Below are positions 1 to 64,000 of a DNA stretch of 64,000 bases, piece by piece. The translations under genes were made by a program, and so were the position numbers. The notes under the pieces were generated by a model, which did no database searches, was not told the origin of the DNA, and worked only from the letters and a program-made list of their open reading frames with translations. Numbering within the stretch: the stretch's first letter is position 1; each line of letters begins with the position of its first letter. Origin of the DNA: Novibacillus thermophilus (GTDB lineage: Bacteria > Bacillota > Bacilli > Thermoactinomycetales > Novibacillaceae); the NCBI RefSeq assembly GCF_002005165.1, contig NZ_CP019699.1:1054001-1118000 (forward strand), written 5' to 3'.

Positions 1-2
1 GG

Positions 3-587
3 GTGATTATTGTGAAATCTCGTGATGTGGATATAAGAAAAGGTCTTCATTATACGTTATTGAAAGACCATAAAAATGACCCTGACACCTTAGTCTTAGA
101 TGAAATGACTATATGCCAAGGCGACGCGAGAATAGATGTTGCTGTTATTAATGGAAAAATTAACGGATTTGAAATAAAAAGCGAAAGTGACACATTGGAA
201 CGTCTACCGAGACAGGTGGATCTATATAATATGGTTTTTGATACTGTAACAATTGTAACTGGGCCTCGCTACATCGACGGAATATTAGATTTAATACCTG
301 ATTGGTGGGGTATCATTAAAACTGAAATGGATTCAGATCGACAAGTTTATTTCTACACTATTCGTGAAGCTCAAAACAATTACAACAGTGATCCTTTAGC
401 AATTGCACAACTACTATGGAGAAACGAAGCTTTGGAAATTTTAAAAGAAAAGGGCTTGCATAAAGGTCTTTTAAGCAAGCCTAGAAGAGTTTTATGGCAA
501 GCTTTAGCCGAAAAACTAAGCATTGACGAACTTAAAGATGAAGTTAGAAAGAAACTGAAGAATAGGTCAAACTGGCGAGGTCATTAA
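3..587 (+). CDS. sce7726 family protein, probable PD-(D/E)XK nuclease-like domain
   Basis: The protein of about 190 residues resembles the sce7726 family, which is often found beside sce7725 or beta-family genes in accessory regions. Residues about 43-58 read RIDVAVINGK then GFEIKSE. A conserved Asp followed by an E-x-K strand is the signature of the PD-(D/E)XK nuclease fold. No function is established for the family. The start is uncertain: GTG at 3 and GTG at 12 are both possible and the window begins only two bases upstream. The 3' end overlaps the convergent beta-family gene by 44 bp. Low GC and position suggest phage cargo or a defence-type gene, which is inference. Confidence 0.7.
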   Translation: MIIVKSRDVDIRKGLHYTLLKDHKNDPDTLVLDEMTICQGDARIDVAVINGKINGFEIKSESDTLERLPRQVDLYNMVFDTVTIVTGPRYIDGILDLIPDWWGIIKTEMDSDRQVYFYTIREAQNNYNSDPLAIAQLLWRNEALEILKEKGLHKGLLSKPRRVLWQALAEKLSIDELKDEVRKKLKNRSNWRGH

Positions 588-1637
588 CTGTAATTGTTAA
601 ATGATGACTTGTTCCTGCTTCTCTCCAAGATGTTAAGTTCCCTGGATTGGTAAGTCTTTCTGAAACTTCTTTTATATACTTATCACCAGCAGAATAATTT
701 TCTCCTTTGAACTCTTTGTGTTCTACGACTTTCCTCGCTAGCTTATGATATTGTGAGTAGCCATTCCGTTTTAAATTAGTACCCTTAAAGATAATGAAGC
801 TATCTCCAGAAGTATAGCGAATGTTAGCGCTAGGCTGAATGATTCGTGGATCTCCTTCAAAAGGTTGAGGGTTAGCAATCCCATAATCACCAAAGAGTGG
901 AATTCTTCTAAGGTTAGAAGAATTGGATACGATTTTATTCCAAATTACCCATTCAGACCTTTCAATTTTTGTAACTTGGTTTGTACCAAGACCCGATAAA
1001 TCTTCTGGTATTGCCGTAGCAGTTAAAATTAAATTTCTCCATGCCAATATATCTGGTATATTGTTTAAAAGACCGTTTAAGAATAAATATGTTCTTGTCC
1101 TATCTTTCGGGTCAACATACTTATAATCAATTAACAAATCTATATTATCAGGTGAAGTATTAAAATATCTTAATAATTCGTCTATATTTTTATTTAAGTC
1201 TTCAAAATCATTTTCTGTCAGTCTAAAACATAACCCTAACCTGTCGTTAATTAAAGCGTTTTTAACCTCTCGTTGATAATCTGGATCCCGGTCTGTTCCA
1301 GTCACAGGCACAATTTTAACCCCTTGACTGCGGGCATTATCTGATATATGTGATAACGGGTGTGTACCGTCAACCATTCTTTCAGCAGGGTCAATCCATA
1401 ACATATCAAGGTACAGCATTCTTTCTGTTCCCAAAGTTCTTTTAAAACTGTTAATAATCCCTCTAAATGTTCGTCAATCGTCCTCTTTGGTTGTTCATTT
1501 TCATAATCCCAATCAATAGGTGGTACTTCAATGAGGGGAGTTAATCCATTTTTAATGTCTGGATCAAGTTCTTCAATAGCGCCTTGTTCCCCTTTTTTCC
1601 ATTTCAAGATTGGCACATAATGATTTTTTTCAAACAT
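544..1637 (-). pseudogene. beta family protein gene, frameshifted
   Basis: Two leftward reading frames together make one protein of about 364 residues resembling the phage beta-protein family. The N-terminal part (1637 down to about 1435) begins MFEKNHYVPILKWKKGEQGA. The remainder continues from about 1434 to 544 with LYLDMLWIDPAERM. The frame changes inside CTTTGGGAACAGAAAG near 1433-1437, and adding one T to the TTT run would join the frames. An ATG at 1637 follows an AGGAGG-like site. It is convergent with and overlaps the sce7726-like gene, its usual genomic partner. It may be a true inactivation or a base error. Confidence 0.65.
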
Positions 1638-1750
1638 ACTAAATTCCTCCTAAATAAGTTAAATTTATCTATATAAAAAGACACGCCTCAAATTCATGAT
1701 GCATGTCTTGGTGTCATAATCGTAATCCTCTGTTTTATAATATTTCCGAG

Positions 1751-2278
1751 TTACTCAAACCACTCAATCGTCCCCAACTTATCTCCAAAACGGATAATAG
1801 CATCTATTTTTCGCTTGTGTATCAACTCCAATCTAAATTGTGCAAACTCTTCCGTTACAAGGAAGTAATCTGCAATTTCAGATATCATGACTGCTTGGTC
1901 GAAGGCGGCATTATAGATGTGGTCTAAAAACTGTTTCGGCATGAGAAGATATGCCGCCATTTTTTTGGCTTGCTTTTCATCCTTGTTAATCTCATAATCT
2001 TTCTTTCCCAATTGATTAGAATAATGATTGTATAAATGGCAAAACTCCTCAGCAATAACTATACGCTTATTGATGTGATCAAGATCATGCTGAACAAATA
2101 TAATGCCTTTTCGTCCTTCTGATGGAATTGAATAACTACTTTCTTCAGTAGGAAGCAGTTTGATACCATAACGCCAGCAAATATAACCCATATCTATTTC
2201 GTCAGGGTATCGAAAATTAAAATTGGATAAAACGCTGTTTGCTTTGTCCTCCCACGTATCATTGATGCTGGTTAGCAT
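1751..2278 (-). CDS. ImmA/IrrE-type metallo-endopeptidase
   Basis: The central motif AEEFCHLYNH matches the E-E-x-x-H form of the ImmA/IrrE active site found in phage and ICE proteins. Family members such as ImmA cleave or relieve a CI/ImmR-type repressor after DNA damage. Here the repressor gene lies two genes upstream on the same strand, which supports an induction role. The start is ambiguous. ATG at 2278 gives 175 residues. A TTG at 2293 has a better-placed AGGGG, and the open frame reaches 2335. Confidence 0.75.
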   Translation of the reverse strand: MLTSINDTWEDKANSVLSNFNFRYPDEIDMGYICWRYGIKLLPTEESSYSIPSEGRKGIIFVQHDLDHINKRIVIAEEFCHLYNHYSNQLGKKDYEINKDEKQAKKMAAYLLMPKQFLDHIYNAAFDQAVMISEIADYFLVTEEFAQFRLELIHKRKIDAIIRFGDKLGTIEWFE

Positions 2279-2392
2279 TTTAAATAATTCCAAGATGTTC
2301 CAGCCCCTAGGTGTATAAAAAAGAACCCTATACAAAAAGTAAGGATTCTCAGGTGTAATTTCTAAGTTGCATATTCTTATATTACAGTTGTG

Positions 2393-2791
2393 TTATTTTA
2401 TTTTTCTTAATTCAGCAATGTCGGCTTCATGTTCAATGGACCGTACCGATAAACGTTCAAGTATTTTATCTTGCTTGGCTTGGCTGGTCATTAATGTTTT
2501 GACATCTTGAGATGTTTCCGTGACAGCCTGCTTTATTTCTGGAATTTGCTCAACGAATGATTTCATTTCTTGTTGTTCGGCTTGAAGAAGTGAGATCCCT
2601 TCAGCATTTTTCACGACTTGTTCTTTCGTTGCGTCTAACTTTGCTTCTATTCCGTCTAAACGCTCGTTCGTTTTTTGCTGTTCTACTTTAATATCAGTGA
2701 CTTCTTTTTTAAGTGCTAGTAGTTCCTTTTCGATCGGTTGTAATGACCCTTTGATGACAGATTCTAGCATCTCTTTAAGATCACTGTTCAT
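2393..2791 (-). CDS. coiled-coil protein of unknown function
   Basis: The 132-residue protein is almost entirely charged heptad-like helix: repeats of E, K, Q and L with no Cys and no membrane segment. ATG at 2791 follows GGAGAATGACC. It lies between the repressor and the ImmA-like gene in one leftward operon, so it may modulate lysogeny, but no function is recognised. Similar short coiled-coil proteins occur in lysogeny modules of Bacillus prophages. Confidence 0.7.
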   Translation of the reverse strand: MNSDLKEMLESVIKGSLQPIEKELLALKKEVTDIKVEQQKTNERLDGIEAKLDATKEQVVKNAEGISLLQAEQQEMKSFVEQIPEIKQAVTETSQDVKTLMTSQAKQDKILERLSVRSIEHEADIAELRKIK

Positions 2792-2814
2792 ATGGTCATT
2801 CTCCTCTCTTTTAC

Positions 2815-3258
2815 TTAATCCTCCAGCTCCCCAAACCCTTCTCCGAATTCCTCATCATCATCTTGCTCAATCTGCTTTCTTATGAATTCCCATGTGTCGA
2901 TGAGCTGTTTTACTTTCTTTTCCGTGTCTGTGGCCAGATCGTGGAACATTATTGCGAATTTAGGGTGTTTCATCATTTCCTGGAAGACTTTATATTGCTC
3001 GGGTGTGAGTTCGATTTCTTGACCGGCGACGGTGACTTTCGAGCTGTTGTTGGGTGACGGATCGTCCGTACGGCCGAGAAGGTAGTCAGTTGTTGTATCG
3101 AAAAAATCTGCAAACTTTTGGAGAGTATTGTAATCGGGTTCTCTTTGACCTTGTTCATAATTAGCAATTTGTCCTCGCGAAAACCCAAGTCTATCCGCAA
3201 GTTCGTATTGACTTAATCCACGTTTTTTTCTTAATTCGGACAATCGTTTACCGAACAT
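2815..3258 (-). CDS. CI-like XRE-family phage repressor
   Basis: The N-terminal helix-turn-helix reads LSQYELADRLGFSRGQIANY, a typical XRE/Cro-CI fold. It is followed by a C-terminal region of about 75 residues ending in an acidic tail, without a LexA-type peptidase domain. That fits control by the neighbouring ImmA-like protease rather than by self-cleavage. ATG at 3258 is chosen because GAGGTG lies 7 bases upstream; the frame stays open to 3348. Four GAAAC-N5-GTTTC operators lie between it and the divergent Cro-like gene. Confidence 0.85.
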   Translation of the reverse strand: MFGKRLSELRKKRGLSQYELADRLGFSRGQIANYEQGQREPDYNTLQKFADFFDTTTDYLLGRTDDPSPNNSSKVTVAGQEIELTPEQYKVFQEMMKHPKFAIMFHDLATDTEKKVKQLIDTWEFIRKQIEQDDDEEFGEGFGELED

Positions 3259-3284
3259 ATCTTTGCACCTCATACTCATTATAG

Positions 3285-3390
3285 GAAACAAATAGTTTCT
3301 ATACCATATTAGACACAAAAAGTTTCTGAAATGTGTTGACAGAAACATAATGTTTCTTTATGATATACTTAAACAGAAACGTAACGTGTC
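3285..3390. promoter_or_regulatory. Four-copy repressor operator array
   Basis: Four 15-bp inverted repeats of the form GAAAC-N5-GTTTC lie at 3285-3299, 3312-3326 (GACAC left arm), 3342-3356 and 3376-3390 (GTGTC right arm). The third sits exactly between the -35 and -10 boxes of the rightward early promoter. The fourth covers the start of the early transcript. The array lies between the divergent CI-like and Cro-like genes. Confidence 0.85.
3336..3364 (+). promoter_or_regulatory. Rightward early (PR-like) promoter
   Basis: TTGACA at 3336-3341 and TATGAT at 3359-3364 are separated by 17 bp, close to the sigma-A consensus. Operator 3 fills the spacer, so repressor binding should block RNA polymerase. 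It drives the Cro-like gene at 3406. Confidence 0.8.
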
Positions 3391-3405
3391 TAGGAGGTGA
3401 TGTGA

Positions 3406-3657
3406 ATGGCCGGAAAAAGGGTTAAGCTGATCGAACTGAGAGGTAGCCATAAACGCCCCAAAGTCGCTAAAGAAATCGGTATTACACCTCAAATGCTTGG
3501 TATGATCGAACGAGGTGACAGAACTCCTTCCTTGTCCTTGGCGATCAGGATAGCGGAGTACTACAAGGTTTCTGTTGAGGATATTTTTTTTGATGAATTT
3601 GGACACGAATCGTTTCCTAATGATCATCCTAAAACAGAAAGGAGGAAGCTCGCGTAA
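3406..3657 (+). CDS. Cro-like XRE-family regulator
   Basis: An 83-residue single-domain helix-turn-helix protein with the core VAKEIGITPQMLGMIERGDR. ATG at 3406 follows AGGAGGTGATGTGA. As the first gene of the early operon, divergent from the CI-like gene, it probably plays the Cro role of closing the lysogenic promoter. That role is inferred from position; the domain assignment is clear. Confidence 0.8.
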   Translation: MAGKRVKLIELRGSHKRPKVAKEIGITPQMLGMIERGDRTPSLSLAIRIAEYYKVSVEDIFFDEFGHESFPNDHPKTERRKLA

Positions 3658-3723
3658 ATGGATAAAGAACTTGAACTCACTGTCATTGATGTGTTGTAAA
3701 ACAAGCGAAAGGAGGAGCTTAGC

Positions 3724-4044
3724 TTGACCGAACAAGAACTTGCACAACTTAAACAGCAACTCAAAGACGAAATCTTGTCGGAAATACAGTCAAAGCCTAC
3801 TAAGCGGATGCAGACAGTCTGGGACAGCATCAAGCCAATGATCGAAAGGCGGTTCGGGCACCTTAACGGACCGGAACTGTATCAGCTAACAGCAGCAGTT
3901 TCCACAATCATCCGTTATTCACTTGGGATTAGGCAGGTTCGATTCATACCGTACAGCATAGAAGATGATGTCATTCGATTTGTTGACGGTTTGCTTGAAG
4001 CCATGACTGATTTGGGAGAAATAAAGAAACAACAATCAGCCTAA
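3724..4044 (+). CDS. Conserved phage early protein, function unknown
   Basis: A 106-residue protein starting at TTG 3724, placed after AAGGAGGAGC. It has a charged helical N-terminus (residues 1-30) and a compact C-terminal part including ELYQLTAAVSTIIRYSLGIR. No catalytic motif or membrane segment is visible. It belongs to the rightward early operon. Confidence 0.65.
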   Translation: MTEQELAQLKQQLKDEILSEIQSKPTKRMQTVWDSIKPMIERRFGHLNGPELYQLTAAVSTIIRYSLGIRQVRFIPYSIEDDVIRFVDGLLEAMTDLGEIKKQQSA

Positions 4045-4062
4045 CGAAAGGAGGTCAACTGA

Positions 4063-4266
4063 ATTAAAGTTAAACGCTTGTATTTAGTTACTGGCGATAT
4101 GTACGAAGATGTTGAAATCGTAAAGGAAGTGCCAAGTGAGTTAAAGGAGAATGTGTCAGAACTGTTCATTGGCGTGAAGTCTGACACATCCACAGTGTAT
4201 ATCAGTCCAGAAATGATTGTTTCGATTGAGTTAGAGAATACGACACTTAAGGTTATTTCTTCTTAG
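4063..4266 (+). CDS. Small early protein, probable ATT start
   Basis: The frame reads KVKRLYLVTGDMYEDVEIVK and ends at 4266, about 67 residues. The only strong ribosome site, AAAGGAGGT (4047-4055), is 8 bases before ATT at 4063. An in-frame TGA (4060-4062) lies immediately upstream. The next conventional start, TTG at 4078, is too far from that site. An ATT start is therefore the best reading but unusual. The protein is beta-rich and has no recognised domain. Confidence 0.55.
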   Translation: MKVKRLYLVTGDMYEDVEIVKEVPSELKENVSELFIGVKSDTSTVYISPEMIVSIELENTTLKVISS

Positions 4267-4466
4267 ATTTTCTCGTTTGTGACAAAGCACTGCCGGCTAC
4301 TTTTTTTGAAGTTTTGCTGTACCGATTGTCTCGCAAAATCTTACTTGCCTTTGTGGCTACACGTTTTGAAGTCTGTTTTTTGTTAGCCAATCGGATCACC
4401 TCCTCCCAAAGACTCATTCGACAGGGAGGAAGAAAATCCTACATCAGCCTAACGAAAGGAGAAGAT

Positions 4467-5150
4467 ATGATGAACCGGAAACTAGTCTTCATTAAAGATA
4501 ATGAGCCAGTGACGGATAGTTTAACTGTAGCTGAGACCTTTGGTAAACGTCATAACGATGTGCTCAGGGATATTCGATCGTTAGGATGTAGTAAAGAATT
4601 CTCACAGCGCAATTTCGCGCAGTCAACTTATACCAATGAGCGTGGCCGCGAATACACAAAATTCATTATGACAGAGCAAGGTTTTACTTTGTTGGTTATG
4701 GGTTATACCGGTCCGAAAGCGATGGAGTTCAAAGAAAGGTATATCCAAGCATTTCACAAAATGCGTGAAAGATTACAGAAAGGTGTAGTACCTCTCAACG
4801 ATCGGCAAGCACTGATCCAGTCGCTCAAACTCACTGCCGAATTAGCGGAGGAAACTGAGGAACTAAAAACAATTGCACAACAGCATTCGCAAAAGATTCT
4901 CGAACTGGACAACAAAATCGAGGAGCAAATCACGCTAGACCATGCAGAACAACGGAAGCTACAGAAAACAGTAGCTCGAAAGGTATACAGCATTACTGAC
5001 GATCCTGCCGAACGTCGTCGGTTATTTCGCGAACTGTACCGTGAAATCAAAGACCGGTTTGGTGTTGCGAGTTACAAAGACGTGAAGCGCAAGGAGTTGA
5101 ACAGTGCCATCAATTATGTAACTAACTGGATCCCGAGGAAAGTGTCTTAA
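4467..5150 (+). CDS. Rha-family antirepressor with ORF6C-type C-terminus
   Basis: The N-terminal 100 residues match the Rha phage regulatory domain (SLTVAETFGKRHNDVLRDIR, then FIMTEQGFTLLVMGYTG). The C-terminal part, with a long coiled coil followed by ARKVYSITDDPAERRRLFRE, resembles ORF6C/ORF11CD domains of phage antirepressors. ATG 4467 and ATG 4470 are both usable after AAAGGAGA. Proteins of this kind counteract the phage repressor or redirect early gene expression. Confidence 0.8.
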   Translation: MMNRKLVFIKDNEPVTDSLTVAETFGKRHNDVLRDIRSLGCSKEFSQRNFAQSTYTNERGREYTKFIMTEQGFTLLVMGYTGPKAMEFKERYIQAFHKMRERLQKGVVPLNDRQALIQSLKLTAELAEETEELKTIAQQHSQKILELDNKIEEQITLDHAEQRKLQKTVARKVYSITDDPAERRRLFRELYREIKDRFGVASYKDVKRKELNSAINYVTNWIPRKVS

Positions 5151-5306
5151 ATGAGAATAAAAGTGATAAAAGGACCATTGTTCGAGAGGTGTCTTAAGCA
5201 AAGTTATATTTACCTCCGCAGAGTTGTAGAGGAGAAAATACGTACTGGTGAATACAAAGAGAAAATAGATTATCAAAGTCAAAGCCGAAGAACAAATTTT
5301 AATTGA
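5151..5306 (+). CDS. Small early protein, paralogue of the one upstream of the recombinase
   Basis: A 51-codon frame opens with ATG directly after the antirepressor stop. Its start, MRIKVIKGPLFERCLKQSYI, resembles the 36632 product (MHVKIIEGEFADKCRHACYA): a short KxIxG strand, then a Cys, then an aromatic YxYL helix. The last 8 codons may be frameshifted, because the neighbouring frame continues with a plausible acidic tail to 5336. No obvious ribosome site lies upstream, so translational coupling is likely. Confidence 0.45.
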   Translation: MRIKVIKGPLFERCLKQSYIYLRRVVEEKIRTGEYKEKIDYQSQSRRTNFN

Positions 5307-5505
5307 AGAGGAGAAAGCAGCCCGCGACCAAGAGTGAGGAGTGAAATGAGGATGTCTCTGATGGGAAATCTTACGAAGGGAAATGTAGTGACTAAATGGT
5401 AGGCGCGGGCGAGGGAGAAGTTCAAGACATCAACCACTATCTATAGTACATGGAAATAGGGTCACAAAAAAGACGAACAACGCGACAAAGGAGGCGAACA
5501 AACGC

Positions 5506-6012
5506 ATGAGTATGGGACAAGCGATAGCGGAGGCACGACAAGGCATGACGCAAGCGGAGTTAGCGGAGAAATTACACCTAGATAGGACATCAGTCGGGAA
5601 GTACGAGACTGGGAAACGTCGAGTGCCGGAACACATGAGAGCCACCATAGCCAGCACACTTGACGATCCGGTGGTGTACTTTGCAGCAGAGGAAGAAGCG
5701 ACGGGAGGTGTTACGATTCCATATCTGAACGGAGAACGGATAGAAAGGAGCTTATCCGCCATGAAGGAACTGGCGCGGTACGAAGCCCTAGAGGCTTTAG
5801 AACATCTTGACCGGGTACGGTTCCATAAGCCGCCGGAATACTGGACTGAAGAAGAAAAAGCAGAAGTGCAACAAGTGATGTACGAACTCCTGGACGCGGC
5901 AGCAAGTATTCAAAATCTTGTAGCGGTGTCGTGCAAAGATTATGGTTTTTCTCCCAAGAAAATTTACAAAGAATGGCGTAATACCGTGAAAAAGCGAGGA
6001 TGGATGAAATGA
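5506..6012 (+). CDS. XRE-family helix-turn-helix protein
   Basis: A 168-residue protein with an N-terminal helix-turn-helix (MTQAELAEKLHLDRTSVGKY) and an extended C-terminal helical region ending KKRGWMK. ATG at 5506 follows AAAGGAGGCG. It is a second early regulator beside the Rha protein; its target is unknown. A 20-codon frame (6009-6071) overlaps its stop and may only couple translation to the next gene. Confidence 0.75.
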   Translation: MSMGQAIAEARQGMTQAELAEKLHLDRTSVGKYETGKRRVPEHMRATIASTLDDPVVYFAAEEEATGGVTIPYLNGERIERSLSAMKELARYEALEALEHLDRVRFHKPPEYWTEEEKAEVQQVMYELLDAAASIQNLVAVSCKDYGFSPKKIYKEWRNTVKKRGWMK

Positions 6013-6067
6013 GAGGGATAGGAACTATCAACTTTATCGGAGATGAAGCAAGAGAGGAAGTCGCAGT

Positions 6068-6256
6068 ATGACTGACAGGGAGCGAATTTCACGCTTAATT
6101 GACCGGCTTTCGGTTTTCGCTGAAAGGCAGAAGAATACAGAGGACAACACTGACTTCATGAAAGGATACCTCACTGGAAAATGTGACGCTTATAACTTTT
6201 GCATCGAATTGATTCAGGAGGAGTTCGGTTTGAAAGAGGAGGGAAGGGACGAATGA
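6068..6256 (+). CDS. Small phage protein, unknown
   Basis: A 62-residue, mostly helical charged protein (MTDRERISRLIDRLSVFAER) with two Cys near the middle. ATG at 6068 follows GAGGAAG. It is coupled to the next gene by an ATGA overlap at 6253-6256. No domain is recognised. Confidence 0.55.
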   Translation: MTDRERISRLIDRLSVFAERQKNTEDNTDFMKGYLTGKCDAYNFCIELIQEEFGLKEEGRDE

Positions 6257-6381
6257 TCTTTTTCGCCGGTACTGCTAGGGAGTGGATGAATCTATCCGAA
6301 CAGCAGAAAAAGGATTTGACCGGATCAGTATTGGTTTTGCAGAAACAGAAAAAAGCCGCTGCTCGAAGGCAAACGGCATAA
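6253..6381 (+). CDS. Very small phage protein, unknown
   Basis: A 42-codon frame starts at ATG 6253, overlapping the previous stop, with GAGGAGGGAAGGG upstream. The product starts MIFFAGTAREWMNLSEQQKK and ends in a basic tail. Support comes from coupling and the ribosome site; function is unknown. Confidence 0.5.
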   Translation: MIFFAGTAREWMNLSEQQKKDLTGSVLVLQKQKKAAARRQTA

Positions 6382-6401
6382 AGTATCACTACCGTAATTG
6401 T

Positions 6402-6625
6402 ACCACGTTGGTGGTGCGATCACAAGGCGGGATTCAGTCCCGCCATCGGGGAGCGTAGCTAAATCGTTATCTAGTTACGCTCTCGGATGGCGCGACTGAG
6501 CGCCAGCAAGGCGGTGGCGGAAAAGGTAGACGCTAAAGCACACCCTTAATGAGACCAGCAATAGGTAGTGGAAATAGGCTTGGGTTGGACGCTGCCATGC
6601 AGGGTGCAAATCCCTGCCCGCCTTA
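6402..6625 (+). ncRNA. Highly structured RNA ending in a tRNA-Leu-like fold
   Basis: Four hairpins are followed by a tRNA-like module. H1 is 6402-6415 and H2 is 6426-6444 (GGCGGG/CCCGCC). H3 is 6445-6488, a 17-bp stem with one mismatch. H4 is 6489-6504 (GGCGC/GCGCC). H2, H3 and H4 abut without spacer. The tRNA-like part (6508-6625) has an acceptor stem AAGGCGG/CCGCCTT, a D-arm TGGCGGAAAAGGTAGACGC of class II (Leu) type, and a T-arm around GGTGCAAATCC. About 117 nt separate the acceptor ends, roughly 30 more than a tRNA-Leu. No paired anticodon stem is obvious, only AAGC/GCTT enclosing 38 nt. It could be a decayed tRNA or a regulatory tRNA mimic. Confidence 0.55.
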
Positions 6626-6656
6626 CAAATACGTACGAACGAAAGGAGTGATAAAC

Positions 6657-6851
6657 GTGAATCGGGCAACATCTTCATATGAGCGTTGTCAGCCCACAAT
6701 CGAATTCTTCTGGTGGTGTCCGGAATGCGGTATCGAAGTTGAACCTTCCGAGATTGCAGAAGATGGAACGCACGATGTATACGAAGGCGGTTGTGGCCAA
6801 CAGGCTGATTATTGTTACCGGCGCAAAAAGAAAAAAACAATCGCGCTGTAA
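6657..6851 (+). CDS. Small zinc-ribbon-like phage protein
   Basis: A 64-residue protein from GTG 6657, with AAAGGAGTG 7 bases upstream. It contains CPEC and two later cysteines (GGCG, YCYRRK), which suggests a zinc ribbon. It ends in a basic tail (RRKKKKTIAL). Its stop codon lies in the loop of a terminator-like hairpin. It directly follows the structured RNA. Confidence 0.6.
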   Translation: MNRATSSYERCQPTIEFFWWCPECGIEVEPSEIAEDGTHDVYEGGCGQQADYCYRRKKKKTIAL

Positions 6852-6873
6852 CGCGATTGTTCGAGGGTTTTTT
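6836..6873 (+). terminator. Intrinsic terminator overlapping a stop codon
   Basis: A 10-bp perfect stem (AACAATCGCG / CGCGATTGTT, 6836-6845 and 6852-6861) has loop CTGTAA, which contains the stop codon of the preceding gene. CGAGGG and a run of T follow. Confidence 0.75.
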
Positions 6874-6937
6874 AAAAATCCGCTTGAAGATATGTTATCA
6901 CGAAAAAACCTCGAAATCAATTGGAGGAGGGATTGCT

Positions 6938-7879
6938 TTGAATGCGACAGTATTGGCTCCGACTGTCGAGATGGAGCATGAACAGTGGTTGGAGGCAAGA
7001 AGAAAAGGCATTGGCGGCAGTGACGCTGCTGCTATTGCTGGCTTAAACAAATGGAAATCTCCTGTTCAGGTGTACCTTGAAAAAACGGGACAAGCTCCTG
7101 AGGAAGAGGCGGGGGAAGCCGCCTACTGGGGAAATATTTTGGAAGATGTGGTGGCACAAGAATTTTCTAATCGAACAGGATTAAAGGTACGTCGTAGAAA
7201 TGCAATTTTACGTCACCCGAAACATGAGTGGATGATTGCTAACGTTGACCGTTTGATCGTCGGAGAACGCACAGGTCTAGAATGCAAAACGGCATCTGAG
7301 TACCTCAAGGATGAATGGGCCGGCGATGAAGTCCCTGCAACATATCTCATCCAATGCCAGCACTACATGGCCGTCACTGGTTATGACGCTTGGTGGATCG
7401 CTGTTCTCATTGGGGGTAACAAATTCGTGTACAAGAAGATTGAACGCGACGATGAGCTGATCAGCTACCTAATCGACATTGAACGGGACTTTTGGGAGAA
7501 CCACGTCAAGAAGCGAATCCCACCGGCGTTTGACGGTTCGGATGCTTCCAGTGACTTGCTTAAAGTGCTGTATCCCGAAGCAGCACCGGAAAGTGACATT
7601 GAGTTGCCAGATGAAGCAGATAAGCTCATTGAGGCGCTTGAACAAATAAACGCTGAGCTCAAGGAAATAGAAACACAAAAAAAAGAATATGAGAACCGAT
7701 TAAAAGGGATGCTTGGCGAGTTCGAGACCGGTGTGGCTAGTAACCACATCGTGACGTGGAAAAACGTCACCAGTAATCGTGTAGATACGAAAAAACTTAA
7801 AAAAGAGCGACCAGATATTTATGAACAGTATTTAAAAAAGTCGACGTCGAGAAGATTTAATATCAAGGAGGCTAACTAA
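6938..7879 (+). CDS. YqaJ-type viral exonuclease (recombination)
   Basis: A 313-residue protein with the YqaJ/lambda-exonuclease fold. It has RRKGIGGSDAAAIAGLNKW near the N-terminus, a catalytic region HEWMIANVDRL then GLECKTAS (the D and E-x-K of the PD-(D/E)XK site), and Q-C-Q-H-Y. It would resect double-stranded ends so that the adjacent RecT can anneal strands. TTG at 6938 is chosen because GGAGGAGGG lies about 8 bases upstream; the open frame extends further up through the terminator. It overlaps recT by one base. Confidence 0.88.
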   Translation: MNATVLAPTVEMEHEQWLEARRKGIGGSDAAAIAGLNKWKSPVQVYLEKTGQAPEEEAGEAAYWGNILEDVVAQEFSNRTGLKVRRRNAILRHPKHEWMIANVDRLIVGERTGLECKTASEYLKDEWAGDEVPATYLIQCQHYMAVTGYDAWWIAVLIGGNKFVYKKIERDDELISYLIDIERDFWENHVKKRIPPAFDGSDASSDLLKVLYPEAAPESDIELPDEADKLIEALEQINAELKEIETQKKEYENRLKGMLGEFETGVASNHIVTWKNVTSNRVDTKKLKKERPDIYEQYLKKSTSRRFNIKEAN

Positions 7880-8757
7880 TGGCTCAAAACAAGGATATTA
7901 AGAATCAGCTGTCAAAGCGGGCAAATAGTGGTAATGGTAAACCTCAGACACCAGCCCAAACAATTGCATCATATTTAAAAAGAATGGGACCGGAAATTGA
8001 GAGGGCGCTACCAAAGCATATGGACGCTGATCGTTTGGCACGTATCGCACTTACTACTATCCGCACGACACCAAAACTTATGGAGTGTAACTTGCCATCG
8101 CTCATGGGAGCTGTGATGCAAGCGGCACAGTTGGGACTGGAACCGGGGTTGATAGGTCATTGTTACATCATTCCGTACGGAAAAGAAGCTACATTCATCA
8201 TCGGTTATAAGGGCATGATCGATCTAGCTAGACGTTCGGGTAACATACAAAGCATTTATGCCCATGCAGTATACGAAAATGATGAATTCGACTATGAACT
8301 GGGGCTAAATCCGAAGTTGGTACACAAGCCTTATATGGAAGGTGACCGTGGAGAGTTTATCGGCGCATACGCAGTAGCACATTTTAAAGACGGTGGATAC
8401 CAAATGGAATATATGCCTAAAGCAGAGATTGAGAAACGTAGAGAACGTTCAGCATCAGCTAAATCGCGTCATAGTCCGTGGGCAACCGACTACGGGGAGA
8501 TGGCCAAGAAGACCGTCATCCGTCACATGTGGAAGTATCTGCCCATTAGCATCGAGATCCAACAGCAAGCCATGCACGACGAGGTTGTGAAAAAAGACAT
8601 TACATCAGAGCCGGAGTTCGCTCATGACGTGATCGACATTGAGACCGGCGAAATTGTGGAAGAGCCAGTTGAAGAAGAACAGGTGAAGCAAAATACTCAA
8701 CCGGATACGAGTGACCCAACAGAAGAAGAGATGAGTGAGATCCTTACTGGAAAATGA
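7879..8757 (+). CDS. recT: RecT-family single-strand annealing protein
   Basis: The 292-residue protein has the RecT core: ALPKHMDADRLARIALTTIR, MQAAQLGLEPGLIGHCYIIP and FIIGYKGMIDLARRSG. An acidic C-terminal tail is probably disordered. It pairs with the upstream YqaJ exonuclease as a phage homologous recombination system. The start overlaps the exonuclease stop at 7879, consistent with coupled translation. Confidence 0.92.
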   Translation: MAQNKDIKNQLSKRANSGNGKPQTPAQTIASYLKRMGPEIERALPKHMDADRLARIALTTIRTTPKLMECNLPSLMGAVMQAAQLGLEPGLIGHCYIIPYGKEATFIIGYKGMIDLARRSGNIQSIYAHAVYENDEFDYELGLNPKLVHKPYMEGDRGEFIGAYAVAHFKDGGYQMEYMPKAEIEKRRERSASAKSRHSPWATDYGEMAKKTVIRHMWKYLPISIEIQQQAMHDEVVKKDITSEPEFAHDVIDIETGEIVEEPVEEEQVKQNTQPDTSDPTEEEMSEILTGK

Positions 8758-8812
8758 TGTGACAAATGGAGAAGGGCTTGTTTGCCTTCTCTGATGGCTA
8801 GGAGGGAAAAGG

Positions 8813-9724
8813 ATGGCCGAGAGCTTTCCGTTTACAACCTATTCAGGATTGTTAGAACCAAAGCACTATAAAAGAATAGGATCGGCCATCTGGCTCTTTC
8901 TATGGTGTATCAGCTCAACAACAAAAGAAGTAGAGAAAGACGGAATAGTCTGGGGGATTGTACTAGGCAATAAACCATTAAAGATTACTGAATTAGCGAT
9001 GATCTTTGAGGTTAATGAGAAAACTGTCAGGCGTTGGCTAGATACACTTGAACAACACGGATATATACGTGTTACGCGAGTGCCTTATGGGTTAATCCTA
9101 ACGGTGAAAAATTCTAAAAAGTACAAAGGAAAAAGAGTGGACAAAAATGTCCATTCTCAAGCAGATCGGACAAATATGTCCAATCCAGAGTGGACAGAAG
9201 TGTCCGATCACTCGGACAAAAATGTCCACTCTAATAAAGATATTACAAGAGATATTACAAAAGATGATGGATGGATGGATATAACTACACGCGAGGAAGA
9301 TGTCAAAGGTGACGGGATGCCGATTACCGATGATGCCGTTCATGAAATTTCACCTTTGCGAAAGATTGAGAATCACTTCCTGATGCGTAGAAACTCGGGC
9401 GTTTCGCTCAGTCCTGATGACTACGAGTTAATGCAAGAGTTGATCAATGACGGAGTGCCGGTCTCCGACATTATCGCTGGAATCGACCATGCGTTCGACA
9501 CGTTTCAGCCTCGTTTTAAACATGACAAAATACGGAGCTTTGCATATTGTGAACCGATCATTAGACAGCGATATCACCAACGGACTGAAAGAAAAAAAGC
9601 AGAAGGGAGGTTAAAGTCAAATGAAAGCAGCAGGCAGCATGATACAGGACATTCAGGAACGCATAAACCGATTACGGGCGGAAAGACCGGCTGGCTCAAC
9701 CGACCAACCGGCAGTGACGTATGA
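8813..9724 (+). CDS. Phage replication initiator (winged-helix)
   Basis: A 303-residue protein. The N-terminal 110 residues form a winged helix (LGNKPLKITELAMIFEVNEKTVRRWLDTLE) as in phage initiator and DnaD-like replication proteins. The middle is hydrophilic and is encoded by the iteron region. The C-terminal part contains DYELMQELINDGVPVSDIIAGI and SFAYCEPIIRQRY. It lies upstream of the DnaC-like loader, the usual initiator-loader order. The loader gene overlaps its 3' end by 104 bp in another frame. Confidence 0.8.
   Translation: MAESFPFTTYSGLLEPKHYKRIGSAIWLFLWCISSTTKEVEKDGIVWGIVLGNKPLKITELAMIFEVNEKTVRRWLDTLEQHGYIRVTRVPYGLILTVKNSKKYKGKRVDKNVHSQADRTNMSNPEWTEVSDHSDKNVHSNKDITRDITKDDGWMDITTREEDVKGDGMPITDDAVHEISPLRKIENHFLMRRNSGVSLSPDDYELMQELINDGVPVSDIIAGIDHAFDTFQPRFKHDKIRSFAYCEPIIRQRYHQRTERKKAEGRLKSNESSRQHDTGHSGTHKPITGGKTGWLNRPTGSDV
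9139..9300. other. Probable phage replication origin: four iterons plus AT-rich tract
   Basis: Four 14-bp palindromic repeats GGACA-N4-TGTCC lie at 9139-9152, 9168-9181, 9192-9205 and 9214-9227 (start spacing 29, 24, 22 bp). They sit inside the initiator gene and are followed by an AT-rich stretch to about 9300 with a repeated GATATTACAA. The layout matches origins in which the initiator binds iterons in its own gene, as in lambda gene O. Origin function is inferred. Confidence 0.7.
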
Positions 9725-10436
9725 CTGTTCTAAGTGTAAAGACGAAGGAGGATTCATCAAGCGTGATAAAGATGGCGTGGAACGCTGGGTGTTTTGTGAA
9801 TGCTGGAAGCAGAAACAGACTGAACGGTTATTTAAGTCCAGTCAGATCACTGAAGAATTCCAAAAGCTGACGTTTCAAGGTTTTGTGACGAACGGCAGGC
9901 CAAAAGTGGTCGAAGAGGCTTTTTTGGCGGCAAAACACTATTTCATGAATTTCCGTGATATCCGTGAGAAACGGGAAAACAGCATCGCTCTTCTGGGAGA
10001 ACCAGGGTGCGGTAAAACGCACTTACTCATGGCGCTATCAAACAACCTAATTAAACGTGGTGTGAGGGTGCAGTATTTTCCGTGGGTGGAAGGATACAAC
10101 GACTTGAAAAACAACTTGGATCTACTAGACGAAAAAATCTACCAGATGCAGACCGTTCCCGTGCTGTTCATCGACGACTTGTTCAAGGGACGCAGGGAAG
10201 CGACAAACTTCCAGATAGAGCAGTTGTTTGCAGTGGTAAATTACCGGTATTTAAATCACTTACCGATCTTGGTTTCTTCTGAAAAAGACATTGATGAGAT
10301 ATGCGAGATCGACATGGGGATTGGATCTCGAATCTATGAGATGTGCAAAGACTATACTGTGGTTTTGAAGGGTGTTCCCGGATTGAATTATAGAATACGA
10401 GAGTTGGAGGATGCATATGTGCCCAACGTGCAATAA
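9621..10436 (+). CDS. DnaC-like helicase loader ATPase
   Basis: A 271-residue protein. Residues about 36-61 hold CSKC and CEC, a zinc-binding N-terminus as in DnaI/DnaC-type loaders. A Walker A GEPGCGKT follows at about residues 126-133 and a Walker B-like VLFIDDLF near 178. It would deliver the replicative helicase to the origin opened by the initiator. ATG at 9621 lies within the initiator gene after AGGGAGG. Confidence 0.87.
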   Translation: MKAAGSMIQDIQERINRLRAERPAGSTDQPAVTYDCSKCKDEGGFIKRDKDGVERWVFCECWKQKQTERLFKSSQITEEFQKLTFQGFVTNGRPKVVEEAFLAAKHYFMNFRDIREKRENSIALLGEPGCGKTHLLMALSNNLIKRGVRVQYFPWVEGYNDLKNNLDLLDEKIYQMQTVPVLFIDDLFKGRREATNFQIEQLFAVVNYRYLNHLPILVSSEKDIDEICEIDMGIGSRIYEMCKDYTVVLKGVPGLNYRIRELEDAYVPNVQ

Positions 10437-10593
10437 CACTGGAGTTGTAGTAGCAAATGACGGTGTCATAGCGACATTTCAGAAGTGTCCGGATTGTGAT
10501 CGAACTTTGGAAAACGAAAGACGGTTGAAGTGGCTTCGAAAACAGGTGAAGGAGTACGAACGACGTAAAGGCAGAATGAAAAGGAGCGGGTGA
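10411..10593 (+). CDS. Small zinc-ribbon protein
   Basis: A 60-residue protein with CPTC at residues 4-7 and CPDC at about 27-30, followed by a basic helix (KWLRKQVKEYERRKGRMKR). It overlaps the loader gene by 26 bp. The paired CxxC motifs indicate zinc binding; function is unknown. Confidence 0.65.
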   Translation: MHMCPTCNNTGVVVANDGVIATFQKCPDCDRTLENERRLKWLRKQVKEYERRKGRMKRSG

Positions 10594-10595
10594 CA

Positions 10596-10760
10596 GTGGG
10601 AGAACTTATGAGGATGGTGCTCATAAAAAAGCTTGAGCAAAAGCAGATATATGAATCCAGTGACGGCCGACTGTTACGGCAGTTAACGCAGGATGAGTTG
10701 GAAACAGAACTTCAGCGGGCGGAGAACCGGGAGCAGCTACTGCAGGCGCAGGAGGGGTGA
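10596..10760 (+). CDS. Small phage protein of Fbp-like type
   Basis: A 54-codon frame from GTG 10596, preceded by AAAGGAGCGGG. The product (MGELMRMVLIKKLEQKQIYE, then GRLLRQLTQDELETEL) resembles short Fbp-like proteins common in Bacillus prophages. It fills the gap between the zinc ribbon gene and rusA exactly. No activity is assigned. Confidence 0.6.
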   Translation: MGELMRMVLIKKLEQKQIYESSDGRLLRQLTQDELETELQRAENREQLLQAQEG

Positions 10761-10766
10761 GGGAGA

Positions 10767-11141
10767 ATGATCCGTTTCACCGTGCCGGGGCGTCCAGTAC
10801 CGGCTGCAAGGATGACACATAAAGGGAAATTTGTCAGCAAACAAGCGGAACGGTACTTAAACTATAAAAACAAAGTTGGTTGGATAGCGAGGCAGAATCG
10901 AGTAAAACGATTGGAGGGGGCGGTATGCGTTGAATTATACTTGTACCTTCATGGAGGAAGACAGGGTGATGCTGACAATTACGCGAAGTCAATCCTCGAC
11001 GGACTCAACGGGATCGCTTGGACAGATGATGAAAAAGTGAAACGTTTGGTGGTTGAAAAACGGGGGTGTGGACCGGATGAAGAACGAGCAGAAGTGACAA
11101 TTGAGTCCATGCCAGAAGTGGAGGATAGCGTAGGGTTATGA
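10767..11141 (+). CDS. rusA: RusA-family Holliday junction resolvase
   Basis: The 124-residue protein has the RusA hallmark GDADNYAKSILDGLNG followed by WTDDEKV, in which acidic residues coordinate the catalytic metal. RusA resolves four-way junctions made during phage recombination and replication. ATG at 10767 follows GAGGGAG. It overlaps the next small gene by ATGA at 11138. Confidence 0.9.
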   Translation: MIRFTVPGRPVPAARMTHKGKFVSKQAERYLNYKNKVGWIARQNRVKRLEGAVCVELYLYLHGGRQGDADNYAKSILDGLNGIAWTDDEKVKRLVVEKRGCGPDEERAEVTIESMPEVEDSVGL

Positions 11142-11287
11142 AAGTATCGGACAAGTACTGTGTCGGGTGTGTATGGATTATTCGGCACGAAAACAGACGT
11201 GAAGGTGTATGCCCATTCGTGAAGTGCGTTAAACGTGTTGGTTGGTCAAGTGCGAAAGAATGGCGGGAGTGTTCGGGATGGAGTTAA
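11138..11287 (+). CDS. Small cysteine-rich phage protein
   Basis: A 49-codon frame begins inside the rusA stop. It has cysteines at residues 8, 11, 25, 30 and 44 (YCVGCVW, CPFVKC, ECSGW), a spacing typical of small zinc-binding phage proteins. Coupling to rusA and the Cys pattern support it. Confidence 0.6.
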   Translation: MKVSDKYCVGCVWIIRHENRREGVCPFVKCVKRVGWSSAKEWRECSGWS

Positions 11288-11457
11288 CAGTCATGCAGTT
11301 GGTTTTGTGGGGAACTGTTTTATCGGGAATCTGTTTAGTAGCTGGAGCGTTTATCGGCATTGTTTTGGCGGCACTTATGACAACGGCAAAGGAGGCGGAC
11401 AAGCAATCAGAACGTTTAAGAAAGGGGAAAAGTATCGACCCGTCGTTATGGTTCTAA
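11278..11457 (+). CDS. Small single-span membrane protein
   Basis: A 59-residue product (MELTVMQLVLWGTVLSGICL...) has one hydrophobic segment at residues about 8-31 and a basic cytoplasmic tail (KQSERLRKGK). ATG at 11278 overlaps the previous gene, with GGGAG upstream. Function is unknown. Confidence 0.55.
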   Translation: MELTVMQLVLWGTVLSGICLVAGAFIGIVLAALMTTAKEADKQSERLRKGKSIDPSLWF

Positions 11458-11546
11458 AGACGAAGAAGGGTAAGCCGACCGTTATCCGGGTGAGCGGACG
11501 TGAATATCAGTTGAGATTGGCGGGGCATACGAAGAGGAGAGGATGA
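11448..11546 (+). CDS. Very small basic protein, tentative
   Basis: A 32-codon frame overlaps the membrane protein stop and encodes MVLKTKKGKPTVIRVSGREY and a basic end. It fits the chain of overlapping small genes but lacks a good ribosome site. Confidence 0.35.
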   Translation: MVLKTKKGKPTVIRVSGREYQLRLAGHTKRRG

Positions 11547-11551
11547 TTTAA

Positions 11552-11677
11552 ATGTATCTTGATGAATTATTAAAGGAATTAGAGGAATTGAAAGAAGAAA
11601 ATGAGCGATTAAAGCAGGAGAATAAAACGTTACAAGGTATTGTAGCCAGTTGTACATGCGATGAATTCGCGAATTGA
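11552..11677 (+). CDS. Small coiled-coil protein
   Basis: A 41-codon frame from ATG 11552, with GAGGAGAGGATG upstream. The product is a leucine-rich heptad helix (LLKELEELKEENERLKQ) ending CTCDEFAN. Such short coiled coils are common before late regulators; the role is unknown. Confidence 0.5.
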   Translation: MYLDELLKELEELKEENERLKQENKTLQGIVASCTCDEFAN

Positions 11678-11730
11678 TAAAGGAACAAAGTAAGCACTGC
11701 GTAATTCGTTGATGATGTGAAATAAAAAAT

Positions 11731-11785
11731 CCCCTCGCCCGGGGAAAGTTGCTTGGGTAAATTATACCACATATGGGGTGAGGGG
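11731..11785 (+). promoter_or_regulatory. Alternative hairpins covering the late-regulator ribosome site
   Basis: CCCCTCGCCC (11731-11740) can pair with GGGTGAGGGG (11776-11785), which contains the ribosome binding site for the ATG at 11789. The same left arm can instead close a local hairpin with GGGG at 11741-11744. The two structures exclude each other, which suggests control of translation. Confidence 0.5.
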
Positions 11786-11788
11786 AAC

Positions 11789-12238
11789 ATGAACCGCCGA
11801 GAAATAGAGAAAGCACTTAAAGATTATCATTGGATGGTTAAAGAAATAGCAAGATTGCGTAAAATATTAGGCGGGGCAGGGGAACGTTTGTGCAGACAAT
11901 ACGGAATTGAAAGTACCTTACCCAAGCCGAAAGGAATTAATACGGATATTGTATATAACGAAGTTGCTAGAAGAGAGAGGCTATGGAAACATTTAGAACA
12001 ATTGGTTAAGAAAGTAGCATTTGTTGAATCTCATATACATTTAATTAGCGATGACCGAGAACGTACAGTTTTATACTGCCTTTTAGAAGGAATGACAATC
12101 GCGTCAATCGCTCGACATTTAAAGATGTCGGAAAGACAGGTTTTTAGAACTAGAGACAATATCGTGTCACGAATGTCAGGAATGTCAGGAATGTCAGGGT
12201 TGTCACGGAATTTGAATAAAGAAAAATCATGTGTGTAA
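11789..12238 (+). CDS. Phage late regulator, sigma-70 region 4 / ArpU-like
   Basis: A 149-residue protein. Residues 1-95 are helical. The C-terminal part is a sigma region 4-type helix-turn-helix (DDRERTVLYCLLEGMTIASIARHLKMSERQVFRTRDNI). This architecture and its place just before the packaging genes match ArpU/RinA-like activators of late transcription. The end is built from a tandem 9-bp repeat giving MSGMSGMSG. ATG at 11789 follows GGGGTGAGGGG. Confidence 0.72.
   Translation: MNRREIEKALKDYHWMVKEIARLRKILGGAGERLCRQYGIESTLPKPKGINTDIVYNEVARRERLWKHLEQLVKKVAFVESHIHLISDDRERTVLYCLLEGMTIASIARHLKMSERQVFRTRDNIVSRMSGMSGMSGLSRNLNKEKSCV
12171..12206 (+). repeat. 9-bp tandem repeat inside the late regulator gene
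   Basis: GAATGTCAG occurs three times in perfect tandem (12171-12197), followed by a degenerate fourth copy. The period is a multiple of three, so changes in copy number would keep the frame and add or remove MSG triplets. Confidence 0.85.
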
Positions 12239-12270
12239 AATGGGAGGCAGGAACGGTGCGGAATAGTCAA

Positions 12271-12302
12271 GCGTCTACCCAAACGGGCGGGCGTTTTTTT
12301 TT
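12271..12302 (+). terminator. Intrinsic terminator after the late regulator
   Basis: CGTCTACCC (12272-12280) pairs with GGGCGGGCG (12285-12293) over 8 of 9 positions including wobbles. Nine T follow. Confidence 0.75.
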
Positions 12303-12331
12303 GCAGGAAATTATCTCCTTTTGTCGAAGTA
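12303..12331 (+). promoter_or_regulatory. Sigma-H-like promoter 1
   Basis: GCAGGAAAT (12303-12311), an 11-bp spacer and GTCGAAGTA (12323-12331) fit the sigma-H pattern RnAGGAwWW-N11/12-RnnGAATww with one mismatch in the -10. It lies right after a terminator and before the 12365 gene. A near copy precedes the next cargo gene. Confidence 0.55.
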
Positions 12332-12364
12332 TGTTAGGTAAAACGATGAAAGGGGAGAAGTAAT

Positions 12365-12775
12365 GTGGAAAAGGAAAAACTTTTATTTGGTAGAATGTTG
12401 GGGGAAATGTACCGAATTCAAAAAAAGTTGGGGATGCAAGTTTCTGATGCAAGGATTTATGGACTTTTAAACGGAGTAGAAGAAGCTATTGATGAAGAGA
12501 TTGAAAAAATTGGCTATGTTTCAAATAGGGATATTTCCGCAGTTTGTGACGTATTGGACGAATATTACCAAGACTGGGATAAGGTTAGTAAATTAGACGG
12601 TTTTTATGAAGTAGAAGATAAATTGAGGAATAAGGGTATTGGAAGGTCAAAGGCAATTAGAATCTTGAAGTATTTATACGCATCCAATAGATACAATGAT
12701 TTGATAGATAAATTTGACAGTCCAAAATCTCCAGTTGAGGCAAAGAAATTTAAATTAAAAGAATACGATTTATGA
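12365..12775 (+). CDS. Prophage cargo protein, unknown
   Basis: A 136-residue protein from GTG 12365 after AAAGGGGAGAAG. It is helical and acidic (GVEEAIDEEIEKIGYVSNRD, then FYEVEDKLRNKGIGRSKAIR), without recognised catalytic residues or membrane segments. It forms its own unit: a terminator before it, a sigma-H-like promoter, and a terminator after it. That is typical of a phage 'moron' used by the lysogen. Function is unknown. Confidence 0.65.
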   Translation: MEKEKLLFGRMLGEMYRIQKKLGMQVSDARIYGLLNGVEEAIDEEIEKIGYVSNRDISAVCDVLDEYYQDWDKVSKLDGFYEVEDKLRNKGIGRSKAIRILKYLYASNRYNDLIDKFDSPKSPVEAKKFKLKEYDL

Positions 12776-12787
12776 AAACTTTTCATT

Positions 12788-12812
12788 AGCACCCACGTGG
12801 TGCTTTTTCTTT
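12788..12812 (+). terminator. Intrinsic terminator after cargo gene 1
   Basis: AGCACC (12788-12793) and GGTGCT (12799-12804) form a 6-bp stem around CACGT. TTTTTCTTTT follows. Confidence 0.8.
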
Positions 12813-12813
12813 T

Positions 12814-12842
12814 GCAGGAATATCCTCCCTTTTGTCGAATTA
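12814..12842 (+). promoter_or_regulatory. Sigma-H-like promoter 2
   Basis: GCAGGAATA (12814-12822), an 11-bp spacer and GTCGAATTA (12834-12842) match the sigma-H consensus at every defined position. It is aligned base for base with promoter 1 and sits 25 bp before the YjcQ-like start. Confidence 0.65.
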
Positions 12843-12866
12843 AGTTTGGCAGGAGGAGATGATGGT

Positions 12867-13154
12867 ATGAACAAGAAAAAATTAAGGTATGCGATATTAA
12901 AGGAAATTAACAGCGGGAATAAAAGGTTAACAGAGAAGGATTTTGGGGTTTCGGAGGATGATTTTGACGAGACTGTACGCTATCTTGACAGAGAGGGTTA
13001 TCTGAAAGGTCTCATGTACGCTGATGATAGACCTTGTCTGTTCGAAGGAACCGCTTATGTAACAGAAAAAGGGGAAGATTATTTATCAGCAAATAGCAAA
13101 CTATCAAAAACATATAAAGGATTAAAAGAAATAAGAGATTGGTTGAAGTTATAG
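12867..13154 (+). CDS. yjcQ: YjcQ-family protein
   Basis: The 95-residue product (MNKKKLRYAILKEINSGNKR, then DDRPCLFEGTAYVTEKGEDYL) matches the small YjcQ family of Bacillus and its phages. The fold appears to be a winged helix. ATG at 12867 is chosen because AGGAGGAG lies 9-10 bases upstream; the frame is open to 12846. It has its own sigma-H-like promoter and terminator and so is a second independent cargo unit. Confidence 0.8.
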   Translation: MNKKKLRYAILKEINSGNKRLTEKDFGVSEDDFDETVRYLDREGYLKGLMYADDRPCLFEGTAYVTEKGEDYLSANSKLSKTYKGLKEIRDWLKL

Positions 13155-13178
13155 CGCCCAAAGGGCGTTTTTTCTTTT
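13155..13178 (+). terminator. Intrinsic terminator after yjcQ
   Basis: CGCCC (13155-13159), loop AAA, GGGCG (13163-13167), then TTTTTTCTTTT. Confidence 0.8.
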
Positions 13179-13211
13179 GGAATGACAATAAAGGAGGCGG
13201 TGGTGATGTAA

Positions 13212-13640
13212 ATGGCGAGAGGCCCTAAGCTGAACGACCGAAAAAAAGAGAAGATAAGGCAGTTGCTGGCAGAAGGGTATGCTAAAAATGCAGTCGCGAA
13301 AAAAGTGGGTGTATCATGGGCGACAGTAGATAAGGTGAGTAAGGAAGATGCAGATGGTCTTGAGACTTTACGAGAACAGAAAAAAGAACAGTGGATAAAG
13401 GAATCGTGGAAGACAATATATCTCTACATGCAACACGTTCAATCCGAAAAGGTCATAAAGCGGACGGGTGCTAGAGACAGCGCAATTCTCATCGGGACAC
13501 TTCATGACAAGATGTTAAAGGCAAAGGAACTTGAATTGAAACAACAAGAACTTGAGTTAAAGCGGAAAGAAATCGAAGAACCGCAAACGAGCCGTGTTAT
13601 TATCGTTGACGACGTGCCAGAGGTAGAAACAGATGAATGA
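13212..13640 (+). CDS. Terminase small subunit
   Basis: The 142-residue protein has an N-terminal helix-turn-helix (LLAEGYAKNAVAKKVGVSWATV) that would bind the packaging site, then a helical oligomerisation region rich in KELELKQQELELKRKE. It begins the late operon and overlaps the large subunit gene by 8 bp, as is usual for terminases. ATG at 13212 follows AAAGGAGGCGGTG. Confidence 0.85.
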   Translation: MARGPKLNDRKKEKIRQLLAEGYAKNAVAKKVGVSWATVDKVSKEDADGLETLREQKKEQWIKESWKTIYLYMQHVQSEKVIKRTGARDSAILIGTLHDKMLKAKELELKQQELELKRKEIEEPQTSRVIIVDDVPEVETDE

Positions 13641-14934
13641 GACTATAGTTAAGGTCACGGATTTAATCAATCGAAACTTTTACCCTGTATGGAGAACGGA
13701 AAAGCCGAACGTGGTGTTATCCGGCGGACGTTCCTCGATGAAATCATCGGTTATCTCTTTGAAACTAGTGGCAGATTTCCTGAAAGACGATATGGGGAAC
13801 GTTGTTTGTTTACGTAAGGTCGGGAAGTACCTCTCTACGAGTTGTTATGAACAGATTAAATGGGCAATCTACATGCTTGGCGTGGAGAATGAATTTTATT
13901 TTGGGAAATCGCCACTCAAAATCACGCACCGTCGGACAAAGACGGCTTTTTATTTTTACGGTGTAGACGATCCAATGAAATTAAAGTCAACAATCATCGC
14001 GAAAGGCTATGTGATGGCGTTATGGTTTGAAGAATTAGCCGAATTCGACGGAGTAGAGGATATAGACACGGTTGAAGATACGTTTATTCGGCAGGATTTA
14101 GACGGAAAAGAGGTAAAGGTTTATTATTCGTACAACCCACCCAGAAACCCTTACGCATGGGTGAACGAGTGGAAAGAAAGCAAAGTGAATGACCCTGACT
14201 TCTTTATTCATCATTCGACATATCTTCAGGACGAAAAAGGTTTTCTTTCAAAGCAACTGCTACGAAAAATCGAGAATTACAAAAAGAATGACTATGATTA
14301 CTGGCTTTGGATGTACAAAGGGGAGATCATCGGGCTGGGAGACATGGTATACAACATGAATCACTTTCACCCGTTGGATGAACTCCCTGATGACGATGAT
14401 ATACTCCTCATCGATACTGCGACGGATACAGGGCATCAAGTGTCGGCGACGGTTCATTGCGCGTTTGCGTTGACGAAAAAACGAAACGTTATTTTGCTTG
14501 ACACGTGGTACTATTCGCCGGAGAACAAGTCCGTGAAGAAAGCGCCAAGCGACCTGTCGAAGGACTTTTTCGAGTGGATAACGAAAATAAGAGAGACATA
14601 CAAAAAATCGATCGACAGAATGACGATTGATTCGGCAGAGGGTGCGCTGAGAAACCAAGTTTTCAAGGATTATTCGATCAGGCTTCATCCAATCTCGAAA
14701 AAGAAAAAAGTGGATATGATCGACAACGTTCATGACTTGCTGGCTCAAGGCAGGTTTTTTTATTTGGATACGGAAAACAACAAGATATTTATCGAAGAAC
14801 ATAGAAAATATCAATGGGATGCGGATACGTTACAATCGGACGACCCGAAAGTGGTTAAAGAAGACGATCACACATGCGATGCGTTCCAATACTACGTGAA
14901 TGACAACTTGCGCAAGTTAGGGTTGAAATTTTAG
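13633..14934 (+). CDS. Terminase large subunit
   Basis: A 433-residue packaging motor of the PBSX/SPP1 type. The Walker A-like loop is LSGGRSSMKSS (residues about 27-37) and a Walker B region is VMALWFEELAEF. The C-terminal nuclease domain shows LLIDTATDTG and IDSAEGALRN, with acidic metal ligands, and HTCDAFQYYV near the end. It cuts and translocates phage DNA into the prohead through the portal encoded next. Confidence 0.93.
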   Translation: MNETIVKVTDLINRNFYPVWRTEKPNVVLSGGRSSMKSSVISLKLVADFLKDDMGNVVCLRKVGKYLSTSCYEQIKWAIYMLGVENEFYFGKSPLKITHRRTKTAFYFYGVDDPMKLKSTIIAKGYVMALWFEELAEFDGVEDIDTVEDTFIRQDLDGKEVKVYYSYNPPRNPYAWVNEWKESKVNDPDFFIHHSTYLQDEKGFLSKQLLRKIENYKKNDYDYWLWMYKGEIIGLGDMVYNMNHFHPLDELPDDDDILLIDTATDTGHQVSATVHCAFALTKKRNVILLDTWYYSPENKSVKKAPSDLSKDFFEWITKIRETYKKSIDRMTIDSAEGALRNQVFKDYSIRLHPISKKKKVDMIDNVHDLLAQGRFFYLDTENNKIFIEEHRKYQWDADTLQSDDPKVVKEDDHTCDAFQYYVNDNLRKLGLKF

Positions 14935-14945
14935 GCGGTGATGAC

Positions 14946-16433
14946 ATGTTCAAAGGCCTAATCGCCAAGATAAGGCAGGTGATGTACCGGATGGGACTGC
15001 TGAAAGGAATAGAAAAACTGTCTGATCACAAAGATGTGACATTGAACGAGGAAATGTTTCAGCAGATAGAAATTTGGAAAAGTCTCTATAAGGGATACTA
15101 TGAAAAATGGCACAATATAACGTATCAGACGGTTGAAGGAAGAAAACAACGCATCATGGAAAGCCTGAACATGGCTAAAGCATCTGCTGCGGAAATGGCT
15201 TCTCTCGTGTTCAACGAAAAATGTGAAATCAGTATAAGCGATGATACTTTAGCGAATAACATCGAAGAAGTGTTTAAGCAAAATAAGTTTTACAAAAAGT
15301 TTCAGGACTATCTCGAATACTCATTCGCACTCGGCGGCATGGTGATCAAGCCGTATGTGGAAGATGAGAAAATCAGGCTGTCGTTTGTTACAGCGGATTG
15401 CTTCATCCCGTTAACGTGGCAGAATGAGACGATCTATGAAGCTGTTTTCCCTTCGGAGTACAAAAAAGGTGACAAGAAGTACACTCACTTGGAATGGCAC
15501 GTATGGGAAGACGGAGAATACGTCATCCGGAACGAATTGTACGAATCTAACGGACAGGACTTAGGCATAAAAGTAGCTTTATCGACATTGTTTCCTGATC
15601 TGGAAGAAGAAGTACGAATAAGCGGTTTGTCGAAACCGATTTTCACGTATTTCAAGCCAAACACGGCAAACAATATCGACACTCAAAGTCCACTGGGCAT
15701 TAGCATCTATGCGAACGCTCTTGACACGATGAAAGCTATCGACACGGCGTTTGACAGCTTGCATCGAGAGTTCAGGCTTGGCAAAAAGCGAATTATCGTC
15801 CCTGCTCACATGGTCCAAGTAGTCATTGATCCACAGACAGGTGAGCCGAAGCGTTATTTCAATACCAGCGACGAAACATATGAAGCGCTCAACGCTGATG
15901 AGAACGATGTGGACATTAGAGACATGACCGTGGAATTGAGGGTCGAAGAACATATTGAAGCGATTAACGCATTGCTCAATCTGTTCGCGATGCAGACTGG
16001 TTTCTCGGCAGGGACATTTACTTTTGATGGCGAGAGCATGAAAACAGCAACCGAGGTCATCAGTGAGCAATCAAAAACATTTAAGAGCAAGCAGTCCCAT
16101 GAAGTCATTATCGAAGCTAGTTTGCAAGAATTGATTGATTCGATAGTCGCAATTGCTGAACTATACAACATTTTTTCAGCGCCGGAGAATTATGAAGTCG
16201 CCATATCCTTCGATGACAGCATAGCAGAAGACAAGAGTGCTGAAATCAATCAACAGATTCAACTTGTTACGAATCAATTACAAAGCCGTAAACGTGCAAT
16301 CATGCGAATACACGGGATGACAGAAGAAGACGCAGAACAATTGTTACAAGAGATATACGCAGAAGAACGGCAAGGTTCTCCTGACTTCGAGGAATTGCAA
16401 AGCGAATCAGTATTGTTTGGTGCAAGGGAGTGA
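14946..16433 (+). CDS. Portal protein (SPP1 gp6-like)
   Basis: The 495-residue length and sequence (NMAKASAAEMASLVFNEKCE, then GMVIKPYVEDEKIRLSFV and MQTGFSAGTFTFDGESMKTA) match phage portal proteins of the SPP1/A118 group. Twelve or thirteen copies form the DNA channel at one capsid vertex. It starts 12 bp after the terminase stop with GGCGGTGATGAC upstream. Confidence 0.92.
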   Translation: MFKGLIAKIRQVMYRMGLLKGIEKLSDHKDVTLNEEMFQQIEIWKSLYKGYYEKWHNITYQTVEGRKQRIMESLNMAKASAAEMASLVFNEKCEISISDDTLANNIEEVFKQNKFYKKFQDYLEYSFALGGMVIKPYVEDEKIRLSFVTADCFIPLTWQNETIYEAVFPSEYKKGDKKYTHLEWHVWEDGEYVIRNELYESNGQDLGIKVALSTLFPDLEEEVRISGLSKPIFTYFKPNTANNIDTQSPLGISIYANALDTMKAIDTAFDSLHREFRLGKKRIIVPAHMVQVVIDPQTGEPKRYFNTSDETYEALNADENDVDIRDMTVELRVEEHIEAINALLNLFAMQTGFSAGTFTFDGESMKTATEVISEQSKTFKSKQSHEVIIEASLQELIDSIVAIAELYNIFSAPENYEVAISFDDSIAEDKSAEINQQIQLVTNQLQSRKRAIMRIHGMTEEDAEQLLQEIYAEERQGSPDFEELQSESVLFGARE

Positions 16434-16437
16434 TTGA

Positions 16438-16707
16438 ATGGAATCACAGTCGATTGGAGAATTCATCCGATCAAAACGAAAGGAAAAAGGGTTGTCTTTG
16501 CGAGAGTTGGCAAGGAGAACTGGAGTTTCTCAGCCTTATTTGTCTCAATTAGAAACAGGAAGCCACAACAACCCTTCTTTAGATACTTTGCGAAAAATAT
16601 GTAAACAATTGGATGTGGATTATATAGATTTTTTTGTCAGAATTGGATATATAACCGAAGAAGACATAAAAAGCTATGTCGCCAGAAGGTGGTTAAATGA
16701 ATCCTAA
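16438..16707 (+). CDS. XRE-family regulator inside the head operon
   Basis: An 89-residue helix-turn-helix protein (LSLRELARRTGVSQPYLSQLETGSH) of SinR-like build with a short C-terminal helix (DIKSYVARRWLNES). It lies between portal and minor head genes, 5 bp after the portal stop and overlapping the next gene by 11 bp. It is thus co-transcribed with structural genes. ATG at 16438 follows AAGGGAGTG. Its target is unknown. Confidence 0.8.
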   Translation: MESQSIGEFIRSKRKEKGLSLRELARRTGVSQPYLSQLETGSHNNPSLDTLRKICKQLDVDYIDFFVRIGYITEEDIKSYVARRWLNES

Positions 16708-17881
16708 CCAACTAGACATATTCACTCAACCCGTCATAGATATTTACCGTACCCTGGAAGAGGAAATATTTTTAATGATGGCCAAACGGTTGAAAACAGA
16801 CGATGATATTACACGAGAACAAGCGTTTGAGTGGCAAGCTGAAAAAATACAGCAGTTAAATTCAATAAATGATGAGACAATAAAGATGTTATCTAAAACA
16901 ACTGGTCTTGCCGAAAAGGAAATCAGAAAAATCTTTGAAGAGGTCGGAGATGAAACAATTAACACTGTTGATGAAGACGTGGAGAGAATCTACAATCAAG
17001 CGAAAGCAGAAGGAAAGAGCGATATATTAGCGACTTTTGTTGTATTAGGCGCAATGATCTACGGCTTTCAGCGGTTAAGGAAATCTAGAGAATATCAGCG
17101 GACAGTTAGCGAATTTCAAAATAGAGTTTTTCGTGATTTCAATGTGTTCATCAATGAAACGCTAATCACAACGAATTACGGCGAAGGAACAGTTGCGAGG
17201 ATGTATCGCCGTATCGTCGAAGAAGCGGTAAGTCGGGTATTGACAGGGGATATCACGATCAATAAAGCCGTGGCTGAAACTGTTATAAAATGGGCTGAAC
17301 GAGGCATACAATCAGGATTCGTTGACAGAAGCGGTCGGATATGGAGCCTAGACCGATACGCCGAAGCGACAATTCGGTCAACGGTAAACACTTTGTATAA
17401 CGAGTTAACGATAAATCGAATGAAAGAGTACGGGACAGACTTAGTTCTAGTTAGCAGTCTTCCTGATCCACGGGAAGCCTGTTCTCGTATACAGGGAAAA
17501 GTCGCATCGCTCAGCTATCCGTCGAGCCATCCAAAATATCCGAGCGTATACGAGTTCGGTTACGGAGAGCTTTGGGGTTTGCGGGGGGTTAATTGTCGAC
17601 ATCGCTTTTACGCTTGGTTTGAAGGAATCAGCGAAAATAACCAAGTTCAATACAATGTCAGAGAAGCTCAAGAAAGGTATCAGCTTTCACAAAAACAGCG
17701 TTATTATGAACGTCAGATTCGTAAAGCAAAACGCTCTTTGAATATCGCGAAGGAATTAGGAGATGAAGAACTGATACAGCGGTATAGAAGACTTGTCAGA
17801 GCCAGACAGGCAAGAATACGAGAGTTTATCAAAGAACATGATCTACCAAGACGATATGATAGAGAAAGAGTGATTGCGTAA
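16697..17881 (+). CDS. Minor head protein / head morphogenesis
   Basis: The 394-residue protein resembles SPP1 gp7-type minor capsid proteins, with SGRIWSLDRYAEATIRSTVN, VSSLPDPREACSRIQGKVAS and the motif RGVNCRHRFYAW near residues 296-308. The C-terminus is a basic coiled coil. It sits in the usual place directly after the portal. Its N-terminus overlaps the XRE gene. Confidence 0.87.
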   Translation: MNPNQLDIFTQPVIDIYRTLEEEIFLMMAKRLKTDDDITREQAFEWQAEKIQQLNSINDETIKMLSKTTGLAEKEIRKIFEEVGDETINTVDEDVERIYNQAKAEGKSDILATFVVLGAMIYGFQRLRKSREYQRTVSEFQNRVFRDFNVFINETLITTNYGEGTVARMYRRIVEEAVSRVLTGDITINKAVAETVIKWAERGIQSGFVDRSGRIWSLDRYAEATIRSTVNTLYNELTINRMKEYGTDLVLVSSLPDPREACSRIQGKVASLSYPSSHPKYPSVYEFGYGELWGLRGVNCRHRFYAWFEGISENNQVQYNVREAQERYQLSQKQRYYERQIRKAKRSLNIAKELGDEELIQRYRRLVRARQARIREFIKEHDLPRRYDRERVIA

Positions 17882-17903
17882 GCCGTTAGGGCTTTTTTAT
17901 TTT
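17881..17903 (+). terminator. Weak terminator between head genes
   Basis: AGCC and GGCT form a short stem, followed by TTTTTATTTTG. Weak stems like this between head genes probably reduce rather than stop transcription. Confidence 0.45.
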
Positions 17904-17968
17904 GTCCGTTTATGCGTAGTGGACGTTAAATAAAACGCAAGGAAATTACCCATACGGGAGGCTTCAAA

Positions 17969-18544
17969 ATGAGTGAAGAACAAAACACACAACAACAAGC
18001 GGCTAACCAGCAAGCCGAAGAAAAACAGGCTGGAGAGCAAGAAACGGGCACTGCTCCCGAAAAAGCAGAGGAAAAACTGTTCAGGCAAGAAGATGTGAAC
18101 AACATCGTATCCAGAGAGGCTAAAAAAGCACAGGAGAAGTTGTTGAAGCAGCTAGGCATTGACGACTTTGATTCCGCAAAAGAGGGGCTGGAAAAATTCC
18201 GTGAATGGCAAGAGTCGCAAAAGAGCGAAGCTGAAAAACAAGCCGAACGACTTCAGAAGTTGGAATCTGATTATAATTCCGTTTCTGAAGAAAATGCTTC
18301 GCTTAAAGCGCAAATTGCCGCCATGAAGTCGGGTGTTAAGGCTGAATCTGTTGAGGATGTTGTCGTATTAGCGAAAACACTTGTCGATGATGACACAGAT
18401 ATGAACGAAGCGATCAAGAAAGTCATTGAGAAGTACCCGCATTTTGCGGAAGAAAAGCAAGAGCAAAAACCGTCTTTCACGACGGGACAACACACGAAAG
18501 AAGGCAATATGGACGCTTTCGCTAAAACATTACTTGGGAAATGA
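17969..18544 (+). CDS. Phage scaffolding protein
   Basis: A 191-residue, acidic, coiled-coil protein. The Q/E-rich N-terminus (residues 1-35) is low complexity. The middle has FRQEDVNNIVSREAKKAQEK, as in GP20/DUF4355-type scaffolds, and the C-terminus ends with DAFAKTLLGK, a usual capsid-binding end. Its position just before the major capsid gene supports the role in prohead assembly. Confidence 0.85.
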   Translation: MSEEQNTQQQAANQQAEEKQAGEQETGTAPEKAEEKLFRQEDVNNIVSREAKKAQEKLLKQLGIDDFDSAKEGLEKFREWQESQKSEAEKQAERLQKLESDYNSVSEENASLKAQIAAMKSGVKAESVEDVVVLAKTLVDDDTDMNEAIKKVIEKYPHFAEEKQEQKPSFTTGQHTKEGNMDAFAKTLLGK

Positions 18545-18558
18545 GGGGTTGATTAAAT

Positions 18559-19431
18559 ATGGCAAATGCTATTAACTACGCTGAACGTTATCAACAAGAA
18601 TTAGATCAGGTTTTAACGCAAGCAACACTTACTAACGCTTTGGAAACACCGAATGTCAACTGGATGGGAGCGAAAACGTTCCACGTACCGACTGTTGACG
18701 TGACGGGGTATCAAAACCACAGCCGAAACGGCGGTTGGAATCGTGGAGATGTCACGGTCACTCATGAGCCGTATACGCTTCAGTTTGACCGTGACGTTGA
18801 ATTTTTTGTTGATCAAATGGATGTCGACGAAAGTAACCAAGCGGCAAGCGCAGCAAATATTACCCGTGTTTTCCTGACCGAAAAAGCGGGGCCGGAAGTG
18901 GATGCATACCGCTTCGGGAAAATGGCGACACACGCGATTGATGAAGGTTTAGCCACTGGAGAAGCGATTGACGCAACGAATGTGTTTCAACGTTTGAAAG
19001 CCGATATTTTGAAAGTGCGGAAATACGGTCCGTCTAATCTCATTGCGTACCTTTCAAGTGAGGCAATGGACGCATTGGAGCGCTCTGAGTATTTTCAGCG
19101 CAATATCAACGTTCAAGATCAGGGGACGGCGATCGAAACTCGTGTCACGTCTCTTGACGGCGTACAGCTTGTAGAGGTTTGGGACGCCGAACGCTTCAAC
19201 ACGGAACACGATTTCACCAGCGGGTTCACGGCAACTGGGTTAGGAATCAACTGGATTATCGTTTATAAAGGGGCTATTGTGGCGAAAACGAAAGTGAACA
19301 GCGTATACCTGTTTGCTCCGGGACAACACACGGAGGGTGACGGATATCTCTATCAGAACCGCATGTATCACGACTTGTTTGTGATGAAAAACAAAGCGGA
19401 CGGCATTGTGGTTTCGCATGTAGAAGCATAG
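18559..19431 (+). CDS. Major capsid protein
   Basis: A 290-residue protein immediately downstream of the scaffold with strong ribosome site spacing. HK97-like capsid features include the N-terminal helix, VDVTGYQNHSRNGGWNRGDV, FDRDVEFFVDQMDVDES and the P-domain-like RFGKMATHAIDEG. It is the building block of the head shell. Confidence 0.88.
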   Translation: MANAINYAERYQQELDQVLTQATLTNALETPNVNWMGAKTFHVPTVDVTGYQNHSRNGGWNRGDVTVTHEPYTLQFDRDVEFFVDQMDVDESNQAASAANITRVFLTEKAGPEVDAYRFGKMATHAIDEGLATGEAIDATNVFQRLKADILKVRKYGPSNLIAYLSSEAMDALERSEYFQRNINVQDQGTAIETRVTSLDGVQLVEVWDAERFNTEHDFTSGFTATGLGINWIIVYKGAIVAKTKVNSVYLFAPGQHTEGDGYLYQNRMYHDLFVMKNKADGIVVSHVEA

Positions 19432-19442
19432 GAGGTCACGTC

Positions 19443-19574
19443 ATGAAGAAATTCAAAAAAGGGAACGTGATTATCCGAACGAATGACCCGCGTGAGGAGA
19501 ACGAGTTGCGGCTACAGGGATATGAAGAGGTAAAAGAGAAGCCTAAAAAGACGAAGAGAGCATCCTCTCAGTAG
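19443..19574 (+). CDS. Small head-associated protein
   Basis: A 43-codon frame follows the major capsid gene with GGAGGTCACGTC upstream. The product starts MKKFKKGNVIIRTNDPREEN and is highly basic at the end. Equivalent tiny genes occur after the capsid gene in SPP1-type phages. Its 3' end overlaps a terminator-like hairpin. Confidence 0.6.
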   Translation: MKKFKKGNVIIRTNDPREENELRLQGYEEVKEKPKKTKRASSQ

Positions 19575-19589
19575 GGTGCTTTCTTCTTT
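19559..19589 (+). terminator. Terminator/attenuator after the capsid genes
   Basis: AGCATCCT (19559-19566) pairs with AGGGTGCT (19573-19580) over 8 bp. TTCTTCTTT follows. It probably lowers expression of downstream genes relative to capsid. Confidence 0.6.
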
Positions 19590-19600
19590 GAGGTGATTGC

Positions 19601-20041
19601 ATGGCTTATGACATCGAAAAATACCCCGCACGAAGCGGTAGAGTGATTGGAGAGGACGGACAACTCTACAACATTGTAGAATTGCTCCAAAGCGGTGGTA
19701 GCGGAGGTGGTGCGAGCATGAGATTTCATTTTGGTGAAGGAGCGCCAGACGCATCACTGGGAGCGCCGGGAGATGTGTACCTTGATACTGATAGCGGCGA
19801 CTTCTACCAAAACCAAAACGGCGCATGGAACGTGATTGGTAATTTGCGAGGGCCTCAAGGTCCACAGGGGCCGCAAGGGCCGGAGGGTCCTCAAGGGGAA
19901 CAAGGTCCCCAAGGCCCCGCAGGAGCAGACGGTGCTGACGGTCGTGGAATCGACGACATCACGTTTGATGCAGATACGAACGAACTTGTTTTTCATATGA
20001 CTGACAGTACCGAAATCAGAGTGCCGTGGCCAGAAGTGTAG
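19601..20041 (+). CDS. Collagen-like head fibre protein
   Basis: A 146-residue protein. Residues 1-40 (SGRVIGEDGQLYNIVELL) resemble the capsid-binding base of phage head fibres. Residues about 84-112 are Gly-x-y triplets (GPQGPQGPQGPEGPQGEQ...). A short C-terminal beta head follows (DDITFDADTNELVFHM). The triplets predict a trimeric collagen helix projecting from the capsid. ATG at 19601 follows GAGGTGATTGC. Confidence 0.8.
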   Translation: MAYDIEKYPARSGRVIGEDGQLYNIVELLQSGGSGGGASMRFHFGEGAPDASLGAPGDVYLDTDSGDFYQNQNGAWNVIGNLRGPQGPQGPQGPEGPQGEQGPQGPAGADGADGRGIDDITFDADTNELVFHMTDSTEIRVPWPEV

Positions 20042-20049
20042 GTGATTGA

Positions 20050-20442
20050 ATGGCATATTTGACATATGACGAATACACTCAATTCGGATTCTCTGAGATC
20101 GAGGAAGACGAATTCAATCGGCTATTGCCCAAGGCGAGTGATGTTTTGAATGCTGTCACTCGTGATTTTTATGTGTTTAATGACATTGAGGATGATGTTG
20201 AGTTCCGTCGGGGAAGGTTCAAAAAGGCTGTTGCCGCCCAGATTGAATATTTCCATGACATAGGGGCAACGTCGTCACATGGATTAAACGAACCGTCTAC
20301 CGTCACAATTGGGAGAACGACTGTATCACGAGGATACAGAGGAACGTCACAGGATGAGACGCAATTTAGTATCGTGTCTCCAGATGTGTTGATGTATTTG
20401 TCAGGGACAGGGCTTCTCTATCGCGGCGTGAGGGTGGTTTAA
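20050..20442 (+). CDS. Head-tail connector (gp15-like adaptor)
   Basis: The 130-residue protein (MAYLTYDEYTQFGFSEIEED, then KAVAAQIEYFHDIGA) matches the helical connector adaptor that docks under the portal in SPP1-type phages. It is the first of four short overlapping joining genes. Confidence 0.8.
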   Translation: MAYLTYDEYTQFGFSEIEEDEFNRLLPKASDVLNAVTRDFYVFNDIEDDVEFRRGRFKKAVAAQIEYFHDIGATSSHGLNEPSTVTIGRTTVSRGYRGTSQDETQFSIVSPDVLMYLSGTGLLYRGVRVV

Positions 20443-20784
20443 ATGCGTATCGGTCCGTTGCCGAAGCGTTGGCTCATTCATTCGATTGAGTATTACGAGT
20501 ATCTCGGGGAGGATGATTGGAGTAACCCGATATACGATGATCCGATTGTGATCAAAAACGTGCGTTTTGACAATTCAACTGTGTTTAGCCGCGATACAAC
20601 ACAAACAAAGGTTTTAGCCGATGCGGTTATTTTTGTAGACGTCACACATAGTGACCCTGTTCTTGATTTTAAGGAACGATCAAAAATTCAGTTCAACGGC
20701 AGGGATATGATACTTCAAAAAGTGATTCCCTGCTTTTATCCGCACAAAAACGAGGTCAGACACTACGAACTCGAGGTGATCTGA
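20443..20784 (+). CDS. Head-closure / minor capsid protein
   Basis: The 113-residue beta-rich protein (PLPKRWLIHSIEYYEYLGED, then FNGRDMILQKVIPCFYP and HYELEVI) resembles putative minor capsid/head closure proteins. It lies between connector and tail completion genes and overlaps the next gene by one base. Confidence 0.72.
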   Translation: MRIGPLPKRWLIHSIEYYEYLGEDDWSNPIYDDPIVIKNVRFDNSTVFSRDTTQTKVLADAVIFVDVTHSDPVLDFKERSKIQFNGRDMILQKVIPCFYPHKNEVRHYELEVI

Positions 20785-21113
20785 TGGCAGTCAGAGTAAA
20801 TGTGAAAAAAGACTTAAGAGGTGTCGGGAAACGGGTTTCGCAGATGACTAAGCTAGGGCAATATGCTCTGGCGAATCAGGTTCATGCTGACTCGAACCGT
20901 TATGCACCATTGTTGACAGGAGACTTACGCAACCAATCGGCAGTATCGCCGGACAACAAGTCTATCGTTTGGAACGTTCCTTACGCTAGACGACAGTACT
21001 ACAACTATGGCGCAAAATTCACCACGCCGGGCACGGGGCCAAAATGGGACGAAAAAGCGAAAGCAATTCACATACGATCGTGGGAACGAGTTGTTAAAAG
21101 GGCGATGAAGTAA
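20784..21113 (+). CDS. Minor capsid protein 2 / tail completion
   Basis: A 109-residue basic protein (NQVHADSNRYAPLLTGDLRN, then PYARRQYYNYGAKFTTPGTG) of the minor capsid 2 family, equivalent to HK97 gp10-like joining proteins. It overlaps both neighbours by one base. Confidence 0.8.
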   Translation: MAVRVNVKKDLRGVGKRVSQMTKLGQYALANQVHADSNRYAPLLTGDLRNQSAVSPDNKSIVWNVPYARRQYYNYGAKFTTPGTGPKWDEKAKAIHIRSWERVVKRAMK

Positions 21114-21511
21114 TGACACTTGATTTTATGTTGAAGCTGAATCAACTCATTAACAGTCTTGACCTTTATGCGCCTTGCAAGATCGGCGTGTTAGGAGAAG
21201 AAGAAAGCCTGTCCATTATGTCAATGCCCGGCGGGGAAGAAACGGTCTATTTCGACGGCGTGCGGGACAAGGATTATCAAGTACAGGTGAATGCGAAAAG
21301 CAGGAATCACAATAACTGTTTCAACGCTTTAACAACGATTTATCAAACACTTGAAAATCTAACAGATTTACCGAGCGATAACGGAAGTTACGATTTTCAG
21401 GGAATTACCACACAATCATTACCGTCACTCGTGATGCAGGATGAGGACGGTTTTTTTATTTACCAGCTTTCGATTAGCGCAAAAATTACGATTTATGAAG
21501 GAGTGAGCTAA
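21113..21511 (+). CDS. Minor capsid protein 3 / tail terminator
   Basis: The 132-residue protein (LINSLDLYAPCKIGVLGEEE, then YFDGVRDKDYQVQVNAKSRN) fits the minor capsid 3/tail terminator group, which caps the tail tube. It is coupled to the previous gene and sits just before the tail tube gene. Confidence 0.75.
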   Translation: MTLDFMLKLNQLINSLDLYAPCKIGVLGEEESLSIMSMPGGEETVYFDGVRDKDYQVQVNAKSRNHNNCFNALTTIYQTLENLTDLPSDNGSYDFQGITTQSLPSLVMQDEDGFFIYQLSISAKITIYEGVS

Positions 21512-21512
21512 T

Positions 21513-21980
21513 GTGGCGAGACAAAAGAACGCTCTGACGGAATATTACGTTGGCGCTATACCTAGCGACGGGTCAACCGAACCGGAATATTTTCGTTTGG
21601 CGAAATGGATTTCAACCGTTACGGATGATTCGGAAGAAGAAACGGAAAGTGTAGGGTATTACGACGGTGATGGGACGCCTGAAACAGATGTGATCAGCGT
21701 AGCGAAAACTTACACATTCGAAGGGTTTTATGATGATGAAGATCCGGCTATGTCGTTTATCAAGAGTCTTGAGTTTGAGACAGGTGAAGGCCGGAAAATT
21801 ATGTTTAAGCAAGTGCGAACAAATGGCGACACGCTTGAAGGGCGTGCAACAGTAACTGACATTGCAGTGACAGGAGGAGAAGCGACAGAATACGCGACGT
21901 TCAACTGCACAATTGCGTGGGACAGAAAGCCGGACATCACACCCGGTGACGGAAATGGTGGCGGTGGAGTAGAGGGGTAG
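21513..21980 (+). CDS. Major tail tube protein
   Basis: A 155-residue protein from GTG 21513 after GGAGTGAGC. The core (TDDSEEETESVGYYDGDGTP, then DPAMSFIKSLEFETGEGRKI and TFNCTIAWDRKP) resembles siphophage tail tube subunits. The C-terminal Gly-rich tail is flexible. Gene order also supports the call. Confidence 0.82.
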   Translation: MARQKNALTEYYVGAIPSDGSTEPEYFRLAKWISTVTDDSEEETESVGYYDGDGTPETDVISVAKTYTFEGFYDDEDPAMSFIKSLEFETGEGRKIMFKQVRTNGDTLEGRATVTDIAVTGGEATEYATFNCTIAWDRKPDITPGDGNGGGGVEG

Positions 21981-22018
21981 GTCCATCCTACCCTTACATA
22001 TTTTTAAGGAGGGATAAT

Positions 22019-22402
22019 GTGGCTATAAAAATTCAAACGGAAAAACCGGAGATTCCTGTCGAAATCGGGGATTTGAAATTTTCTTTTGATGTGTCGGATG
22101 AATCGATAAAGAAGTTTCGAGAAGATGCATTGAAGATTCAAAAGGAACTTGAAAACATTGAATCAATCGATAATGACAAGGAAGCACTTGAAGCCGCGAA
22201 GAATGTATTGCATCGTGGATATAGTCTTATTTTAGGCGACGGATCATTTGAGAAAATTTATGAGCTATCCCCTTCGGTAATCATTTGTATGAAATACCTA
22301 GAGCAGATCGTAGTCGGCATTGAGGAGGAGTTAAGAAACAAGGGGTATTCTCAAACTCAAAAAGAAAAGGCGCAAAAGTATATAAGCAACAAAAAGAAGT
22401 AG
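22019..22402 (+). CDS. Tail assembly chaperone, first (G-like) part
   Basis: A 127-residue helical protein from GTG 22019 after AAGGAGGG. Position between tail tube and Gp15-type gene identifies it as the tail assembly chaperone. Its TAG stop is followed without a gap by the next frame in the same phase, so readthrough would fuse the two. Chaperones of this group usually make such a fusion by frameshifting. Confidence 0.65.
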   Translation: MAIKIQTEKPEIPVEIGDLKFSFDVSDESIKKFREDALKIQKELENIESIDNDKEALEAAKNVLHRGYSLILGDGSFEKIYELSPSVIICMKYLEQIVVGIEEELRNKGYSQTQKEKAQKYISNKKK

Positions 22403-22975
22403 GTGAAGCGCGTGCTTTCACTTGCTTATCCGATAGATGACACTGTAGAAATTAACGGTGAAAAATACGAGTTAGATATGAGCTTTGATAATGTTATACG
22501 GCTTATCGACATGCTTAATGATGATGAATTAGACGACATAACAAAGATTGAGATAGGTTTATACATGCTTTTAAGCGTTGAATTAGATTATGATATCGAG
22601 AAGAAAGCAAAGATTTTCAAAGAAATTTTTGAAAAAGTTATTTTAGAAGGAGAAAAAGCTGAGCCTGCCTTGGATATTCAAGGGAATCCTATGCCGGAGA
22701 AAAAAGAAAAGGTTATATATTCGCTAAAAGAAGACGCCGAGTATATATATGCCTCTTTTATGCAAGATTATGGAATTGATTTGATCGAAGAGCAGGGAAA
22801 GCTTCACTGGTATAAATTTAAGGCTTTGTTATCTGGATTGAGAAACGATACGCACTTTAAAGAAATTTTAAACATTAGAACGATGGAATTGCCAAAAGGA
22901 AAAGGGATGGAAAAGGAACGTCGACGAATAATGGAACTAAAAGAAATATATAAATTAAAAGATCAATCCGATTAA
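22403..22975 (+). CDS. Bacteriophage Gp15-family protein (tail assembly chaperone, T-like part)
   Basis: A 190-residue protein with VEINGEKYELDMSFDNVIRL and FMQDYGIDLIEEQGKLHWYKFKALLSGL residues spread as in the Gp15 family. It is thought to help load the tape measure protein. The start is GTG at 22403 directly after the previous TAG, or GTG at 22412 with AGGTGA better spaced. Confidence 0.8.
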   Translation: MKRVLSLAYPIDDTVEINGEKYELDMSFDNVIRLIDMLNDDELDDITKIEIGLYMLLSVELDYDIEKKAKIFKEIFEKVILEGEKAEPALDIQGNPMPEKKEKVIYSLKEDAEYIYASFMQDYGIDLIEEQGKLHWYKFKALLSGLRNDTHFKEILNIRTMELPKGKGMEKERRRIMELKEIYKLKDQSD

Positions 22976-23015
22976 TATGTTAATATTAAGTAAAAAGTGG
23001 CTAGGAGGATTGGTC

Positions 23016-23558
23016 TTGAGCAAAAAATTGATGTTTGCAAGTGTATTGGCGATCTTTTTGTTGACAGCATGCGGGGGACAAGCGGCCGATGAAATGAAAA
23101 GTGAGGCAGAAGACAAACCAAAACAGGAAGAAGTAGAAAAAGAAGAGAAACAAATTGATGTGAAGATTGATGTAAATGAGGAATTAAGTTTTGAGCAGTT
23201 TGACGTAAACTTGAAGAAAGTCAGAGTGTATGAAGAGGATAATAAAATATTAGCTGATATTAGTTTAGAATGGCGGAACAATGCGTATGATTACGGTAGT
23301 GATGAAATGACATTTTTTGTTGCGACAACATTTGAAGTAAAACAGGGAGATAATGAACTAGAAGAAATCAACGATGCTTGGAATCCGGAAAATAAATCGT
23401 CTTCTAATGACGTATTCTTCCCGAATGCATTAGGTGGTTTGTGGGGCGTAGAATTGACTTATGAGTTAACGGATAAAACTACGCCGATTGACATCATTTT
23501 TACTCCGAACACTGAAACAGAAGGTAGCGAGACGATAACAGTCGATATTCCGGAATAA
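23016..23558 (+). CDS. Prophage lipoprotein, possible superinfection exclusion
   Basis: A 180-residue protein from TTG 23016 after GGAGGATTGG. Residues 1-16 are hydrophobic and end in the lipobox LLTACGG, so it is exported and lipid-anchored. A charged linker (about 20-45) and a beta domain follow (VNLKKVRVYEEDNKILADIS, FFPNALGGLWGVELTYEL). It interrupts the chaperone-tape measure order and is closed by its own terminator. Phage lipoproteins in similar settings block DNA entry of related phages; that role here is inferred. Confidence 0.75.
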   Translation: MSKKLMFASVLAIFLLTACGGQAADEMKSEAEDKPKQEEVEKEEKQIDVKIDVNEELSFEQFDVNLKKVRVYEEDNKILADISLEWRNNAYDYGSDEMTFFVATTFEVKQGDNELEEINDAWNPENKSSSNDVFFPNALGGLWGVELTYELTDKTTPIDIIFTPNTETEGSETITVDIPE

Positions 23559-23574
23559 TACAATGTGATGATTC

Positions 23575-23603
23575 AAGAACTCCGAAAACGGGGTTCTTTT
23601 TTA
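23575..23603 (+). terminator. Intrinsic terminator after the lipoprotein gene
   Basis: AAGAACTCCG (23575-23584), loop AAAA, CGGGGTTCTT (23589-23598), then a T run. Confidence 0.8.
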
Positions 23604-23628
23604 TTGCGCCGAAAGGCAGGTGAGAAAA

Positions 23629-25863
23629 ATGGCAGATGGCAGGGTCGTAATAGATGTCATACTCGACGACGGAAGAGTGGCAAAAGGTGTCGCAAATATC
23701 GATAAATCATTAGGTGGTCTAGGACAAACCGCTAGAAGAGGAGCGGCAGTCGTTGGAAAATTAGCAGCGGCATTGGGTTTGGTATATGTCGCAAAAAAAG
23801 GGATTGATTTAGTCACTAGATCACTTGACGGAGCTATAGATCGATATGACACATTGAACAATTTCCCTCGTGTAATGCAACAGATGGGGTTTGATGCAGA
23901 AGCGTCTGAAAAAGCAATACAAAGGCTGTCGGATGGTGTTCAAGGACTACCAACTCGATTAGACGAAGTAGCTAAAACCACCCAAAGAATTGCAATTATG
24001 ACAGGCGATTTAGATGGAGCTGTAGAAACCACCCTGGCCTTGAATAACGCCTTTTTGGCTTCGGGTGCGAGCCAAGCTGATGCGGCGCGCGGGCTAGAAC
24101 AATACGTGCAAATGTTGGCGAAAGGCGAAGTGGACCTGCAGTCATGGCGGACTCTGCAAGAAACGATGGGCGTTGCGCTGAACGATGTGGCGAAAGCGTT
24201 CGGTTTCGCTGGTAAATCAGCGCAGAATGATCTTTACGAAGCGTTAAAAAGCGGAGAAATAACGTTCGATGAATTTAACAATAAATTAATCGAGTTAAGC
24301 AACCAAACAGGTGGGTTTGCAGACCAAGCGAGAACTGCTAGTGGTGGGATCAGGACAGCATGGACTAACTTAAGTACGTGGATTGTCACTGGCGTCGCTG
24401 ATGTGATCGGAGCAATCGATGAAGCGTTAGGTGGTACAGGATCGATCGAAAGTGCTATTAACAATTTAAAACCTGTCATCCAAGCTGTTTTTGGGTGGAT
24501 GGCTGAAATGGTTTTAGTCGTAGCAGATAGAATTCGAATGGTCAAGGACGCGATTGATCCGTGGCTACCGTCGATTAATGAAGTGAGAGACGGTTTTATG
24601 AACGTCTTTTCGGCGTTACAGTCATTCGTTATGCCGATTATTCAAGAAGTTGTTAGCTTCATTATGAATGTTTGGGGGCAGTTAGTTGCGTGGTGGCAAG
24701 AGAACGGAAACCAAATTATGCAAGCGGCGCAAAATGCTTTTCAATTTATACTTACAATTGTTCAAGCGGTGATGCCAGCAGTTCAGTTTATTATTCAAAT
24801 TGTGTGGGATGCTATTAAAAACATTATAAGCGGTGCATTATCCGTTATTCAGGGATTGATACAAGTCTTTACCGGAATTTTCACCGGGGACTTCTCGCAA
24901 ATGTGGGAAGGCATCAAAAAGATATTTTCTGGAGCGATAGATTTAATTATCGGTTGGTTGTCGCTCTCTTTCTTGGGTGGAATCAGGAAAATACTTCTAA
25001 ATTTATTGAAAAATGGCGTTAAGATTGTTCAAAACATGTGGAAAAACATCGTAAATTTCTTCAAGAACTTTGGCACGAACGCTCAAAACCTTGTTTCCAA
25101 TATGGTCATGAGAGTTCTGAGCTTTTTTAGAAACTTATTCAATCAAGCGAGAAACATATTTACCAGTTTGAGGGCATCTGGAGTTTCTATTTGGAACTCC
25201 TTACGCGAAACTGTTTTAAACGTAGTCAGAGGTATATGGCAAGGCGTTACACAACGTTTTCGGAACATGTTATCCAGCGTTAGAAACACAATGAATAATG
25301 TCCGCAGTACTATTTCTAATATTTGGAATAGAGTGATGTCGTTTTTCCGCGGGATTAACTTGTATAAAGTCGGGAGAGACATTATTCAAGGGTTGATTCG
25401 AGGAATTGGATCAATGGCTGCTGCTGTATGGGAAAAAGCAAAAAGCATCGCTAGCGGGATAGGAGATACAATTAAAAAGGCTCTTGGTGTTTCATCTCCG
25501 TCCAAACTCGCTATTTGGATCATGGAAATGGTTGGGAAAGGGTTAGAAATTGGCGGCGATAGAGCTTTACCCGGCATCAGAAAAACCGCTCAAAAGATGG
25601 GACAAACCGCAACCCCCGTCCCAGAAATTCTTAAATTGCGTGGAATTAAACCGCCGTTGGGCAACTTGATGCCTACAGCGTCGTTTGCAACGGCTAGCGG
25701 TTCTGCAAGTGCCGGAAGTCCTATATTTTCTCGTGCAATAGATAATAAACAACCCGCTGTTATTCGACTAGTGTTGGGAAGACGCGAATTCGAAACATAC
25801 GTGGATGATATCACGGAAGTGCAAGACAGAAAAAGCTATAGATTAGAGCGTTTCAGGAGATGA
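23629..25863 (+). CDS. Tail tape measure protein
   Basis: The 744-residue protein has the tape measure N-terminal domain (YDTLNNFPRVMQQMGFDAEA, LDEVAKTTQRIAIMTGDLDG, VDLQSWRTLQETMGVALNDV). A long region of hydrophobic helices with repeated Trp-Asn segments (IWNSLRETVLNVVRGIWQGV) follows, then KALGVSSPSKLAIWIMEMVG. Its size sets a fairly short tail. ATG at 23629 follows AGGTGAG; an in-frame GTG lies at 23620. Confidence 0.92.
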   Translation: MADGRVVIDVILDDGRVAKGVANIDKSLGGLGQTARRGAAVVGKLAAALGLVYVAKKGIDLVTRSLDGAIDRYDTLNNFPRVMQQMGFDAEASEKAIQRLSDGVQGLPTRLDEVAKTTQRIAIMTGDLDGAVETTLALNNAFLASGASQADAARGLEQYVQMLAKGEVDLQSWRTLQETMGVALNDVAKAFGFAGKSAQNDLYEALKSGEITFDEFNNKLIELSNQTGGFADQARTASGGIRTAWTNLSTWIVTGVADVIGAIDEALGGTGSIESAINNLKPVIQAVFGWMAEMVLVVADRIRMVKDAIDPWLPSINEVRDGFMNVFSALQSFVMPIIQEVVSFIMNVWGQLVAWWQENGNQIMQAAQNAFQFILTIVQAVMPAVQFIIQIVWDAIKNIISGALSVIQGLIQVFTGIFTGDFSQMWEGIKKIFSGAIDLIIGWLSLSFLGGIRKILLNLLKNGVKIVQNMWKNIVNFFKNFGTNAQNLVSNMVMRVLSFFRNLFNQARNIFTSLRASGVSIWNSLRETVLNVVRGIWQGVTQRFRNMLSSVRNTMNNVRSTISNIWNRVMSFFRGINLYKVGRDIIQGLIRGIGSMAAAVWEKAKSIASGIGDTIKKALGVSSPSKLAIWIMEMVGKGLEIGGDRALPGIRKTAQKMGQTATPVPEILKLRGIKPPLGNLMPTASFATASGSASAGSPIFSRAIDNKQPAVIRLVLGRREFETYVDDITEVQDRKSYRLERFRR

Positions 25864-25867
25864 TTCT

Positions 25868-27295
25868 ATGATATTTAACGGAATTGACCTTTCCCCTTAT
25901 TTGCGTATCAAAGAAATACATGGCAGAGGTATTTCACCGAGCGAACTTACGTTGATTGACGTTCCCGCTATGGATGGGGCTTATTATTCGCAGAAGAGAC
26001 GTCCGCCACGAGTAATAGAAATTGAAGCTGATATCAGAGCGAGTAATCGAGAAGAGTTACGCACGAAATTAGATCAACTGAATGCGATTCTAGATGTCAA
26101 TCAACCTGTTCCGATTATCTTTCCAGATGAGCCGGATATGATTTATTATGGCATACCTGAGTCGACAGGAGAAGGCAATGAGTATACGTTTTTGCATCAA
26201 GTGCAGCTTACGATTATCTGCCCTGATCCGTACAAATACAGCGACGAGGTTATTGTCGAATTCCCGTCTGATGTCGTCACGGTCACGAATGAAGGGACAG
26301 CAGAAGCCGATCCGGTGTTTGAACTTGAAGTATTGGAACCCGTGACATTCGCGATGATACAGAATCAAGACGAAGACTATATGATGATTGGACGACCCGT
26401 TAGCGCGGAAGAAATTGCTTTTGAGCGCGAAGAAAGAATTTTGCACGATGCGATGAACAGTACGGTCGGCTGGGTGGAAGGGGTGGATATAGATGGTGAT
26501 ATATCTGGGACTATGGTGTCTGCCGACGGAAAGTTTGTGGTCAGCGATTTTGGGGAACCGTCCGAAGCTAAATGGTACGGTCCGGCATTAAGACGCAGTT
26601 TACCTGAACTTTTACAAGACTTTCGCGTTGACATACTTGTAGAAAATTTTAATACAACCGAAGGTGTTGGACGTGTAGATGTTTATTTGCTTGATTCGAG
26701 TAATCGTACAGTAGCGAATATTAAGATGTCGGACGCGTGGCAAACAATAAAACGAAATAGAGCGAGAGGGTATTTGCAGAATCCTGAAAGAACTGAACAG
26801 TTGATTTATACACATGAAACAACATCACAAGCAACGGGAGAGCTTTGGAACGATTTTGACGGTATTTTTCGATTTCAGCGGATAGGAAATCTATGGATGT
26901 TATATGTTGGGAAAGTGCGCCCGGATGGAACACATCATGCCCGGAGAATTGTGAGGTACTCTGATACGCTCGAAGAATTTTCACAACCTATTGCGCAAGT
27001 GCAGATTCATATGGGGATATTTGATGATCATCCCCCAACTGATCTAGCGATCAAAGACTTGAAAGTATGGAAAATCAATGATCCCGCTGATGATCAAGTT
27101 CCATATATCGCGCATGAGGGAGATAGTATTGTGTTTGATCATACGAACGAAGATATTTTATTGAATGGAGAACCGCGAAAAGATTTAAAAGATTTTGGGG
27201 CGAAGTTTTTTAAATTAAAACGCGGGAACAACCAATTAATTGTTCATCCGGATTCATTTAATACGAAACTTCGATACCGTAAAAGATTTATATAG
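25868..27295 (+). CDS. Distal tail protein (Dit-like)
   Basis: The 475-residue protein begins with the siphovirus tail domain (FNGIDLSPYLRIKEIHGRGI, DVPAMDGAYYSQKRRPPRVI, LTIICPDPYKY). An inserted carbohydrate-binding-like beta module follows (residues about 195-400), and the Dit C-terminus returns at RGNNQLIVHPDS. A longer Dit with an inserted module is typical of phages that contact cell-wall sugar at the tail tip. Confidence 0.85.
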   Translation: MIFNGIDLSPYLRIKEIHGRGISPSELTLIDVPAMDGAYYSQKRRPPRVIEIEADIRASNREELRTKLDQLNAILDVNQPVPIIFPDEPDMIYYGIPESTGEGNEYTFLHQVQLTIICPDPYKYSDEVIVEFPSDVVTVTNEGTAEADPVFELEVLEPVTFAMIQNQDEDYMMIGRPVSAEEIAFEREERILHDAMNSTVGWVEGVDIDGDISGTMVSADGKFVVSDFGEPSEAKWYGPALRRSLPELLQDFRVDILVENFNTTEGVGRVDVYLLDSSNRTVANIKMSDAWQTIKRNRARGYLQNPERTEQLIYTHETTSQATGELWNDFDGIFRFQRIGNLWMLYVGKVRPDGTHHARRIVRYSDTLEEFSQPIAQVQIHMGIFDDHPPTDLAIKDLKVWKINDPADDQVPYIAHEGDSIVFDHTNEDILLNGEPRKDLKDFGAKFFKLKRGNNQLIVHPDSFNTKLRYRKRFI

Positions 27296-27314
27296 AGAAG
27301 GCGAGGTTGTAAAA

Positions 27315-30300
27315 ATGTCACCATCGGAAACTGTTATACACATAACCGATCATCAAACTGATGTCATCCTCGACACGATCAGCGATTTTTGGGATGATAC
27401 GCATCTAAAACAACTGAACGGCGTGGAGACGTTCGATTTTACCACGTTTTCCGATGAGTCGTACTCCGAACATCTCGCTGACCGAAATAGGATAGTTATC
27501 CCGGGTGAAGACGGTGAGTTTCTCGAATTTATTATTGAAGAAGTTATACAACACTCTGATCGAACAAAAGCGGTTTACGCAAGTGCAAGTTATTTAGAAC
27601 TGAAAAAACAGAAAGTGATCGAACCGCAGACATTGAGCGGACAAACACCGCAATCCGCCGTTGATTTTGCCCTATCTAATACAGAGTGGCGGCCCGGGAT
27701 TATTACTTTTACAAATATTCGAACGATACACATTGAAAATCACACAAACCCGTATAACTTGTTACGTAAAATTGCGAGTGAGTTTGACCTTGAATTGCGT
27801 TTCCGCGTAGAAATAGACCACTACCGGATTATCGGGCGTTATGTGGATTTAATTGAACAGGTTGGTGAATGGCGCGGGCGCGAAATAGTGTTTGGTAAAG
27901 ATTTACTAGGGATAGAACGAAAAGAAAAAACCGATCAAGTTGTAACAGCGCTTATTGGACTTGGACCAGAGCGTGAGGACGGTACACGACTCGAGGTGTT
28001 CGTCGAAGACTTAGACGCGTTACAGCGCTGGGGTCGTGGGGGGCGGCATCTCATTGAAGTGTATGAACCGGAATCGACCGATCAAGATATGACAGAATCG
28101 CGGTTGCGGGAATTAACTGAAAACGAACTAGAAAAAAGAGTAAATGCAATTGTGGAATATGAAGTAAATATTTCAGATGTCGAGAATGTCCCGGAACTGG
28201 AAAACGAACAAATTCGATTCGGCGATACGATCAGAATCAAAGACGAGAAGTTCAGTCCGCCGTTATACCTTGAGGCGAGAGTTCACACGCAAGAGCGAAG
28301 CCTTAGGGACAGATCAAGAAAAAGGGTTGTTTTAGGCGATTTTACTGAATACACGGAAGAAGAAGTGCGAGCGATATGGAAACAATTGCGACAACAAATA
28401 CAACAGAAAATAAGTCGGGCGGAATTATCCGAATATGCGGAACGAAAAATACACAGAAGCGCTTCGCCCCCAGAAAATACGGAGCATTTATGGTTAGACA
28501 TTACAACAATACCGAATGTGTTAAAGCGTTATGACGAAGAGGAAAACGATTGGGTCAAAATCACTCCGACGCGCGCAGATGAAGTGGGCGCGGAAACGCC
28601 GGACGGAGCGCAAGAGAAAGCCGATCAGGCGGAAGAAAATGCGAAAATTTATTCGGAAAACTTTACGATTAACTATGCGCAAAAACAAATAACATCTAGC
28701 CCTACGCCTCCCGAAAATCCGGAAATAGGAGACTTGTGGTTTGATAATAGTACCGAGCCGCCCACTTTTAGACGGTGGAATGGGTTGGAATGGGAGAAAC
28801 TGTCGGCGTCGTCGTTTGAAGAATTGGAAGGCATGATTGACAAAGAACAACTTCCTGACCGTGTGATTGACGCAACAAAACTGGCGATTGACGCGGTACA
28901 AGCGGAGAATTTAGCCGAGAATTCAGTGTACGCGGAAGCGATCCAAGCCGAAGCTGTCGGAGCGCAAGCGATTGCGGCGAACGCTATTTTAGCCAAGCAT
29001 ATTGCGGCTGGCGAAGTGACGGCAAATCATTTAGCGGCTGATGCCGTCACAGCGAATGCTATAGCGGCGGGGGCTATTTTATCAGAGCATATCGCATCGA
29101 AGAGTATAACGACAGATAAGCTCATGGTGGGCAACCTAGATAATATGATTGACAACCCTAATTTCATAGATTCTATTGAACCTCATCACGTCTTCATGGG
29201 AAGATGGGGGCTACTTACAGGGGAACAGTCGTTCGTGCAAGGGAAACCCTCGCTCGAATGCGATGCAGAAGAGCTTGGGGGCGAACAACGAATATATCTG
29301 AACGGCGACCACACTATAGAGGTGCAACCGGGAGAGCGCTACTACATGACTGTCTGGGTTAGGCCGTCTGGGCCTAGCGGAGTGACTTGGAACAGGCTCA
29401 ATTTAGCCTTTCGTTGCGAAGATGCAAACGGAAACTATTTGGCTTTTGCGGGTAGCCAGACATGGAAACCGGGAGTAGACATTCCCGTACGACAGTGGAC
29501 ACAATTAAGTTTGATAGCGGATATTCCAGCCGGAGCTGTCACGATGGCCCCGACAATTCGTGTCTTAGACGACGACGCAAATAATATCTCTCACTATCTT
29601 TTCGACGCGGTTAACATGCGGCGCATGGTTGATGGCAATATTATTACCGGGACCTTGGACGCAGGACAGGTGACAATCGGCGGGACGGGGCCTACGCGAG
29701 CGCATCTGGGTGTAGACAATATTGAGTTTTATCGAAATAACAACTATACCGGACAAGTCACAACCGCTCAATACGATAATAACCGCGATCAAATTTTAGT
29801 TCACTCCCCGAATCAGTCTGCATTAGCCGCATCTGATGAAGTCGGCTGGGGATCGTTGTATAAAGGCGCCTTTGTCGAAGCGCACAACACTTCTAACAAT
29901 GCGAACGTCAATCTGATAGCGTATAATGGTAGCCGTGTTTCTGAATTCTCAATATCGGCGACAGATGGCGCCGCACTCTTTGGCGGTTTAACAGTGTACG
30001 GAGGACAGTCTGTTTTCTACGACCCGATTATTGTCGAACCCCTTAGCGGGACTACAGCTCTCCGTCTTAACATTGAAAGAGCTTGGGAATTCAGGTCATA
30101 CGGTACAGGCTCTGCAACAGAATTAGGTTTAAAAGCTTTAACGGCGCAAAAAAATTTTTCAATAAGGAACTCTGATGATCAGCGGATAGTCGACTTTAGG
30201 GCTTATACAAGCGGCGGTGGTATGTATGTTTACCGCGATTTTACAGTAGCGGGCAGCAAGTCAGCAGTTGTCGAAACCGAAAACTACGGGAAACGTCTCA

Positions 30301-30611
30301 TGTATGCACTTGAGACGCCAGACAGCCGTTTCATGGACGTAATAGAGACGACACTCGAGCCCGGTGAGCATTGGATTGAGCTTAATCCTATGTTCGCGGA
30401 GACGATCAACGGTTATAGCGTGTTTCCTATAACGCAAGACGGAGGTAGGGTACAAGTGTTGGAGCGTGAGCCAAAACGCTTCAAACTTCGCGTGATCGGA
30501 GAAAAACAAGTGGACGTTGCATGTTGGGTGTACGGGAAACGAATCGGTCACGAAGAAAAATACATGGAAAAAGTAAAAGAGGAGGATGAGTTAGAACACA
30601 ATGAACATTGA
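27315..30611 (+). CDS. Tail-associated lysin/baseplate protein with fibre extension (Tal)
   Basis: A 1098-residue protein. Residues 1-380 match the prophage endopeptidase tail (Tal/gp18) domain that forms the tail tip. The next part has two copies of a segment like PENTEHLWLDITTIPNVLKRY and PENPEIGDLWFDNSTEPPTF. A shaft rich in short AxxIxAxxV-type repeats (about 530-620) follows, then a beta-rich receptor-binding end. ATG at 27315 is preferred; the frame is open back into the Dit gene. Confidence 0.85.
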   Translation: MSPSETVIHITDHQTDVILDTISDFWDDTHLKQLNGVETFDFTTFSDESYSEHLADRNRIVIPGEDGEFLEFIIEEVIQHSDRTKAVYASASYLELKKQKVIEPQTLSGQTPQSAVDFALSNTEWRPGIITFTNIRTIHIENHTNPYNLLRKIASEFDLELRFRVEIDHYRIIGRYVDLIEQVGEWRGREIVFGKDLLGIERKEKTDQVVTALIGLGPEREDGTRLEVFVEDLDALQRWGRGGRHLIEVYEPESTDQDMTESRLRELTENELEKRVNAIVEYEVNISDVENVPELENEQIRFGDTIRIKDEKFSPPLYLEARVHTQERSLRDRSRKRVVLGDFTEYTEEEVRAIWKQLRQQIQQKISRAELSEYAERKIHRSASPPENTEHLWLDITTIPNVLKRYDEEENDWVKITPTRADEVGAETPDGAQEKADQAEENAKIYSENFTINYAQKQITSSPTPPENPEIGDLWFDNSTEPPTFRRWNGLEWEKLSASSFEELEGMIDKEQLPDRVIDATKLAIDAVQAENLAENSVYAEAIQAEAVGAQAIAANAILAKHIAAGEVTANHLAADAVTANAIAAGAILSEHIASKSITTDKLMVGNLDNMIDNPNFIDSIEPHHVFMGRWGLLTGEQSFVQGKPSLECDAEELGGEQRIYLNGDHTIEVQPGERYYMTVWVRPSGPSGVTWNRLNLAFRCEDANGNYLAFAGSQTWKPGVDIPVRQWTQLSLIADIPAGAVTMAPTIRVLDDDANNISHYLFDAVNMRRMVDGNIITGTLDAGQVTIGGTGPTRAHLGVDNIEFYRNNNYTGQVTTAQYDNNRDQILVHSPNQSALAASDEVGWGSLYKGAFVEAHNTSNNANVNLIAYNGSRVSEFSISATDGAALFGGLTVYGGQSVFYDPIIVEPLSGTTALRLNIERAWEFRSYGTGSATELGLKALTAQKNFSIRNSDDQRIVDFRAYTSGGGMYVYRDFTVAGSKSAVVETENYGKRLMYALETPDSRFMDVIETTLEPGEHWIELNPMFAETINGYSVFPITQDGGRVQVLEREPKRFKLRVIGEKQVDVACWVYGKRIGHEEKYMEKVKEEDELEHNEH

Positions 30612-30816
30612 TGCAAACAAAGTAATACAAAAACTATCCGCGCAAATAGCGGCACAGGCGCAACAAATAGCAATACTTCAGGTGCAAGTCGAACAGTTGC
30701 AGGAACAGATTGAGAAGTTGGAGGGAATTAAAAATCAAGCCCAAAAGGTTGTGGAAAGCCACGAAAAAGCGCAAGAAACAAAAGCGAAATTAGCAGAGCT
30801 AGGTAAAGCCGAATAG
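30601..30816 (+). CDS. Small coiled-coil phage protein
   Basis: A 71-residue protein overlapping the Tal stop by 11 bp. It is a continuous Q/E/K heptad helix (IAILQVQVEQLQEQIEKLEG). Its place between tail fibre and lysis genes resembles XkdX-like small proteins, but the sequence does not prove that. Confidence 0.6.
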   Translation: MNIDANKVIQKLSAQIAAQAQQIAILQVQVEQLQEQIEKLEGIKNQAQKVVESHEKAQETKAKLAELGKAE

Positions 30817-30829
30817 GCTTTTTTATTTT
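30805..30829 (+). terminator. Terminator before the lysis genes
   Basis: AAGCC (30806-30810) and GGCTT (30816-30820) form a 5-bp stem, followed by TTTTATTTTG. It separates tail and lysis genes. Confidence 0.55.
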
Positions 30830-30850
30830 GCATGGAGGGAGCGGGGATAT

Positions 30851-31048
30851 GTGGAAATAGATGTAATGCAATATTTTCTCACACAGGGGCCGTTCGCGGT
30901 CCTTTTTGTGTGGCTACTCATTTACGTTATGCGAAACAACCGAGAACGCGAGAAACAGCTACATCAGACGCTGAACGAGTTCGCATCACGATACGACATC
31001 GTGATCGATGAGCTGCGGGAAATCAAAGACCGGCTACCACGGAGGTAG
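30851..31048 (+). CDS. BhlA/UviB-type holin-like protein
   Basis: The 65-residue protein from GTG 30851 has one membrane segment (FAVLFVWLLIYVM, residues about 16-28) and a charged C-terminal helix ending EIKDRLPRR, matching the BhlA/UviB family. Members act as holins or holin accessories. It precedes the amidase gene. Confidence 0.82.
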   Translation: MEIDVMQYFLTQGPFAVLFVWLLIYVMRNNREREKQLHQTLNEFASRYDIVIDELREIKDRLPRR

Positions 31049-31076
31049 GTGGTTAATTTTTTAGAGGGGGATGATT

Positions 31077-32183
31077 ATGGTTGTTAAAGTAGCAATTGGA
31101 GCTGGACACGGTGGTTTTGGGGCAACACCGGGAAAGCGCACGCCAGACGGTGAATATGAGTGGGATTTTAACAACAAAGTCGTTTTAGCTGCTATCAAGT
31201 ACTTGAAACAATACCAAGGTGTAGAGATTATGCGCCTTGATGATCCATCTGGAAAAACGGATGTACCGCTATCAACCCGTACAAATAAAGCTAATACGTG
31301 GGGGGCAGATATTTATGTATCTTGTCACCACAACGCAAACACAGGGGTATGGGGTGATTGGACCGGAACAGAGACTTTTTATTACGTTGGGTCCGCCAAA
31401 GGAAAGAAACTGGCACAACTCATCCATGCAAAAGTACTGAAGGCATACGGTTTAAGGGATCGAGGAATCAAGAGAGGGAACCACTTGTACGTCATCAAAA
31501 ACACAAAAATGCCAGCGGTCCTAATTGAAGGCGGGTTCATGGACTCCACGATTGACATTAAAAAGCTTCGTGACGATAAGGTGCTAGACGCCGCAGGAAA
31601 AGCGATAGCAGAAGGAGTTGCGGAGTATTTTGGGTTAAAAAAGAAAATGGGTGGTCAGTCTAAACCATCGAAACCCAGCAAATCCTCTACTAAATCTAGT
31701 AAAGGCAGTAGCACAAAATGGACAGGTCAGATTCTTCGGAAAGGCGATAGCGGCCCGATTGTCCGATCTATGCAGAACATGTTGATCTCAAAAGGTTTTA
31801 GTCTCCCGAAGTTTGGAGCAGATGGCCATTTTGGCGATGAAACAGAAAGAGCTGTCCGGGCAGCACAAAGAGCAACTGGCATTCCCGTGGACGGCATAGC
31901 CGGGCCGCAAACTTACCGTGCATTACGAAACTACTCCGGATCATCATTCCGCTTCCGTCATTGGAATGGTTCCGTCATCAGAAACGGAGAACGTGGAAAG
32001 CATGTCAAGGAGCTTCAGGACCGACTGTTGGCACTTGGATACAAGTTGCCGAAATACGGTGCGGATGGCGTGATGGGTAGCGAGACAGCCAATGCAGTCC
32101 GAAAGTTCCAGCGTGATGCGGGAATTAAAGTTGATGGTATTCCAGGACCAGAGACGAAAAAGTCATTAGAGGGGAGAGGGTAA
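31077..32183 (+). CDS. N-acetylmuramoyl-L-alanine amidase (endolysin) with two PG-binding domains
   Basis: The 368-residue enzyme starts with an Amidase_3 domain: VAIGAGHGGFGATPG with the zinc-ligand His, YVSCHHNANT, and VLIEGGFMD with the catalytic Glu (residues 1-185). An S/K-rich linker (about 195-215) is followed by two peptidoglycan-binding repeats (RSMQNMLISKGFSLPKFGAD and KELQDRLLALGYKLPKYGAD). ATG at 31077 has GAGGGGG at good distance. It cuts the cell wall at lysis. Confidence 0.92.
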   Translation: MVVKVAIGAGHGGFGATPGKRTPDGEYEWDFNNKVVLAAIKYLKQYQGVEIMRLDDPSGKTDVPLSTRTNKANTWGADIYVSCHHNANTGVWGDWTGTETFYYVGSAKGKKLAQLIHAKVLKAYGLRDRGIKRGNHLYVIKNTKMPAVLIEGGFMDSTIDIKKLRDDKVLDAAGKAIAEGVAEYFGLKKKMGGQSKPSKPSKSSTKSSKGSSTKWTGQILRKGDSGPIVRSMQNMLISKGFSLPKFGADGHFGDETERAVRAAQRATGIPVDGIAGPQTYRALRNYSGSSFRFRHWNGSVIRNGERGKHVKELQDRLLALGYKLPKYGADGVMGSETANAVRKFQRDAGIKVDGIPGPETKKSLEGRG

Positions 32184-32186
32184 GCC

Positions 32187-32435
32187 ATGGAACAAGTACT
32201 CATTTTCGCCACAATCTTGGCACCGATCATCACGGCACTTGTCGAATTGGTGAAGCGATCGGTACCGGTTCCGAAAAATGTCATTCCGGCGATCAGTCTC
32301 GTGATCGGACTGTTTGTCGGAGCAGTGGCTTATCCGTTCACTGACTTGGAATTGGTACTGCGATTATGGTCGGGAGGATTGGCAGGATTGGCAGCGACGG
32401 GCTTGTTTGACCCGAGTTCGACAGTTGCTAGGTAA
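32187..32435 (+). pseudogene. Phage holin, 3' end displaced by IS insertion
   Basis: The product has two membrane segments (residues about 4-20 and 32-49) and the layout of LLH-type holins. From base 32411 the frame runs into an IS end, giving an artificial tail PSSTVAR. Joining 32410 to 34341 restores GLFELAVNKHEGVTK and a stop at 34375-34377. The insertion thus replaced the last 13 native residues. The membrane part is intact, so residual activity is possible. It follows the amidase gene by 3 bp. Confidence 0.85.
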
Positions 32436-34334
32436 ACGAATGCCCCTCAAAGCTTTGTGTATCAAGGTTTTGAGGGGTAAAAAGGGCATAATTATTGTGT
32501 TACTAGCTTTTCGGTTTGATTTCTAAAATTTCAGGAGGCAGATTCACGCCTACTTTATTGAAAATCTCTTTCTGTTTGGCGGTTGGTGTCGTCGTACGAT
32601 ATAGATCTCCATCCTTCGTGGTGAAATGACCCACTTGAAGCCTTTGGACCTCACGACGCACGGAATCCCAACTCGAGCCGGTTTCATTTTCAATCAACCT
32701 GACAAGCAAAAGTGCCAGCCAATTAATGATGATATGAGCTCGAATTCGTCTCTCTAGCCGATGGTACATCGGCCGTATGTTTAATGTGGACTTTAACGTT
32801 CGAAAAGCGCTTTCGACTTGAAGTAACTGCTTATACCCTAACGCAATATCCTCAAGGGATAACGTATCGTCTGATGTCCGGATTAAGTATTTGCCATCGT
32901 ATTTCTCTTCATCCCGTATGGCTTGCTTATTCAGTTTCAAGGTACCATCTTTCAATTGGCGGATATATTTCCCGTACACTTTATGCACCCGTAAAGCACA
33001 TGCCCGTTTGTGGTGGGCTTCATTCGGTAATTGTTTCAAATTTTCAAGCTGCTCCTCAACGGCACAGATGATTTCCTTTCTTTGACGGCGGTCACGTTCG
33101 GCTTCTTCCGGATTATAGGCGATCACATAGCGTTTTCTGGCTTCGCCATCTCCAACAATCGATTCTTTTACTAAGAGGTTTTCACGAATGGCATGGAACC
33201 GTCCACGTTTATTAAGTGCAGCTTCCACATCCTTTTTGCCTGCCCGCATCCGTTCGCCAATAATATAATGTCCGGCACCACGTTGTAGGATGCGTAGATT
33301 TTCTTCGGAGGAAAAACCACGATCCATCACATGGATTATGCGCCCAAGGCGCCAACCCATCAAATCTTTCTTCACTTCCTCAATCACATTCATATCCATC
33401 GTGTTTCCTGGCCAAGACCACACTTTAATGGGAATGCCTTCACGTGTAACCGCTAGTCCAATCACCGTTTGTACGAGGTCCGGACGTTTATCTTTCGAGT
33501 ATCCTTGAAGCCGAAAATCGTCATCTTCCGGGGTTTCGTTGGGAGCGACTTCAAAGTAACTGGATGTCGTATCGAAATAGAGAAGATCAACTTCCAGATT
33601 GAACAGGTTGGAAACATTGTCAAATACACGATCTTCCAACAAGCTTTGGGCATCCAATAACTCGTCCATGGCACGGTAAAGCTGATGGCAATGAACACTT
33701 GGAAGCCCAGGGAGATAGACATCTTCGGATATCCATTCTTCCATTCCTAATTTACTGGAAGGGGCAAGCGCACGGTTTGCGACCATTGCAAAAATGGCAC
33801 GTTCTAAATTGATTTCGTGCTTGCGCTCTTTAAAAATCTCTTCGAGAATCGTATCCATCCCTAATTTTTTCCAAAGTTGATCAAATAGCCAAATGCCACC
33901 CAGTTGCTTGACAGACCGGAATAAAAATTCAGCTGTATCTCTAATTTTTTGTTTCGACTTCAGTGCCTCTTCGGGTGAGAGGAATCTATTGATACTTTGG
34001 GCCAGTCGTTCGAGTACGTCCATATCGAGATCATCTTCACGACCGAATGAATAGATCACCTTCGCTTTCGCATATTTGGCCTTCGGATCCCACACGTTAT
34101 GAGCGAGCTGAATGTACGAAACTCTTGATCCATCTTTGTTTTTGCGAGTCACCCTTCTAATATACATGCCTATATTATAATTCATAAACATTATAATGTA
34201 AACACAAATTTTATTAAACGTGTGCCTATGTAAAATTCAAAAAATTTTAAGCACAAATCCACGAAAAGATTGATATCATAGGAAATACATTTTATTAAAA
34301 AGTGAATTTGTGCCTATTTACTGTCGAACTCGGG
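32411..34334 (-). mobile_element. IS1634-type insertion sequence (IS4 superfamily), complete
   Basis: The 1924-bp element has terminal inverted repeats CCCGAGTTCGACAG (32411) and CTGTCGAACTCGGG (ending 34334); similarity continues inward with TAGG. It is flanked by a 6-bp direct repeat GTTTGA at 32405-32410 and 34335-34340, the size expected for this group. One transposase gene fills it. Confidence 0.93.
32503..34191 (-). CDS. IS1634 family transposase
   Basis: A 562-residue DDE transposase. The first catalytic Asp lies in DLLYFDTTSSYFEV, the second in RIIHVMDRGFSSEENL, and the Glu in QVESAFRTLKSTLNIRPMYH with the Y-x2-R-x3-E-x6-K-like pattern of IS4 elements (YLIRTSDD upstream). No frameshift is seen, so it may be active. 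It is transcribed against the phage late operon. Confidence 0.93.
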   Translation of the reverse strand: MFMNYNIGMYIRRVTRKNKDGSRVSYIQLAHNVWDPKAKYAKAKVIYSFGREDDLDMDVLERLAQSINRFLSPEEALKSKQKIRDTAEFLFRSVKQLGGIWLFDQLWKKLGMDTILEEIFKERKHEINLERAIFAMVANRALAPSSKLGMEEWISEDVYLPGLPSVHCHQLYRAMDELLDAQSLLEDRVFDNVSNLFNLEVDLLYFDTTSSYFEVAPNETPEDDDFRLQGYSKDKRPDLVQTVIGLAVTREGIPIKVWSWPGNTMDMNVIEEVKKDLMGWRLGRIIHVMDRGFSSEENLRILQRGAGHYIIGERMRAGKKDVEAALNKRGRFHAIRENLLVKESIVGDGEARKRYVIAYNPEEAERDRRQRKEIICAVEEQLENLKQLPNEAHHKRACALRVHKVYGKYIRQLKDGTLKLNKQAIRDEEKYDGKYLIRTSDDTLSLEDIALGYKQLLQVESAFRTLKSTLNIRPMYHRLERRIRAHIIINWLALLLVRLIENETGSSWDSVRREVQRLQVGHFTTKDGDLYRTTTPTAKQKEIFNKVGVNLPPEILEIKPKS

Positions 34335-34383
34335 GTTTGAGTTGGCTGTGAATAAACATGAAGGTGTGACGAAATAATGCAAA

Positions 34384-34409
34384 AGCCCCATCTCGTGTGA
34401 GGTGGGGCT
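34384..34409. terminator. Hairpin terminator between holin and nuclease genes
   Basis: AGCCCCATCTC (34384-34394) pairs with GAGGTGGGGCT (34399-34409) over 11 bp. Leftward it is followed by TTTTGCATTATTT, which suits the nuclease gene. Rightward it originally ended the late operon. Confidence 0.65.
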
Positions 34410-34433
34410 ATATTGGCCTAAAATTTTGCTTTT

Positions 34434-35522
34434 TTACCTTTCACAAGCCCAGTTGTCTTTGTCTCGATCCATTTTTGGCTGGTATGCTGGATGACCCTTT
34501 GGTACACCATCCGGGTAAACTTTACGTAATTCAGTGCAATTAGCAAACGATTCTTTTCCACTACCTGTATCTTTTGAAGAAGTTTCCTTTTTAGATGGAT
34601 TACTCTTTGTTGTGCTTTTCTTCGTAGATGATGTTGATTTTTTTGATTCTACACACCCCTTAAAGCCATCATCCGTGACATACCCGGATTTCCCCCAGAT
34701 ATTTCGTTTTTCACTTTTTGCGGCGTTTTCAGCTTTCTTGTACTGATCGAGATACTTATACGGTGGTTCATATACGTATGCAACACGTGCGAGACCTTCT
34801 TTGAGAAGCGTTTCTTGTACTGATTTCCCATCCACAAATATATATGCCAGCAACCTGTCGTATTTATCTCGCTTACTTTTTTCGAACTCAAGAGTTAGTT
34901 TTCCACTGTTAACGAGTTGTTTATTGCGGTTGTAAGCCTCTTCCGCGTATGGTTGTTTACAAGATCGCGAATCCTTACTTTCCGGGGTGTCTATTAATAA
35001 ATATCGCACAGTCTCCTCTTTTCCGTTGTAATTTACCCTTATCGTATCTCCATCCACTGTTTTAACTAACTTTACCTCAACTTGATTTGACTTTGATTCT
35101 TTTGTAGTGGTTGATTTCTTTTTTGATGAGCTTTCTTCTTTACTATTGTCATTGGAAGCTGTTGATTTCTTATTTGATGTGTTAGAACTTGTCGATTTTT
35201 CGGCGGTAGTGGTTTTAGACTCATCATTAGAGGGTGTTACCTGTTTTCCGGTATTCTCGTTTTTTACATCCGTGCTTTCTTCCTTAACAGTTTGTTCAAC
35301 TTTTGTTTCATTATTTGCAATGTCTGCTGTTGTATCATTTGTAGTGCCTGCGTCAGTTGTAACTCCGAACGCTATAAAGCTAAAAAAAGTAACAGCTAGG
35401 TAGACAAAGCTATGTCTTCTCTTCCGAACTTTACCCCAAAATATAAACCTTTTTGGTTTGATAAAAGCTAAGAAAAAAAGAATAATACTTGCGAAAAACA
35501 GCAATAGAAAAAAGTCGTCCAA
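34434..35522 (-). CDS. Membrane-anchored staphylococcal-type nuclease with Excalibur domain
   Basis: A 362-residue protein from TTG 35522 after GGGAGGGG. Two hydrophobic segments (residues 2-21 and 39-54) anchor it. A long Ser/Thr/Lys-rich region (about 60-145) probably crosses the wall. The SNase domain follows (VKTVDGDTIRV, RYLLIDTPES, YDRLLAYIFVDGKSV), then a calcium-binding Excalibur motif (NCTELRKVYPDGVPKGHPAY, DRDKDNWACE). It would cut DNA outside the cell. In a prophage this may affect incoming DNA or competitors (inference). Confidence 0.87.
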   Translation of the reverse strand: MDDFFLLLFFASIILFFLAFIKPKRFIFWGKVRKRRHSFVYLAVTFFSFIAFGVTTDAGTTNDTTADIANNETKVEQTVKEESTDVKNENTGKQVTPSNDESKTTTAEKSTSSNTSNKKSTASNDNSKEESSSKKKSTTTKESKSNQVEVKLVKTVDGDTIRVNYNGKEETVRYLLIDTPESKDSRSCKQPYAEEAYNRNKQLVNSGKLTLEFEKSKRDKYDRLLAYIFVDGKSVQETLLKEGLARVAYVYEPPYKYLDQYKKAENAAKSEKRNIWGKSGYVTDDGFKGCVESKKSTSSTKKSTTKSNPSKKETSSKDTGSGKESFANCTELRKVYPDGVPKGHPAYQPKMDRDKDNWACER

Positions 35523-35619
35523 TTAGACCCCTCCCTATATATTTCTGAACATTATAACCTTTTAGTGTTATAAATTCTATCATAGTGTTCACTAAAGATA
35601 TACTCTATTTAGAACCAGA

Positions 35620-35937
35620 TCATCTGATAAACATTTTCTCAACCTCCTTCACTACATCCACTGCAGACACTTCTATATATCCTCGTCGGTTTTTCACCCG
35701 CACATCATATACTGTCGCCTGATCTGTTCTGGACACACGTATAAGCTCATTGCTCAATCTGTCCAGTTTGGCGTCTACACTCTTTAGGACATTTTCTATT
35801 AGCTGTTCATAAATCAACCGAAATTTCAGTCCATTCTCACGTATCCTATCCCGATCATACCGAAGTGCTTTTTGTGCAGATCTGAAAATGAGGTATTCCC
35901 GCGCCAGCTTCCGATCTCGATCGGTTAGCGTGCCCAT
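35620..35937 (-). CDS. SOS-box-controlled phage protein, unknown
   Basis: A 105-residue protein (MGTLTDRDRKLAREYLIFRS, then TVYDVRVKNRRGYIEVSAVD) that is basic and helical in its first two thirds. ATG at 35937 is chosen because AAGAGGTGAT lies just upstream; the frame is open to 35979. A LexA-type box lies immediately before the ribosome site. It is divergent from the LexA-like gene, so the two are probably controlled together. Confidence 0.65.
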   Translation of the reverse strand: MGTLTDRDRKLAREYLIFRSAQKALRYDRDRIRENGLKFRLIYEQLIENVLKSVDAKLDRLSNELIRVSRTDQATVYDVRVKNRRGYIEVSAVDVVKEVEKMFIR

Positions 35938-35953
35938 ACGATCACCTCTTGTA

Positions 35954-35967
35954 GGAACATTTGTTCC
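35954..35967. promoter_or_regulatory. SOS (LexA/DinR) box for the leftward gene
   Basis: GGAACATTTGTTCC is a perfect GAAC-N4-GTTC palindrome, next to the CGAAC-N4-GTTCG consensus of Bacillus LexA boxes. It ends 17 bp before the ATG at 35937. Confidence 0.7.
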
Positions 35968-36033
35968 CATTATATTCAATTTGTGGTTATTTTCAAAGAA
36001 AAAACCACACCTCTATCCGTGAGGTTTTTTGAA

Positions 36034-36062
36034 TTGAATGCGAACAAACATTCGTATATAAT
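36034..36062 (+). promoter_or_regulatory. Promoter with embedded SOS box for the LexA-like gene
   Basis: TTGAAT (36034-36039) and TATAAT (36057-36062) are 17 bp apart. CGAACAAACATTCG (36041-36054), one mismatch from the LexA box consensus, fills the spacer. Binding of LexA or of the encoded LexA-like protein would block the promoter. Confidence 0.7.
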
Positions 36063-36084
36063 AAAGAACTAGGAGGGGATATTT

Positions 36085-36351
36085 TTGCTAACAAGAAGGC
36101 AGCGAGAGGTTCTTGATGCAATCATTACGTTTACACAAGAAAACAATTACCCACCTACTGTCCGAGAAATTGGCAGCATGATCGGAAGCAAATCGCCGAG
36201 CACGGTACAGGACTTATTAAAGAAGTTAAAAAGAAAAGGCTTTGTCACGTGGGAACCAAAGATACCGAGAACAATTCGAATTATTAAAAGGATTGAAAGG
36301 CGGGTTAAGCATGGAACAAGAGGAAAGGAACCAGATTATAGAGTTTGTTAA
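36085..36351 (+). CDS. LexA-like DNA-binding domain protein without peptidase domain
   Basis: An 88-residue protein from TTG 36085 after AGGAGGGG. It is a match to the LexA N-terminal winged helix (LTRRQREVLDAIITFTQENN, YPPTVREIGSMIGSKSPSTV). The C-terminal S24 peptidase half with its Ser-Lys dyad is absent. It could occupy LexA boxes without being cleaved by RecA-stimulated autolysis. It lies under its own SOS box, suggesting autoregulation. Confidence 0.85.
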   Translation: MLTRRQREVLDAIITFTQENNYPPTVREIGSMIGSKSPSTVQDLLKKLKRKGFVTWEPKIPRTIRIIKRIERRVKHGTRGKEPDYRVC

Positions 36352-36490
36352 ATTTATGATGAAGAAGAATTCAAAGAAGTTTAAGACCGGGGACAAAATG
36401 CCCGTTCACGTGAATGGAACCGGTTACGTAATTGTTGAGGTGGAGGGAGTAAACGATGACGGGACCGTTGAGCTAACGATAAAAGAGTAA
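36311..36490 (+). CDS. Small phage protein, unknown
   Basis: A 59-residue protein (MEQEERNQIIEFVKFMMKKN, then VHVNGTGYVIVEVEGVNDDG) whose gene overlaps the LexA-like gene by 41 bp. An N-terminal helix is followed by a small beta barrel-like segment. Coupling suggests shared regulation; no function is known. Confidence 0.6.
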   Translation: MEQEERNQIIEFVKFMMKKNSKKFKTGDKMPVHVNGTGYVIVEVEGVNDDGTVELTIKE

Positions 36491-36595
36491 TTTAGTAAGA
36501 CTGTGGGGGCGAGTGGGAACGATAAGAAGATCTAATAAATAATAAATTTTTCGGATCTTCATTAAGGATTCCCTTTTGTAAAGCTGACAAGCAGA

Positions 36596-36631
36596 GGGCG
36601 CATATCCTGAGAAATAAGGGGGTATGCGCCC
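36596..36631 (+). promoter_or_regulatory. Hairpin masking the ribosome site upstream of the recombinase operon
   Basis: GGGCGCATA (36596-36604) pairs with TATGCGCCC (36623-36631), and the adjacent CC and GG extend the stem. The AAGGGGG that would serve the ATG at 36632 lies in the right part of the structure. Translation of the small protein, and possibly of the overlapping recombinase gene, may depend on opening it. Confidence 0.6.
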
Positions 36632-36829
36632 ATGCATGTTAAGATCATCGAGGGTGAATTTGCTGACAAGTGTCGCCACGCTTGCTATGCTTATCTTAAA
36701 GGGAAGTACAGGAGGGAGAAACTCGGTGATCGGGATTTACGCAAGAGTAAGCACAGAGGAACAAGCAAGGACAGGTTTCAGCTTACAAGACCAAATCAAG
36801 GAGTGCAAAAAGAAAGCGAGAACGAATGA
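36632..36829 (+). CDS. Small protein overlapping the recombinase start
   Basis: A 65-residue protein (MHVKIIEGEFADKCRHACYA, then a very basic tail) whose gene overlaps the recombinase gene by 104 bp in another frame. Its N-terminal 35 residues resemble the 5151 product, so the prophage carries two relatives. Position before a serine recombinase is where a directionality or accessory factor might lie, but no such activity is shown. The frame could also end functionally near the recombinase start. Confidence 0.5.
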   Translation: MHVKIIEGEFADKCRHACYAYLKGKYRREKLGDRDLRKSKHRGTSKDRFQLTRPNQGVQKESENE

Positions 36830-38225
36830 AGTTATTGAATACATAGATGATGGATTTTCCGGAGAGTTTTTAGACAGGCCGGCATTGACAAAGTTGCGGA
36901 ATGATGTAAAAGAAGGAATCATTTCTAAAGTAATTTGCCTCGATCCTGACCGACTATCCCGAAAATTAATGAACCAATTAATAATAACGGATGAGTTTGA
37001 TCGTCTTGATGTTGAACTTATATTTGTGAACGGTGAATATGCCAAGACTGCTGAAGGGCAGCTTTTTTACAGTATGCGTGGTGCTATTGCTGAATTTGAG
37101 AAGGCCAAAATTAATGAACGGATGTCTCGTGGACGAAGGGAGAAGGCACGTCAAGGTCGTGTCGTCCGGGACTACCAGATATACGGTTACGACTACGATA
37201 AAGAAACCGAACAGTTTATCATCAATGAAAGCGAGGCGGAAATTGTCCGTCTCATATTTGATCTTTTTACGAAGCCTAATGACCTTGTCCGCGGAATCAA
37301 CGGGATAGCAAAATATTTAACGGAGAAAGGTGTTCCCACCAAGCGTGGTGCAAATGTGTGGCACCGCCAAGTAGTACGACAAATGCTCATGAACCGAGCC
37401 TATATTGGAAAATTCTATCAGAATAGGTGGAACACGGAAGGAATGCTTGGTAACAAACACAAGCCAAAAGATGAACGCATACCTATGAAAGAGCGACCTC
37501 GGGAAGAGTGGATACCTGTTCCTTGTCCTGCCATTATAGATCGTCAAACCTTTGACCATGCACAAAATCTGCTCTCCGAATCTCGTCGCCGATGGACAAA
37601 ACAAAGCAAAAGAAGATACCTTCTTAGCGGACTTCTTCGATGCGCCAAATGTGGTAATACAATGACCGGAAGAAAACATCGTAACTGGGGGGCAGATGTT
37701 TTTATATATACCGATGAGAAAAATTACTCTGGAGCAAAGCATCCCGGTTGTGGTATGCGGGTTAGGTGTGAAAAACTTGATAAAGATGTGTGGGATAAAA
37801 TATCCCATTGGTTGAACAACCCAGATGAGATTGCAACGGTAGAAGATGAGACGGATGAGGTTGATTTTGAACAGGCTGAAATCATTCGGTTAGAAACTGA
37901 AATTAAAAAGGCAAAAGAGGGCCGTAAGCGGCTTCTCAACCTGTTTGCGGAAGGTTTGGAGATCGGTCAGGAAGAAATCCGAGAATCATTGAAAGGGTTG
38001 AAGCGAAAAGAGGAGCATTTAACAGAAGAATTAGAAGAGTTAAAGAAAAGATATAGCGAACTGTCGAATAAGCAATATAGCGCCAACCTTATAAAAGAGG
38101 CCGCTGCGTACTATTTAAATCATGGTAAGGAAGAACTGTCTTTTGACGATAAGCAGGCATTGATTAGATATGTAGTGAAGGAGATTAGGGTATATAAGGA
38201 CGGTATTGAGATATACACTTTCTAA
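36726..38225 (+). CDS. spoIVCA: Large serine recombinase, SpoIVCA-type sigK element excisionase/integrase
   Basis: A 499-residue large serine recombinase. The resolvase domain starts [12 protein letters not shown] with the catalytic Ser in RVST, followed by [34 protein letters not shown] and [15 protein letters not shown]. The recombinase domain has [20 protein letters not shown]. The zinc ribbon has [13 protein letters not shown] and later Cys, and a coiled coil (about 385-460) follows. These blocks closely resemble SpoIVCA of Bacillus. GTG at 36726 follows AGGAGGGAG. The stop lies 23 bp before the sigK sequence resumes. Confidence 0.92.
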
Positions 38226-38262
38226 ACGCCTCTAATGACATTAGAATCGAGATTTTGATGCA
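38226..38262. other. Right attachment junction (attR-type) within sigK
   Basis: Sigma-K coding similarity begins at GAGATTTTGATGCAC (38249), giving E-I-L-M-H. The preceding bases belong to the element. In B. subtilis the exchange lies within the Asn-Glu codons of the same conserved CIENEILMH stretch. The exact two-base crossover cannot be fixed without the left junction. An AATGA, the B. subtilis core sequence, is present at 38234 but is not positioned to join the frame simply. Confidence 0.75.
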
Positions 38263-38611
38263 CCTTCGATCGTTGAAAAAAACGCGAAAAGACGTCTCTC
38301 TGCACGATCCCATCGGAACGGACAAAGAGGGGAACGAAATCACATTGATCGATGTGCTCGGAACGGACATTGACGACGTGATTCAGCGAGTGCAACTGAA
38401 AATTGAGAAGAGCAAAATCTATCAACACATTCACATCTTAGACAAACGCGAGCAAGAAGTGATACGCGGCCGTTTCGGACTGGATAACGGCGAGGAACGG
38501 ACACAGCGTGAAATCGCCCGCAAACTGGGCATTTCCCGTTCTTACGTTTCCCGCATTGAAAAGCGGGCGTTGATGAAATTGTTTCACGAGTTTTACCGGT
38601 CGTCAGAATAA
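38249..38611 (+). CDS. sigK: RNA polymerase sigma-K, C-terminal half (interrupted gene)
   Basis: The frame encodes [20 protein letters not shown] and [20 protein letters not shown], then region 4.2 with [20 protein letters not shown]. This is the part of sigma-K downstream of region 2, equivalent to SpoIIIC of B. subtilis. Regions 2.1-2.4 are missing. A TTG at 38255 could start translation, but no good ribosome site is present, so the piece is probably expressed only after excision joins it to the N-terminal half. A strong terminator follows. Confidence 0.93.
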
Positions 38612-38617
38612 AAGGCG

Positions 38618-38657
38618 AGACGGTGTTCCCCGCCCACTGCAGGAACACCGTCTTTTA
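38618..38657. terminator. Bidirectional terminator between sigK and tlp
   Basis: AGACGGTGTTCC (38618-38629) pairs with GGAACACCGTCT (38642-38653) over 12 bp. TTTTA follows on the plus strand. It lies between convergent genes. Confidence 0.8.
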
Positions 38658-38668
38658 TGTGCGATGCG

Positions 38669-38890
38669 TTACTTTTGGTCGTTCGCCTCGTCTTTGATTT
38701 CGCTCCGCATGCCTTCGATGCTCTGTTCCCTGCGTTCGTTTTTCGCTCTGATTTGTCTTTTCTGTTCTTCACTCAGTTCTTCTGAGTGAGCTTTGAGGTA
38801 ATCGCGAGCATCATCCATGTTATCGAGCGTATGTCCGATCATGTTTTCCAACTTCTCAACGTTGTCGGAACGGTCGTCTGGTTTTGCCAA
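38669..38890 (-). CDS. tlp: Small acid-soluble spore protein Tlp
   Basis: The 73-residue product (MAKPDDRSDNVEKLENMIGH, ending RSEIKDEANDQK) is a clear Tlp-type SASP: hydrophilic, Glu/Lys/Asp-rich, with DDRSDNVEKL conserved. It is made in the forespore. The start is TTG at 38890 with GGAGGGAA upstream, and a sigma-G-like promoter precedes it. Confidence 0.9.
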   Translation of the reverse strand: MAKPDDRSDNVEKLENMIGHTLDNMDDARDYLKAHSEELSEEQKRQIRAKNERREQSIEGMRSEIKDEANDQK

Positions 38891-38922
38891 AAGTATTCCC
38901 TCCTATATAAAAGTCGTACGCT

Positions 38923-38952
38923 TAGTATGGACGCGCAAGACATTTTTATGTA
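38923..38952 (-). promoter_or_regulatory. Sigma-G-like promoter of tlp
   Basis: On the minus strand TACATAA (-35, about 38946-38952) and CATACTA (-10, 38923-38929) are spaced about 16-17 bp, resembling forespore sigma-G promoters. The start codon lies 33 bp further. Confidence 0.5.
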
Positions 38953-39058
38953 CAATGTGGCGAGCAACAGGAGCTGATGGGAGGCTATTTATCTCCGCCA
39001 TCGAATCGTGTATTATAGGGAAGATAGTGAATTACCGCTGGTGCAGGAGTTACACGTT

Positions 39059-39931
39059 ATGAATCGGGAACCGACTCACCTCAACCAAAAAGTTTGGCGC
39101 ATCCTGGACCAAAGGGGACACGAGTCGGCACTAGACGCCATCGATTCATTCGCCATGGACGATACTCTTTGTGCGTCTGTCGGCGGAAAGCTGTCTCCTC
39201 CCACTGCCCGACTGTGGGTACATCGGGATACCGTCGTTCTGGGGATACAAGATACCCGCCTTCCCTTTATCGCAGAGGGACTTAACTATTTGGAAGCGAA
39301 AGGTTACCGCGTCATTGTGCGAAATTCCGGAGGCCTCGCCGTCGTGCTCGATGAAGGCGTCCTCAATATTTCGCTCGTGATGCCCGTGGACCGTCCCTTT
39401 GCGGACATCGATGACGGATTTGAAGCGATGCGGCAATTAGTCGAGGAGCTGCTTCACCCTTACGTGAGGCACATAGCAGTCGGGGAGGTGGAAGGATCAT
39501 ACTGTCCGGGCCGTTATGACCTGTCCATTCGCGGGGTGAAGTTTGCCGGCATTTCACAGCGGCGCACAAAGGGCGGGATGGCGGTTCAAGTCTTCTTGCT
39601 CGTTTCAGGGAGCGGACGGAGAAGAGCTGAGGTGCTTAAACAATTTTACCAGTTGGCTGGTGCTGCCCAGGAACCGCGCGGAAAGCTCTTTCCTTCCATC
39701 AACCCGGAAACCATGGCTTCCCTCACCGAATTGTTGTCGATCGGGATGAACACCGATATGCTCAAACAGCGGTTAGTGGAAGTGTTGCAAAACCGGTCGA
39801 GCCGAATTATCACCACCTCACGGTTCCCTTTTGAAGAAGAACGGTTTCAGCTCAATCGGCGGCGAATGGTGGAACGCAATGAAAAAAGTTTGTACAAGTT
39901 TGATAAAATAAAAAGAGAAATGCCGTTGTAA
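39059..39931 (+). CDS. lipL: Octanoyl-[GcvH]:protein N-octanoyltransferase (LipL)
   Basis: A 290-residue member of the biotin/lipoate transferase fold. DSFAMDDTLCASVGG, LGIQDTRLPF, RNSGGLAVVLDEGVLNISLV, GSYCPGRYDLSIRGVKFAGISQRR are LipL landmarks. The Cys in SYCPGRYD is the expected catalytic nucleophile. It moves octanoyl groups from GcvH to E2 subunits in lipoate assembly. ATG 39059 is chosen for GGAG 8-9 bases upstream; the frame is open to 39008. Confidence 0.9.
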   Translation: MNREPTHLNQKVWRILDQRGHESALDAIDSFAMDDTLCASVGGKLSPPTARLWVHRDTVVLGIQDTRLPFIAEGLNYLEAKGYRVIVRNSGGLAVVLDEGVLNISLVMPVDRPFADIDDGFEAMRQLVEELLHPYVRHIAVGEVEGSYCPGRYDLSIRGVKFAGISQRRTKGGMAVQVFLLVSGSGRRRAEVLKQFYQLAGAAQEPRGKLFPSINPETMASLTELLSIGMNTDMLKQRLVEVLQNRSSRIITTSRFPFEEERFQLNRRRMVERNEKSLYKFDKIKREMPL

Positions 39932-39961
39932 GAATTTGAGCGCACTTTTTTGGGGCAAATT

Positions 39962-40492
39962 ATGGGATGGGTGGATGCGGTGAAGAGACTGATACCGAAA
40001 AAGTTCGTCAAAAGTGTATACGATATCGATTTTAACGAGTTGCAACATCGCGGGTTTAAAGCCATTATTTTGGATTTGGACAACACACTCATCGAAACGG
40101 ACAAAATGGATGTCACACCGGAGCTGATGCATTGGCTAAAGCAACTGGAATCGATGGGGTTCCGGGTCATGATTGTGTCGAACAACACGAAAACCCGCGT
40201 GGCGACATTTGCCAATATGCTTCAGGTTCCTTACATACACGCAGCGAAAAAACCGTTTTACTCCTCTTTTCAAAAAGCGTTGCACCACTTAGAAGCGACC
40301 CCGGAAGAAACGGTCATCGTCGGAGATCAGCTGTTGACAGACGTGTTGGGCGGAAACAAAGCCGGACTGTATACGATTTTGGTCGTTCCCATTTCAGAAC
40401 GCGAGGGGTTTTGGACAAAAGTCAACCGCACGTTTGAAAAGCTGGTGTTCATGTGGATGGATTTACGCGGTATTAAACGCTGGGAGGAATGA
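39962..40492 (+). CDS. yqeG: YqeG family HAD-type phosphatase
   Basis: The 176-residue protein has HAD motif I DLDNTLIETD, motif II VSNNTK and motif III/IV IVGDQLLTDVLGGNKAG. It matches YqeG of Bacillus. Physiological substrate is not firmly known. Starts at TTG 39950, ATG 39962 or GTG 39980 are possible; ATG is used. It overlaps yqeH and opens the yqeG-yqeH-aroE-nadD operon. Confidence 0.88.
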   Translation: MGWVDAVKRLIPKKFVKSVYDIDFNELQHRGFKAIILDLDNTLIETDKMDVTPELMHWLKQLESMGFRVMIVSNNTKTRVATFANMLQVPYIHAAKKPFYSSFQKALHHLEATPEETVIVGDQLLTDVLGGNKAGLYTILVVPISEREGFWTKVNRTFEKLVFMWMDLRGIKRWEE

Positions 40493-41598
40493 TGTTGTCG
40501 AAAGAGACACGGTATTGTGCCGGGTGTGGTGTTCCGATTCAGACGGAAGACCCGCAACGTTCAGGCTATGTCCCGCCAGAAGCGCTTGAGCGTGAGCATT
40601 TAGTTTGCAGGCGCTGTCACCGTATCCGCCATTACAACGAGGTTGGGAAAACTGAGCGGACGGCGGACGATTTTCGTACAGTGCTACAGGAACTCACGAC
40701 GCAGGAAGCTCTCGTGGTACACATTGTGGACATCTTTGATTTAGAGGGTAGCTGGATTCCTGAATTGTCCCGGTACATCGGCGACAATCCGCTACTCCTT
40801 GTGGCGAACAAAGTGGACTTGCTTCCCCAGTCAGTGAGGCCGGAAAAAATCGAGAGGTGGCTTGCACAATTTGTTAAAGGGCGGAAAACAGATCCGGTCG
40901 ACATCGTCCTGTGCAGTGTTAAGATGAACCTGAATGTCGAACGAGTGGTGGAGAAAATAGAGGAATACCGGAACGGACGGGACGTGTACATCGTCGGGGC
41001 CACCAATGTCGGAAAATCATCGTTCATCAACCGGTTGCTGCAACAGTACGGAGACGGTGAAGGGGATGAAATCACGACGTCGTACTACCCCGGGACAACA
41101 CTCGACGCGATACGCATTCCTTTGGACGACAACCGGGAAATTGTCGATACGCCGGGCATTGTCAACGAAGACCGCTTGAGCGAACGGGTGTCACCTGACG
41201 AACTGCGTCTGATCGTGCCGAAAACGGTCATTCACCCGAAAGTGTACCAGCTTAATGACGGACAGACGCTTTTTTTTGGCGGCTTAGGCCGGCTTGACTT
41301 CAAACGGGGGCCCAGGCAGCCGTTTGTCTGTTACATGGCGAAAGACTTGTACATACACCGGACCAAAACGGAACGGGCCGATTCGCTTTATGCGGAACAC
41401 GTGGGGAAGATGTTGTCACCCCCTTTTGAAAAAGGCACACTTCCGCCGATGTGGAAGCAGTCTTTCCATGTGAGAGGGGAGAAGACGGACATCGTCATTT
41501 CCGGCCTCGGCTGGGTGACATGTCGGGGAGATGCGGCCGAACTGGACGTTTACGCCCCGAAGGGGATCACAGTCTCGCTGCGACCGGCGTTGATATGA
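40492..41598 (+). CDS. yqeH: Ribosome biogenesis GTPase YqeH
   Basis: A 368-residue circularly permuted GTPase. The N-terminal zinc finger (CAGCGVP, CRRCHRIRHYNE) is followed by motifs in permuted order: NKVDLLP (G4), then GATNVGKSSFINRL (G1), DTPGI (G3). It helps 30S subunit assembly. Three starts (40489, 40492, 40495) follow GGGAGG; the middle ATG has acceptable spacing. It overlaps the yqeG stop. Confidence 0.93.
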   Translation: MLSKETRYCAGCGVPIQTEDPQRSGYVPPEALEREHLVCRRCHRIRHYNEVGKTERTADDFRTVLQELTTQEALVVHIVDIFDLEGSWIPELSRYIGDNPLLLVANKVDLLPQSVRPEKIERWLAQFVKGRKTDPVDIVLCSVKMNLNVERVVEKIEEYRNGRDVYIVGATNVGKSSFINRLLQQYGDGEGDEITTSYYPGTTLDAIRIPLDDNREIVDTPGIVNEDRLSERVSPDELRLIVPKTVIHPKVYQLNDGQTLFFGGLGRLDFKRGPRQPFVCYMAKDLYIHRTKTERADSLYAEHVGKMLSPPFEKGTLPPMWKQSFHVRGEKTDIVISGLGWVTCRGDAAELDVYAPKGITVSLRPALI

Positions 41599-41641
41599 GG
41601 ACGTCGCGAAAAAGAATGTTCTTATCGAGGGGAGAACTTAA

Positions 41642-42478
41642 ATGGAAATCGGAACACACACGCGCCTTTTGGGTGTCATGGGACATCCTGTTGCCCACTC
41701 GAAATCGCCACTCATGCACAACAGGGCGTTAGAAAGTCAAAAGCTCCCGTATACGTACTTGGCGTTTGATGTGCGCCCGGAAGAGCTACCGCAGGCGGTA
41801 AACGGAATGCGCGCCCTCGGCGCTCGAGGGTGGAACGTGACGATACCTCACAAAGTGGCCATCATGGCCCTATTGGATGAAGTGAACGATGAGGCCCGTC
41901 GAATCGGGGCGGTCAATACGGTTGTGAATGACGGCGGCAAACTGATCGGGATGAATACTGACGGGGCCGGGTATTTGAGATCACTCGAAGTAGAAACAGG
42001 TCTTCGTCTGGAAGAACAGCGCGTGCTCATTCTCGGGGCGGGAGGCGCCGCAAGGGGCGTTGCCTACGCGTTGGCGCAGTCAGGCGTTCAGAGTGTCGTC
42101 ATCGCCAATCGGACTGTGGCAAAAGCCGAACAGCTCCGTTCACTCCTGCAACACCTGACGGACGTCAAAGCGGTTCCTTTGGCAGAGATTGAGAAGTGGA
42201 TAGATGATCGGACGTTGATCGTCAACACCACATCGGTCGGGATGCATCCCCACGTCGAGGAGACACCTATCCCAGGAGAGTTGTTGCCGGAAGGGGCCAT
42301 CGTCAGTGATTTAATCTACAATCCGATGAAAACGACGTTACTGAGACAGGCAGAAGGCCGGGGCTGTGTCATACACAACGGATTCGGCATGTTTGTCCAC
42401 CAAGGGGCGCTAGCTTACGAACAGTGGACAGGGGTTCAACCTCCGCTGGACGTCATGCGCCAGGCGGTATCTACGTAG
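41642..42478 (+). CDS. aroE: Shikimate dehydrogenase
   Basis: The 278-residue enzyme shows LLGVMGHPVAHSKSPLMHN, WNVTIPHKVA with the catalytic Lys, GAVNTVV, NTDGAGY with the catalytic Asp, the NADP loop LGAGGAARGVAYAL and GFGMFVHQGALAYEQW. It reduces 3-dehydroshikimate with NADPH. ATG at 41642 follows GAGGGGAG. Confidence 0.95.
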   Translation: MEIGTHTRLLGVMGHPVAHSKSPLMHNRALESQKLPYTYLAFDVRPEELPQAVNGMRALGARGWNVTIPHKVAIMALLDEVNDEARRIGAVNTVVNDGGKLIGMNTDGAGYLRSLEVETGLRLEEQRVLILGAGGAARGVAYALAQSGVQSVVIANRTVAKAEQLRSLLQHLTDVKAVPLAEIEKWIDDRTLIVNTTSVGMHPHVEETPIPGELLPEGAIVSDLIYNPMKTTLLRQAEGRGCVIHNGFGMFVHQGALAYEQWTGVQPPLDVMRQAVST

Positions 42479-42493
42479 ACAAGGAGTATGAAG

Positions 42494-43075
42494 ATGCGGA
42501 TCGGAATTATGGGAGGAACGTTTGACCCCATTCACTTCGGCCACTTAATTGCGGCAGAGCGAGTGAGAGACGAACTACCCTTAGATTACGTGTGGTTCAT
42601 GCCGGCAGCAGAGCCGCCTCACAAACACAGCCGCACCGTTGCAGACCCGATTCACAGGTTGAGGATGGTGGAGAAGGCAGTGGTCGATCATCCGAAATTT
42701 TGCGTGTCGAAACTGGAGTTCGAGCGGCAAGGTACATCGTACACCGCTGAGACGATGTCCATTTTGCAGAAGCGCTACCCCGAGCATGAATTCTACTTTA
42801 TCGTCGGTGCTGATATGGTTCACGACCTTCCAAATTGGTATCGTATCCAACAGTTGATCCAAGACGTGCAGTTTGTCGGATTAAACCGTCCAGGCTACGG
42901 CAGACCCGAACTTCCTGATGCCATTGCCAAGCGGGTTCGTTACGTCTCAATGCCGTCGATCGGGATTACGTCGACTGACATTCGCAGGAAAAGGGCGGCA
43001 GGGAAATCTGTGAGGTATCTCGTTCCCGAGGGCGTGCGGGAATATATGGAGGCTAATCGGTTGTATGAAACGTGA
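42494..43075 (+). CDS. nadD: Nicotinate-nucleotide adenylyltransferase
   Basis: The 193-residue protein begins MRIGIMGGTFDPIHFGHLIA, the nucleotidyltransferase signature with HFGH, and ends with GITSTDIRRKRAAGKSVRYL, the ISSTxIR-type motif. It makes deamido-NAD from nicotinate mononucleotide. The second ATG (42494) is preferred over 42488 because AAGGAG then lies 7 bases upstream. It overlaps yqeK by 11 bp. The yhbY-type gene yqeI usually found before nadD is absent. Confidence 0.94.
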   Translation: MRIGIMGGTFDPIHFGHLIAAERVRDELPLDYVWFMPAAEPPHKHSRTVADPIHRLRMVEKAVVDHPKFCVSKLEFERQGTSYTAETMSILQKRYPEHEFYFIVGADMVHDLPNWYRIQQLIQDVQFVGLNRPGYGRPELPDAIAKRVRYVSMPSIGITSTDIRRKRAAGKSVRYLVPEGVREYMEANRLYET

Positions 43076-43628
43076 AAAACTGTTGACCATTGTAAAAAGT
43101 GAATTAGATGAGAGCCGGTACCGGCATACGCTTCGCGTGGCAGAAACGGCCGTTCAGCTGGCTCACCGTTTCGGGGCCGATCCAGAGAAGGCTGACGTGG
43201 CAGCCCTTTTACACGATTACAGTAAGTGCTGGCCGACAGACAAGCAGCGCCAGTGGATCGTGGAACACAAGATAGGGTATGATTTATTGCAGCACAGTCC
43301 AGCCTTGTGGCACGCTTTTGTCGGTGCGGAAGCCGTTCGTGAGCATTTGGGCGTAGAAGATGAGGATATTCTCAACGCCATCCGCTATCACACGTCCGGG
43401 CGTCCGAATATGTCCGTACTGGAAAAGGTGGTCTGTTTAGCCGATTATATCGAACCTGGGCGCGATTTTCCAGGAGTTCAGGAAGTGAGGGAACTGGCAG
43501 ACCATGATCTGGACGGCGCCCTTTACCGTTCGCTGAATAACACGTTGATGCTGCTGATAAAAAATAACCGTAAACTGTACCCGTTGACGGTTGAGGCGAG
43601 GAACGATTTGTTAAAGGAGGAGTCGTGA
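43065..43628 (+). CDS. yqeK: YqeK HD-domain hydrolase (Ap4A hydrolase type)
   Basis: The 187-residue HD-domain protein has RYRHTLRVAETA, ALLHDYSKC (the HD pair), HSPALWHAFVGAE and RYHTSGRPNMS, all metal-ligand regions of the YqeK family, which hydrolyses diadenosine tetraphosphate symmetrically. It overlaps nadD and rsfS, so it is translated as part of the operon. Confidence 0.92.
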   Translation: MKREKLLTIVKSELDESRYRHTLRVAETAVQLAHRFGADPEKADVAALLHDYSKCWPTDKQRQWIVEHKIGYDLLQHSPALWHAFVGAEAVREHLGVEDEDILNAIRYHTSGRPNMSVLEKVVCLADYIEPGRDFPGVQEVRELADHDLDGALYRSLNNTLMLLIKNNRKLYPLTVEARNDLLKEES

Positions 43629-43972
43629 CGTTGGATTTAGTGGAAGTGGCGAAGTTGGCTGTACAAGCTGCGGAAGAAAAAAAGGCCGTTCGGCCCGTCA
43701 TTTTAGACATTCAAGGTCTTTCCGTCATCGCAGACTACTTTGTCATTGCAAGCGGACATTCGGAAAAACAAGTTCAATCTATTGCCACTGGTGTGAAAGA
43801 CAGTTTAGAGGAAGCAGGCGTACACGTGAGAGGGGTCGAAGGTTATGACCAGGGGCGCTGGGTGTTGATCGATGCCGGCGATGTCGTGATTCACATCTTT
43901 CACCGTGACGAGCGCGATTTCTACGATTTGGAACGTCTGTGGGGCGACGCCAAAACGGTTGGAGTTCAATGA
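43625..43972 (+). CDS. rsfS: Ribosomal silencing factor RsfS
   Basis: The 115-residue protein (VILDIQGLSVIADYFVIASG, then GYDQGRWVLIDAGDVVIHIFHRDERDFYDLERLWGDA motifs) is RsfS/Iojap, which binds L14 of the 50S subunit and prevents subunit joining in starvation. GTG at 43625 follows GGAGGAG and overlaps yqeK by 4 bp. Confidence 0.94.
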   Translation: MTLDLVEVAKLAVQAAEEKKAVRPVILDIQGLSVIADYFVIASGHSEKQVQSIATGVKDSLEEAGVHVRGVEGYDQGRWVLIDAGDVVIHIFHRDERDFYDLERLWGDAKTVGVQ

Positions 43973-43976
43973 GGCG

Positions 43977-44741
43977 ATGGGACGTGAAAACTATCGGCAT
44001 TTGGCCAGTGTATACGATCGGCTGATGGAAAGCGCTCCGTACGACAGGTGGCTGCAGTGGACGGAAGCACAGTGGAGTCGAATGGGGGTACAACCAAGGA
44101 CAGTGGTGGACTTGGCCTGCGGTACGGGTACGCTGACGTGGAGGTTGGTCAAAACAGGCCGGACTGTCATCGGGGTGGACCGCTCCGCAGACATGCTGGC
44201 CGTCGCCGCTGGTAAAGAGGGACTGCGTCACGGCGCTGGATCGGCTGTCCAGTGGCTGGAACAAGACATGCGCGAACTCATCCTCCCCAGACAGGCAGAT
44301 GCTGTCGTCTGTTTTTGCGACAGCCTCAACTATTTGTTGACGGAAGAAGACTGGAAAAGAGCGTTTGAGGCAGTGCATAAGGGGCTCGCTCCGAAGGGTG
44401 TTTTTTTGTTTGACATTCACAGCCCCTACAAAATCGCGGACGTGTTGGGTGACCAGCTGTTTGCGTGGGAAGAGGCGGACGTGTACTGTGTCTTGAACAA
44501 TCAGTTCGACCACGAATGCGGCATCGTCAACCAAGCGTTGACGTTCTTTGTTGAACAAAGGGACGGCAAATATGATCGGTTTGACGAGTGGCACCGGCAG
44601 AGGACGTTCCCTGTACACACAGTCGTAAAGTGGCTGGAGGAAACCGGATTTTCCGTTCAATCAGTCAGCGCTGACTTTGAAATAGAGGGCGAACCGAAAG
44701 AGAACAGTGAGCGGCTGTTTTTCGCGGCGCAAAAGCGCTGA
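43977..44741 (+). CDS. yqeM: SAM-dependent methyltransferase (YqeM-like)
   Basis: A 254-residue class I methyltransferase: YDRLMESAPYDRWLQW, then motif I VVDLACGTGTLTWRL, motif II GVDRSADMLAVA, and VVCFCDSLNYLL. The position after rsfS matches yqeM. The substrate is unknown. ATG at 43977 with GAGG just upstream is used although the frame is open to 43905. Confidence 0.85.
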   Translation: MGRENYRHLASVYDRLMESAPYDRWLQWTEAQWSRMGVQPRTVVDLACGTGTLTWRLVKTGRTVIGVDRSADMLAVAAGKEGLRHGAGSAVQWLEQDMRELILPRQADAVVCFCDSLNYLLTEEDWKRAFEAVHKGLAPKGVFLFDIHSPYKIADVLGDQLFAWEEADVYCVLNNQFDHECGIVNQALTFFVEQRDGKYDRFDEWHRQRTFPVHTVVKWLEETGFSVQSVSADFEIEGEPKENSERLFFAAQKR

Positions 44742-44799
44742 GGGATACTTGTTATAAGAGGGGGCTCCTAGTATCTCACACTCGGATCGGAAAAAAGAG

Positions 44800-44829
44800 T
44801 TGACACAGCCAGGGCCGTTTGCATATAAT
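44800..44829 (+). promoter_or_regulatory. Sigma-A promoter of leuS
   Basis: TTGACA (44800-44805) and TATAAT (44824-44829) with 18 bp spacing, both perfect hexamers. It is placed just before the T-box leader. Confidence 0.85.
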
Positions 44830-44835
44830 CAGTAT

Positions 44836-45110
44836 GAAATACGCGGAAAAGTGTTATCGACGATGCCGGGGAGCAGTAGGTTGTATTAAATGTTCAGAGA
44901 GTCGGCGGTGGCTGCAAGCCGACGTTGCACACAATCGAACTCGCCCCGTAAGTCGCAGAGGGGAACCGAGTACCTTCTGCCGTTCTGATCCCCGTTACCG
45001 GATATTTGAGTGAGTATCTGTTAAAGCTGGTACTAAATAGGGTGGTACCGCGGGAGAATGGTCAACAACCTCTCGTCCCTAGTGATGACACTTGGGGTGG
45101 GAGGTTTCAT
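44836..45110 (+). promoter_or_regulatory. T-box leader (leucine type)
   Basis: The leader carries the T-box sequence AGGGTGGTACCGCG at 45040-45053 and a terminator CCTCTCGTCCCTA...TGGGGTGGGAGG followed by TTT at about 45069-45108. The stem I region has GAACTC near 44939, giving specifier CTC for leucine. Uncharged tRNA-Leu would stabilise the antiterminator and allow leuS transcription. Confidence 0.93.
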
Positions 45111-45158
45111 ATTTGGGAGTAATTTTTCATTACGTGCAGTTCCAAGGAGGAATGGGTC

Positions 45159-47621
45159 ATGACTCAAGGGTACAATCCACACCAAATTGAACACAAATGG
45201 CAGCAGATCTGGGGCGAGCGCCACATCTACCGAACGGTCGAAGAAAGTGACAAACCGAAATTTTACACATTAGAACAATTTCCCTATCCGTCAGGAAAAC
45301 TGCACATGGGACACATGCGCGTCTACTCCATCGGGGATGTAATCGCCCGCTTTAAACGGATGAACGGCTACAGGGTCTTGCACCCGATGGGGTGGGATGC
45401 GTTCGGACTGCCGGCAGAAAACGCAGCGATCAAAAACAACGTACACCCGGCGAAATGGACGATGGACAACATTGCGCACATGAAGGAGCAGCAAAACCAG
45501 CTGGGTGTCAGTTACGACTGGGACCGTGAAGTGACGACGTGCCAACCTGACTACTACCGGTTCACCCAGTGGCTGTTTTTACTCTTTTACGAGCGCGGTT
45601 TGGCTTACCGGAAAAAGGCGGCAGTCAATTGGTGTCCGGGCTGCCAGACTGTGTTAGCCAACGAACAGGTGGAAGATGGGCGCTGCTGGCGATGCGATAC
45701 AGTGGTGGAGAAGAAAGAGCTTGAGCAGTGGTTTTTTCGCATTACCGAGTATGCCGACCGCTTGCTGCATGACCTCGACAAGCTCGACGAGTGGCCGGAA
45801 AAAGTGAAAACCATGCAGCGCAACTGGATCGGCCGCAGTGAAGGGACGAACGTCACGTTCACAATCCCGGAATTGAATGATGCTCCCGTAACGGTATTTA
45901 CCACCCGACCCGACACACTGTTCGGCGTCACGTACATGGTGTTGGCACCGGAACATCCCCTCGTCGAACAAGTGATTCGCGGAAAGGCGCAAGAGAGACA
46001 GATCCGGGAATTTATCGCGCGCATGCGGAACGAATCGGAAATGTCCCGAACGTCCGCTGATGCCGAAAAAGTTGGTTACTTTACAGGCGCGTATGCGAAG
46101 CACCCGCTGACGGGAGAAGAAGTGCCGATTTGGGTGGCCAATTACGTGTTGATGGATTACGGAACAGGTGCCGTCATGGGGGTCCCGGCTCACGACGAAC
46201 GCGACTTTGCCTTTGCGAAGAAGTACCACCTGCCGATTCGCAAAGTGATCGACCGCCCTGGGGATCCACTCGGTGAGCCGTTGTCCGAAGCGTACGTCGA
46301 AGACGGTGTCCTCGTCAATTCCGGCCAGTTTAACGGTATGCCGAACCGCAAAGCGATTGTGGAAATCAGCAAAGCGTTGGAAAGTCAAGGCAAAGGAGAG
46401 CGTACTGTCACGTACAAGTTGCGGGACTGGCTCATATCCCGGCAGCGTTACTGGGGAGCCCCGATTCCAATCATCTACTGTGACGCGTGTGGCACAGTCC
46501 CTGTACCGAAAGAACAGTTGCCCGTTCTGTTGCCGGAAGATGTCACTTTTGACGGACGCAGCAACCCGCTGACAACGTCCCCTTCTTTTGTTGACACAAC
46601 GTGTCCCCGCTGCGGTCAGCCGGCACGGCGGGAGACGGACACGATGGATACGTTCATCGATTCCTCTTGGTACTACTTGCGCTATACAGACCCACACAAT
46701 GAAGAAAAGCCGTTTTCCAAGGAAATGGCGGACAAGTGGATGCAAGTGGACGAGTACATCGGCGGGATTGAACACGCCATTTTGCACCTCTTGTACTCGC
46801 GGTTCTTTACCAAAGTCCTGTACGACGCCGGGATGGTGTCGACGGACGAGCCGTTTAAAAGTTTGCTGACGCAAGGCATGGTGTTGAAAGACGGCGCCAA
46901 AATGTCGAAATCGAAGGGAAATGTCGTCAGTCCCGATGAGATAATCGAGCAGTACGGTGCGGACACAGGGCGACTGTTCATTCTGTTTGCCGCTCCGCCG
47001 GATCGCGATTTGGAGTGGAGTGATTCCGGCGTGGAAGGCAGCTACCGGTTTTTAAACCGCGTGTGGCGGGTCGTGGGTGAACACAAACACATATTTGAAG
47101 ACAGGCCCCAGGCTGAACCAGACGTTGACAAAGAGAGCAAGGCGCTCAACCGAACTTTGCACTACACGATCAAGAAAGTGACGGAAGATGTCGGGACGCG
47201 CTACAACTTTAACACGGCGATCAGTGCGATCATGGAGCTCGTCAACGCAGTACAAAGTTATCCGCAGACGGCCGATCGGGGGACTTTGGCCGATGCAATT
47301 GAACATATCGTATTGCTGTTGGCGCCGTTTACGCCACACATCGCCGAGGAACTGTGGCAACAGATCGGCCATAGGGACAGCGTACACGAGCAGGCGTGGC
47401 CGACTTTTGACGAAGCGGCCCTCGCCCTGGACGAGGTCGAGCTCGCTGTACAGGTAAACGGCAAAGTGCGCGACAAGCTTACTGTGCCGGCAGGCGCTGA
47501 CAATAAAGAAGTGGAAGAGATGGCACTGGCGCGGTCCAAAGTACAGCAGCAGTTAAACGGCAAAACGGTGCACAAAGTCATTGTCGTCCCGAAGAAGCTG
47601 GTGAACATTGTGGCGAAGTAA
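45159..47621 (+). CDS. leuS: Leucyl-tRNA synthetase
   Basis: An 820-residue class I synthetase. The HIGH equivalent is [16 protein letters not shown] (residues about 43-55). A CP1 editing domain includes [20 protein letters not shown] and [15 protein letters not shown]. The KMSKS loop is [17 protein letters not shown], and [16 protein letters not shown] lies before it. The C-terminal anticodon domain ends [18 protein letters not shown] at 45159 follows AAGGAGGAATGG. It is controlled by the T-box. Confidence 0.97.
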
Positions 47622-47644
47622 GGTGAATTACCATCACTGAAGCC

Positions 47645-47684
47645 CCCCTTTTCGCGAACGAAAGTCGCGAAAAGGGGTTTTTTT
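47645..47684 (+). terminator. leuS terminator
   Basis: CCCCTTTTCGCGA (47645-47657) pairs with TCGCGAAAAGGGG (47665-47677), a 13-bp stem followed by seven T. Confidence 0.92.
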
Positions 47685-47722
47685 GCCGATATACAATCGT
47701 AGAGAGGTTTATTCAGTGGCTT

Positions 47723-48553
47723 TTAGGTGTGCTCGTAAAACATGCGCTGCACGTGTTGCAAGTCTTTTTCGTGTTTGTGTTGGGTCATGTGAAATAACTG
47801 TTGAAAAACGGTCCCCAACTCCTGATCTAGTACGTTTAAACCGTCACGAGTCACACCTCCCGGAACCGCGACGCGCTCCTGTAATGATTCCAGGCTAAAC
47901 CCGCCTTCTGTCAACAGTTTCCCAACGCCGAGAATCATTTCGTTCACGAGGGAAACGGCGGTTTCTCGTGGGATGCCGGCCACGTCACTGGCTGATTCGG
48001 CAAAGCGCTGCATGAGTAAGCAGAGAAAGGCGGGGGCACAACTGGCGAGATCCGAGGAAACGCGTACGTGGGCTTCATTGATTTCAATGGGACGGCTGAT
48101 GTGGCGAAACAAACGGAAAAGCGTTTTCCGATCGTCTGACGTGAGGCGGGAACCGAACATGACCAAAGCCGCTCCACAAAGCACTGAGTTTGTAATACTG
48201 GGGACGACTTTCGCAACTTTTGCCGGAATGCGCTCTTCTATGTCGCGGATCAAGACCGGACTGGTGATGGAGATGACGAGGTGCTCCGGCTGGACCACAT
48301 CCTGGATGTCGTCCAGGACGTTTCCGTATTCAAGCGGTTTGACACAGATCAATATGATCTCGCTGTTTTCGACGAGGGTCCTATTGTTTGGGGCAATGTG
48401 TATGCCCGGATGTCGTGCTGCCAGTTGACGCGCTTTTGCATGGGTACGGTTGTAAATGAAGATGTCGTCCGTTCCCAAGGCACCAGCTTTTAGAAATGCT
48501 TCGATCAGGATTTGTCCCATGTTTCCGGTCCCGATAAATCCAATTTTCGCCAA
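47723..48553 (-). CDS. comER: ComER (pyrroline-5-carboxylate reductase-like)
   Basis: The 276-residue protein has the NAD(P)-binding start KIGFIGTGNMGQILIEAFLK, then VVPSITNSVLCGAALVMFGS and TRDGLNVLDQELG, as in ProC-like proteins. It is divergent from comEA as in Bacillus, which identifies ComER. Its role in competence or sporulation timing is not well defined. Confidence 0.88.
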   Translation of the reverse strand: MAKIGFIGTGNMGQILIEAFLKAGALGTDDIFIYNRTHAKARQLAARHPGIHIAPNNRTLVENSEIILICVKPLEYGNVLDDIQDVVQPEHLVISITSPVLIRDIEERIPAKVAKVVPSITNSVLCGAALVMFGSRLTSDDRKTLFRLFRHISRPIEINEAHVRVSSDLASCAPAFLCLLMQRFAESASDVAGIPRETAVSLVNEMILGVGKLLTEGGFSLESLQERVAVPGGVTRDGLNVLDQELGTVFQQLFHMTQHKHEKDLQHVQRMFYEHT

Positions 48554-48688
48554 GCGAAATCCCTCCAGTCGTCAACGTGTCATTTATTTAGCCTATGACG
48601 GAGGTGAGGCAAATACGACAGAGGATAAACATTCAGTTTTTGGAGGCGGAGGAGTTTGGCAAATTGACGGGAAAGAGGGGGAAGATCG

Positions 48689-49315
48689 TTGTTTCAAACG
48701 TGGTCGAACAGGGAGATAAAACTGATGGCAGTCGCGCTCGTTTGCGTGATTTTGCTTCTCAGCACACTCATGTACTTTCTGTTTACAGACCGGGCTGAAA
48801 GTACGGAGGAAATTCCGTTAGGCGACGACCTGCCAGACGGTGGATTCGTGGAAAAGAAAGAGGAGGCGGCAGATGAACCTACGGAAATCGTCGTCGATGT
48901 CAAAGGAGCGGTGAAGCAACCGGGGATTTACCGTTTGCCTCCTGACTCCCGCCTTTATCAAGCCATCGAAGCTGCCGGAGGAGCCACTGACGAAGCGAAC
49001 ACGGACCAACTCAATCTGGCTGACTTTTTGATAGACGGAATGGCGGTCATCGTTCCCCGCGAGGGCGAGGAGCTGCATGACACGACACAGGGAACGGGAG
49101 GGGAACCTCACACAGGAACCGGGAAAGTGAACATTAACCGGGCCTCTGAAGCGGAGTTGCAGACGTTGAGCGGTATAGGGCCGACCAAGGCGGCCGCCAT
49201 TGTAAAGGACCGGGAGGAGAACGGGCCTTTTAAAACGGTGGACGATCTGACACGCGTAAGCGGGATCGGAGATAAAACGTTGGAAAACATAAAAGACGAC
49301 ATAACCGTTCGCTAG
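48689..49315 (+). CDS. comEA: ComEA, competence DNA receptor
   Basis: The 208-residue protein has an N-terminal membrane anchor (VALVCVILLLSTLMYFLF, residues 14-31). An SLBB domain follows (VDVKGAVKQPGIYRLPPDSR, about 68-130), then a C-terminal double helix-hairpin-helix (VNINRASEAELQTLSGIGPT, VSGIGDKTLENIKDDI). It binds incoming DNA outside the membrane for ComEC. TTG at 48689 follows GAGGGGGAAG. Confidence 0.93.
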   Translation: MFQTWSNREIKLMAVALVCVILLLSTLMYFLFTDRAESTEEIPLGDDLPDGGFVEKKEEAADEPTEIVVDVKGAVKQPGIYRLPPDSRLYQAIEAAGGATDEANTDQLNLADFLIDGMAVIVPREGEELHDTTQGTGGEPHTGTGKVNINRASEAELQTLSGIGPTKAAAIVKDREENGPFKTVDDLTRVSGIGDKTLENIKDDITVR

Positions 49316-49420
49316 AAGAAGGGAGCGAGCTTCGTTATACTGGAGATATCTGTCGCTTTGGGTGGGCAAGTCACCCACACGTGCTTGGAAAAATAAAAAT
49401 GGTGGACAGGGGGTGGGGAG

Positions 49421-50680
49421 TTGAAGAAGCGCCCGTTCTCTTACGGCAAGATTGTTGCCATCGGCAGCGGTTTTTTTGCGCTGACACTCGTGTGGACTGT
49501 GTACAATACGTACATGCCGCTCATTCTAGGTGAGTTTATCGAAAGTCGCGCGATTCGCGGCTCGATTATGGGATTAGACAATTTACTGGCCGTTGTGTTG
49601 ATTCCCCTCATCGGAGTGTGGTCCGACCGGCTGGATACTCGATACGGCGGACGGCTTCCGTTTCTCATTGTCGGAATGCCGATGGCCGCCTTGTTTTTTG
49701 TCCTCATTCCGTTCCTCGGTCGCGGCGCACTCTGGATGCTGTTGTGCGTCGATATCGCATTTCTTCTGGCCATGACGGTTTACCGTGCACCCGTGATTTC
49801 GCTCATGCCAGACCATACGCCAGTGGAAAAGCGGTCGACGGCAAACGGTGTCATCAATTTGATGGGCGGGGTGGGGGGACTGCTTGCGTTGTTTGCCCTC
49901 GCACCGCTCTACGACCTCTCCCGCTCCTACCCGTTCGTCATCGGCGGGATGATCCTGTGTGCCTCGTTTGCTCTACTTTTCTTCACCGTTGAGCGGCATC
50001 CGCCGTACGCTCGTGTCAATATCCAAGACAGCGCTGAAACAGTGCCCCTTCGATCGTTGCGCTCGAATGTAGCCAGGCTTGCTGAACCAACCTTTCGCGG
50101 CCATTTTCTCATCCTTTCTGCCATTTTTTTGTACTTTGTCGGCTACAGCGGGGTGGAGGCCCAGTTCAGTGTGTACGCGACTGAACATCTCGGGGCAAGC
50201 GGGGGCGAAGCTGGGTTGACCCTCGGTTTCTTCAGCTTGTCCTTTGTACTGTTCGCCCTTCCGGCTGGAATGGTCGGAAGTCGGTTCGGGAAATCGGAAA
50301 CGATGCTCGCCGGACTGATCGGCTTGCCGGCCCTCTTCCTCATCATGCCGTGGATCACTTCCTTGGCACTGTTGAAAGTGTTACTTTTCGCGGGCGGTAT
50401 GGCCTGGGCTCTCGTCAACGTACAGGCTTATCCGCTCGTGGCCGATTTAGGGGGCACGAAGAGAATCGGTTTTTTCACGGGGATGTACTACCTGTTCTCC
50501 ATGGCCTCGTCAGTGGTCGCTCCAGCCGCATTAGGATTTTCGATGGACGTTTTCGGCCACCCCTCCCTTTTTTACACTGCCGCCGCGAGCTTTGCTTTCG
50601 CTTTTTTTCTGTTAAGAAAAGGGACGGACCTCGTCAAATCAAAAAAAGTATTTGACGGATCAGAATCAATGCCTATATAA
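49421..50680 (+). CDS. MFS transporter
   Basis: A 419-residue, twelve-helix major facilitator. The A-motif-like loop GVWSDRLDTRYGGRLPFLIVG follows helix 2, and the second half has GMVGSRFGKSETMLAGL. The RYGGR-P pattern resembles sugar:proton symporters of the GPH/SLC45-like branch, but the substrate cannot be named. TTG at 49421 follows GGTGGGGAG. It lies between comEA and the methionine gene, in a locus where comEB-comEC is usual. Confidence 0.85.
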   Translation: MKKRPFSYGKIVAIGSGFFALTLVWTVYNTYMPLILGEFIESRAIRGSIMGLDNLLAVVLIPLIGVWSDRLDTRYGGRLPFLIVGMPMAALFFVLIPFLGRGALWMLLCVDIAFLLAMTVYRAPVISLMPDHTPVEKRSTANGVINLMGGVGGLLALFALAPLYDLSRSYPFVIGGMILCASFALLFFTVERHPPYARVNIQDSAETVPLRSLRSNVARLAEPTFRGHFLILSAIFLYFVGYSGVEAQFSVYATEHLGASGGEAGLTLGFFSLSFVLFALPAGMVGSRFGKSETMLAGLIGLPALFLIMPWITSLALLKVLLFAGGMAWALVNVQAYPLVADLGGTKRIGFFTGMYYLFSMASSVVAPAALGFSMDVFGHPSLFYTAAASFAFAFFLLRKGTDLVKSKKVFDGSESMPI

Positions 50681-50681
50681 T
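50652..50681 (+). promoter_or_regulatory. Promoter of the SAM riboswitch-metY unit
   Basis: TTGACG (50652-50657) and TATAAT (50676-50681) with 18 bp spacing lie at the end of the MFS gene, starting transcription just upstream of the riboswitch. Confidence 0.7.
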
Positions 50682-50718
50682 AAATAACAACCTGTACAGG
50701 GAACTGAATATTTTGGAG

Positions 50719-52194
<1,476 letters not shown>

Positions 52195-52225
52195 CGGCAA
52201 GGGACCATAAAAACATTTTGATCGC

Positions 52226-52253
52226 GGAGGCAGCGAAAGCTGCCTCTCTTTAC
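52226..52253 (+). terminator. metY terminator
   Basis: GAGGCAGC (52227-52234), loop GAAA, GCTGCCTC (52239-52246), then TCTTTACTT. The U run is interrupted. Confidence 0.65.
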
Positions 52254-52365
52254 TTGCTAGGCTGTTCATAAAACGTTGCATTTTTTAAAAAAAAGGAGAA
52301 ACGGGAAAACGGTATAATAGAGAATGGAAGTGAACAGTTGACAGGAGCAGAAGGAGTCGAGACAC

Positions 52366-52710
52366 GTGAAGAAAAGTGTTGTGATGGTAGCGGCTGTTGT
52401 TATCATCGGGGTGCTCGCGTTCTTCATGTTTTTGAAAATTTACGGAGACCCGACGGCTTACACGGAGTTAGAACAACGGGTCGAACAGTACTTAACGGAA
52501 GAACAGGGCGATGATCCCGATCGGATCGAAAGGATTGAAGTCTTCCGACAAGCGATGAAGCGACCGGGTTATTATGTAGAAGTCGTGTTTAAAGACGAAC
52601 CTGAGACGGTATATGTTTACTGTGACGAGGGAGGACAAATCGTCCAGTGCGGCAAAAAAGAGACGGGTGCGGACGGAAAGGAGTCCAGTGTCACGCAACG
52701 CGAAAATTGA
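52366..52710 (+). CDS. Small membrane-anchored protein, DUF3139-like
   Basis: A 114-residue protein with one N-terminal membrane segment (VVMVAAVVIIGVLAFFMFLK, about 4-23). The outside domain has EQYLTEEQGDDPDRIERIEV and GYYVEVVFKDEPETVYVYCD, resembling DUF3139 proteins. No function is known. GTG at 52366 has AAGGAG upstream. Confidence 0.65.
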   Translation: MKKSVVMVAAVVIIGVLAFFMFLKIYGDPTAYTELEQRVEQYLTEEQGDDPDRIERIEVFRQAMKRPGYYVEVVFKDEPETVYVYCDEGGQIVQCGKKETGADGKESSVTQREN

Positions 52711-52785
52711 GCGCCGGTTCTATCATACTAGGACAAAGTGTTGTAAAATAGAGCTATTGATTTACCAGTTGGGGGTGGAGATCAC

Positions 52786-53343
52786 GTGACGATTAAATCG
52801 GACAAATGGATTCGCAAGATGGCGACTGAGCACAAGATGATCGAGCCGTTCGTCGACCGCAACGTCGGCAAGGGAGAAGCCGTCAGTTTTGGCCTCAGCA
52901 GTTACGGCTACGATCTGCGCGTTGCGGATGAGTTCAAAATTTTTCACAACGCGTTAAATCCAGTCATCGATCCGAAAGAAATCAATCTGGACTCTTTTGT
53001 TGATTTTAAAGGGGACGTGGCGATCATTCCGCCCAATTCTTTCGCCCTTGCTCGTTCGGTTGAATACTTTCGCATTCCGACGAACGTTCTCGCCATCTGT
53101 GTCGGCAAATCGACTTACGCCCGCTGCGGCATTATTACGAACGTCACGCCGTTTGAACCGGGGTGGGAAGGGCATGTCACGTTAGAAATTTCCAACACGA
53201 CGCCGCTTCCGGCGAAAATTTATGCCCATGAAGGGTTGTGCCAAGTGTTGTTTCTGGAAAGCGATGAAGAGTGTGAAGTGTCTTACCGGGACAAGAAAGG
53301 AAAATATCAGCATCAACAAGGTATTACACTACCGCGTATTTAG
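52786..53343 (+). CDS. dcd: dCTP deaminase
   Basis: The 185-residue protein has [60 protein letters not shown] and [20 protein letters not shown], all Dcd landmarks with the catalytic Glu in TLEIS. It deaminates dCTP to dUTP for thymidylate synthesis. GTG at 52786 follows GGGGGTGGAG. It lies next to comEC, where comEB (dCMP deaminase) is found in Bacillus. Confidence 0.93.
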
Positions 53344-53398
53344 TTGACAAAAGAGGAATATTGGCAAAAAATGTCGAATACCCACACATCTGGAAAGG

Positions 53399-55819
53399 GT
53401 GTGTGGGTGTTTGCGTTGGTCTGTTTATTGGGTCACTGGATGGGTGACCGGGCTGTGGGTCGGCAGTCTAGGGTGGCTGCCTTTTACCATGTGGTGTTTG
53501 TCGCTGGCCGCTGTGTCCGTCGTTGGGGTGTGGCAGCTGTACAGGAGATGGCACGGCTTCCGCCCATTTGTGGCTGCAGTCGCTTTTTTGTCGGCTGCCG
53601 CTTACATGACCTGGACCGATGACCACAACCGCTCGGTCTGGCCGGAACACGCCCGCGAGTGGAAAGGCAGCATCACGGGCCGGCTCCTGGAACCTCCTGT
53701 GGTGGACGGGAACAGGGTGGACATCATGTTGCGGAGTGAGATGTGGCACCAGGGAGACGACACGTTTTCCACTGGGGGAGAAAAAGTGCTCGTCCGGCTC
53801 TATTTAGAAACTTTGGCGGAGCGAGATTACATTTACACGTTCCGGCGCGGCGACTGGGTGCGGGTTGACGTTAAACTGGAGAGGCCAGACGTTGCCCGGA
53901 ATCCCGGAGGCTTTGATTACCGCCAACATCTGTACAGGCAACACGTGCACTGGATTGGGCGTGCCCAAGACGCCGGTGCTGTGGAACGCCTCACGTCTTC
54001 TCGACACGGGCTGGAGTTACTGGATCGTTTTCGGACCTATTTGGGCCAGCGGATCGATTCTGTTTATGAACATCCTGCCGCCGGTCTCGTGCGGGGGATG
54101 ATTCTCGGTGAGCGGGAAACAGTAGATTTACAAGTCGAACGTCAATTCGCCACCCTCGGCCTGCTTCACTTGCTGGCCATTTCCGGCCTGCACGTGGGAA
54201 TCGTCCTCGCCATCTTCTACGGGGGTTTAAAGTGGATGGGGGTGACCCGGGAGAGAGCTGCCGCTTTCGCTTTGCTCTTTTTGCCGTTTTACGCGCTGTT
54301 GACCGGGGCGAACCCTCCCGTTATTCGCGCCGCCATCGTCGGAGGGCTTGTCCTTCTCGCCGTCATCTACCGCCGCTGGAAAAACAGTGTCCACTTTCTC
54401 GCCTTGGCGGCGTCTCTTATGTTGCTCTTCAACCCGTACTGGCTCTTCAGCGCGAGCTTTCAGCTGTCTTTTACCGTAACCGTCGGCATCGTGGTCGGTG
54501 TCCCGCTCTTATGCAAGCGAATGCCGAAGCTCCCCGCTTTTCTGAGGGAGACCGTTGCCGTGACCGTTGTGGCGCAACTGTGTTCGTTTCCTCTCATCAT
54601 TTACTATTTTAATCAGTTTTCTCTCTTGTCCGGTTTGGCCAATTTAATCGTCGTACCCTTCGTCAGTTTCATCGTCATTCCGTTAGGGTTTGCCACTGTT
54701 CTGCTAGCAGGCATTGCAGTTCCGCTGGCGACGTTGCCTGCCAAAGTGAACGAATGGGCCGTAGATGTGGTCTTGACAGTGGCCGAGATGTTGACGGACT
54801 GGGAGCCGTTTCATCTCGTATGGCCGACCCCGCCCATTCCGTGGGTGTTCGTTTACTACGCCTTGTTGGGAGCGATCGGCAAGTTTTGGCTGTGCAGCGA
54901 TGTACGCGTTCCCCGGCGGAGGCGTGTCGGCTTGTCGTTAGCCTTTGTCTTCGTCGTCATCTTCGCTCACTCTCCTTTCCCGTGGTGGAACCGCCCGCTC
55001 ACTGTCACGTTTCTAGACGTCGGACAAGGGGATGCCATCGTCGTGGAGACGCCGCAGCGCCAGACGATAGTAGTAGATGCAGGGGGCACGGGTTTTTTTG
55101 AACGAGAGCCCTGGCAAGTCCAGAGAGATCCGTTTGACGTCGGGGAAGACATTGTTCTCCCTTTTTTGCGGCACAAGGGAGTTGCCCGAATCGACTATCT
55201 CGTCATGACTCACGGCGATGCCGACCACATCGGCGGCATGAAAGCGTTAGTGGAGAACCTCCCCGTCCGCTACTTTGTGCGCGGGGCGGACACACACAAC
55301 CCTTCAGAACTGGAGCGAGAGCTCCTGTCTTCTCTTGAAGCTGCCGACGTTCCCGTTTACCGGGTGACGAGTGGAAGCGGATGGCAATTAGAGGACGGGC
55401 TCTACTGGCAGTTTGTCCAGCCCGAGCCGGAGGACGTGCCGTCAGACGAGCGCAACGCCCAGTCGGTCGTAGTCCTTCTTTCGTATCAAGGGCGGTCCTT
55501 TTTGCTGACGGGGGACGCCGATCAAGAGGTGGAAGAACACATTGTGAACACGTGGGACATCCCGCCCGTAGACGTACTCAAAGCCGGACACCACGGGAGC
55601 GATACGTCGACGGGGGATGTGTTGTTACAAACCGTCCGTCCGAAAGTGACCGTGTTGTCTGTCGGAGAGAACAACCGGTACAACCACCCTCACCCTGACG
55701 TCATCGAAAGGTTACATCAGGCGGGAAGCTCTATTTTCCGCACTGACCGGCACGGCGGCATTACGGTCCGCGTCCACCGCGACGGTCACCTGTCAGTTGA
55801 ACAGAGTATCGTTGATTAA
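53399..55819 (+). CDS. comEC: ComEC/Rec2 DNA uptake channel
   Basis: An 806-residue membrane protein. An N-terminal soluble domain (about 65-185) follows two membrane helices. The competence helices contain GLLHLLAISGLHVGIVLAIF, TGANPPVIRAAIVGG and further spans to about 520. The C-terminal metallo-beta-lactamase domain starts VTFLDVGQGDAIVVET and holds THGDADHIGG, LLTGDADQEVE and LKAGHHGSDTST. The start is uncertain (GTG 53399 assumed). It passes single-stranded DNA into the cell. Confidence 0.92.
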   Translation: MCGCLRWSVYWVTGWVTGLWVGSLGWLPFTMWCLSLAAVSVVGVWQLYRRWHGFRPFVAAVAFLSAAAYMTWTDDHNRSVWPEHAREWKGSITGRLLEPPVVDGNRVDIMLRSEMWHQGDDTFSTGGEKVLVRLYLETLAERDYIYTFRRGDWVRVDVKLERPDVARNPGGFDYRQHLYRQHVHWIGRAQDAGAVERLTSSRHGLELLDRFRTYLGQRIDSVYEHPAAGLVRGMILGERETVDLQVERQFATLGLLHLLAISGLHVGIVLAIFYGGLKWMGVTRERAAAFALLFLPFYALLTGANPPVIRAAIVGGLVLLAVIYRRWKNSVHFLALAASLMLLFNPYWLFSASFQLSFTVTVGIVVGVPLLCKRMPKLPAFLRETVAVTVVAQLCSFPLIIYYFNQFSLLSGLANLIVVPFVSFIVIPLGFATVLLAGIAVPLATLPAKVNEWAVDVVLTVAEMLTDWEPFHLVWPTPPIPWVFVYYALLGAIGKFWLCSDVRVPRRRRVGLSLAFVFVVIFAHSPFPWWNRPLTVTFLDVGQGDAIVVETPQRQTIVVDAGGTGFFEREPWQVQRDPFDVGEDIVLPFLRHKGVARIDYLVMTHGDADHIGGMKALVENLPVRYFVRGADTHNPSELERELLSSLEAADVPVYRVTSGSGWQLEDGLYWQFVQPEPEDVPSDERNAQSVVVLLSYQGRSFLLTGDADQEVEEHIVNTWDIPPVDVLKAGHHGSDTSTGDVLLQTVRPKVTVLSVGENNRYNHPHPDVIERLHQAGSSIFRTDRHGGITVRVHRDGHLSVEQSIVD

Positions 55820-56050
55820 TGTCCTGTTTCAGATTACTCTTTCCATGTAACTGATTCGATAGTTGTGCCTATTAGTAGTTCACGTAGAGAGGGTTGGAGC
55901 AGTGACTGGAAAGCTGTGACGATTATCTTATGCGTAGTGGGATTCCCGTCAATAGCGGTTGATTCACACCAAACGGAGAACGAGGCTGTGTCTAGTGCAT
56001 CAGCTTTTACTGACTTTCTAGACAGCTGAACGAAGATCGCCAAGGGTATC

Positions 56051-57031
56051 CTAGTCTCCCCAGACTTCGGGATTAATGAGATTCGGCGGTTTAATTCCGT
56101 TTAAACCCGCTTCAAGATTTTTGGCTGCTAGCTGAGACATTTTCAATTCCGTTTCATGTGTAGAAGAGCCGATGTGGGGTGTTGTGACCACATTTTGCAT
56201 CTTTAAGAGCGGATTGAGCGGATCAACGGGTTCTTGTTTGTATACGTCTAATCCAGCAGCAAGTATTTCTCCTTTTTCTAAAGCATCGATTAAATCTTCC
56301 TCGACAACCGTTCTGCCGCGTGAACCGTTAATGAATATGGCCGATTTTTTCATCAATTTAAACTCCCTTTTCCCGATAAGCCCTTCTGTTTCAGGAGTAA
56401 GGGGAGTTATGAGACAAACAAAATCGGAATGAGCGAGTAACGCGTCAAGCGTACAAAATGTCGCGCGATACTTTGTGTCAACTTCAGGTTTTCTCGTACG
56501 TGAGTGATACAGTATCTCCATGTCGAACCCAAAGTGAGCCCTTTGTGCGATGGCTTGTCCTATTCTCCCCATTCCGATAATCCCTAATTTTTTATGGTGA
56601 ACATCAACCCCGAATTGTTCCGGCACTAAAAACTCCGACCATTGGCCGCGTTTTACGAAATGGTCTAGCTCGGGGATGCGTCTGGCTGTTGCGATGAGGA
56701 TACCGAAAATAGCGTCAGCAACCGTGTCTGTCAGGACATCCGGTGTGTTTGTTGCCATAATGCCCCTTTTCGTCAACGCTGTAACGTCTAAATTGTCGTA
56801 ACCGACGGATACGTTGCTGACAATTTTTAGGTGAGGAGCGCGGTCTAACAGCATTTTATCTACTTTTAACTCTAAGCCGATAATTCCTTCGACTTGATGT
56901 AAATATTGCAAAAATCGCTCATCGTTCCTCGTATCGACGTGCTTAAAAAATTCGACCTCATATTTTTGCTGAAGGTCGTGTAGGACAGGCTCAGATACCC
57001 GGTTGTATGCAAGGATCTTCTTTTTTGTCAT
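56051..57031 (-). CDS. D-isomer-specific 2-hydroxyacid dehydrogenase
   Basis: A 326-residue NAD(P)-dependent enzyme of the glyoxylate/hydroxypyruvate reductase type. The NAD loop is LGIIGMGRIGQAIAQRAHFG. The catalytic Arg lies in INGSRGRTVVEEDLID, the Glu in LDVYKQEPVDPLNPLL and the His in TPHIGSSTHETEL. The exact substrate is unknown. It is divergent from the GntR-type regulator with a matching operator near its promoter. Confidence 0.88.
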   Translation of the reverse strand: MTKKKILAYNRVSEPVLHDLQQKYEVEFFKHVDTRNDERFLQYLHQVEGIIGLELKVDKMLLDRAPHLKIVSNVSVGYDNLDVTALTKRGIMATNTPDVLTDTVADAIFGILIATARRIPELDHFVKRGQWSEFLVPEQFGVDVHHKKLGIIGMGRIGQAIAQRAHFGFDMEILYHSRTRKPEVDTKYRATFCTLDALLAHSDFVCLITPLTPETEGLIGKREFKLMKKSAIFINGSRGRTVVEEDLIDALEKGEILAAGLDVYKQEPVDPLNPLLKMQNVVTTPHIGSSTHETELKMSQLAAKNLEAGLNGIKPPNLINPEVWGD

Positions 57032-57059
57032 GTCATCATATTCCTTCCGTGCTTATTTT

Positions 57060-57208
57060 TTGTCGACAATCGACAATATCGTTAACTATAAAATATCGGG
57101 AACATAATCAGATGTCAATAAGTAGGTTCACAAAAATTAAAATTAAAAAATGCTTGACAATAAAAAATAAAGCGTATATGCTAAATTTAGTCGATTGTCG
57201 ACAATCGA
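57060..57208. promoter_or_regulatory. Divergent control region with two GntR operators
   Basis: An 18-bp perfect palindrome TCGATTGTCGACAATCGA lies at 57191-57208, just after the promoter TTGACA (57154) - 17 bp - TATGCT (57177). A second site TTGTCGACAATCGA at 57060-57073 faces the dehydrogenase gene. Shared core TTGTCGACAA suggests one regulator, probably the adjacent GntR protein, controls both directions. Confidence 0.75.
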
Positions 57209-57258
57209 CGTATTACCGTATAAGCGTACGACTTGTACAGATGAGGGGAAGAAATTCG

Positions 57259-57903
57259 ATGGATCAACCGCTTGTCCACAAATCTCTCAGCCAATTTATT
57301 GCCGACCAATTACGCCGCGGTATATGGAACCGGGACATTCAGTTTGGTGAGCGTTTGCTTGAAAGTGAGTTGGCTGAAAGGTTTGAAGTCAGTCGCAGTT
57401 CAGTAAGAGAAGCGCTCATGATTCTCGAGCATGAAGGTCTCGTTAAGAGCAAGACGAGAAAGGGAACTTACGTCACCGAGTTTTCTGCTGAGGATCGACA
57501 AGAAATTTTGGAACTGAGGACATTGCTGGAGACCTATGCGTTTAAACGTGCGTTGCCTCGGTTAGAGGAAAAACACATAGAAGACCTTGAAAAAATACTT
57601 GAACGCATGAAAGTGAAGACAACAGAAAAAAATTGGAGTGACCTGTTTGATCTCGACATGCAATTTCACCACTACATTGTAAAAGTTTGCGGAAACTCAC
57701 GACTTATCAGTATATACGACTCCATCCATGTCCAAATTAGAACATTTCTCGCCCACCTTGATCAGTATTACTCGAGTCACGAGTCGTTTTACGAAGAGCA
57801 CAGGGAGTTGTTGGACGCCCTCTTAACACGGGATTCCAACATCATTGACAAAGCGGTTCGACAGCACATTGAGTATGTCGAAGAACAACTGCTCAACTTG
57901 TAA
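57259..57903 (+). CDS. FadR/FCD-subfamily GntR regulator
   Basis: The 214-residue protein has an N-terminal GntR winged helix (GERLLESELAERFEVSRSSV, REALMILEHEGLV) and an FCD effector domain (ILELRTLLETYAFKRALPRL, DMQFHHYIVKVCGNSRLISI) with metal-binding His residues. It probably senses an organic or amino acid. ATG at 57259 is selected because GAGGGGAAG is upstream; it lies downstream of the operator palindrome, so autoregulation is likely. Confidence 0.88.
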   Translation: MDQPLVHKSLSQFIADQLRRGIWNRDIQFGERLLESELAERFEVSRSSVREALMILEHEGLVKSKTRKGTYVTEFSAEDRQEILELRTLLETYAFKRALPRLEEKHIEDLEKILERMKVKTTEKNWSDLFDLDMQFHHYIVKVCGNSRLISIYDSIHVQIRTFLAHLDQYYSSHESFYEEHRELLDALLTRDSNIIDKAVRQHIEYVEEQLLNL

Positions 57904-57930
57904 ACAAGATCAAACTAATCAAGATCAGTA

Positions 57931-58660
57931 TTGGAAGAGTTGACAGCGGTTATTTTCCTTCTGCCGTGCCGGATAGGGCGATCATTGAAGAATGGAGAAT
58001 GCCCGTGGAACTTTCCGGCTGCCATGCTCACGCGCAAAATGGGACCAGCCCTTGCGGCGGGGTGTACGGTTGTTGTTAAACCTTCGAGTGAAAGCCCTTT
58101 AACAGCCGTTAAACTGTTAGAACTGTGTGAGCAAGCTGGTTTCCCCAAGGGCGTCGTCAATCTTGTGACGGGATCCTCCTCTAAGATTGGGAAAGCCATC
58201 ATGGAAAACAGAAAAGTCCGTAAAATTACGTTTACTGGTTCGACTGAAGTTGGGAAAACATTGATCAGACAGAGTGCTGATCAAGTCAAGCGGTTGTCCC
58301 TGGAACTCGGTGGGCACGCCCCGATGATTGTCTTTGATGATGCTAATTTAGATGTTGCTGTAAAAGCTGTCATCGCTTCGAAGTTTAGAAATACCGGACA
58401 AACGTGCATTTGTGGTAACCGCATATATGTTCAGTCGGGGATATACGAAGCATTTTTGGAGAAATTTGCCGATCGTGTGAATCAGTTGAACGCGCGTCAT
58501 TGAACAACTGGACTTTGGCATCGTTGGTTGGAATGACGGGACTCCTTCTGCCGCCCAAATTCCATTCGGAGGGATGAAGGAGAGCGGTATCGGCAGAGAA
58601 GGGGGACATGAGGGGATTGAGGCGTTCCTGGAAACTCAGTATGTATCAATAGGGATTTAA
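57931..58660 (+). pseudogene. Succinate-semialdehyde-type aldehyde dehydrogenase, internally deleted
   Basis: The frame encodes the middle of an NAD(P) aldehyde dehydrogenase (WNFPAAMLTRKMGPALAAGC, TVVVKPSSESPLTAVKLLEL, ITFTGSTEVGKTLI, LSLELGGHAPMIVFDDANLD, GQTCICGNRIYV). Similarity stops near 58499 and resumes in another frame at about 58502 with [33 protein letters not shown], the C-terminal end. About 200 central residues and the N-terminal 140 are missing. The catalytic Cys remains in GQTCIC. It is a remnant of a GabD-like gene. Confidence 0.88.
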
Positions 58661-58930
58661 GAAAAAAAAACGGGAGGAACAACGGCATGAAGAAAACGTA
58701 GGAGTACATTTTCTAAATTCCACGTATTTCCCCAGTTTGGGGAAATAGCGAATTGAGAACTCGTGAATGGAAAGGGGGATAGTATGAGCCAGGAAAAGAG
58801 TTGGATACTTTCGAACGATTGACTTAATGTTCATTCTTCATATACAAGCTTAACTAAATAAACCTTGAAAAGAAAATGTTGTAGGGGTCCAAAAATTAGA
58901 GATTTTTACTCGTAGCATAGGGGGGATAAT

Positions 58931-60061
58931 ATGGCAGCTTATATAAAAACAGAGTGGACGGATCCTGTCACAAACGCAAAAGGTTACTTGGTAATTGATA
59001 CATTAAAAGGCGGCATCGCTAGTGGCGGAACTCGTATGAGAAAAGGACTAACACAAAAAGAGGTGGCACGTCTGGCTCATACGATGACACTTAAAATGTC
59101 TACATTAGACTATCCAATTGGCGGAGCAAAAGCAGGGATTGATTATTCTCCGTCTAATCCAGACAGTTATGGAGTATTAAAAAGGTTTTTGGAGGCCCAC
59201 AAACCTTATTTAGAGCAAGTGTGGATCACAAGTGATGATTTAGGCACGAGATTGGAAGACATCGCGAGAGCATTGAATGAAATAGGTTTAAAAACGGCTA
59301 ACGCCTATTTAAATCAATATCCTGAAGCTGAGAATCTAATCGAGAATTTAAATAAAGCATTAAAATTAACGGTTAACAGTGTACCGCTTATTCACATGAT
59401 TACTGGCTACGGTGTTGGAGTAACGACGCAGAAAGCTTTGGAATGGTTAGGGAGAGAAGTGACAGGGGCGACTGTTTCCATCCAAGGATTTGGAAGTGTT
59501 GGTGCGAGCGCGGCGTCATATTTTTCAAATGCAGGAGCAAAGGTTGTAGCGATTGCAGATATAGAAGGGACTGTTTTCTGTGAAGACGGTTTAGATATAC
59601 CGCTACTCCTAAAGGCAAAAGACGAATATGGTTATATCGATCGATCTAGATTACCAAAAGCTTATTTAAACTTAACGAACACTGACTGTCTCACGTTGAA
59701 TGTCGATGTGCTTGTTCCAGCTGCCGTTGCAGACGTTATTAATAAAGAAAACGCGCAAGATATTAAGGCGAAGCTAGTCGTCGAAGGAGCAAATATTCCG
59801 ATAACAACTGAAGGGGAGAAAATTTTAACTAATAAAGGGATTTACGTTATTCCTGACTTCATTGCAAATGTGGGCGGGCTTGGTATGTTTGGAGCTATAT
59901 TGTTTAAAAATTTGCCTCCAAATGCAGAAAAGATTTTAGACTATTTAAAAGAATCCCTAGAAAGAGCAACCATACATGCTCTTTCTCAAGCGAATGAGGA
60001 GGGAATTTCCCCAAGGGAAGCAGCCTACAGATCCTATAAGACAGAACCTATAAGATCATAG
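58931..60061 (+). CDS. Glu/Leu/Phe/Val dehydrogenase
   Basis: The 376-residue protein has the substrate domain with MTLKMSTLDYPIGGAKAGID (both expected Lys), SDDLGTRLEDIARAL with the catalytic Asp, and an NAD domain with IQGFGSVGASAASYF. The ending (DFIANVGGLGMFGAILF) is typical. It oxidatively deaminates an amino acid; which one is not clear, as length and motifs fall between leucine and glutamate enzymes. ATG at 58931 follows AGGGGGG. Confidence 0.87.
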   Translation: MAAYIKTEWTDPVTNAKGYLVIDTLKGGIASGGTRMRKGLTQKEVARLAHTMTLKMSTLDYPIGGAKAGIDYSPSNPDSYGVLKRFLEAHKPYLEQVWITSDDLGTRLEDIARALNEIGLKTANAYLNQYPEAENLIENLNKALKLTVNSVPLIHMITGYGVGVTTQKALEWLGREVTGATVSIQGFGSVGASAASYFSNAGAKVVAIADIEGTVFCEDGLDIPLLLKAKDEYGYIDRSRLPKAYLNLTNTDCLTLNVDVLVPAAVADVINKENAQDIKAKLVVEGANIPITTEGEKILTNKGIYVIPDFIANVGGLGMFGAILFKNLPPNAEKILDYLKESLERATIHALSQANEEGISPREAAYRSYKTEPIRS

Positions 60062-60101
60062 AAACTAGATAATTCCAATTATTAGAGGAGGAATTTTCAT
60101 T

Positions 60102-61494
60102 ATGGAACGTCTAATCGATTATATTGTCGCTGTATCTGATTGGATTTGGGGGCCACCCATGATTATATTGTTGTTTTTAAGTGGGATTTTTTTAACGATC
60201 CGTTTAGGTTTTTTCCAGTTCAGATATGCCTTTTATATAATTAAACAGACAATCGGAAGGGTTTTCAAAAAAACAAATGGGGAGGGGACGATATCGCCTT
60301 TCCAAGCCCTCACATCGGCTCTTGCCTGTACTATTGGTGCTGGGAACATTGTAGGTGTACCAGCCGCCATCATGTTTGGGGGCCCTGGGGCTATTTTTTG
60401 GATGTGGATGATTGCTTTGCTAGCGAGTGCTATTAAGTTCTCCGAAGTCGTGTTAGCTTTAAAATATAGGGAGAAAAATGCGAGGGGCGAGTTTGTTGGA
60501 GGGCCCGTCTACTACATGGCCAAAGGGTTGAATATGAGGTGGCTTGGCGTTTGGTTTGCGATAGCTTTAATGATTGAAGTTATTCCGAGTGTCATGGTAC
60601 AAGGCAATTCCTTAGCCGCAACTGTTCAGGAAACGTTTAATGTGAATCCGGTCATGACGGGGATTGTATCGATGTTAATTGTCGGATTTGTCATTATCGG
60701 TGGAATCAAAAGAATTGGAAAGTTTACAGAGAAATTTGTCCCACTTATGGTTGGTTTGTATTTGTTTGGGGCTTTGATAATAGTGATAATGAATTTTTAA
60801 CATGGTGGGGGAAGTTCTTTCATTAATTTTCACATATGCGTTTCAGCCGATGGCGGCGGTAGGAGGATTTGGTGGAGCAGCTATAGCACAAGCCATTCGC
60901 TGGGGATTTGCCCGCGGAGTGTACTCCAATGAAGCTGGAGTAGGAACCGCTCCAATCGCTCACGCATCCGCAACAACAGATCATCCAGTCAGACAGGGTT
61001 TATGGGCGGTAATGGAAGTTGTCATCGACACGGTAATTGTTTGTACAGCAACTGCATTTGTTGTGTTGTCTACCGGGGTTTGGAAAAATGAAGGGGCAGG
61101 CGGGAATCCTTCCGCACTGACAACAGAAGCGTTTTCTGTAGCTTTAGGTCAAACAGGTGGACTAATAGTTACCATTGCTCTCGTGTTTTTTGTCATATCT
61201 ACTGTAATCGTTTTATCTTACTACGGCGAAAGACAAGCGGAGTATTTATTTGGGTTGAAAGGCGGAAAAATTATGAAGTTTGTATATGTATTGTCCGTTT
61301 TTGTTGGGGCGATCGGCGGTGCGCAAACAATTTGGAGCCTTCTGGACATCAGTTTGGCTGCCATGGCTATTCCAAATATTATCGCCCTAGTGTTGCTTAG
61401 CAAAGAGGTTGTCGAAATGAAGCGGGAATTTTTTGCGTCTGAAAAATATTATTTGCTAGATATTAAAAATCAAAACAAAGGTATTTCTTCATAA
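60102..61494 (+). pseudogene. Sodium:alanine symporter (AGCS family), frameshifted
   Basis: Two frames form one AGCS transporter of about 464 residues. The first (60102-60800) holds helices 1-6 with ALACTIGAGNIVGVPAAIMFGGPG. The second (from about 60802) continues VGEVLSLIFTYAFQPMAAVG, GFARGVYSNEAGVGTAPIAH and the remaining helices. The break is a run of five T at 60794-60798; with four T the protein reads NFNMVGEVLSL without a gap. It may be inactivated, slippage-prone or a base error. The neighbouring dehydrogenase and aminotransferase suggest amino acid uptake for catabolism. Confidence 0.88.
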
Positions 61495-61626
61495 ATAAAT
61501 ATTTGCTGCGTTGATAGAAAAGAAATTTTGGATCTCACAATGCTCAAGACGACGAATAAAATTAATCCTCCTACGACAGTGACGTCAGTAACGACCGATA
61601 AACGTGAGTTTAAAGGGGAATGTATT

Positions 61627-62475
61627 GTGAATAAAATACTGTTTAACGATCGAATCATTGAAAGAGAAAACGTCATCGATATAGAGGATCGAGGATATCA
61701 ATTTGGAGACGGAGTTTATGAAGTCATTGGTGTATATGGCGGCAAGATGTTTATGTTAGACGAGCATATGGAGCGTTTAAAACGTAGCGCAGATGAAATT
61801 CAGTTAAAAATCCCTTTAATAATAAATGATTTAAAAAATAAGCTAAGGGAATTAGTGCTGATTAATAACTTGGAAGAAGGAATAATTTATTTACAGATTA
61901 CCCGTGGAGTTGCCCCTAGATGGCACACATTTCCGGACGAAACGGTGTCACCCGTCACGATTGCTTACGTTCGATCGCTGAAGCGAATGACTGACTTAGA
62001 GAAAAACGGTGTTTCCGCAATTCTTACAGAGGATATTCGGTGGTTGAGATGTGATATTAAAACACTTAATCTGCTTCCAAACGTTTTGTCTAAGCAAAAA
62101 GCGGTGGAAAATAGCGCTTTTGAAGCTATTATGCACAGAAAAAATATTGTGACTGAAGCCAGTTCTTCAAACGTATTTATTGTAAAAAATGAAGAATTGT
62201 TTACTCATCCGGCAAACAATTTTATTTTAAACGGCATAACCAGAAAAAAGGTCATTCAATTGTGTGAGGAATTAAACCTCAAAGTGAATGAGGAAACTTT
62301 TACAGTTGACACTTTACTACAGGCCGACGAAGTGTTTATAACGGCAACGAAATTAGACATTATACCGGTCGTAAAGGTTAATAATCAACCCATTGGAACA
62401 GGCAAACCTGGAAATGTTACAAAAAAAATACTACACAAGTTTCAATCCCTCATTCAACCAGCCACGCAGACATAG
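61627..62475 (+). CDS. dat: D-amino acid aminotransferase
   Basis: A 282-residue fold type IV PLP enzyme: LFNDRIIERENVIDIEDRGY, QFGDGVYEVIGVYGGKMFML, LQITRGVAPRWHTFPD, and CDIKTLNLLPNVLSKQKAVE with the PLP Lys, then EASSSNVFIV. These are D-alanine aminotransferase landmarks. GTG at 61627 is chosen because AAAGGGGAA lies upstream; the frame is open to 61528. It probably supplies D-amino acids or degrades them together with the adjacent genes. Confidence 0.9.
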   Translation: MNKILFNDRIIERENVIDIEDRGYQFGDGVYEVIGVYGGKMFMLDEHMERLKRSADEIQLKIPLIINDLKNKLRELVLINNLEEGIIYLQITRGVAPRWHTFPDETVSPVTIAYVRSLKRMTDLEKNGVSAILTEDIRWLRCDIKTLNLLPNVLSKQKAVENSAFEAIMHRKNIVTEASSSNVFIVKNEELFTHPANNFILNGITRKKVIQLCEELNLKVNEETFTVDTLLQADEVFITATKLDIIPVVKVNNQPIGTGKPGNVTKKILHKFQSLIQPATQT

Positions 62476-62704
62476 GAGTACGGCAACGTGTGTGAGCATG
62501 CAAGCGAATAAGGTCGGCAAGCAGATAAGTATTCCGTACAAATAGACATGGAGATCTCACAAAAACCTAAAAAAACACCGCCTTCAGTGACGTCTCTGCC
62601 TATTAAGCCTTGACGCGCACGTGGAACTTCAGGATAAGGTCAATTCAACCAAAGTTTGATAGAATGGGATGTATCGAACGCATTGCCGATTGGGGGAACG
62701 GTCC

Positions 62705-63733
62705 TTGTATAGGGAGATCGCGAAACAAATTCAACAGGGAAAATGGCGCCCTTTTTACGTGCTGTGCGGCACGGAGACGTTTCTGATGGAGGAAATGATC
62801 GCCCACATGAAAACACACGCCTTGCGTGATGCGGATGACACATACAACTACAGCGCTCTCGACTTGGAACAGGTACCGGTGGAATCATTGGTGCAGGAGG
62901 CGGAGACGTTGCCGTTTATCGGAGAGAAGCGCCTCGTCGTCGGCCGTAACGCCTGGTTTCTCACAGGTTCGACAGGGAGGGCTGAAGTGAAGCACGATGT
63001 GGACGCCCTTCTGGCATACGCCCAATCCCCCCTCGACAGTTCGATCGTCGTCCTTACGGTTCCGCACGCTAAGCTGGACGAACGAAAAAAAGTGGTAAAG
63101 CAGCTAAAAAAATGGGCGACTGTCGTCCGATTCACCCCGCTGGAGAGGGGGGAGCTAAGGGCGTGGATCAAACGCAAAGTGTCGCAGTTTGGGGCCCGTA
63201 TTGAAGCAGATGCGGTAGAAAGGCTGATTCAACTCGTTGGAACTGAATTGCGGCTCATCTATCAGGAATGCATCAAGCTGGCGACATATGTGGGCGAAGG
63301 AGGGGTGGTGACTTCACGGCACATAGACGACATCGTGCCGCGTTCACTGGAAGAAGACATTTTTAAGCTGGTCGATTGCATCGGAAGAACAGATATTGAA
63401 GGGGCCCTCGGGGTATTTTACGATTTGCTAAAAAAGCGGGAAGAGCCGCTGAAAATACTGTCTCTCATCGCCAGGCAGTTTCGGATCATGTTGCAAGTGA
63501 AAGAGCTCTCCTCACGGGGATTTTCGCAAAAACAAGTGGCCTCGATGCTCGGGTTGCACCCTTACCCGGTTAAAATCGCTTCCCAGCAGGGAAAGTTGTT
63601 TTCCGAGCAAGCACTGAGGGCGTTGTTGCTGGAAGCGAATCACGCGGATTACGCCATTAAGTCAGGCTACAAAGACAAAACGCTCGCCGTGGAGTGGTAC
63701 ATCATGCGTGTGAACCGTTGGGTGAAGGCTTAA
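62705..63733 (+). CDS. holA: DNA polymerase III delta subunit
   Basis: The 342-residue protein (FYVLCGTETFLMEEMIAHMK, then VETLPFIGEKRLVV-like and VVLTVPHAKLDERKKVVKQL, EEDIFKLVDCIGRTDIEGAL, LKILSLIARQFRIMLQVKEL) is HolA, the clamp-loader delta subunit. TTG at 62705 has GGGGGAAC upstream; the open frame reaches 62669. It is usually next to comEC; here 6.9 kb separates them. The remaining 267 bp to the window end show no clear gene. Confidence 0.93.
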   Translation: MYREIAKQIQQGKWRPFYVLCGTETFLMEEMIAHMKTHALRDADDTYNYSALDLEQVPVESLVQEAETLPFIGEKRLVVGRNAWFLTGSTGRAEVKHDVDALLAYAQSPLDSSIVVLTVPHAKLDERKKVVKQLKKWATVVRFTPLERGELRAWIKRKVSQFGARIEADAVERLIQLVGTELRLIYQECIKLATYVGEGGVVTSRHIDDIVPRSLEEDIFKLVDCIGRTDIEGALGVFYDLLKKREEPLKILSLIARQFRIMLQVKELSSRGFSQKQVASMLGLHPYPVKIASQQGKLFSEQALRALLLEANHADYAIKSGYKDKTLAVEWYIMRVNRWVKA

Positions 63734-64000
63734 CGGCCTCATCTGTAGTTTCAAATTTTCTCCATTACAGGAATACTCCTTTTCTAACTAAGCTAATCAT
63801 GTTAAGATCGAAAAGAACACATCGCTTCTTAGAAGAAAAAGGAGGGATAAGTTTTAGCTTGTCTTCTTCCTAGAAGACTTTCAATTTCACTTGTAAATTA
63901 CTAAGTTTGAAAGCGCTCCCCGTACTTTTCGAGAGGGAATCAACGCATATTATTCCTTTCAAAGAATCATTGTTAAACGCGCTTTTACGACTATACACTG

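Follow-up and report, generated by a model that had tools for sequence, protein, structure and literature searches.

A siphophage genome inserted in sigK of Novibacillus thermophilus, its skin-type recombination unit and the division of sigK into pieces among related bacteria

The DNA analyzed here (the window) is a stretch of 64,000 nucleotides of the Novibacillus thermophilus genome (C1:1054001-1118000), which consists of one closed contig of 3,629,225 bases. The left part of the window is occupied by a prophage. At its right end a large serine recombinase gene, together with a short skr-like open reading frame (ORF) that overlaps its start, adjoins the 3′ part of sigK (Table 1). The recombinase stop is separated by a gap of 23 bases (38226-38248) from the GAG codon at which the sigK frame resumes (E-I-L-M-H), in agreement with the initial annotation, which had put a SpoIVCA-like recombinase 23 bp ahead of the sigma-K frame at this motif.

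Table 1. Features of the prophage, its recombination unit and the adjoining sigK part (positions in the window)
Feature	Position	Strand	Basis or remark
Prophage part inside the window	1-38248	+	whole element 38,516 bp, begins 268 bases left of the window (C1:1053733)
Phage repressor-like regulator	2815-3348	-	PHROGs
Rha-type antirepressor	4314-5150	+	PHROGs, scanned from 4464
RecE-like exonuclease	6812-7879	+	PHROGs, scanned from 6980
RecT-like annealing protein	7879-8757	+	PHROGs
DnaD-like and DnaC-like helicase loaders, two overlapping ORFs	8813-10436	+	PHROGs
Terminase large subunit	13633-14934	+	PHROGs and phage comparison
Portal protein	14946-16433	+	PHROGs
Minor head, scaffold and major head proteins	16697-19431	+	PHROGs
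Two head-tail adaptors, minor head proteins, major tail protein	20050-21980	+	PHROGs
Tape measure, Dit and Tal-like tail proteins	23620-30611	+	PHROGs, domain search
Endolysin and holin	31071-32435	+	PHROGs, ORF list; final holin codons inside the insertion sequence
IS1634-family insertion sequence	32410-34334	-	GTTTG on both sides; three identical copies in the genome
Promoter-like block: TAA (36579-36581), GACAAGC (36586-36592), CATATCCT (36601-36608)	36579-36608	+	spacing and column conservation in relatives
Predicted 13-bp stem-loop over the -10-like arm of the block and the G-rich skr ribosome-binding site	36596-36631	+	folding
skr-like ORF, 65 aa, presumed recombination directionality factor	36632-36829	+	101-nt overlap with the recombinase before its stop
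SpoIVCA-like large serine recombinase, 499 aa	36726-38225 (GTG start)	+	domains, alignment
attR: phage arm GACATTAGAATC and shared core GA	38237-38250	+	junction comparison
sigK 3′ part	38249-38611	+	model matches, identity to G001 SigK

The N-terminal part of sigK is located about 250 bases to the left of the window (C1:1053415-1053753), as revealed by a search of the whole genome with the TIGR02846 model. In the same search no SigK above the model cut-off was detected anywhere in the closed genome. An intact sigK elsewhere was thereby ruled out; the best long match (C1:1345863, 262 bits) is a sigE-like gene below the cut-off. The C-terminal part scores 189 bits with NF004471 and 179 bits with TIGR02846, both values being below the cut-offs, as expected for half of a protein. 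Over 127 residues it shares 87% identity with intact SigK from G001, the one other genome of the family that we compared and one in which SigK exceeds the model cut-off. The N-terminal part stops at the same codons where the C-terminal part resumes, 38,516 bp apart, and therefore the split cannot be attributed to chance. The initial annotation had expected the N-terminal half and a left junction to emerge once the sequence was extended leftward, and both were found where predicted. The contrary outcome that it had named at the level of the genome sequence, an intact sigK elsewhere together with a left end devoid of the N-terminal half, did not appear.

The left junction reads TGC ATC GAG AAC GAG ATT CTA ATG TCT ATA GGG TAG and the right one GAC ATT AGA ATC GAG ATT TTG ATG CAC CTT, the longest string common to both in-frame junctions being CGAGATT. 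The insertion point is thus the E-N-E-I-L-M stretch of sigK, the conserved skin-type site that had been proposed from the right end of the element. If the shared GA is taken as the crossover, the element measures 38,516 bp and the joined sigK becomes an in-frame ORF of 233 codons, whose product and intact G001 SigK share 84% identity over 222 residues. The deduced attP shows 12 perfectly paired bases on either side of GA, and this symmetry assigns the I-L-M-like codons at the left end to the phage arm. We also considered a crossover at TCTAATG, which is present at both ends, and dropped it, since it would bring a stop codon into the joined frame, whereas the GA core keeps the frame open. The 5-nt repeat of B. 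subtilis (AATGA) is not repeated at these junctions, which share CGAGATT instead. A search of viral contigs for the exact attP pattern returned 0 matches and was uninformative.

The assignment of the recombinase to the SpoIVCA type is based on its domains (Resolvase, Recombinase and zinc-ribbon) and on its position adjoining a part of sigK. Residue S9 is invariant in the alignment of 13 recombinase sequences. The recombinase of L033 (Caenibacillus caldisaponilyticus), the closest one over the first 316 residues (80%), was kept out of this alignment because its gene is frameshifted (at about 5942). The skr-like ORF had been overlooked in the initial annotation. We presume it to be skr from its place, size, frame and overlap, as it agrees in place, length, frame and the 101-nt overlap with the B. 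subtilis gene, which is described as a 64-aa gene that shares 101 nt with spoIVCA and is needed to join sigK (Suzuki et al., PMC6957869). Within the 93 nt before the overlap, differences at codon positions 1:2:3 amount to 223:169:385 (pairs among 12 loci, >60% identical), and the excess at third positions indicates that the ORF varies as a protein gene.

Relatives of the recombinase were collected from named genomes (25 loci), from 398 genomes of the class (46 of them with a match at E 1e-120 or better) and from viral contigs (39 loci). The 98 loci with at least 40% identity were then reduced to 74 non-redundant ones at 95%. A sigK piece adjoins the recombinase in one of three clear layouts in 45 of the 74 loci: the C-terminal part on the same strand (35 loci), the N-terminal part on the opposite strand (nine loci) or the N-terminal part upstream (a single locus). 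For a further nine loci the script left the layout of the sigK piece unclassed, 13 had downstream DNA and no sigK piece seen in it, and in seven less than 300 nt of downstream DNA was present. The occurrence of both C-terminal and N-terminal layouts indicates that one recombinase family occupies sigK in both orientations. An skr-like ORF overlaps the recombinase start in 70 of the 74 loci, the overlap being 101 nt in 24 of these 70.

The remainder of the element was characterized with PHROGs, using 40 ORFs of our choice from the ORF lists. A family was found for 38 of them, in some cases weakly, and none for ORFs 12365-12775 and 35620-35979. Taken together, the matches, which include RusA, provide genes for head, tail, packaging, lysis, lysogeny and replication, as in a temperate siphophage. 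The terminase is the sole such gene in the genome. The earlier description of the element as a full siphophage gene set and not a remnant therefore holds with one correction: an IS1634-family element begins inside the holin ORF (32187-32435), so that the last codons of the holin come from the insertion sequence. It is the defect noticed among those genes that were inspected for decay, and it counts against inducibility. The region had evidently been called viral before, since an IMG/VR contig of 35,411 bases matches the window without any difference in the two stretches that we compared (4,500 and 6,870 bases). Another metagenome contig (L176, IMG/VR 3300027711_000037) contains head genes 96.6% and 91.0% identical to those of the prophage, over 6.4 kb, pointing to close relatives of the prophage in circulation. 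A short ORF just before the skr-recombinase pair (36085-36351) matches only the DNA-binding part of LexA-type repressors; it could link the recombination unit to DNA damage.

These data invite the question of whether the element has anything to do with sporulation. An active temperate phage might use sigK as a plain attachment site and be released by DNA damage, and the full lytic and lysogeny gene set, the near-identical head genes in L176 and the description of MMB025 as an infectious sigK phage with a recombinase of the same family (PMC13141910) would all suit such a phage. We nevertheless consider this unlikely, given the insertion sequence in the holin gene and the block before skr, which resembles a mother-cell promoter and is common to relatives. 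Sporulation excision and phage release may also coexist, by analogy with what is described for SP-beta carrying the skin unit (PMC6957869). Conversely, the insertion sequence in the lysis region could mean that the prophage is not under full selection, as expected if the insertion had inactivated sigK, so that the strain fails to complete sporulation and the element no longer excises. That both sigK halves are open and join in frame into a protein 84% identical to intact SigK, that the recombinase and skr-like ORFs are open and that SpoIIID is present make inactivation very improbable.

The promoter-like block was delineated by comparing 58 non-redundant upstream regions of 83 loci. In 39 of the 58, MCAA and CATA are spaced so that the first base of the former precedes the latter by 14 nt; the next commonest distance (13) occurs in four. 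The alignment of 48 regions on this block further shows K-M-A at 22 nt ahead of CATA, a box resembling GACAAGC and, four bases after CATA, a common T; the pattern used to pick these regions fixed positions -13, -12, +2 and +3 and narrowed others, so that full conservation there is by selection. One of the rows, L039, has no skr and matches by chance. With a stricter pattern, the block is present in 57 of the 74 loci. By the usual consensus, the block resembles a sigma-E promoter with a SpoIIID site. SpoIIID exceeds its cut-off in the genome and a sigE-like gene is present as well. A scan with the plain sigma-E consensus at the window's own locus did not pick out the block and performed no better than 181 of 200 shuffles. 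According to published accounts, spoIVCA is under sigma-E and requires SpoIIID (PMC5025042), and its sigma-E promoter in B. subtilis lies more than 200 bp before the spoIVCA start (PMC6957869), compared with about 125 bp between the block and the recombinase start here. Overall, these comparisons support, though they do not prove, a conserved sigma-E/SpoIIID-like block whose sequence could in addition pair with the skr ribosome-binding site.

The predicted pairing between the block and the ribosome-binding site was analyzed by folding. The stem-loop of the window has an energy of -24.7 kcal/mol (z -6.4), and 0 of 200 shuffles were as good. An RNA beginning at 36615, in the loop and near the expected start, is predicted to be without the stem, to fold no better than 54 of 200 shuffles and to have an unpaired ribosome-binding site. 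Among relatives, pairing of the true arms averaged -11.06 kcal/mol versus -8.88 (sd 0.32) for permuted arms, with 0 of 5000 permutations as good, and in 32 of the 44 loci the true arms paired better than swapped arms did on average (the pattern recognized no block or no start in the other 14 of the 58 loci), an advantage to which within-genome base composition may add. The unpaired fraction of the ribosome-binding site over 47 loci was 0.27 in read-through RNA, 0.51 in RNA from the expected start and 0.40 with a shuffled 5′ part; as these loci are related, the corresponding test values are overstated. At the window's own locus the drop in access is small (0.34 versus 0.47), 15 of 60 shuffles being as low. 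For a set of 36 of the 47 loci, both the proportion of paired positions (65.1% versus 61.1%) and the covariation score (0.214 versus 0.148) were matched by 0 of 500 shuffles; from this set L134, L145, L150, L151, L152, L154, L158, L159, L160, L162 and L165 were omitted for another register or weak pairing, a choice that favours the structure. In this set two-sided changes showed no excess over shuffles (7 versus 6.0; 156/500), and RNAalifold predicted no pair.

A hairpin lock on the skr ribosome-binding site is plausible on this evidence. We give about even odds to the simpler possibility that the hairpin is incidental: its two arms, the G-rich ribosome-binding site and the -10-like box, would pair through their composition, and control would be exerted by the promoter only. 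The fixed spacing would then be a promoter feature, genome-shared base composition could favour the true arm pairs, and the RNAalifold result, the number of two-sided changes and the absence of 11 of the 47 loci from the covariation set would raise no difficulty. Harder to reconcile with a by-product are the arm energies, which beat all 5000 permutations and the mean of swaps in most loci, the poorer access in read-through RNA than in RNA from the expected start or with the shuffled 5′ part, and the covariation score.

The locus thus contains a split gene with matching junctions, a recombinase, an skr-like ORF and a phage gene set, from which we infer that the element is excised during sporulation. 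Our main reading, to which we assign a probability of roughly 85%, is that a siphophage of about 38.5 kb used a skin-type unit to integrate in sigK at the E-N-E-I-L-M codons and that its excision in the mother cell rejoins the gene. The unit would consist of the symmetrical attP, the skr-like directionality gene and the SpoIVCA-like recombinase. In the mother cell, sigma-E with SpoIIID would transcribe skr and the recombinase gene, Skr would direct the recombinase to excision and the joined sigK would be formed, the prophage being retained in the forespore. With less weight, we suggest that in read-through RNA the skr ribosome-binding site would be hidden in the hairpin, with the -10-like box as its 5′ arm, and that the mother-cell transcript, beginning inside the loop, would escape this lock. 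We prefer excision in the mother cell because both sigK halves are present with no other SigK above the cut-off, and because of the in-frame product close to intact SigK, the attP symmetry and the recombinase domains. The frequent association of these recombinases with sigK pieces (45/74) and with skr-like ORFs (70/74), the agreement of the ORF found here with B. subtilis skr, the fixed spacing of the block (39/58), the presence of SpoIIID and a sigE-like gene, and the reported excision of an active phage by the skin unit in B. subtilis (PMC6957869) point the same way. Against it we counted the absent AATGA repeat, the shorter distance of the block, the plain sigma-E scan and, among the hairpin results, those of RNAalifold, two-sided changes and own-locus access.

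To place the split gene in a broader context, we searched for SigK in 42 genomes of the host's order. SigK above the cut-off was found in 20 of them, and thus the uninterrupted sigK for which the initial annotation had looked to relatives does occur, G001 having an intact copy. One genome (67% complete) had no match, and 21 had matches of which none was above the cut-off. The sigK pieces were mapped in every one of these 21. Consecutive pieces lie on one contig in 14 of them (G000, G005, G008, G009, G015, G019, G020, G021, G025, G026, G029, G032, G033 and G034); in the other seven (G002, G010, G012, G014, G036, G038 and G040) the pieces are on different contigs or partly seen, and draft breaks are possible there. 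In G001 SigK numbering, the gene is interrupted near residues 55, 106 and 133, and where a recombinase was found, there are three large serine recombinase families, one per break site. Three or more pieces were directly seen in seven of the 21 genomes: G009 (L077), G020 (L078, L079), G021 (L227, L098), G026 (L236, L230, L099), G029 (L080), G033 (L224, L083, L082) and G034 (L231, L234, L101). Four more (G015, G019, G032 and G036) have an inner piece without the N-terminal part. In G026, matching Lihuaxuella thermophila, pieces 1-57, 56-108 and 100-135 are on one contig and 131-219 on another; the frames close soon after each junction, and the C-terminal piece closes at the stop of the gene. Three pieces are also present in G009, whose genome is a single contig, and G081 (matching Anoxybacillus sediminis) is an example with three pieces from outside the order. 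The Novibacillus genome itself has the middle element only. In-frame stop codons in the C-terminal part of G029 and in the N-terminal part of G008 indicate that not every split sigK is intact.

Several individual genomes deserve mention. In G010, one piece (L103, 1-480) passes the residue-133 break to the contig end while a separate C-terminal part is on another contig; this piece is possibly an excised form captured in the assembly. The C-terminal part of G034 (L101, 1661-1927) is on the strand opposite to the other three pieces, which reflects either an inversion or a draft misjoin; in the former case recombination there would invert instead of excising. G014 (L087) has two N-terminal copies of sigK (7098-7502 and 18679-19002, covering residues 1-135 and 1-108) with a broken SpoIVCA-like gene between them.

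If excision in the mother cell operates as we propose, a complete-looking phage genome is tied to developmental excision, and sporulation and phage release would share one cut. sigK emerges as a repeated landing site, with up to three inserts in one gene in relatives, and the comparative set yields a testable rule on how one recombination unit may function in an active phage as well as in a fixed developmental switch. The most general form of this idea is that the skin-type unit is a portable, cell-type-gated switch with a sigma-E/SpoIIID promoter whose -10 arm locks the skr ribosome-binding site in read-through RNA, letting a phage of otherwise ordinary type exit sigK by way of the mother-cell transcript, and that sigK of the order exists in up to four pieces which three recombinase families, acting at three fixed sites, reassemble; we put it forward tentatively and with more doubt than conviction. 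Among the titles and opening parts of abstracts that we searched, none dealt with a three- or four-piece sigK or with a hairpin ahead of skr.

With regard to known systems, the Listeria A118-type siphophages, of which A118 itself sits in comK, are similar in the terminase large subunit (~64% identical). They differ in the recombination unit, for which no match to them was among the matches listed (best 20 of 616). phiS63 infects a host of another class. The title under which PMC13141910 and PMC5553647 cite this Clostridium perfringens phage describes it as inducible and integrated in sigK, and a phage living in sigK is also described for Clostridium tetani (PMC5553647). Bacillus cereus AH820 is reported to have a sigK insertion of 38,129 bp, its excision confirmed by PCR, and Bcbva one of 22 kb that is excised during sporulation; in the account given, the recombinase of both adjoins the 5′ part of sigK, and the Bcbva insertion, at position 195, is without phage genes (PMC10745906). 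Alicyclobacillus phage MMB025, described as resident in sigK (PMC13141910), has an integrase that is 49% identical over its full length to the Novibacillus recombinase, the best of the 20 listed among 616 phage records with a match. Just after its integrase gene, a GA is flanked by an inverted repeat that holds at 15 of the first 20 positions; the core published for this phage, TCTC (the complement of GAGA), falls at this GA position (PMC13141910). By the same description it differs in its size of 105 kb, contractile tail and isolation as an infectious phage (PMC13141910). With phages resident in sigK already in print (phiS63, C. tetani, AH820 and MMB025, as far as these sources describe them), among them inducible or infectious ones, the novelty of a full phage in sigK is smaller than it appeared in the initial annotation. 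The conserved block with its predicted pairing to the skr ribosome-binding site and the division of sigK into three or four pieces go further than these precedents.

The closest parallel in organization is the skin element of B. subtilis, with sigK split at E-N-E-I-L-M, a large serine recombinase adjoining a sigK part and the 101-nt skr overlap. Skin is described as a defective 48-kb prophage (PMC13141910), whereas the element here has a full siphophage set and is in this respect fuller than the textbook case. Its recombinase adjoins the 3′ part of sigK on the same strand, while that of skin is reported to adjoin the 5′ part and to point the other way (PMC10745906). Skin has the AATGA repeat and the present element does not; this repeat is described as not conserved in all sigK insertions (PMC10745906). 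When the skin unit was placed on SP-beta, excision was reported both after mitomycin and in sporulation (Suzuki et al., PMC6957869), and the element of the window looks like a natural counterpart of that construct.
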